This document shows positions 1 through 20,147 of a stretch of 20,147 bases of DNA, piece after piece (the stretch's first letter is position 1; each line of letters begins with the position of its first letter). The notes under the pieces are model-generated. The model searched no databases and was not told where the DNA came from. It was given only the letters and a program-made list of their open reading frames with translations. Source of the DNA: a virus; the IMG/VR virus record IMGVR_UViG_3300048804_000015, positions 1 through 20,147 of that record. The stretch is one strand, 5' to 3'. Both the position numbers and the translations under genes were made by a program.

Positions 1-150
1 CTGGAAGAAATGGAAGCGGACGCAAAGTTACTGCTTGCTGCAATTCCAGCACCCGTCAAACCTGTGCCGCCCGCGGTTGGAGCAACCAGCCCCGGCGCAC
101 CCCTGACGGGCGAAACCGAGAAGGATAAGCGCAAGCGCCTTCTCACATAA
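1..150 (+). CDS. C-terminal end of an upstream head-morphogenesis protein (partial)
   Basis: Frame 1 is open from the first base of the window to a TAA at 148-150, giving the last 49 residues of a protein that begins outside. It starts with an acidic helix-like stretch (LEEMEADAKLLLAA), then a proline/alanine-rich linker, and ends in a very basic tail (KDKRKRLLT). A basic C-terminal tail directly in front of the capsid gene is what many scaffolding proteins show, since that tail binds the coat protein; but portal, protease or other head proteins can sit here too. The next gene starts 21 bases later. The role is inferred from position only. Confidence 0.6.
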   Translation: MEEMEADAKLLLAAIPAPVKPVPPAVGATSPGAPLTGETEKDKRKRLLT

Positions 151-171
151 CCATAACATTGGAGGTCTCAA

Positions 172-1056
172 ATGACCATTGGACTTAATACCTGGAGTGA
201 TGTTAGCTCAATCGCTCAGTCAGTCCAGGAAGATGCGCACTTCGTCGTACGGGAAAGCTACATCCTTCCCGGCCTTGTCACCAACTATGGCGACATGAGC
301 GGCGGAAACACGCGCAAAAGCTACGCCTATACCCAGCTTACCGCTGGCACACTTGGCGAACATACCGACATGCAGTCCACCCTGTGGACGCCCGCAGCCG
401 ATCAGACCCTGACCCCTTACGAAATCGGGTTGATGGCGTTTGTCACTGACCTTCGGCGCGACAGTGAAGCACCGGAAAGCATCATCACCGACGTGGATCG
501 CGAACTTGGCTTTGCTGCTGCCGATAAAGTCGAAACTGACATCTACGGCGACTTCGCATCCCTGACCGGTGGCACGGTTGGCTCAGTTACTCAGGCTCCG
601 ACCTGGGGCATTCTGTCTGCTGCAATTGCACAGGCGCGCAACGCATCCAAGAACAACAAGATCCCGCTGGCCTGCGTCATTCACGGCTACGCCTGGCAGA
701 TCCTCGCCAAGAGCGCATCCATCGCCGGATCTTCGATTGCCCAAGCCCCCAACTTCACTGACGAGATGACCCGCACCGGCTACGTCGCACAGTTTGACGG
801 CGTGCCGATCTACCAGATTTGGCCCGCTACGCAAGGGACCGGCGCTGGTACGGGTGGCACCGCCTGGTCATACGGCGCGGTGTTCCCCAAGTCGGCTTTG
901 GCGCTGGATTGGCGTCGCCCTGTCCGCGTTGAAGGAGAGCGTAACGCCTCCCTGCGCGGTACTGAATTCAACATGAGCGCGGTCTATGCTCATGGCGTGT
1001 GGCGTCCTACTCTCGGCGTGCAGATCCTTCAACTCGCCAACGTTCCGAGCAACTAG
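172..1056 (+). CDS. Major capsid protein, HK97-fold type
   Basis: This 294-residue protein is most likely the coat protein that forms the icosahedral shell. The N-terminal part (MTIGLNTWSDVSSIAQSVQE) resembles the N-arm and spine helix of small HK97-fold capsid proteins. The C-terminal half has the usual order: a HGYAWQILAKSASI helix, an alternating segment ending FDGVPIYQI, a Gly/Thr-rich loop, then AVFPKSALALDWRRPVRVEGERNAS, as in many siphovirus capsids where the last strands carry an R-V-E-x-x-R-D/N-A pattern. The length is at the short end for the fold, and no separate delta domain or protease is visible. The start is supported by GGAGG at 162-166. It is followed closely by a small beta-rich protein, a typical capsid-decoration pair. 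Assignment rests on sequence pattern and order, not on a search. Confidence 0.85.
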   Translation: MTIGLNTWSDVSSIAQSVQEDAHFVVRESYILPGLVTNYGDMSGGNTRKSYAYTQLTAGTLGEHTDMQSTLWTPAADQTLTPYEIGLMAFVTDLRRDSEAPESIITDVDRELGFAAADKVETDIYGDFASLTGGTVGSVTQAPTWGILSAAIAQARNASKNNKIPLACVIHGYAWQILAKSASIAGSSIAQAPNFTDEMTRTGYVAQFDGVPIYQIWPATQGTGAGTGGTAWSYGAVFPKSALALDWRRPVRVEGERNASLRGTEFNMSAVYAHGVWRPTLGVQILQLANVPSN

Positions 1057-1066
1057 GAGATATGAG

Positions 1067-1453
1067 ATGGCACACTGCGAAGATGTTCATGGATTTGTGG
1101 CAAACGTCGGTATCATGCCGACTGGCGCTGGTACTGTCCTGGTTCCTGTGTTTTACAACGATCCCGAGAATGGAGACATCACCATTATCTCCGCTTGGTC
1201 AGTTGTAAGCGGTCTTGGGACTGCTAACCTGAACTTGGTCAACCTGGGTACGTCTGGAACCGTTCAAGAAGCGGTACTCTGGACTCTCGGCTCGGGCGGG
1301 ACAATGACCGTTTATGACGGTTATGTTCCGAAGCTGGGCGCTTCCGTTTCGCCCGTTCTTGCCGCTGGTAAATGGGCCGGCGTAAAGAACGCAATCGGAA
1401 CCGCTGGAACCCTGACCCTGGTGGGCTTCAACTACCTCAAGGGTGTAGGGTAA
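1067..1453 (+). CDS. Probable capsid decoration (auxiliary head) protein
   Basis: This 128-residue protein begins at ATG 1067, six bases after AGGAGA at 1055-1060. The same frame is open further upstream, but that would overlap the capsid gene by some 70 bases without a ribosome site. The sequence is almost free of charged helices and rich in Gly, Thr, Val and Ala (GTVLVPVFYN, SGGTMTVYDGYVPKLG, TLTLVGFNYLKGVG), which suggests an all-beta, secreted-like or virion surface protein. A small beta protein directly behind the major capsid gene is usually a decoration or head-stabilising protein, or less often a head fibre. The two glycosyltransferase genes that follow make it a candidate glycosylation target. 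I do not recognise the family. Confidence 0.6.
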   Translation: MAHCEDVHGFVANVGIMPTGAGTVLVPVFYNDPENGDITIISAWSVVSGLGTANLNLVNLGTSGTVQEAVLWTLGSGGTMTVYDGYVPKLGASVSPVLAAGKWAGVKNAIGTAGTLTLVGFNYLKGVG

Positions 1454-1464
1454 TCTGATTTAGC

Positions 1465-1495
1465 GCCCCGCCGGAAGTTATGAACCCGGCGGGGC
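1465..1495 (+). terminator. Strong GC hairpin after the head genes, without T-tract
   Basis: Ten bases GCCCCGCCGG (1465-1474) pair perfectly with CCGGCGGGGC (1486-1495) around an 11-base loop. No run of T follows (AGAAAG comes next), so it is not a classic intrinsic terminator. It lies between the capsid/decoration genes and the first glycosyltransferase and ends only 6-15 bases before the possible start codons. It could attenuate transcription, block 3'-exonuclease decay of the capsid mRNA, or lower initiation of the next gene. Confidence 0.6.
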
Positions 1496-1510
1496 AGAAA
1501 GTTGTACGAG

Positions 1511-2743
1511 ATGGCCGATGAAGTAGCACCACAGAATCTTAACAAAAAAATAGGCATACACGCGGTCTCGAATGCCGTCTGGGCTCAGACTGGATACGGT
1601 GGGCAGATGAAATTACTGCTCCCCCGTTTTGCAAAGCTCGGTTACCCTGTTTCGATGACAGCCTACTACGGGCTCCAGGGCCACATGCTAGCCATTAACG
1701 GGATGAACGTCTTTCCGATGGGCTATCACCCATACGGGATGGATGTGTGCGCCGGAAATGCACAGATAAGCGGGGCACGTATCTTGTTGACCTGCCTGGA
1801 CGTGTGGGTGTGCGAGCCGCAGATGTTTACCGGGGATGTTTTCTGGGTTCCCTGGTATCCGATTGACTCCGAAACGGTCAATACGATGATAAAAGCCAAA
1901 CTCCCCGCCGCCTTTGACATGATTGCCATGAGCAAATTCGGGCAGCGGAAGGTCCAGGAACTCGGCCTCAAAACCCACTACGCTCCCTGCTGCGTGGATA
2001 CGAACATCTTCACCCCGAAAGACCGCGAAGCCTCACGGGTGGAAGTCGGCCAACAGATCACCGCCCCACTACCCAAAGACGCCTTTACTGTGTCTCTGGT
2101 TGCGATGAATAAAGGCAATCCGTCCCGGAAGGCGTTCTACGAACAGTTCCGGGCGTTCAAGGCGCTGCATGACAAACATCCCGATACAATCCTTTACGCT
2201 CATACAATCGCGAGCGAAGCCGGGCAGCAGGGCGGCGTCAACCTGGTCGAGATGTGTGAACACCTTGGATTAAAACTCAGTGTAGACGTGATCCTGCCGA
2301 ACCCGTTAGCAATCGTAAATGGCTATCAGGATACTTTCCTGAGTTCAGTCTACAACGCTTCGGATGTATTACTTTCCGTGACGATGGGTGAAGGCTTCGG
2401 GATCCCGATAGTCGAGGCACAGGCTGCTGGATGCCCCGTAATTATTGGCGACTGGACTTCCATGTCGGAACTCAAATTCTCTGGCTGGTCAGTGGACAAG
2501 TCGGAAGCCTCTGAGTTCTGGACGCCACTAAACGCCATTCAATATCTCCCGAAGTGGGAAGCAATCGCAGATAGACTGGAGCAGGCTTACCAGATGCGAG
2601 GCGATCAGGATTTACGCAAACTCGCCCGCGAGGGTGCGCTGGCGTATGACGCTGATAAGGTCATCGAAAACTATTGGACGCCCATCCTGGCGGAGATTGA
2701 CGCCAAAGTGAAAGAACGTCCGACATTCACGGTGCCAGCATGA
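1511..2743 (+). CDS. GT-B fold glycosyltransferase, GT4-like
   Basis: About 410 residues, predicted to transfer a sugar from a nucleotide-sugar donor. The C-terminal half contains the GT4-type donor site GEGFGIPIVEAQAAGCPVI, in which Glu294 and Glu302 form the E-x7-E motif, preceded by YNASDVLLSVTMGEG; the N-terminal half has the glycine-rich TGYGGQMKLLLPRF segment expected of the first Rossmann domain, and a middle GAPLPKDAF-like linker leads to SLVAMNKGNPSRK, where these enzymes bind the nucleotide. No signal peptide or membrane segment is seen, so it acts in the cytoplasm. I chose ATG 1511; an in-frame TTG at 1502 is possible and neither has a good ribosome site, the strong hairpin lying just upstream. 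It overlaps the next glycosyltransferase by ATGA, so the two are coupled. Substrate cannot be told; virion protein, cell-wall sugar or nucleotide modification are all open. Confidence 0.88.
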   Translation: MADEVAPQNLNKKIGIHAVSNAVWAQTGYGGQMKLLLPRFAKLGYPVSMTAYYGLQGHMLAINGMNVFPMGYHPYGMDVCAGNAQISGARILLTCLDVWVCEPQMFTGDVFWVPWYPIDSETVNTMIKAKLPAAFDMIAMSKFGQRKVQELGLKTHYAPCCVDTNIFTPKDREASRVEVGQQITAPLPKDAFTVSLVAMNKGNPSRKAFYEQFRAFKALHDKHPDTILYAHTIASEAGQQGGVNLVEMCEHLGLKLSVDVILPNPLAIVNGYQDTFLSSVYNASDVLLSVTMGEGFGIPIVEAQAAGCPVIIGDWTSMSELKFSGWSVDKSEASEFWTPLNAIQYLPKWEAIADRLEQAYQMRGDQDLRKLAREGALAYDADKVIENYWTPILAEIDAKVKERPTFTVPA

Positions 2744-3357
2744 ACCCACCCAATGACGCAATTTTAGTCCAGCACGTTTCCGAGAACTGGGAAGGCGCGA
2801 ACATGTTCAAGGTTACCGCCGCCCGAAACATCGAATATATCCTGAGACACAAGATGGATTACCAAATGCTGATCGCTGGTCAGGATATTGACAAAATCGG
2901 CGACTGGGCGAAAGTCAGACTCTTGCGCCAGACGATGGAAATCGAGCAGTATAAATACATTATCTGGCTGGATTGCGACACGGTGATTATTGATATGGAC
3001 GCAGACCTGCGAGACGGATGCCCGCCTGACAAGATCGGGGCTTGCCGCCATGTCCTGACCAAGCCACCGTATAACCTGAATCTCGACCATCTGAATATCG
3101 GTGCATTGTATATCCAGAACACCGAAGCGAACAAGAAACGGATGGATGATTGGCTGGCAGGTTATCCTGGCCCTGAGACTCCGGCATGGCGAGAGCAGGG
3201 CGTATTCAATAACATCGGAATCGGTGTCGAGATAGATGCGAAATGGAACGCCACCGGAAAAGTAAACCCATCCCCGAATCCCGTAGTTTTAGGATTTCAC
3301 GGGCAAGGCGATGTAAGAGGTAGGTTTGACCAGATGTGTAAAGCGTTAGGAAAATAA
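2740..3357 (+). CDS. GT-A type glycosyltransferase (galactosyltransferase-like)
   Basis: This 205-residue protein starts in the ATGA overlap with the preceding glycosyltransferase. It shows the GT-A hallmark: KYIIWLDCDTVIIDMD, with Asp78-Cys-Asp80 as the metal-binding DxD motif. Earlier WAKVRLLRQTME is the conserved helix that leads into it. Further on LDHLNIGALYIQN and a WREQGVFNNI segment match the acceptor-side motifs of the GMA12/MNN10 (GT34) and related families, ending with a V-x-GFHGQGD motif where a histidine usually completes the metal site. The length suits a compact single-domain enzyme. It lacks membrane segments. With its neighbour it forms a two-step cytoplasmic glycosylation unit set between capsid and connector genes. 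Family placement is by motif; donor and acceptor are unknown. Confidence 0.82.
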   Translation: MNPPNDAILVQHVSENWEGANMFKVTAARNIEYILRHKMDYQMLIAGQDIDKIGDWAKVRLLRQTMEIEQYKYIIWLDCDTVIIDMDADLRDGCPPDKIGACRHVLTKPPYNLNLDHLNIGALYIQNTEANKKRMDDWLAGYPGPETPAWREQGVFNNIGIGVEIDAKWNATGKVNPSPNPVVLGFHGQGDVRGRFDQMCKALGK

Positions 3358-3366
3358 GGAGCAAAT

Positions 3367-3555
3367 ATGGCTGAAACATTACAAGAACAACTAATCCGTG
3401 AATTTTTCGACCCGCGCTATTTCGGCGATCCGCACGACTTCGCCGCACGCGACGAGATTTTGGCATTACGTGCGCGCGTGGCAGAATTAGAAGGCAAGAA
3501 ACCCGGCAAGGCCGTGAAGGGCAGCCCCGCGAAACTAGCGGACGAGTCTGAATAA
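3367..3555 (+). CDS. Small charged helical protein, function unknown
   Basis: A 62-residue protein with a good ribosome site (AAGGAG at 3356-3361) ahead of ATG 3367. The first part contains FDPRYFGDPHDFAARDE, the middle (EILALRARVAELEG) is a short leucine-zipper-like coiled coil, and the end (KKPGKAVKGSPAKLADESE) is a low-complexity charged tail. No known domain is recognised. It sits between the glycosyltransferases and the head-tail adaptor, in the same operon. Small proteins of this kind at this position may be head-tail joining or assembly factors, but this is a guess. Confidence 0.65.
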   Translation: MAETLQEQLIREFFDPRYFGDPHDFAARDEILALRARVAELEGKKPGKAVKGSPAKLADESE

Positions 3556-3566
3556 GGTGAACTAAT

Positions 3567-4175
3567 ATGGCTGCTCGCGCGTCAATGGCTGACCTGCTCC
3601 TGACCTTGCGTGGACTGACCGCGGCAGGTTCGGCGGAATACACCGTCAACGGAAATTCGTTCTGGACAGATGACCAACTCCAGACCGTGCTTGATCGGCA
3701 TGGTGTCGCGGTGCGGCATGAGACACTTCAACCCATCGAAACTTATGGGATCGGCGGGACGGTGACATATCTGGACTACCAGTCGCCGCGCCGGTTTCTG
3801 GAAACCACGTCCGGCGGCACTTCCCGCTTTGTCATTCAGGACGAAGGCGGTACGACTGTCGGCACGGCTTCTTACAGCGTGGATTATCCGCGCGGCTTGG
3901 TTACGTTCACCGCTGATACCACCGGCCTTTCCCGCTTCCTGACCGGCTATTCGTATGATGTGAATGCCGCGGCTGCGGATGTGTGGGGGCAGAAGGCGGC
4001 TCACTATGTGACTGCATACGACTTCTCGACCGATAATCACAACTTGCGCCGCAGCCAGATAATCCAGAATTGCTTGACCATGAGTAAGGAATACGCATCC
4101 GGCGCTGCCGTATATTCGGTGACAATGGAACGGTCAGACACATCTGGAATTAGTCGCCATTACGACTCGGATTAA
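3567..4175 (+). CDS. Head-tail connector adaptor protein
   Basis: A 202-residue protein preceded by AAGGTGA at 3554-3560. Near the N-terminus it has FWTDDQLQTVLDRHG, an early helix pair typical of phage head-tail adaptors, followed by a beta-rich insertion (about residues 50-130). It closes with the characteristic adaptor C-terminus: DVNAAAADVWGQKAAHYVTA, then YDFSTDNHNLRRSQIIQNCL and MSKEYASGA. In the known family this alpha-helical C-terminal part packs under the portal. The next three genes are the usual closure, gp10-like and terminator proteins, which supports the role. The beta insertion makes it longer than the roughly 100-150 residues of minimal adaptors. Confidence 0.75.
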   Translation: MAARASMADLLLTLRGLTAAGSAEYTVNGNSFWTDDQLQTVLDRHGVAVRHETLQPIETYGIGGTVTYLDYQSPRRFLETTSGGTSRFVIQDEGGTTVGTASYSVDYPRGLVTFTADTTGLSRFLTGYSYDVNAAAADVWGQKAAHYVTAYDFSTDNHNLRRSQIIQNCLTMSKEYASGAAVYSVTMERSDTSGISRHYDSD

Positions 4176-4177
4176 CC

Positions 4178-4525
4178 ATGTTTCCAACCGCCGAACTTAC
4201 TGACATCAGAACTGAACTAGAGACCCTGCTCCCTGACCCGGGTACGATTTCGTCTCTGACACGTACCAGTGACGGACAGGGCGGATGGTCGGAGGCATGG
4301 GGTACGGCCGGAACTTGTCAGTGTCGCCTGGACTTCATCGGCGGGAAGGAGTCTGTGACTGGCGGAGCGCTCGTCCCATATTCGCGGGCGATTGTCACAC
4401 TACCACAAGCAACGGTCATCACAGAGCAAAATCGCTTCTCACATTCCAGCGGAACTTATACGGTAGAGGCGGTGAATATGGGAAGCTGGCTAGGCGTGAA
4501 GAGAGCCACGGTGGAGAAAATATGA
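4178..4525 (+). CDS. Head closure / head-tail joining protein
   Basis: A 115-residue protein starting two bases after the adaptor stop codon. The segment GTISSLTRTSDGQGGWSEAW followed by CRLDF and then a strand-rich C-terminus (YSRAIVTLPQATVI, SGTYTVEAVNMGSWLGVKRATVEKI) is the pattern of the small beta-barrel head closure proteins (SPP1 gp16-like / phage head-tail joining family), where the T-R-x-x-D-x-x-G-G motif begins the barrel. It stoppers the DNA-filled head and docks the tail. The stop overlaps the next start (ATGA). No promoter is visible; it is read with its neighbours. Confidence 0.75.
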   Translation: MFPTAELTDIRTELETLLPDPGTISSLTRTSDGQGGWSEAWGTAGTCQCRLDFIGGKESVTGGALVPYSRAIVTLPQATVITEQNRFSHSSGTYTVEAVNMGSWLGVKRATVEKI

Positions 4526-4893
4526 CCGTAACCCTTGACACCGCCGTTCTGGATGCCATGATTGCCAAAGACCCGCAAAAGATAGCGGACGTGGTAAGCA
4601 AGACCGCGTGGCGTATTCTCACGGACGCGCGCCAGATCACCCCACGCGACCCAGCCCGCCCTCCGCAAGACCTATCGCGGCCTGTGTCTGGTGAACTGCG
4701 GGCGAATAGCGATGTAGTGAAAGACGGGATAGGACTTGTCCAGCGGATTGAGTATTACCAAGAGTATGCTGCATGGCAAGAGCTTGGGGTTCCGTCAAAC
4801 AACATGCCAGCCAGACCATTCCTGACCCCGTCCGTCGAAAAAGCCGCGGATCAGTTTACGACCGATTTAGCAAAGGCGATAGAAAATGTCTAG
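4522..4893 (+). CDS. HK97 gp10-like neck / tail completion protein
   Basis: The real start is ATG 4522 in the ATGA overlap with the closure gene; the frame is open upstream to 4285 but that part only mirrors the closure gene in another frame. The 123-residue product has TAWRILTDARQITPRDPARPP at residues 28-48 and the hallmark C-terminus YYQEYAAWQELGVPSNNMPA followed by RPFLTPSVEKA, the Y-A-x-x-x-E-G-x-x-x-x-P-A-R-P-F/M-x-P pattern of the HK97 gp10 family. These proteins act at the head-tail interface or in tail completion. It overlaps the tail terminator gene by 8 bases. Order and motif agree, so I am fairly confident. Confidence 0.82.
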   Translation: MTVTLDTAVLDAMIAKDPQKIADVVSKTAWRILTDARQITPRDPARPPQDLSRPVSGELRANSDVVKDGIGLVQRIEYYQEYAAWQELGVPSNNMPARPFLTPSVEKAADQFTTDLAKAIENV

Positions 4894-5317
4894 CCAGAAT
4901 GTCCTGAATACTGCGATTTACACAAGGCTTGCAGGGACCGCCGGGACCGCGCTGAGTTCCTTACTTGCTGGCGGAACGGCTGTCCCTTCAGTCTTTTTCG
5001 AGCAGGCTCCCGATAACGCGTCTTTGCCTTACGTCGTGTGGCTGTACCCGAGCGAGATTGACCAGAACCTTATAAGTCATCGGATGAAAGATATCGTACT
5101 GCGGGCCTACGCAGTCGCCGCCGCACCCGCGCAAGCTGGGACGATTGACGCCGCGATTGACACGCTGCTGCACGAGCAGGAATTAACCATCGGAACGCCG
5201 TGGACAAACATCTGGCTACGTCGAGAGAATGGATACCAACTAATCAGCACGAGCGAAGCAGGGCTTCGCTACTACACAAGCGGCGCCGATTATCGCGTCG
5301 AACTTTCGAAAGGATAA
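4886..5317 (+). CDS. Tail terminator / tail completion protein
   Basis: A 143-residue protein, its ATG inside the last codons of the gp10-like gene. It begins with an N-terminal helix (NVLNTAIYTRLAGTAGTALSSL) followed by VPSVFFEQAPDNASLPYVVW, the Y-x-x-A-P-x-x-x-x-x-P-Y-V-V motif common to tail completion proteins of the gp17/DUF3168 type. After that come LRAYAVAAAPAQAGTIDAAI and a strand-rich end. Such proteins cap the tail tube as a hexamer and fix tail length together with the tape measure. It is directly followed by the tube protein, the usual order. The C-terminus lacks the extra domain seen in some relatives. Confidence 0.78.
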   Translation: MSSQNVLNTAIYTRLAGTAGTALSSLLAGGTAVPSVFFEQAPDNASLPYVVWLYPSEIDQNLISHRMKDIVLRAYAVAAAPAQAGTIDAAIDTLLHEQELTIGTPWTNIWLRRENGYQLISTSEAGLRYYTSGADYRVELSKG

Positions 5318-5335
5318 ACACAAAGGAGATATACA

Positions 5336-5752
5336 ATGTCGGAATATTATGGAAAAGATTTGGTTTTTCAATGGATCGGCACCGCGGGCACAACCGACAT
5401 GTCGGAGTACCAGCGCGGCGCATCCTTCACCCCAACCGGTAAGATTGACGTGAACACGACCGGCGCGGCCACCTACGAAGGGCGTCAGGTTGGCGTCAAG
5501 GACTTCAACGCATCCTACAAGGGATTGGCGCAGGCCAACGCCGCGACTGGCGGAACATCCCTCGAGGACACGCTGCGCTTCGGCGAAGTCGGCACGATCA
5601 TCCTCGGGCCGGAAGGCACGGCCACGGGCAAGCGCAGGTACACCCTGCCTGTCATTTCGCAGGGATTGCAGACTAATTTGCAATACGACGCGCTGACCGA
5701 ACTCAACGTGAGTTTCGTCGGCAACGGAACTGTAACTTACGGTGCATATTAG
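5336..5752 (+). CDS. Major tail tube protein
   Basis: A 138-residue protein with a very strong ribosome site (AAGGAGAT, 5322-5329), fitting a gene needed in hundreds of copies. The content is beta-strand rich: GKDLVFQWIGTAGTTDMSEY at the start, then GKIDVNTTGAATYEGRQVGV and DFNASYKGLA, ending VSFVGNGTVTYGAY. This is the look of the simple tail tube fold without extra Ig-like surface domain. It lies between the terminator gene and the assembly chaperone, where siphoviruses keep the tube gene. A small hairpin (5753-5765) follows. Confidence 0.78.
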   Translation: MSEYYGKDLVFQWIGTAGTTDMSEYQRGASFTPTGKIDVNTTGAATYEGRQVGVKDFNASYKGLAQANAATGGTSLEDTLRFGEVGTIILGPEGTATGKRRYTLPVISQGLQTNLQYDALTELNVSFVGNGTVTYGAY

Positions 5753-5765
5753 CCCGCTGTGCGGG
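5753..5765 (+). promoter_or_regulatory. Short hairpin behind the tail tube gene
   Basis: CCCGC and GCGGG pair around TGT immediately after the tube stop codon and 13 bases before the chaperone start. No T-run follows, so termination is unlikely; it may help set the high ratio of tube to chaperone expression, or be chance. Confidence 0.3.
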
Positions 5766-5778
5766 AGAAAGGTTTTAC

Positions 5779-6021
5779 ATGACCAATAAAGACACGAACG
5801 CCTTTGCTCTTTCCGATGGAACAGAGGTCAACTTCGATTTCTCAAAAATCACGCGCAAAGAGTACCGCGCGATATTTGACCCGACCCAATCCAATAAAGA
5901 AGGCGACGCGACGGTAACAAAAATAACCGGATTGACCGATCTGGACGAACTCAATCAACTGGACTGGTCCCGGCTCCTTCGTGAGATTGCAACACGCGCA
6001 AATAGACCGGACCCTACCTAA
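5779..6021 (+). CDS. Tail assembly chaperone, N-terminal (gpG-like) frame
   Basis: An 80-residue protein with AAAGG upstream (5768-5772). It has the short beta start NAFALSDGTEVNFDFSKITR, then KEYRAIFDPTQ and the acidic ITGLTDLDELNQLDWSRLLREI. It lies between tube and tape measure genes, the fixed position of tail assembly chaperones in long-tailed phages. Its frame ends at TAA 6019-6021 while the -1 frame is open from 6006 to 6209 and codes for a typical chaperone C-terminus, so the gene pair probably makes a short form and a longer frameshifted form, as lambda G and GT do. The pair holds the tape measure soluble during assembly. Confidence 0.75.
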   Translation: MTNKDTNAFALSDGTEVNFDFSKITRKEYRAIFDPTQSNKEGDATVTKITGLTDLDELNQLDWSRLLREIATRANRPDPT

Positions 6022-6209
6022 GCCAGGTCGTGTATAGCGCCCTGGCCTTAGGAGATGGCGTACCAGACGAACTTGTGCGCTGGCAACTGGCGGAGACATT
6101 CGGATGGCCGCTCGAATATATTGACGGACTGTCTGTCGCCGACCTGAATCAATACATATCCGTTTTGGACGGAAAGGCGCACGCACACACAAGCATAATC
6201 AAGAGGTGA
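6006..6209 (+). CDS. Tail assembly chaperone, second half in the -1 frame
   Basis: The -1 frame relative to the gene above is open from 6006 (just after a TAG at 6003-6005) to TGA 6207-6209. It encodes ...YLSQVVYSALALGDGVPDE, then LVRWQLAETFGWPLEYIDGL and SVADLNQYISVLDGKAHA. The segment T-F-G-W-P-L-E-Y-I-D-G-L-S is what the second halves of tail assembly chaperones show. No ATG or TTG lies at its beginning; a GTG at 6030 has only a poor ribosome site. The geometry (15 bases of overlap at the end of the first frame) fits a programmed -1 shift. No canonical slippery heptamer is present; the best candidate is the C-CCT at 6012-6015, where a proline tRNA could slip from CCT to CCC. Separate initiation at GTG 6030 remains possible. 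Confidence 0.7.
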   Translation, partial: TGPYLSQVVYSALALGDGVPDELVRWQLAETFGWPLEYIDGLSVADLNQYISVLDGKAHAHTSIIKR

Positions 6210-6213
6210 GACC

Positions 6214-8037
6214 ATTAGTACAAAAATCGCGACCTTATGGGCTGAGCTCGGAGTAAAGGACAATCTAACCCCACAACTAAAGAACGCGAAAACGGGGTTG
6301 GCTGGATTCGGGCAAAGCCTACTTGGAGGCGTTGGCGGACTGGTTGGCATTACGTCTGCCGCGGCAGTCGCGGGATTAGCAATCAAGGGATTCAATACAG
6401 CCCTGGCTGCCGCCGCTGAAGCAGAGACGGCGCTTGTTACGATGGGGGCAACAATTCAAAGCATGGGCATCGAGAGCGAAATCAGCGCCGGAAAAGTAGC
6501 CAGACTTGCCGAAGCCCTGATGCCGTTGACCAACTTTGACGATGAAGCTCTGATGAAAGCATCCGAGATATTCATGCGGATGGAATCATTCGATCCGTCC
6601 AATTTAGAGCAGATGTTACAAGCCACCGCGGATTACGCAGCCGGAACGGGTCAGGATATGGCTTCCGCCGCGCAAGCGGTTTCAATGGCGCTAGAGACGG
6701 GGAATACCAGGGCGCTGAAATTCTCGAAGGCTATCCGAGAGCAAATCACCGAAATGGTTACTGCTGGGGATTCCGCCGGTGCATTGGCGCTTATCATGAG
6801 TACGCTAAACGACAAGTTTGGCGGCCAGGCCGTTGCCCAGATGGATACCTATAAGGGCTCGACGGTACAGCTAAAAATAGCTATGGGTGAATTCTGGGAG
6901 AAAGTTGGGGATGGGTTGGAAAAGCAGGGTAAGGATTTCAATGTCTGGCTAACCGACAACGTTGTTGCTTTGACCGGAAGCGTAAAGGCGGCAAATCTTT
7001 ATAGCGCATCCATAGATTATGCTTTCAGGAAAGTTGCCGGAACCGAACTGTCCTGGATAGAAAAAAGTAGTTTCCATTGGGCACTGCATAGCAAGGCTCT
7101 CAATGCGGCAAAAGCAGAATACGAACAATGGGCCGCATACGGCGATAGAGTAAACGCCTGGCTGGATGCACAACCGGAAAAGATAGACGAAAACACTGGG
7201 GCGTTCGTAGACCTTGCCGCTGCTGAAAAGGCCGCTGCCGAGGCCGCCAAGTTGGTATCTCAAGGATATGCTGACCTATATTCTACCGTCGGTACACTGC
7301 AGGGCGTCACAGACAGTTACAACAAAACGCAAGACGATTTGATTGTGAAACAGGGCGACGCGCAAGCCGCAATTGACGCGGCGAAAGGACATTATAGCGA
7401 AGCTGGCGAACACATGCAAGGACTTCGCCAAGACTTGGCGGATGTCAATGCCGAGTTAGCCGCCGCTGCCCTTGCGTTCGAGGATGAAAGCCGCCGCGCT
7501 ATCTTGGTTATGATGGCACAAAAACTTAGCGCGGATGGATGGCAAAAGGGTGAGATGGAAGCGCTTCTGGCGGTGGGTGAGGCGTGGGGAATTTATAGTA
7601 GCGAAGTTATCACGCAAAGCGAAAACATCATGGGCGCATTGGAGAATATTGACACCACTTCTCTGGGCGATTTGCAAGCCTACGCAGAATGGATGATTGC
7701 CAACCCTAATATCACCATGTCGTTTGATTATTTCGAGACGCATCACATCACCAGCATCAGCGATTACATCAGCAAGACCAATCCCTACGCCCCCGGCTCG
7801 CCGGATTGGCGTATCTGGAACCAGGCCAACGGTTACGCGGGCGGCGGATCGTTCGTCGTCCCGTCCGGTTATCCCAACGATTCCTACCCCATGCGGGTGC
7901 AATCCGGGGAGCGCGTTTCGGTGACGCCCGCGGGCGCGAGCGCTTCGGATAATTCAGACATATTGCAAGAACTGCGTGAGTTGCGAACCTATCTTCCGCG
8001 TTCTATCCGGGACGCAGTGCAGCAGGTTGTTCAATGA
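6214..8037 (+). CDS. Tail tape measure protein
   Basis: About 607 residues if started at ATT 6214; the first standard start codon in frame is TTG 6298. The extra N-terminus STKIATLWAELGVKDNLTPQ looks like real tape-measure sequence and AAGAGGTGAG (6201-6210) sits just upstream of the ATT. The body has a Gly/Ala-rich hydrophobic stretch (about 40-75), long Ala-rich helices, a coiled-coil around residues 390-430, and the usual end: GGGSFVVPSGYPNDSYPMRV then QSGERVSVTP and a final helix ELRELRTYLPRSIRDAVQ. It spans the tube lumen and sets tail length; with about 1.5 angstrom per residue a tail near 90 nm would be expected, a short siphovirus tail. No lytic domain is visible. The stop overlaps the next start (ATGA). 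Confidence 0.85.
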   Translation: MSTKIATLWAELGVKDNLTPQLKNAKTGLAGFGQSLLGGVGGLVGITSAAAVAGLAIKGFNTALAAAAEAETALVTMGATIQSMGIESEISAGKVARLAEALMPLTNFDDEALMKASEIFMRMESFDPSNLEQMLQATADYAAGTGQDMASAAQAVSMALETGNTRALKFSKAIREQITEMVTAGDSAGALALIMSTLNDKFGGQAVAQMDTYKGSTVQLKIAMGEFWEKVGDGLEKQGKDFNVWLTDNVVALTGSVKAANLYSASIDYAFRKVAGTELSWIEKSSFHWALHSKALNAAKAEYEQWAAYGDRVNAWLDAQPEKIDENTGAFVDLAAAEKAAAEAAKLVSQGYADLYSTVGTLQGVTDSYNKTQDDLIVKQGDAQAAIDAAKGHYSEAGEHMQGLRQDLADVNAELAAAALAFEDESRRAILVMMAQKLSADGWQKGEMEALLAVGEAWGIYSSEVITQSENIMGALENIDTTSLGDLQAYAEWMIANPNITMSFDYFETHHITSISDYISKTNPYAPGSPDWRIWNQANGYAGGGSFVVPSGYPNDSYPMRVQSGERVSVTPAGASASDNSDILQELRELRTYLPRSIRDAVQQVVQ

Positions 8038-9623
8038 CAGTCTCCGCTACTATCGCGCTCGAAGCCAACTTCGCCGGGACTGCCTGGACGGACATCTATT
8101 CGGACGTGCGTATCTCGAACGGTATCCAGCTTTCACGCGGAAAAACTGGCAATACGCCGTGTGACCGTATCGCCTCTACTGGCGTAATGTCTTTTGCGAT
8201 GGACAACTCCACGCACAATTCCGGCGGGACATTGGGATGGTACAGTCCGGACCATGCAAATGTTCGTTCCGGGTGGGGGCTTGGAATGAAAGCGAGACTG
8301 AAGATCACCTACGATGGCACCCCCTACTATAAATTTCGCGGCAAAATAGATAACATTGCGCCCGCGATGGGGGCGTATCGCGAACGGGACGTAAGCGTTT
8401 CGGTTGTTGATTACATGGACGAATTGGCAAGTCATAAACTTGGGTTGATTCCGGCAAAGTCAAACGTGCGCGGGCAAGAACTGCTCGCCGCGGTAGTAAC
8501 GAATATGCCGAATGCTCCTTTAGCAACGGATTACGATACCGGCGATAACATATATGCACACGGACTTCATAGCGAAAAAGACGAACTCACCACCGGGATG
8601 AACGCCTGCCAGAAGATAGCACAGACCGGGATGGACGATATTTGCGTCACCGGTGACTTGACGGGCGGGGAGACTCTCGTCTACCGCTCCCGGCACGAGC
8701 GCATGAAGATTGCGTCTTCGGCTGCATCGTTCGACGATAGCATGACCGGACTACGGGTACACCGCTCGCGCGACAATCTATTCAATCAATTCAAAGTCAC
8801 CGTACACCCGTCGCAAGAGGATACCTCCCCGGTCATTCTCTATTCTATTCAACGAGAAATCAGTCTGGCCCCCGGTCAAGCTTACACGTTCACGGCGCGC
8901 TATACCGATCCGCTTAGTTCGGGAGCGCGGGTAAGTGCCAGCGGCATGATTGCCCCGGTAATAGATGTTGATTACTGGATGGCCTATGTATCTGAGGAAA
9001 CGGTTACTACATCCTCTCATGCCACAAAAAAGAAGGTTGCGCCCGCCTATGTTATGAGTGCTTCTCTGGGCGTCCAGACCTTTGATGAAACCGGAGTAGC
9101 CGGAACGTTTGGGGCGAATAGTTGCCAGGTGACACTTACCAATAACGGGACGAAACAAGGTTTCGTGACTAGATTCAACCTGCGCGGATACGGGCTGTAT
9201 GAGTACGATCCGGTAGACATAACCGGCGAAGATGGCACAAGTACAACCCTAAACGGCGATCACCCGCTGAATTACGACATGCCCTATCAGCATAACCGGC
9301 ATGTCGGCGAGGACTTCAAAAATTACTTTGTGTCACGCTATTCTACCCCGCGCACGGTCGTTGACTCGATGGAGTTTATCGCCAATGCCAGTGATGCAAT
9401 TATGAAAACTGCGCTCTCGCTGGACGTCGGCAGTCGGATTACATTACGGGAAACGATGACAGGTATCAACACGGATTACTTTGTTGGACATTATTCTTTG
9501 ATTATCGAACCGACTGGGGTTATCCGCTGCGTTCTTGGTGCGCTGGAACCGGTGGACGATACCGTCTGGTTCATAATTGGTTCGTCAGATATAGGCTCAA
9601 CGGACGATCACATTGCCTACTAG
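8034..9623 (+). CDS. Baseplate hub-like minor tail protein
   Basis: A 529-residue protein translationally coupled to the tape measure by ATGA. The N-terminus (ALEANFAGTAWTDIYSDVR... GIQLSRGKTGN, then GKIDNIAPAMGAYRERDVSV, VVDYMDEL) has the strand pattern of the first hub domain found in tail-tip proteins of many siphoviruses, where a short offset-and-region parameter-like beta barrel precedes a G-x-I-x-x-I strand. The centre (about 240-440) is beta-rich and the C-terminus contains DVGSRITLRETMTGINTDYF, VGHYSLIIEPTG, another barrel typical of hub proteins. No peptidase or hydrolase motif is seen. Location after the tape measure fits a distal tail or tail-associated hub protein to which the fibres attach. 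A single large protein may combine roles usually split between Dit and Tal. Confidence 0.65.
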   Translation: MTVSATIALEANFAGTAWTDIYSDVRISNGIQLSRGKTGNTPCDRIASTGVMSFAMDNSTHNSGGTLGWYSPDHANVRSGWGLGMKARLKITYDGTPYYKFRGKIDNIAPAMGAYRERDVSVSVVDYMDELASHKLGLIPAKSNVRGQELLAAVVTNMPNAPLATDYDTGDNIYAHGLHSEKDELTTGMNACQKIAQTGMDDICVTGDLTGGETLVYRSRHERMKIASSAASFDDSMTGLRVHRSRDNLFNQFKVTVHPSQEDTSPVILYSIQREISLAPGQAYTFTARYTDPLSSGARVSASGMIAPVIDVDYWMAYVSEETVTTSSHATKKKVAPAYVMSASLGVQTFDETGVAGTFGANSCQVTLTNNGTKQGFVTRFNLRGYGLYEYDPVDITGEDGTSTTLNGDHPLNYDMPYQHNRHVGEDFKNYFVSRYSTPRTVVDSMEFIANASDAIMKTALSLDVGSRITLRETMTGINTDYFVGHYSLIIEPTGVIRCVLGALEPVDDTVWFIIGSSDIGSTDDHIAY

Positions 9624-9633
9624 GAGATAAATT

Positions 9634-10146
9634 ATGGGTTACACGGCACCGACATATACGAATTGGGATACCGGCGGGCATGTGGTATCTGCCAATATAG
9701 ATACGGACATTCTGGATAATATCGTTTACCTTAAGTCTGCCGCGGATAGTCGCGCGGTTGCGGTAGAGGTATTCGAGGACGATATCCCCCTGTCTACCGG
9801 GACTCTCTTGCGTATTCTGGGCCCTATGCCGTCGTTGATGGCTGGATATAACCTGACCAAAGTCACGGCGACGGTTTTCGCAAAATCCACGTCTGGAACT
9901 CCAACTGTTGAAGTTTTACGGGGCAGGCAAACCACGCCAGGAACGGCGCACGCGTGGTGGGGTATGCTATCTACTCTCGTGACGATAGACGAGAATGAGT
10001 ATTCGAGTTTGGATGCGACTGTTCCGCCCGTTGTTAGCACGTCGTATGACGACATTGCCGAGGGTGATTTGTTAGGAATTAGCGTCACCGTTGCCGGAAC
10101 CGGCGCAACCGGACTGTGGGCTGTAATGGAGTTTGTGAAACCGTGA
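9634..10146 (+). CDS. Minor tail protein, beta-rich
   Basis: A 170-residue protein with a clean ribosome site (AGGAGATAA, 9622-9630). It begins MGYTAPTYTNWDTGGHVVSA, DTDILDNIVYLKS, a start pattern common among tail-tip and fibre-adaptor proteins in which a short helix connects to the baseplate. The remainder alternates strands and ends with GDLLGISVTVAGTGATGLWA, VMEFVKP, a likely jelly-roll or small beta sandwich. A role in receptor binding or as a fibre adaptor is inferred from location. The stop codon overlaps the next start (GTGA). Confidence 0.65.
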   Translation: MGYTAPTYTNWDTGGHVVSANIDTDILDNIVYLKSAADSRAVAVEVFEDDIPLSTGTLLRILGPMPSLMAGYNLTKVTATVFAKSTSGTPTVEVLRGRQTTPGTAHAWWGMLSTLVTIDENEYSSLDATVPPVVSTSYDDIAEGDLLGISVTVAGTGATGLWAVMEFVKP

Positions 10147-10757
10147 GCGGAATAACTCTCGATACCTCTGCGCAACTGGCCGGAAATCAAGCCACTGACT
10201 ACACCCTGGCGCTTAGTCCGGCGGTAGACACGTTTGTGGTTGCGTGGTTTATTGTCTACACCCCTAATACATTACCGTCGAGCGTCAGCATAACTTTCGG
10301 CGGTGTGGCAATGACGGCATTCTCAACTGTAGACGGGACAGACCGGAAGATTTGGGGTTTCTACATTCGAAACGCAGCGGCGGGAGCAAAAAACATTATC
10401 GCGACTCCGGTCGGGGGTATCTATAGTGCCGCGCTGGTTGGGGCGAGTTTCCTACGGGCCGGTTCTGTCGGCACTCCCGTCACGGCAACTGGCGATTCGA
10501 ATAGTGCATCTTCGGACGTTGTGTCGAACGCGGCGAACCTGGTCATGGATTGTTTGAGTTGCGGAGATGGAGCCGCTCTAACTCCCGGCGCAGAGCAGAC
10601 CGTTATCCAGCAAGGTGCTGGTAATGGTTGGGTTGTGTCATACGACAAAGGCGACGGGACAATAACCATGTCGGAATCGTGGTCAACGAATTCAAAGTGG
10701 GCTCATTCGTCTTATGAAGTACGGATGAAATCATCCGGGCAACCTGTCTGGTTTTAG
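10143..10757 (+). CDS. Beta-sandwich minor tail / appendage protein
   Basis: I chose GTG 10143, which overlaps the preceding stop as GTGA and has GGAG at 10128-10131; the frame continues upstream to 10116 only inside the previous gene. The 204-residue product contains VSITFGGVAMTAFSTVDGTD, then KIWGFYIRNAAAGAKNIIAT. This V-x-G-G-V-A-M-T ... Y-x-x-x-N-P/A-A-x-G motif recurs in secreted and phage appendage beta-sandwich modules. The end (MSESWSTNSKWAHSSYEVRM) continues the same fold. Most likely a sugar-binding or decorative tail-tip protein. No catalytic motif is seen. Confidence 0.62.
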   Translation: MSGITLDTSAQLAGNQATDYTLALSPAVDTFVVAWFIVYTPNTLPSSVSITFGGVAMTAFSTVDGTDRKIWGFYIRNAAAGAKNIIATPVGGIYSAALVGASFLRAGSVGTPVTATGDSNSASSDVVSNAANLVMDCLSCGDGAALTPGAEQTVIQQGAGNGWVVSYDKGDGTITMSESWSTNSKWAHSSYEVRMKSSGQPVWF

Positions 10758-10760
10758 AAA

Positions 10761-13700
10761 ATGAAAATTGAAGAACTCGCAAAACAACTTCTTCCCTACC
10801 TCAATGGAACAATTTCTGTTACTGGCGCGCCAGTCAGCGGCTATGCTCCGTCTCCACATACGCTGGATAGCAACCACCATACCGGGATAATCACCGACGC
10901 GCAGCACGGCGTTCGCACGCTCGTCAACGCGCACGCACATAGCGCATTGAGCGGGGTGACGGCTAGCCAGCATCACGTCCAAACAAGCATTACCGCCGGG
11001 AATGGTTTGACCGGCGGAGGAGCAGGGGCTGGGGTGACTCTCGCGGTCGGCGTGTCGGGACTTGGTTTGTCCGTTGGTGCAGACGCGGTAGTGCTCGCGT
11101 CGTCTAGTAACCCTGGCGCGGCGGCGTCCATTCTCGCGTCTGACGCAAGTGGATATTTACAACTAACGCGGCTTGGTCTTGGCGTTTCGCCCGATTATCC
11201 ATTACACGTGGTGGGCGCGTCTCGGATGGATGGCGATCTGACATTCGTGGGCGCGCAGTCTATACTTACCACCTCCGATAACCTGACGCTTGCTCCAGCG
11301 GCAGACTTGGTACTTACCCCCGGCGGAACGGCTCGTGTTATGGCCTCTTCAGGAGTGCGGTTGCAGTCTGACAATTACGCCTCGCAGACGACCGGCTGGG
11401 GCATCAGCTATGCAGGCAGCGGCGACTTCCGCTATCTCTATGCAGACGAACTTCACGCGAGGTCGTTTATCACAGACCTTGAACAAGCCTTAGCCGGTGG
11501 ACAGATTATCTGTAAATCGGTCGCACCATTAGCGTCAGTGTTTACCGTTCCCGCCGCCGATGGATGGTTCACAACCATGTGGGTTGAGAGTTTCAAGGGA
11601 TTTGAGAACGCCCATGTATTTGCAGATGGTGACATAGTCAGGCTTCGACAATTCAATAGAAGTCGGGGGGCTGTAAATTTACTGTCAAATCCGAGCTTCG
11701 AAACGAATCTTATCGGGTGGAGTGCTGTAACTCTCCTTCCGGGAACAACGTGGGTGAGGGACGAGAATACCGCCTACCAGAGCCAATGTTCTGGAAAGGG
11801 AACATTTGATGGCGCGCACGCCGTTGAGGGCGTTCAGACTTCCATAGCCGTCACGAGCGGAGTAACCTATACAGCATCCCTTTACATAAAGATATCGAGC
11901 GTATCCGATATACAAATGGACGTTGTTGCTCCGGGCGGGGAAAGTGGGAATATCGCGATTAATGGCACGGCAGATTGGACGCGTTATTCGTGGTCTTTCA
12001 CTTCCAGTGCTGACGGTACGGCTAATCTTCGGGTATTCTCAGACCAAACGGCAACCGGTACATTCTGGATTGACAACGCACAGGTCGAGGTGAGCGCTAC
12101 TGTCACCGACTATTGCGATGGTTCTTTGGATATAGCAAACTGCTGGGGTAGGGTATATTGGCAAGAGACAGATACAACGACCAAGTTCCAGCGTTATTCG
12201 TTTCAACGCTGGTCCGCTGGGGGGGAAGGTGCTGCAATAGCCGGGTCAGCCGTTGGCATAGGTACTTTGGCGTTGGATTATGGTACTGGTGCTGGCGGGT
12301 TTTTGGAAAGCAACGCCATTGACGGAGTGAATGGAGAATACGCTCCTTATCATCAGGTAGTAACCTGGACGACGACCCCCGCCTATGGATCCATAGTCCG
12401 CACCCGCCTGGGCAATCTCAAAGGTATTTTCAATGTCGCTAACGAATACGGACTCTATGCGGGCGCTGGAATACTGGACGCTTCTCTTTATCTGCGCATC
12501 AGCGACCAGGCCGCAGAACTGCATAATATTTCCCTCAAGATGTTTGACGGGGCTGTCAATACGGTACTTATCAGCCCGACCGCCCCCTCGTTTGCGATGG
12601 GCAGCACTCTACCGACTGCCTACGGAACCGGGACGGGTATCTGGATGGGCAAGGACACGGCTTATAAGTTCCGCGTGGGCGACCCTGCTGGCACTCGTTT
12701 GCAATGGACGGGCACGGCGTTGGAAATTTACGACGCTAAATTTACCATGTCCGGAGCGTCTTCTGCAATTGCGATCGGTACCACCCCACCAACTTCGGCG
12801 AGCGCGGGTACGGGCATCTGGATTGACCGGACGGGCATGTATGGCCTTGCCGCGAATGTCGTACAGGCGAAATTCGACGCGGCGACCGGCGCAATCACGG
12901 CGGGGGCGGGGAATACGATATTAAATTCTTCTGGTGTATTTATAAAGACAACTACAGATTTTACCTGGACAAATATAAATGCTTATAATTTTATTAGGCC
13001 CGATAATACTCTCGTGGGAAGATTGTATGCTACTTATTATGCCGCTACAGGTGAACAACAAGTAGGCATAGATGTTCCTGCAACGTCTGGAACGATTAGT
13101 CAGCTTGTTTTACAGGCTAACTCCCCAACCACTAAACAAGCATGGGTTTCATTAGGCGCTAAGTCTGGCAGTACGGCTATACAAATAACCGGCGTTGTTG
13201 ATGACGATACGGGAACTCCATATTGGCAAATAGACGGAGCTAGCCTTACTATATATGAACACGGTCTCAACGTCGGCTCCGCCACAGGAGCGGGGCCGGG
13301 GTGCATATCTGTTTCTGGCGTGGCCGCTTTGACTACCCCAGCTGAGTCATGGGTGGGGCCATCCGCTACGGCTATACATTTCCAGGGTGGTTTAATTAGT
13401 ATCGGGACGATTACCGCTTATGCTAATGCCAGTCTTACACTACTTGGTGGTGGGGCAGGGGGCGTAACTGTAGCATTTAGCAACGCGGCAGTTGCACTGC
13501 CGGGCGGGTTATCCCTAAAAACCGGATATGGTGTCGGTTATTTAGCCTGTCAAAATGCCGCCGGTAATGCCGGGGCGCCGCTGTACTCGCAGAGCATGAA
13601 TTTATTTTATAGTCGCGCTGCCGGAGTGGTGCATTTTGACGATCCGTCTGACGCTACCTTGAAGAAGAATATAAAATCATTGCCATCTGGTGCGTTGTCC

Positions 13701-13964
13701 AAAATAAATGCCTTGAAGCCCAGAATGTATCAGATGCGGGCGGGCGCAAATCATCACCGCAAAGATGATCACACCAGACAACTTACTGGCTGGATAGCTG
13801 ATGAGTTTGAGCAGGTTTTTCCGGACGCGGTTAGTCACGACGATGTAGGTAATTTCAAATCTCTGAACACATCTTGTATCCACGAATGGACTGTTGCTGC
13901 CATTCAGGAACTGTCTGCAAAAGTGGACGTGTTGGAAGCAAGAGCGAAATCAAAGGTTAGTTAA
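10761..13964 (+). CDS. Large tail fibre / receptor-binding protein with S74 chaperone
   Basis: 1067 residues. Residues about 30-75 are histidine-rich (HTLDSNHHTG, AHAHSALSGVTASQHHVQ), as in trimeric fibre shafts whose His pairs can bind a metal ion. Residues about 120-300 are short fibre repeats. Residues about 305-463 form a carbohydrate-binding-module-like beta sandwich beginning NLLSNPSFETNLIGWS and closing GTFWIDNAQVEV. Two related units follow at about 610 and 668 (GTGTGIWMG and AGTGIWIDR). The C-terminus is an intramolecular chaperone of the peptidase S74 type: SDATLKKNI with Ser963 and Lys968 spaced by five like the known Ser-Lys dyad, so the last 105 residues should be cut off after trimer folding. 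It ends in a coiled coil. Base composition shifts sharply inside the gene (see findings), a sign of module exchange. Confidence 0.87.
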   Translation: MKIEELAKQLLPYLNGTISVTGAPVSGYAPSPHTLDSNHHTGIITDAQHGVRTLVNAHAHSALSGVTASQHHVQTSITAGNGLTGGGAGAGVTLAVGVSGLGLSVGADAVVLASSSNPGAAASILASDASGYLQLTRLGLGVSPDYPLHVVGASRMDGDLTFVGAQSILTTSDNLTLAPAADLVLTPGGTARVMASSGVRLQSDNYASQTTGWGISYAGSGDFRYLYADELHARSFITDLEQALAGGQIICKSVAPLASVFTVPAADGWFTTMWVESFKGFENAHVFADGDIVRLRQFNRSRGAVNLLSNPSFETNLIGWSAVTLLPGTTWVRDENTAYQSQCSGKGTFDGAHAVEGVQTSIAVTSGVTYTASLYIKISSVSDIQMDVVAPGGESGNIAINGTADWTRYSWSFTSSADGTANLRVFSDQTATGTFWIDNAQVEVSATVTDYCDGSLDIANCWGRVYWQETDTTTKFQRYSFQRWSAGGEGAAIAGSAVGIGTLALDYGTGAGGFLESNAIDGVNGEYAPYHQVVTWTTTPAYGSIVRTRLGNLKGIFNVANEYGLYAGAGILDASLYLRISDQAAELHNISLKMFDGAVNTVLISPTAPSFAMGSTLPTAYGTGTGIWMGKDTAYKFRVGDPAGTRLQWTGTALEIYDAKFTMSGASSAIAIGTTPPTSASAGTGIWIDRTGMYGLAANVVQAKFDAATGAITAGAGNTILNSSGVFIKTTTDFTWTNINAYNFIRPDNTLVGRLYATYYAATGEQQVGIDVPATSGTISQLVLQANSPTTKQAWVSLGAKSGSTAIQITGVVDDDTGTPYWQIDGASLTIYEHGLNVGSATGAGPGCISVSGVAALTTPAESWVGPSATAIHFQGGLISIGTITAYANASLTLLGGGAGGVTVAFSNAAVALPGGLSLKTGYGVGYLACQNAAGNAGAPLYSQSMNLFYSRAAGVVHFDDPSDATLKKNIKSLPSGALSKINALKPRMYQMRAGANHHRKDDHTRQLTGWIADEFEQVFPDAVSHDDVGNFKSLNTSCIHEWTVAAIQELSAKVDVLEARAKSKVS

Positions 13965-13966
13965 CA

Positions 13967-13990
13967 ACTGGCGTCTGGAATTGCCAATTA
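13967..13990. repeat. Intergenic motif copy A
   Basis: AACTGGCGTCTGG followed by AATTGCCAATT immediately behind the fibre gene. It shares AAC(C/T)GGCGT and ATTGCCAATT, with nearly identical spacing, with the copy at 16517-16539. The arms AACTGGC and GCCAATT pair except for one mismatch. Confidence 0.5.
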
Positions 13991-14155
13991 TAGAAACCCA
14001 CCCTGCGGGAAGATGCGATGCATGTGATCAATGCCAATAAGATGGCCGCGGTGGTTTCGTTTGTTTTTAATTAATGGATCTGGAATTATGAAACATACAA
14101 GAGCCGCTCAGGGAGAGTGGATTTTGTTCTGGAAGATGATGGGGTGGGTGAAGAT

Positions 14156-14200
14156 TTGCCTATAGAGAGGTGCCCCCAAGGGGCACGAACCTATAGGCAA
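14156..14200. repeat. Long imperfect palindrome (17-bp stem hairpin)
   Basis: TTGCCTATAG (14156-14165) pairs with CTATAGGCAA (14191-14200); inside, after a 4x4 internal loop, GTGCCCC (14170-14176) pairs with GGGGCAC (14180-14186) around CAA. Both arms are perfect. Such hairpins occur at ends of some mobile elements and behind bacterial genes as repetitive palindromes. No T-tract follows on either strand. Confidence 0.75.
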
Positions 14201-14205
14201 ATTAT

Positions 14206-14227
14206 CCCCCTTCCCGGCTGAAGGGGG
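14206..14227. repeat. Second hairpin, 8-bp stem
   Basis: CCCCCTTC (14206-14213) pairs with GAAGGGGG (14220-14227) around CCGGCT, five bases after the larger hairpin. Read leftward it lies directly behind the recombinase-like remnant. Confidence 0.65.
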
Positions 14228-14254
14228 AATTTCAAAAGGGGGCGAGGCGGATGG

Positions 14255-14421
14255 TATGGGGGTGAAATAGGTAATGGCGCCAACAATCTGTCCGGCATCT
14301 TTTTTGACAACGATCTTATGGATGAACCCCTGAAGCATCTGGCGCACCTGGTCGGCAGGAGCATGGGTGAGGGTCTCGACCAGAGTTTGCGAGAGACGGA
14401 GGAGGTCGGCCTGGGCCAGGG
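14255..14421 (-). pseudogene. Fragment resembling the C-terminus of a serine recombinase
   Basis: On the minus strand a frame (open 14521 to 14108) contains SLAQADLLRLSQTLVETLTH, then APADQVRQMLQGFIHKIVVK and KDAGQIVGAITYF. A leucine-rich helical part followed by L-x-x-F-I-x-K-I-V-V-x-x-D is how the C-termini of large serine recombinases end (coiled coil, then a short strand pair). The catalytic and zinc-ribbon domains are absent and there is no start codon or ribosome site suited to it. After this part the frame runs into the two hairpins, giving low-complexity Pro/Gly residues. I read it as a leftover of a mobile element. The match is by pattern only and could be accidental in an antisense frame, but the plus strand here makes no sensible fibre sequence. 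Confidence 0.42.
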
Positions 14422-14972
14422 AGGGGACCGGGGAAGTGAACCTTTCCCCTGCAGCCGATAATCGGGGCATAACAATCTTAAATTTGACGCAATCCCCGGT
14501 CCTTCGTCTAAACACCGCCAACGCTTACGCCGGTGCTAGAAATTGGGCCATTGGAACCAATCAGTATGACTTTGGCGATCTTGTTATTTGGCAATCCCAG
14601 GCAAAAGGCGGGGATGCTTCTGGCAGTTCCACCGGTACACCTAGATTGTATATCAATCCTTCTGGAAACCTTGTCATCGGTGGCACGTCTGCTCAGGCTG
14701 GCTACGAACTAACGGTCTATAACGATGTCTATGTAGTAGGAGACGTTGGTTGTGCAACCGTCACTGATCATACTCCCTTCCCAAAAGACAAACAAGAGGC
14801 TTATGCCGCCGTATTGTCGTTGACCGGGAAGAAGGGGAAGGTAGAGCACGACAAACTACATCCGTTTATTGCAAGTCGGGGCGGGAGAAATTTATCAGCT
14901 CTTGTCTCAGCGCAGAACGAAATTATCAAAGACCTGATGACTCGAATTAATGCCCTGGAGAATATACAATAG
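14367..14972 (+). CDS. Orphan tail fibre C-terminal part (second fibre tip)
   Basis: The first 22 codons of this frame are antisense to the recombinase-like remnant and look random. From about 14436 the product is fibre-like: SPAADNRGITILNLTQSPVL, RLNTANAYAGARNWAIGTNQ, PRLYINPSGNLVIGGTSAQA, then YNDVYVVGDVGCATVTDHTP. It ends in a fibre-end domain with LSLTGKKGKVEHDKLHPF and a coiled coil (IIKDLMTRINALENI), not the S74 type of the large fibre. GTG 14436 has GAGGGGA nine bases upstream and would give 178 residues, so a truncated but expressed protein is possible. The missing N-terminal attachment part says that this is the 3' end of a former fibre gene, or an alternative tip. Its ending domain may act as another kind of chaperone or trimerisation unit. 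Confidence 0.7.
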   Translation: MRVSTRVCERRRRSAWAREGTGEVNLSPAADNRGITILNLTQSPVLRLNTANAYAGARNWAIGTNQYDFGDLVIWQSQAKGGDASGSSTGTPRLYINPSGNLVIGGTSAQAGYELTVYNDVYVVGDVGCATVTDHTPFPKDKQEAYAAVLSLTGKKGKVEHDKLHPFIASRGGRNLSALVSAQNEIIKDLMTRINALENIQ

Positions 14973-14988
14973 AGTATAATTAGTCCAC

Positions 14989-15017
14989 AACCGGCGTGAG
15001 CCGAAGGCGAAAGCATA
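14989..15017. repeat. Intergenic motif copy C (AACCGGCGTGA)
   Basis: AACCGGCGTGA at 14989-14999 recurs at 16517-16527 and, with changes, at 13967-13974. In this copy CGGC-GTGA-GCCG can form a small hairpin closed by a GNRA-type loop. It lies between the orphan fibre tip and the next gene, with TATAAT at 14975-14980 just upstream but no matching -35. Confidence 0.5.
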
Positions 15018-15034
15018 GTAGAAATGGATACGAA

Positions 15035-15256
15035 ATGGCAAAAGGTAAGAACTTTAGTCCAGAAAGTAAAATCCCGCAACCGAAATCGAACAAGGAATTG
15101 TGCGTGGAAGAAATCAATACCATCCTACATAAACACAATTGCCGCTTAGTCACGGTGCCGGTAGGTGCAATCTCGGAAGGCGGGCAGTTTGAATACCGAT
15201 CCGCTGAAATTCGCATCGAAGAAAATCCACCCCGGCCAGAACCGCCGAAGGAATAA
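15035..15256 (+). CDS. Small conserved-looking protein of unknown function
   Basis: 73 residues from ATG 15035; an in-frame GTG at 14996 lies inside the intergenic motif and is a less likely start. The sequence is basic at the start (AKGKNFSPESKIPQPKSNKE), has a central part LCVEEINTILHKHNCRLVTV with alternating hydrophobics that reads as helix then strand (helix-strand-strand), and ends in a proline/glutamate tail (IEENPPRPEPPKE). No membrane segment. It is followed one base later by the endolysin gene, so it is co-translated with it. It may be a small regulator or accessory protein of late phage operons; the family is not recognised. Confidence 0.6.
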   Translation: MAKGKNFSPESKIPQPKSNKELCVEEINTILHKHNCRLVTVPVGAISEGGQFEYRSAEIRIEENPPRPEPPKE

Positions 15257-15257
15257 T

Positions 15258-16235
15258 GTGAAAATATCCGGGCCGCTCGTTGTTGATGTTTCGCTTTACG
15301 ACCACCACCTGAACATCCAGGAACTTTTGGACGGGGGTGTAGTCTCGGTTATTCTTGGCCTGTATCGTCAATGGAAAAGCGGTGTGGCCACATTACACGA
15401 CAACTGCAAGCGCATCATTGACCAGATTTCCCCAAGTCCGCTAATCCTGCAAACCTACAAATATTACTATCCGCAGGAAGATCCCATCAAAGATGCGGAC
15501 TGGTTCGTTGACACCATGAAGGAATACCCGGTAAAATTTGCGTGGGCAGACCTGGAAGAACACGGAAGTGTAATGTCCCAGAAACTCCGCTCGGAGCAAA
15601 ACCGCCGATTTACAGCGCAACTCTATTCTCGCTTTACAAATGTGGGGGTCTATACCAGAAAATCATACGTGGAAGAATATGCCCCCGAAATGGACTTGTG
15701 GCTAGGCAAATATCCCACCTGGGTTGCACACTACGGACGTGGCCCGATGAAGAACGGGAAACAAGACGTGCAGAATATATCCTGGAAGGAGTTGAAAGCC
15801 AACTGGCTTCCCGACTATCCTGTTCTGGTTCCGAGCGGAGCAAAGAAATTTGTCGGTCACCAGTTTACCGGAAGTAATCCCGATATAGGATTCTTTCGTC
15901 TTCCGGGTGTATACAATCAATATGCTCCATTCTGGCCCAACGGTGGGAGAATGGCGCTTGATATATCGGTATTCACGCCGCAGTTCATAGACTCAATAGG
16001 AAATGCCTCTAATCAGCCCCCCACGCCACTACAAGATCCGCAGCCTACCCCAAGCGCTGATTATGTCGTAGTTCCAGCCGCCATAAATGTGCGCAGTGGG
16101 CCTGCTTCGACATACAAGCTGATTGGTATTGCCAAATGTGGCGATATTCTGCAAGTTACACCGGTTCGAGAGAATGGATACGCAAAACTAACCAATGATA
16201 CGTGGGTCTACGCAGCCTATCTCAAAATCAAGTAA
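15258..16235 (+). CDS. Endolysin: GH25 lysozyme with C-terminal SH3b domain
   Basis: I chose GTG 15258, one base after the preceding stop and with AAGGA at 15249-15253; the frame is open upstream but only through the previous gene. The 325-residue product cuts peptidoglycan between N-acetylmuramic acid and N-acetylglucosamine. Residues 8-15 VVDVSLYD carry Asp10, and WADLEEH (96-102) gives the Asp98-x-Glu100 pair; both match the catalytic acids of GH25 lysozymes. LGKYPTWVAHY, KKFVGHQFTGS and ALDISVF are further GH25 barrel strands. A Pro-rich linker (about 252-266, PPTPLQDPQPTPSAD) leads to an SH3b wall-binding domain with AAINVRSGPASTYKLIG. No signal peptide, so export needs a holin. Two small membrane proteins follow directly. 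Confidence 0.93.
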   Translation: MKISGPLVVDVSLYDHHLNIQELLDGGVVSVILGLYRQWKSGVATLHDNCKRIIDQISPSPLILQTYKYYYPQEDPIKDADWFVDTMKEYPVKFAWADLEEHGSVMSQKLRSEQNRRFTAQLYSRFTNVGVYTRKSYVEEYAPEMDLWLGKYPTWVAHYGRGPMKNGKQDVQNISWKELKANWLPDYPVLVPSGAKKFVGHQFTGSNPDIGFFRLPGVYNQYAPFWPNGGRMALDISVFTPQFIDSIGNASNQPPTPLQDPQPTPSADYVVVPAAINVRSGPASTYKLIGIAKCGDILQVTPVRENGYAKLTNDTWVYAAYLKIK

Positions 16236-16244
16236 GAGGTGAAC

Positions 16245-16505
16245 ATGAACGACACAGCCACTAACTCAATTTCCATCATCAAGCAATATTTAGAGCAGGG
16301 GAAGAAAATTCCCGTCGGACTGAAGGACGATTTGCTTTTTGGCGCATTGTTGAATATTTACGAAGTGCAAGAATGTCAGGGACGGTCTATTTCTGGAATG
16401 CGACCCTGGGTTGGGTTGGTCAGGTGGGGCGCAACTATCCTCGGAGCGGCAATTATATTGCTGCTTTTGTCAATGCTTACGCACACGTTCACTTGGCCGT
16501 TTTAG
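16245..16505 (+). CDS. Small membrane protein with one C-terminal helix (lysis-associated)
   Basis: 86 residues from ATG 16245, with AGAGGTGA at 16234-16241; GTG 16239 two codons earlier is possible but lies inside the ribosome site. The N-terminal 50 residues are soluble and charged (SIIKQYLEQGKKIPVGLKDD), then WVGLVRWGATILGAAIILLL forms one membrane helix before the end HTFTWPF. A soluble N-terminal domain with a C-terminal anchor resembles hemolysin-XhlA-like and other accessory lysis proteins. Its place between endolysin and the three-helix holin candidate supports a lysis function (anti-holin, or second holin component). Confidence 0.68.
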   Translation: MNDTATNSISIIKQYLEQGKKIPVGLKDDLLFGALLNIYEVQECQGRSISGMRPWVGLVRWGATILGAAIILLLLSMLTHTFTWPF

Positions 16506-16516
16506 TGGTAAAATTC

Positions 16517-16540
16517 AACCGGCGTGAAGATTGCCAATTC
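16517..16540. repeat. Intergenic motif copy B
   Basis: AACCGGCGTGAAG then ATTGCCAATTC, in the 105-base gap between the two membrane-protein genes. It shares both halves with copy A and the first half with copy C. TAAAAT at 16509-16514 precedes it, echoing the TATAAT upstream of copy C. Confidence 0.5.
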
Positions 16541-16610
16541 CCCGAAAGCGGAGCTTAGGGTAAACATGGACGGCACGTCAATTCTCCCACCTACCAGAAA
16601 GGAATGAAAC

Positions 16611-16889
16611 ATGGATAATCCAATTCTCACCGTTGCGTTCATCGTCATGATTACCAGCTTCTTCAAAAAGCAACTGGCACTCACCGGATGGAAGGTGCTG
16701 CTCGCGGCTTTCGTCGTTGCTCTGGTCGTCGGACTGGTCCCGGTTGCTATCGCGGCATTCCCGACCATTGCTTCCTGGCTAGCGGCCATCCTGAATGTAA
16801 TCGTTTTATTCTTGACGGCTGCCGGGTCAATGGACTTTATTATTGCCGTGAGAACAACCACGAAGCCACCCGAACCCGGAATAAAATAA
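16611..16889 (+). CDS. Holin-like protein with three membrane segments
   Basis: 92 residues, ribosome site AAAGGAA (16599-16605). Hydrophobic segments are ILTVAFIVMITSFF (about 5-18), VLLAAFVVALVVGLVPVAIA (about 29-48) and TIASWLAAILNVIVLFLTAA (about 52-71), with lysines at the first loop (KKQLALTGWK) and a short charged tail. Such a size and topology fit phage holins, which open the membrane to let the endolysin out. The endolysin and another membrane protein lie directly upstream. A terminator follows at 16927-16956, closing the structural-lysis transcript. Confidence 0.78.
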   Translation: MDNPILTVAFIVMITSFFKKQLALTGWKVLLAAFVVALVVGLVPVAIAAFPTIASWLAAILNVIVLFLTAAGSMDFIIAVRTTTKPPEPGIK

Positions 16890-16926
16890 TCTGAAACACT
16901 ACCGGAAGTCACAATTGAACGGATAC

Positions 16927-16956
16927 GACCCTGGCGTTCTGCCAGGGTCTCTTTTT
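16927..16956 (+). terminator. Rho-independent terminator behind the lysis genes
   Basis: GACCCTGGC (16927-16935) and GCCAGGGTC (16941-16949) form a perfect nine-pair stem with a GTTCT loop, followed by TCTTTTT. The next ribosome site (GAGGAGG, 16957-16963) starts right behind the T-run. Confidence 0.88.
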
Positions 16957-16967
16957 GAGGAGGCACC

Positions 16968-17786
16968 TTGTCAACCATCACAGCAATTGTTACAGACACG
17001 CATATAGGAAGTTACACCGCTCTATCCTTGCACGAGTGGAATTGCGATACCGGCTTGGTTAACACGGACGGAACCCCCATCTATCACAAGTATCAAGCAA
17101 CCATAGCACAAGACTGGATTTACGATTGCTGGCTTGATTTTTGGGGGTATGTAAAGAAATTGGCCGGGAAAAAACATCGGATCGTTGTAAAACATTTGGG
17201 GGATGTGATAGATGGATTTCACCCAAGATATATTCAAGCAATTCCAAACGTGGGCGACCAAAAGGGAATGGCGATTGAATTGCTCAAGCCTATCGTAAAT
17301 ATGGCCGACTCGTTTTACATCATCCGGGGTACAGAGTGCCACGTAGGAGAGGCTGGTCAGGACGAAATGGAGATTGCCAGAGAGCTGGGCGTTCCGTGTA
17401 TTTGGGAAGGAATATTCGACATCGATGGATTGATTATTGACTGTGCTCATCACGGACGAGCTAGTAAGCGCGCGTGGACTTCTTCATCGGCAGGAATAGC
17501 GGCTGAGGCGATACACGATGCTGTAACAGATAGGCCCCCAAGAATTCCGCCGCGGTATGTCTTTCGTGGACACATGCACTTGATAGACGATAGTGGAGAG
17601 AAAGTTTCTGGCACGCGGGCATTGAGTCTTCCGTCGTGGGAACTAAAGAATGGATTAGGCCATCGTCTTGAGTCGGGTAAACGTGCCGACATTGGAGGGC
17701 TTATAATTTTGCCAAACGGGGAACTTGATCTATCCCACCTGCGCTATTTCGCCGCCCCTGGACAGAGAAAGGTTACTAAAATATGA
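16968..17786 (+). CDS. Calcineurin-like metallophosphoesterase
   Basis: 272 residues, starting at TTG 16968 four bases behind GAGGAGG; no ATG lies nearby. All metal-binding motifs of the family are there in order: Asp10-x-His12 (VTDTHIG), Gly-Asp79-x-x-Asp82 (HLGDVIDG), a changed Gly-Asn-His-Glu block as RGTECH (120-125), CAHHG (159-163) and Gly-His202-x-His204 (RGHMHL). The GNH(E/D) motif being GTECH is unusual: the asparagine seems replaced and the histidine (125) moved by an inserted residue. Such enzymes hydrolyse phosphomono- or diesters with two metal ions; phage versions may act on nucleic acid or nucleotides. The gene lies behind the lysis terminator and overlaps the next gene by ATGA. 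Substrate unknown. Confidence 0.85.
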   Translation: MSTITAIVTDTHIGSYTALSLHEWNCDTGLVNTDGTPIYHKYQATIAQDWIYDCWLDFWGYVKKLAGKKHRIVVKHLGDVIDGFHPRYIQAIPNVGDQKGMAIELLKPIVNMADSFYIIRGTECHVGEAGQDEMEIARELGVPCIWEGIFDIDGLIIDCAHHGRASKRAWTSSSAGIAAEAIHDAVTDRPPRIPPRYVFRGHMHLIDDSGEKVSGTRALSLPSWELKNGLGHRLESGKRADIGGLIILPNGELDLSHLRYFAAPGQRKVTKI

Positions 17787-18088
17787 GCAACCCAATAAAC
17801 GATGCTTTGACAAATGGTATAGCGAGACAAACCACCGAAGACGATTTGACTAAAGCTCTTTACGATACCGCTTTACTCGACCGCGCCGTGTGCGAATCAA
17901 CTAAATCCATCCCGCCCATGCGCCCCGCTGGATACGGAATTCTCGCGTCCGAACTGGCAGCGGCGAAGTCATGTGGAGAATCGTCGGCCCGTAAGTGGCT
18001 GAAACAGAACGGGTGGAAAAGCCAGACAATGCGCTATCCGTCCGAGACGGGCAAGATGGTGCATGGGCAGGTTTTTACGCCAGAATAA
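17783..18088 (+). CDS. Small helix-turn-helix-like protein
   Basis: 101 residues starting in the ATGA overlap with the phosphoesterase gene. The first half (NDALTNGIARQTTEDDLTKA) is helical; residues about 51-72 (LASELAAAKSCGESSARKWL) read as a helix-turn-helix: an L-A-x-E-L first helix, a turn and a S-A-x-K-W-L recognition helix, followed by NGWKSQTMRYPSETGKMVHG, a likely wing. This suggests a winged-helix DNA-binding protein or the DNA-binding part of a packaging or regulatory protein. It is the last rightward gene. I do not recognise a named family. Confidence 0.62.
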   Translation: MSNPINDALTNGIARQTTEDDLTKALYDTALLDRAVCESTKSIPPMRPAGYGILASELAAAKSCGESSARKWLKQNGWKSQTMRYPSETGKMVHGQVFTPE

Positions 18089-18107
18089 ACCGTATCACAA
18101 ACGCTAT

Positions 18108-18139
18108 ACAAAAGCACAGGCCCCGTTGAGGTCGGGGCC
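18108..18139 (-). terminator. Terminator for the leftward genes
   Basis: GGCCCCG (18119-18125) and CGGGGCC (18133-18139) form a seven-pair stem around TTGAGGT. Read on the minus strand it is followed by TGTGCTTTTGT, a moderate T-tract; on the plus strand no T-run follows. It therefore ends leftward transcription, between two converging gene blocks. Confidence 0.65.
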
Positions 18140-18202
18140 CGGCTGGCGATATGCTCATACCTCCAGTTTAGTTTGGGAGGAGGCGGTTTCGCCTTCGGTG
18201 TG

Positions 18203-18211
18203 ATTATAGCA
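18203..18211 (-). promoter_or_regulatory. Possible extended -10 promoter facing left
   Basis: On the minus strand TGcTATAAT (18211 to 18203) is a perfect extended -10 element; no good -35 is seen. A transcript from here would run about 90 bases to the hairpin at 18119-18139. Alone it is weak evidence. Confidence 0.3.
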
Positions 18212-18233
18212 CAGTTCCCCGCTTCCGAAAAGT

Positions 18234-18482
18234 TTAGCGGCTGTGCGAGACATTCCCGCCACACGTTTTACATTCGTAATCCTTGTCCCCAAACTCTGAT
18301 TTTCCGCACCTACAAGCGCCCAATGTTGCGCGCGGAGGGTTGAGCAGCTTCACCAACATCTCAACCGGCACTTCTACATGGTAATTACCGTTGCGGTTTG
18401 CTTTGTACCGGATTTCCACAGTCTTCCCGTCGTCCGATACGCTTATGTCGTCTGCGTCTATTACTTCATACTGTTCGATCAT
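18234..18482 (-). CDS. Small zinc-ribbon-like protein
   Basis: 82 residues, its ATG overlapping the stop of the upstream gene by ATGA. The first 50 residues form strands and a helix (YEVIDADDISVSDDGKTVEI, then NGNYHVEVPVEMLVKLL). The C-terminus has two cysteine pairs, C-R-C-G and C-K-T-C-G-G (ACRCGKSEFG, YECKTCGGN), spaced like a small zinc ribbon. Such phage proteins often touch nucleic acids or host RNA polymerase, but nothing specific can be claimed. It is the last gene of the leftward block, ending 95 bases before the terminator hairpin. Confidence 0.68.
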   Translation of the reverse strand: MIEQYEVIDADDISVSDDGKTVEIRYKANRNGNYHVEVPVEMLVKLLNPPRATLGACRCGKSEFGDKDYECKTCGGNVSHSR

Positions 18483-18724
18483 AGTTGCATCTCCTCGGCT
18501 ACAAATCTTTCCCGGATCGTGTACTCTTTATCTCCGATTCGGTACACCGTTCCCGCCTCGTACAAATGCTTTGTGAGTCGCCATTCTTCCTTCCCCATGC
18601 TATCAAATCCCGCCATTGTTGGCTGCCGTATCCAGACCTGTTTGGTATTTCGGTAGCATTTGGTTATGTCGTAACCACGAGAGGGCAATGGCTTCTTGCT
18701 TCTGTGGGGTCTACGGGTTGTCAT
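18479..18724 (-). CDS. Small basic protein of unknown function
   Basis: 81 residues from the ATG at 18724, which lies inside the end of the upstream gene (14 bases overlap). The frame stays open to 18793 but that part only mirrors the upstream gene. The N-terminus is strongly basic (TTRRPHRSKKPLPSRGYD), the middle has QVWIRQPTMAGFDSMGKEEW, and the end is a strand-helix part (GTVYRIGDKEYTIRERFVAE). The ribosome site is poor, so translation probably depends on coupling. No known family. Confidence 0.58.
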   Translation of the reverse strand: MTTRRPHRSKKPLPSRGYDITKCYRNTKQVWIRQPTMAGFDSMGKEEWRLTKHLYEAGTVYRIGDKEYTIRERFVAEEMQL

Positions 18725-18902
18725 GAGAATTATTTCTGGCAAGAACAAACCAGTCCATGTCAAACCATTTTGGTTCTTTCCAAATTCCAACAACGCGAAC
18801 CATAAAACCCGTAGCGCAATGGTCTCGTCTTATTTTATCAACAATAACAATTTGGCCCTTTTTCATTTTATAATTGTAGTCTTTGCGAACCTTTAGCTCC
18901 AT
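18711..18902 (-). CDS. Small SH3-like barrel protein of unknown function
   Basis: 63 residues; on the minus strand GAGAGGATGA precedes the ATG at 18902. The core KKGQIVIVDKIRRDHCATGF, MVRVVGIWKEPKWFD is a run of short strands like a small SH3-type barrel (K-K-G-x-x-V-x-V ... V-R-V-V-x). Its C-terminus overlaps the start of the next gene. It belongs to the leftward operon. Function unknown. Confidence 0.6.
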   Translation of the reverse strand: MELKVRKDYNYKMKKGQIVIVDKIRRDHCATGFMVRVVGIWKEPKWFDMDWFVLARNNSHDNP

Positions 18903-18925
18903 GGATTCATCCTCTCTCTAATTCT

Positions 18926-19366
18926 CTATGCAATATATTCTGCATACTTGCCCGTGGAATATCTATCACCGTTTTCTTGCAGGTCTTGGGTGTGTTTGCC
19001 CAATCGTTTCCGTGCTGCCAGTGCCGCGATTGCGTTGACCAGAGACCCCGGCCTCCATACCGTAAAAGGGGCAAGTCCATTGTGCTTTACCAGGTATTTG
19101 TCGAATTCTTCCCGGTATTCTTTGAGCAGATCATCTATCCTGAATTCGCTTGCGGCGATATTGAGTTCTCGCAAAGAGACCAGCCAATCAGTTCCGCGTC
19201 CCTTCTTCTTCCCGCGTGCAAACGGTGGCGGCTCAAATCCCCATAGTTGACAAAATGCGGTCAGGGCGGGCCAGACATCCTCGGGATAGTTGCTGATGTC
19301 GTAACGATTCACCCCTACCTCAATAAGTGCTTTGCGAATTGGTGTATTGGGTATGCCTTGTTTCAT
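18926..19366 (-). CDS. Leftward-operon protein, possibly replication-related
   Basis: 146 residues with an excellent minus-strand ribosome site (AAAGGAAATGAGGA) before ATG 19366. N-terminal residues TPIRKALIEVGVNRYDISNY, then EDVWPALTAFCQLWGFEPPP resemble short helices of a winged-helix-like part; a basic loop (ARGKKKGRGTDWL) follows; then helices SLRELNIAASEFRIDDLLKE and finally FTVWRPGSLVNAIAALAARK. The W-x-x-x-x-x-x-x-x-x-G-F ... T-V-x-x-P-G-S-L-V-N-A-I pattern reminds me of small replication-initiation or helicase-loader-like proteins of phages, but this is a loose likeness and I give no symbol. The gap of 58 bases upstream holds an inverted repeat that may be an operator. Confidence 0.62.
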   Translation of the reverse strand: MKQGIPNTPIRKALIEVGVNRYDISNYPEDVWPALTAFCQLWGFEPPPFARGKKKGRGTDWLVSLRELNIAASEFRIDDLLKEYREEFDKYLVKHNGLAPFTVWRPGSLVNAIAALAARKRLGKHTQDLQENGDRYSTGKYAEYIA

Positions 19367-19387
19367 TCCTCATTTCCTTTCGTGTGT

Positions 19388-19416
19388 CCGTTTCGCGTCT
19401 AAACTTTATGAAACGG
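19388..19416. promoter_or_regulatory. Inverted repeat in the leftward operon gap
   Basis: CCGTTTC (19388-19394) and GAAACGG (19410-19416) are perfect arms separated by 15 bases, and a smaller GTTT/AAAC pair lies inside. It fills the only sizeable gap (19367-19424) of the leftward block, just before the ribosome site of the 146-residue gene. It may be a protein-binding site or an mRNA hairpin. Confidence 0.45.
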
Positions 19417-19424
19417 GGAGGGCG

Positions 19425-19730
19425 TTACTCGTTATCGGCGTAGCACAGGTCCGGAATATCCCGTTCATGTGGCTCCACGGCCTTAGTCCACACACATTCT
19501 GCGAGCCAGGTGGCGGCGGAATGATTGTCGCCAATCTTGCCCCAGTTGTTATATTCTTCAAGCATTCCTCGCGCTTTGTCCAGGGCGACGCGAAGTTGGA
19601 CAATGGTTGCGCGAAGTTGGACAAATTCGGCGGCGACGTCTCGCAATATATCGGCTTGATTGTGTCGCCCCTCCTTGTCCAGGGATACAGCGGCTTTCTC
19701 CAAGACGTTCGCATAATTTATTTCGCTCAT
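19425..19730 (-). CDS. Coiled-coil small protein, paralogue of its upstream neighbour
   Basis: 101 residues from ATG 19730, preceded on the minus strand by AAGAGGAAAA; the frame is open further up only through the neighbour. The centre is a coiled coil with a repeated heptad (VQLRATI, VQLRVAL), made by a 21-base near-duplication. Then LDKARGMLEEYNNWGKIGDN, WLAECVWTKAVE follow, which align with LDKARNLIGYIVKYYDETVD, LWLVAAIAWVQK of the next gene to the right. Start and end share an ATGA overlap with that neighbour. Role unknown; gene duplication within an early operon is the likely origin. Confidence 0.62.
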   Translation of the reverse strand: MSEINYANVLEKAAVSLDKEGRHNQADILRDVAAEFVQLRATIVQLRVALDKARGMLEEYNNWGKIGDNHSAATWLAECVWTKAVEPHERDIPDLCYADNE

Positions 19731-19755
19731 TTTTCCTCTTCTTTCTGCACCCAGG
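19725..19755. repeat. 31-base junction repeat, copy 1
   Basis: This 31-base stretch matches 27 of 31 positions of 19973-20003. Each copy contains, on the minus strand, the last codons of one small gene (QKEEEK in both), the ribosome site and the ATGAGC start of the following gene. Confidence 0.7.
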
Positions 19756-19978
19756 CTATGGCAGCGACCAACCATAGGTAGTAGTCAACCGTTTCGTCGT
19801 AATACTTTACGATATAACCAATCAAGTTCCGCGCTTTGTCCAAATCGGCGCGCAGTTTCGCCAGTTCGTCCACCCGTTCAGTGTATCCGCAATCGCAATA
19901 CTTCAAATCGTCCGTACACATGAGACGACAGGTACACATTTCGTCGTGGCGCTTTACAAACTCATCAAGGTTGCTCAT
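19727..19978 (-). CDS. Coiled-coil small protein with cysteine cluster
   Basis: 83 residues from ATG 19978, in ATGA overlap with the partial gene to its right and ending in ATGA overlap with the gene to its left. Residues about 14-31 carry a cysteine cluster (CTCRLMCTDDLKYCDCGY, C-x-C-x3-C then C-x-C) that may bind zinc. A coiled coil (VDELAKLRADLDKARNLIGY) and a hydrophobic Trp-rich segment (YYLWLVAAIAWVQ) follow, ending KEEEK. The last residues are the same as those of its right-hand neighbour because the coding 3' end also holds the ribosome site for the next gene. Function unknown. Confidence 0.62.
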   Translation of the reverse strand: MSNLDEFVKRHDEMCTCRLMCTDDLKYCDCGYTERVDELAKLRADLDKARNLIGYIVKYYDETVDYYLWLVAAIAWVQKEEEK

Positions 19979-20003
19979 TTTTCTTCTTCCTTCTGGGCCC
20001 AGG
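19973..20003. repeat. 31-base junction repeat, copy 2
   Basis: Partner of 19725-19755, exactly 248 bases away. Differences are at the ribosome site (GAAGAA against GAAGAGG) and two bases in the Trp-Ala/Val codons. Confidence 0.7.
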
Positions 20004-20147
20004 CGCGTTGCCTGTTTGTTAGCCAATAAACGACCAGGCACCCATTCTTTTCGCCGTGTTCTCTGGCGGCCCGCTTCGTGGTTATGCCATAGGCCGGGAT
20101 CAGGTTGGGCAAGTCTGGTTTCTTCGTGACGGTCTCGACGCGGACGG
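19975..20147 (-). CDS. C-terminal part of a third small leftward gene (partial)
   Basis: The minus strand is open from the window edge (reading phase: first full codon at 20145) to TGA 19977-19975, giving about 56 residues: VRVETVTKKPDLPNLIPAYG, ITTKRAAREHGEKNGCLVVY, WLTNRQRAWAQKEEEK. The final WLxxxxxAWxQKEEEK corresponds to LWLVAAIAWVQKEEEK of the next gene, so the two share a common end. The stop overlaps the next start as ATGA. A competing frame on the same strand stays open but gives an Arg-rich product without sense. Function unknown; the N-terminus lies outside. Confidence 0.62.
   Translation of the reverse strand, partial: VRVETVTKKPDLPNLIPAYGITTKRAAREHGEKNGCLVVYWLTNRQRAWAQKEEEK

Follow-up and report, generated by a model that had tools for sequence, protein, structure and literature searches.

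The fibre locus of this uncultivated phage carries a complete tail fibre gene that is followed, across an unusually wide gap, by an orphan C-terminal piece from a fibre of another kind. The best reading of this arrangement, and the most economical account of it, is a mosaic locus in which the orphan piece is a young relic or else a working small gene. We assign a probability of roughly one half to the more specific proposal that this piece, here called the tip, once formed the 3′ end of a fibre gene, either an older or a second one, and stayed behind after fibre exchange or after truncation of that second gene. The window, which is the whole stretch of DNA that was analysed, is the entire IMG/VR record IMGVR_UViG_3300048804_000015 (20,147 bp, linear class, probably a fragment). 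In order, it carries the major capsid gene, the connector, tape-measure, and tail genes, the large fibre, the tip frame, a GH25 endolysin, and small genes.

The large fibre and the orphan tip

The large tail fibre gene occupies positions 10761-13964 on the + strand and encodes a complete protein of 1067 aa. Pfam matches above the cut-off reveal a CBM_4_9 carbohydrate-binding module (aa 306-427) and, at the C-terminus, an S74 intramolecular chaperone domain (aa 963-1024, E 1.5e-12). PHROG tail-fibre families also match its C-terminus. The earlier note, made from the sequence alone, likewise described a complete fibre gene here; this gene has not been cut. Just 3′ of the fibre, a short + frame (13994-14074) ends in LREDAMHVINANKMAAVVSFVFN at its stop codon and has a weakly positive codon score. 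This frame could be a further gene remnant.

The tip is encoded on the + strand at 14436-14972, and the next gene in the same orientation is the endolysin. Translation from a GTG codon would yield 178 aa, comprising one fibre bead, which resembles fibre beads found in L003, L004, and L005, and an end domain of ∼85 aa with a predicted final helix. The GTG at 14436 is preceded by CCAGGGAGGGGACC, and a Shine–Dalgarno-like purine stretch (14417-14424, + strand) containing GGAGG is located ∼11 nt before it. When cumulative codon evidence is evaluated by maximum likelihood, the coding signal of the + frame begins at 14424, and thus the sharp switch near 14422-14436 that had been noticed earlier is confirmed. 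The frame remains open to 14972 and is free of stop codons and frameshifts, and its codon usage is native (0.23 bits/codon versus a gene mean of 0.17). With an uninterrupted frame and codon usage that exceeds the average for real genes, the tip has not begun to decay. This codon usage, together with a GTG that has a ribosome-binding box, supports the previous suggestion that the tip need not be dead.

At 178 aa, the tip has no N-terminal attachment region of the type found in complete tail fibres. Its start lies near a bead boundary and is not an ATG, and no alternative ATG occurs before the last 20 codons. The tip and the large fibre have no stretch of DNA or protein in common. Moreover, no sequence relationship links the tip end domain to the large fibre's S74 end (hhalign probability 5%), as expected from the earlier claim that the two ends differ. 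A structure prediction for the tip was unusable (pLDDT 40).

Two other viruses carry the same end domain, and both have it at the end of a long fibre. The tip is 63% identical, across the final 101 aa, to the C-terminus of the 519-aa fibre of L114 (IMGVR_UViG_3300037483_000101, fibre 4648-6207), and 52% identical to that of the fibre of L116 (IMGVR_UViG_3300035099_000024, fibre 2-1567), which is at least 521 aa. It also conforms to the signature of the L114 and L116 end domains, TDxTPxPxxxxxAYxxxLSLxGKxGxVxHxKLxxFI...RNLSALxSAQNExIKDL. This conserved domain (GRNLSALVSAQNEVIKDL) corresponds to no Pfam family. Of the three members that were aligned, one also has a match at 2e-4 to a tail-fibre family in PHROGs. 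The L114 fibre has about 340 more residues upstream than the tip does. Whereas the shared domain closes a long fibre in L114 and L116, in the window it stands alone. The term orphan tip is appropriate because at least 340 N-terminal residues of L114/L116-type fibres are missing; judged by sequence, the tip is a fibre of its kind minus the front two thirds. The earlier note, which described a fibre C-terminus lacking an attachment part, is likewise supported on this point, since L114 and L116 bear this end domain solely on the ends of long fibres.

The gap, its hairpins, and the antisense frame

The large fibre and the tip are separated by a gap of 471 bp (13965-14435). No other gap in the + strand operon is as large: most of its genes abut or overlap, and the next-biggest gaps are 276 and 105 bp. 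The gap matches none of the phage and plasmid records searched, and a comparison with Rfam yielded nothing at the gathering threshold and a single chance match at E 0.3.

A strong imperfect hairpin is present within the gap at 14153-14205, where two stems (TTTGCCTATAG and GTGCCCC) flank a 4×4 internal loop. This hairpin provides the lowest-energy 60-nt fold of the entire window (fold at 14151), with RNA z-scores of -7.9 (+ strand) and -5.1 (- strand). A second hairpin at 14206-14232 (CCCCCTTC/GAAGGGGG) is stable, yet no more so than its base composition predicts (z-scores of +0.3 and -0.5 relative to shuffled sequences). Of the two strong hairpins that the earlier note placed behind the fibre, then, the first is exceptional and the second is not. 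The hairpin at 14153-14205 is unlikely to be a classic terminator, since the stem is not followed by a T-run on either strand, and we rejected its interpretation as an intrinsic terminator for this reason. A search for the same motif in the other loci compared revealed no second occurrence. At 16921-16960, a hairpin with a T-run behind it (CCCTGGCGTTCTGCCAGGGTCTCTTTTT) is a more typical terminator than the hairpin at 14153-14205.

An antisense open frame of 137 aa is located at 14108-14521 on the - strand. It may not be a gene. Frames of this length are ordinary in the window, given that antisense ORFs of 152, 148, 147, and 147 aa occur elsewhere. The codon score of the frame is 0.05 bits/codon under a local-composition null, compared with a real-gene mean of 0.17. 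This value falls inside the ordinary antisense range, whose 95th percentile is 0.08-0.10 in the two better-scoring classes and 0.10 in the nearest class.

The frame had originally been read as the C-terminus of a serine recombinase, and the fibre gene was proposed to have been cut by a mobile element. According to this explanation, a serine-recombinase element inserted in or beside the fibre gene, and the 3′ end of its recombinase along with the hairpins remain on the minus strand. The end of the minus frame (FIxKIVV...IVGAITYF) does loosely recall serine-recombinase C-termini, the frame abuts the tip exactly, and among nine plasmid recombinases the tail of a TndX-like one gives the best local alignment (E 0.33). 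However, the resemblance is not specific because a CBS domain, which we rejected as a chance match, scores equally weakly (E 0.16). The frame has no match in Pfam, NCBIfam, PHROGs, or PDB sequences, whereas a real plasmid recombinase used as a positive control reaches DUF4368 at 4e-20 in the same search. Targeted profile searches with PF07508 and PF14287 also were negative, whereas the positive control L120 matches PF07508, PF00239, PF14287, and PF13408. Plasmids and phages searched by tblastn gave nothing significant. No relative emerged when 11.3 million genome contigs and IMG/VR were scanned for exact peptides, and a degenerate codon motif for the frame end gave 0 matches in 257 Gb of genomes, although distant relatives could escape scans that use exact peptides or one motif of fixed spacing. 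This motif, which approximates F-[IV]-x-[KR]-[IV]-x-[IV]-x6-[IV]-x-G-x-[IV]-x-Y-[FY]-x-P, does match the window itself. A single-sequence fold of the frame consists of three helices (pLDDT 61), and a Foldseek comparison of this model with the PDB produced no significant match.

On these sequence comparisons, a recombinase identity for the antisense frame is unsupported. Within the limits of the searches, this absence of similarity is the first of two outcomes that the earlier note had itself named as counting against its proposal, the other being related phages with a normal separate gene. Because the frame cannot be identified as a recombinase, interruption of the fibre gene by a mobile element is not supported, and we consider this explanation very unlikely. 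The frame may nevertheless derive from a fast-evolving recombinase family that is absent from the collections searched.

Relatives of the window and the origin of the tip

Close kin are limited to the left half of the window: L086 is 99.99% identical over 1-7002 and L094 is 99.6% identical over 703-10799. Two further relatives (L087 and L088) have about 76%–83% DNA identity to the window, and three others (G006, G007, and G008) have about 56% identity in the capsid protein. None of these reaches across 10800-20147, and the tip and the large fibre are missing from all of them. Two glycosyltransferase genes (GT group 1 and GT34-like) reside within the virion module at 1514-3357, after the capsid gene and before the connector gene. 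G003 carries both (87% and 97% at the amino acid level), and the first is also found in G006, G007, and G008 (43%–48%). Among the kin of the window's virion genes (L086-L094 and G003-G008), none spans the fibre/tip locus, and none has the tip. Likewise, no relative was found that has the full-length parent gene or that is free of the insert. Because no relative spans the locus, we infer the exchange event and have not observed its history. The L094 contig, which comes from another sample, breaks off 38 bp inside the fibre gene at window position 10799. Assemblies often break at variable fibre genes, and this break suggests population variation at the fibre.

If the locus is a mosaic, then the working fibre would be the complete S74-ended gene at 10761-13964, and the tip frame at 14436-14972 would have formed the 3′ part of a fibre gene, older or second, that belonged to a different family. 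Cut at a bead-domain boundary, the tip would have stayed in place through exchange of the fibre gene or truncation of the second gene. The 471 bp with the hairpin would be a scar or filler between the two. This scheme presumes that a longer parent gene once resided here, that its front part was removed by exchange between phages, and that the tip is a relic whose frame may still be open because the event was recent. Several observations are consistent with a relic, including the confinement of this end domain to long fibres in L114 and L116, the start near a bead boundary with neither an ATG nor an attachment region, the biggest operon gap directly upstream, the L094 break at the fibre, and an end domain unlike S74. 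Counted against a relic are the lack of decay in the tip frame, the failure to find a relative with the full-length parent gene or free of the insert, and the GTG with its GGAGG box exactly at the coding boundary, as for a working gene.

The tip could instead be a working small gene, with the hairpin in its 5′ leader, whose 178-aa product, translated from the GTG at 14436, would be held by another virion protein and serve as a second fibre tip or as an accessory protein of the tail. The open frame, the native codon usage, and the coding start at a GTG with a GGAGG box all fit this explanation, as does the fact that the tip holds one whole bead plus the end domain. However, no relative has a separate gene of this type, both relatives with the same end have long fibres, and the tip combines the lack of an attachment part with a non-ATG start that no earlier ATG could replace. 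We therefore regard a working gene as a possible but secondary explanation. A further reading, in which the tip would be translated on its own as a functional fibre-end protein that joins the large fibre or is located elsewhere on the virion, such that the phage has two receptor-binding ends and the hairpin controls expression of the tip, is improbable.

The contig might also be an assembly artefact that fuses two genomes or populations within 13965-14435. In keeping with this concern, no independent contig covers 10799-20147, and the near-identical L094 stops at the start of the fibre. Nevertheless, the codon usage of the tip fits that of the phage genes and the endolysin follows in the same orientation, making an artefact highly improbable. 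The earlier note additionally raised the prospect of an alternative receptor-binding tip that is stored downstream and could be swapped by recombination. On this proposal, inversion or recombination would bring the tip onto the large fibre, in the manner of invertible fibre cassettes. A single attachment part is indeed followed by two different, adjacent fibre ends, but they have the same orientation. Inverted or shared repeats that flank or link them are absent beyond chance short matches, and they offer no common DNA or protein stretch for homologous exchange. A PF07508 search of the window and a scan of its ORFs recognised no invertase or recombinase. Neither the inverted crossover repeats nor the recombinase gene of an invertible or shuffling cassette was found in the window, although such a gene could lie farther away because the window is a fragment. 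Programmed swapping would have no visible substrate because no repeats join the large fibre and the tip. A programmed switch is unlikely, and the stored-tip proposal, which these findings do not bear out, is the least probable of the explanations considered.

Comparison with known fibre systems

Under the mosaic reading, this region exemplifies a fibre locus that seems to have been captured after an exchange, and it exposes a little-described fibre end domain that is common to unrelated phages. Production of the tip as a protein in its own right, which is at present only possible, would be a compact way to carry two receptor-binding ends.

Among invertible fibre cassettes, the invertases of Mu and P1 are Gin and Cin. 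Known fibre switches combine an invertase with flanking conserved blocks, as with Ein in carotovoricin (PMC13195805). The window resembles such cassettes in having more than one fibre end beside one fibre gene. In contrast to them, it has no recognised invertase or crossover repeats, and its tip is oriented as the fibre is. A different comparison can be made with S74 (endosialidase-type) ends, one of which forms the C-terminus of the large fibre. The tip end domain has no sequence relation to S74, but it occupies the same position in its own family and is also helix-ended.

Recombination maintains mosaic tail-fibre loci in the carotovoricin fibre loci of Pectobacterium (PMC13195805). The window differs from these in having one known arrangement, with no donor or recipient found and no demonstrable flanking homology. 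As in the carotovoricin loci, however, conserved neighbours accompany fibre C-terminal parts that are exchanged or rearranged (PMC13195805). The locus looks like a product of the ordinary mix-and-match evolution of phage fibres.
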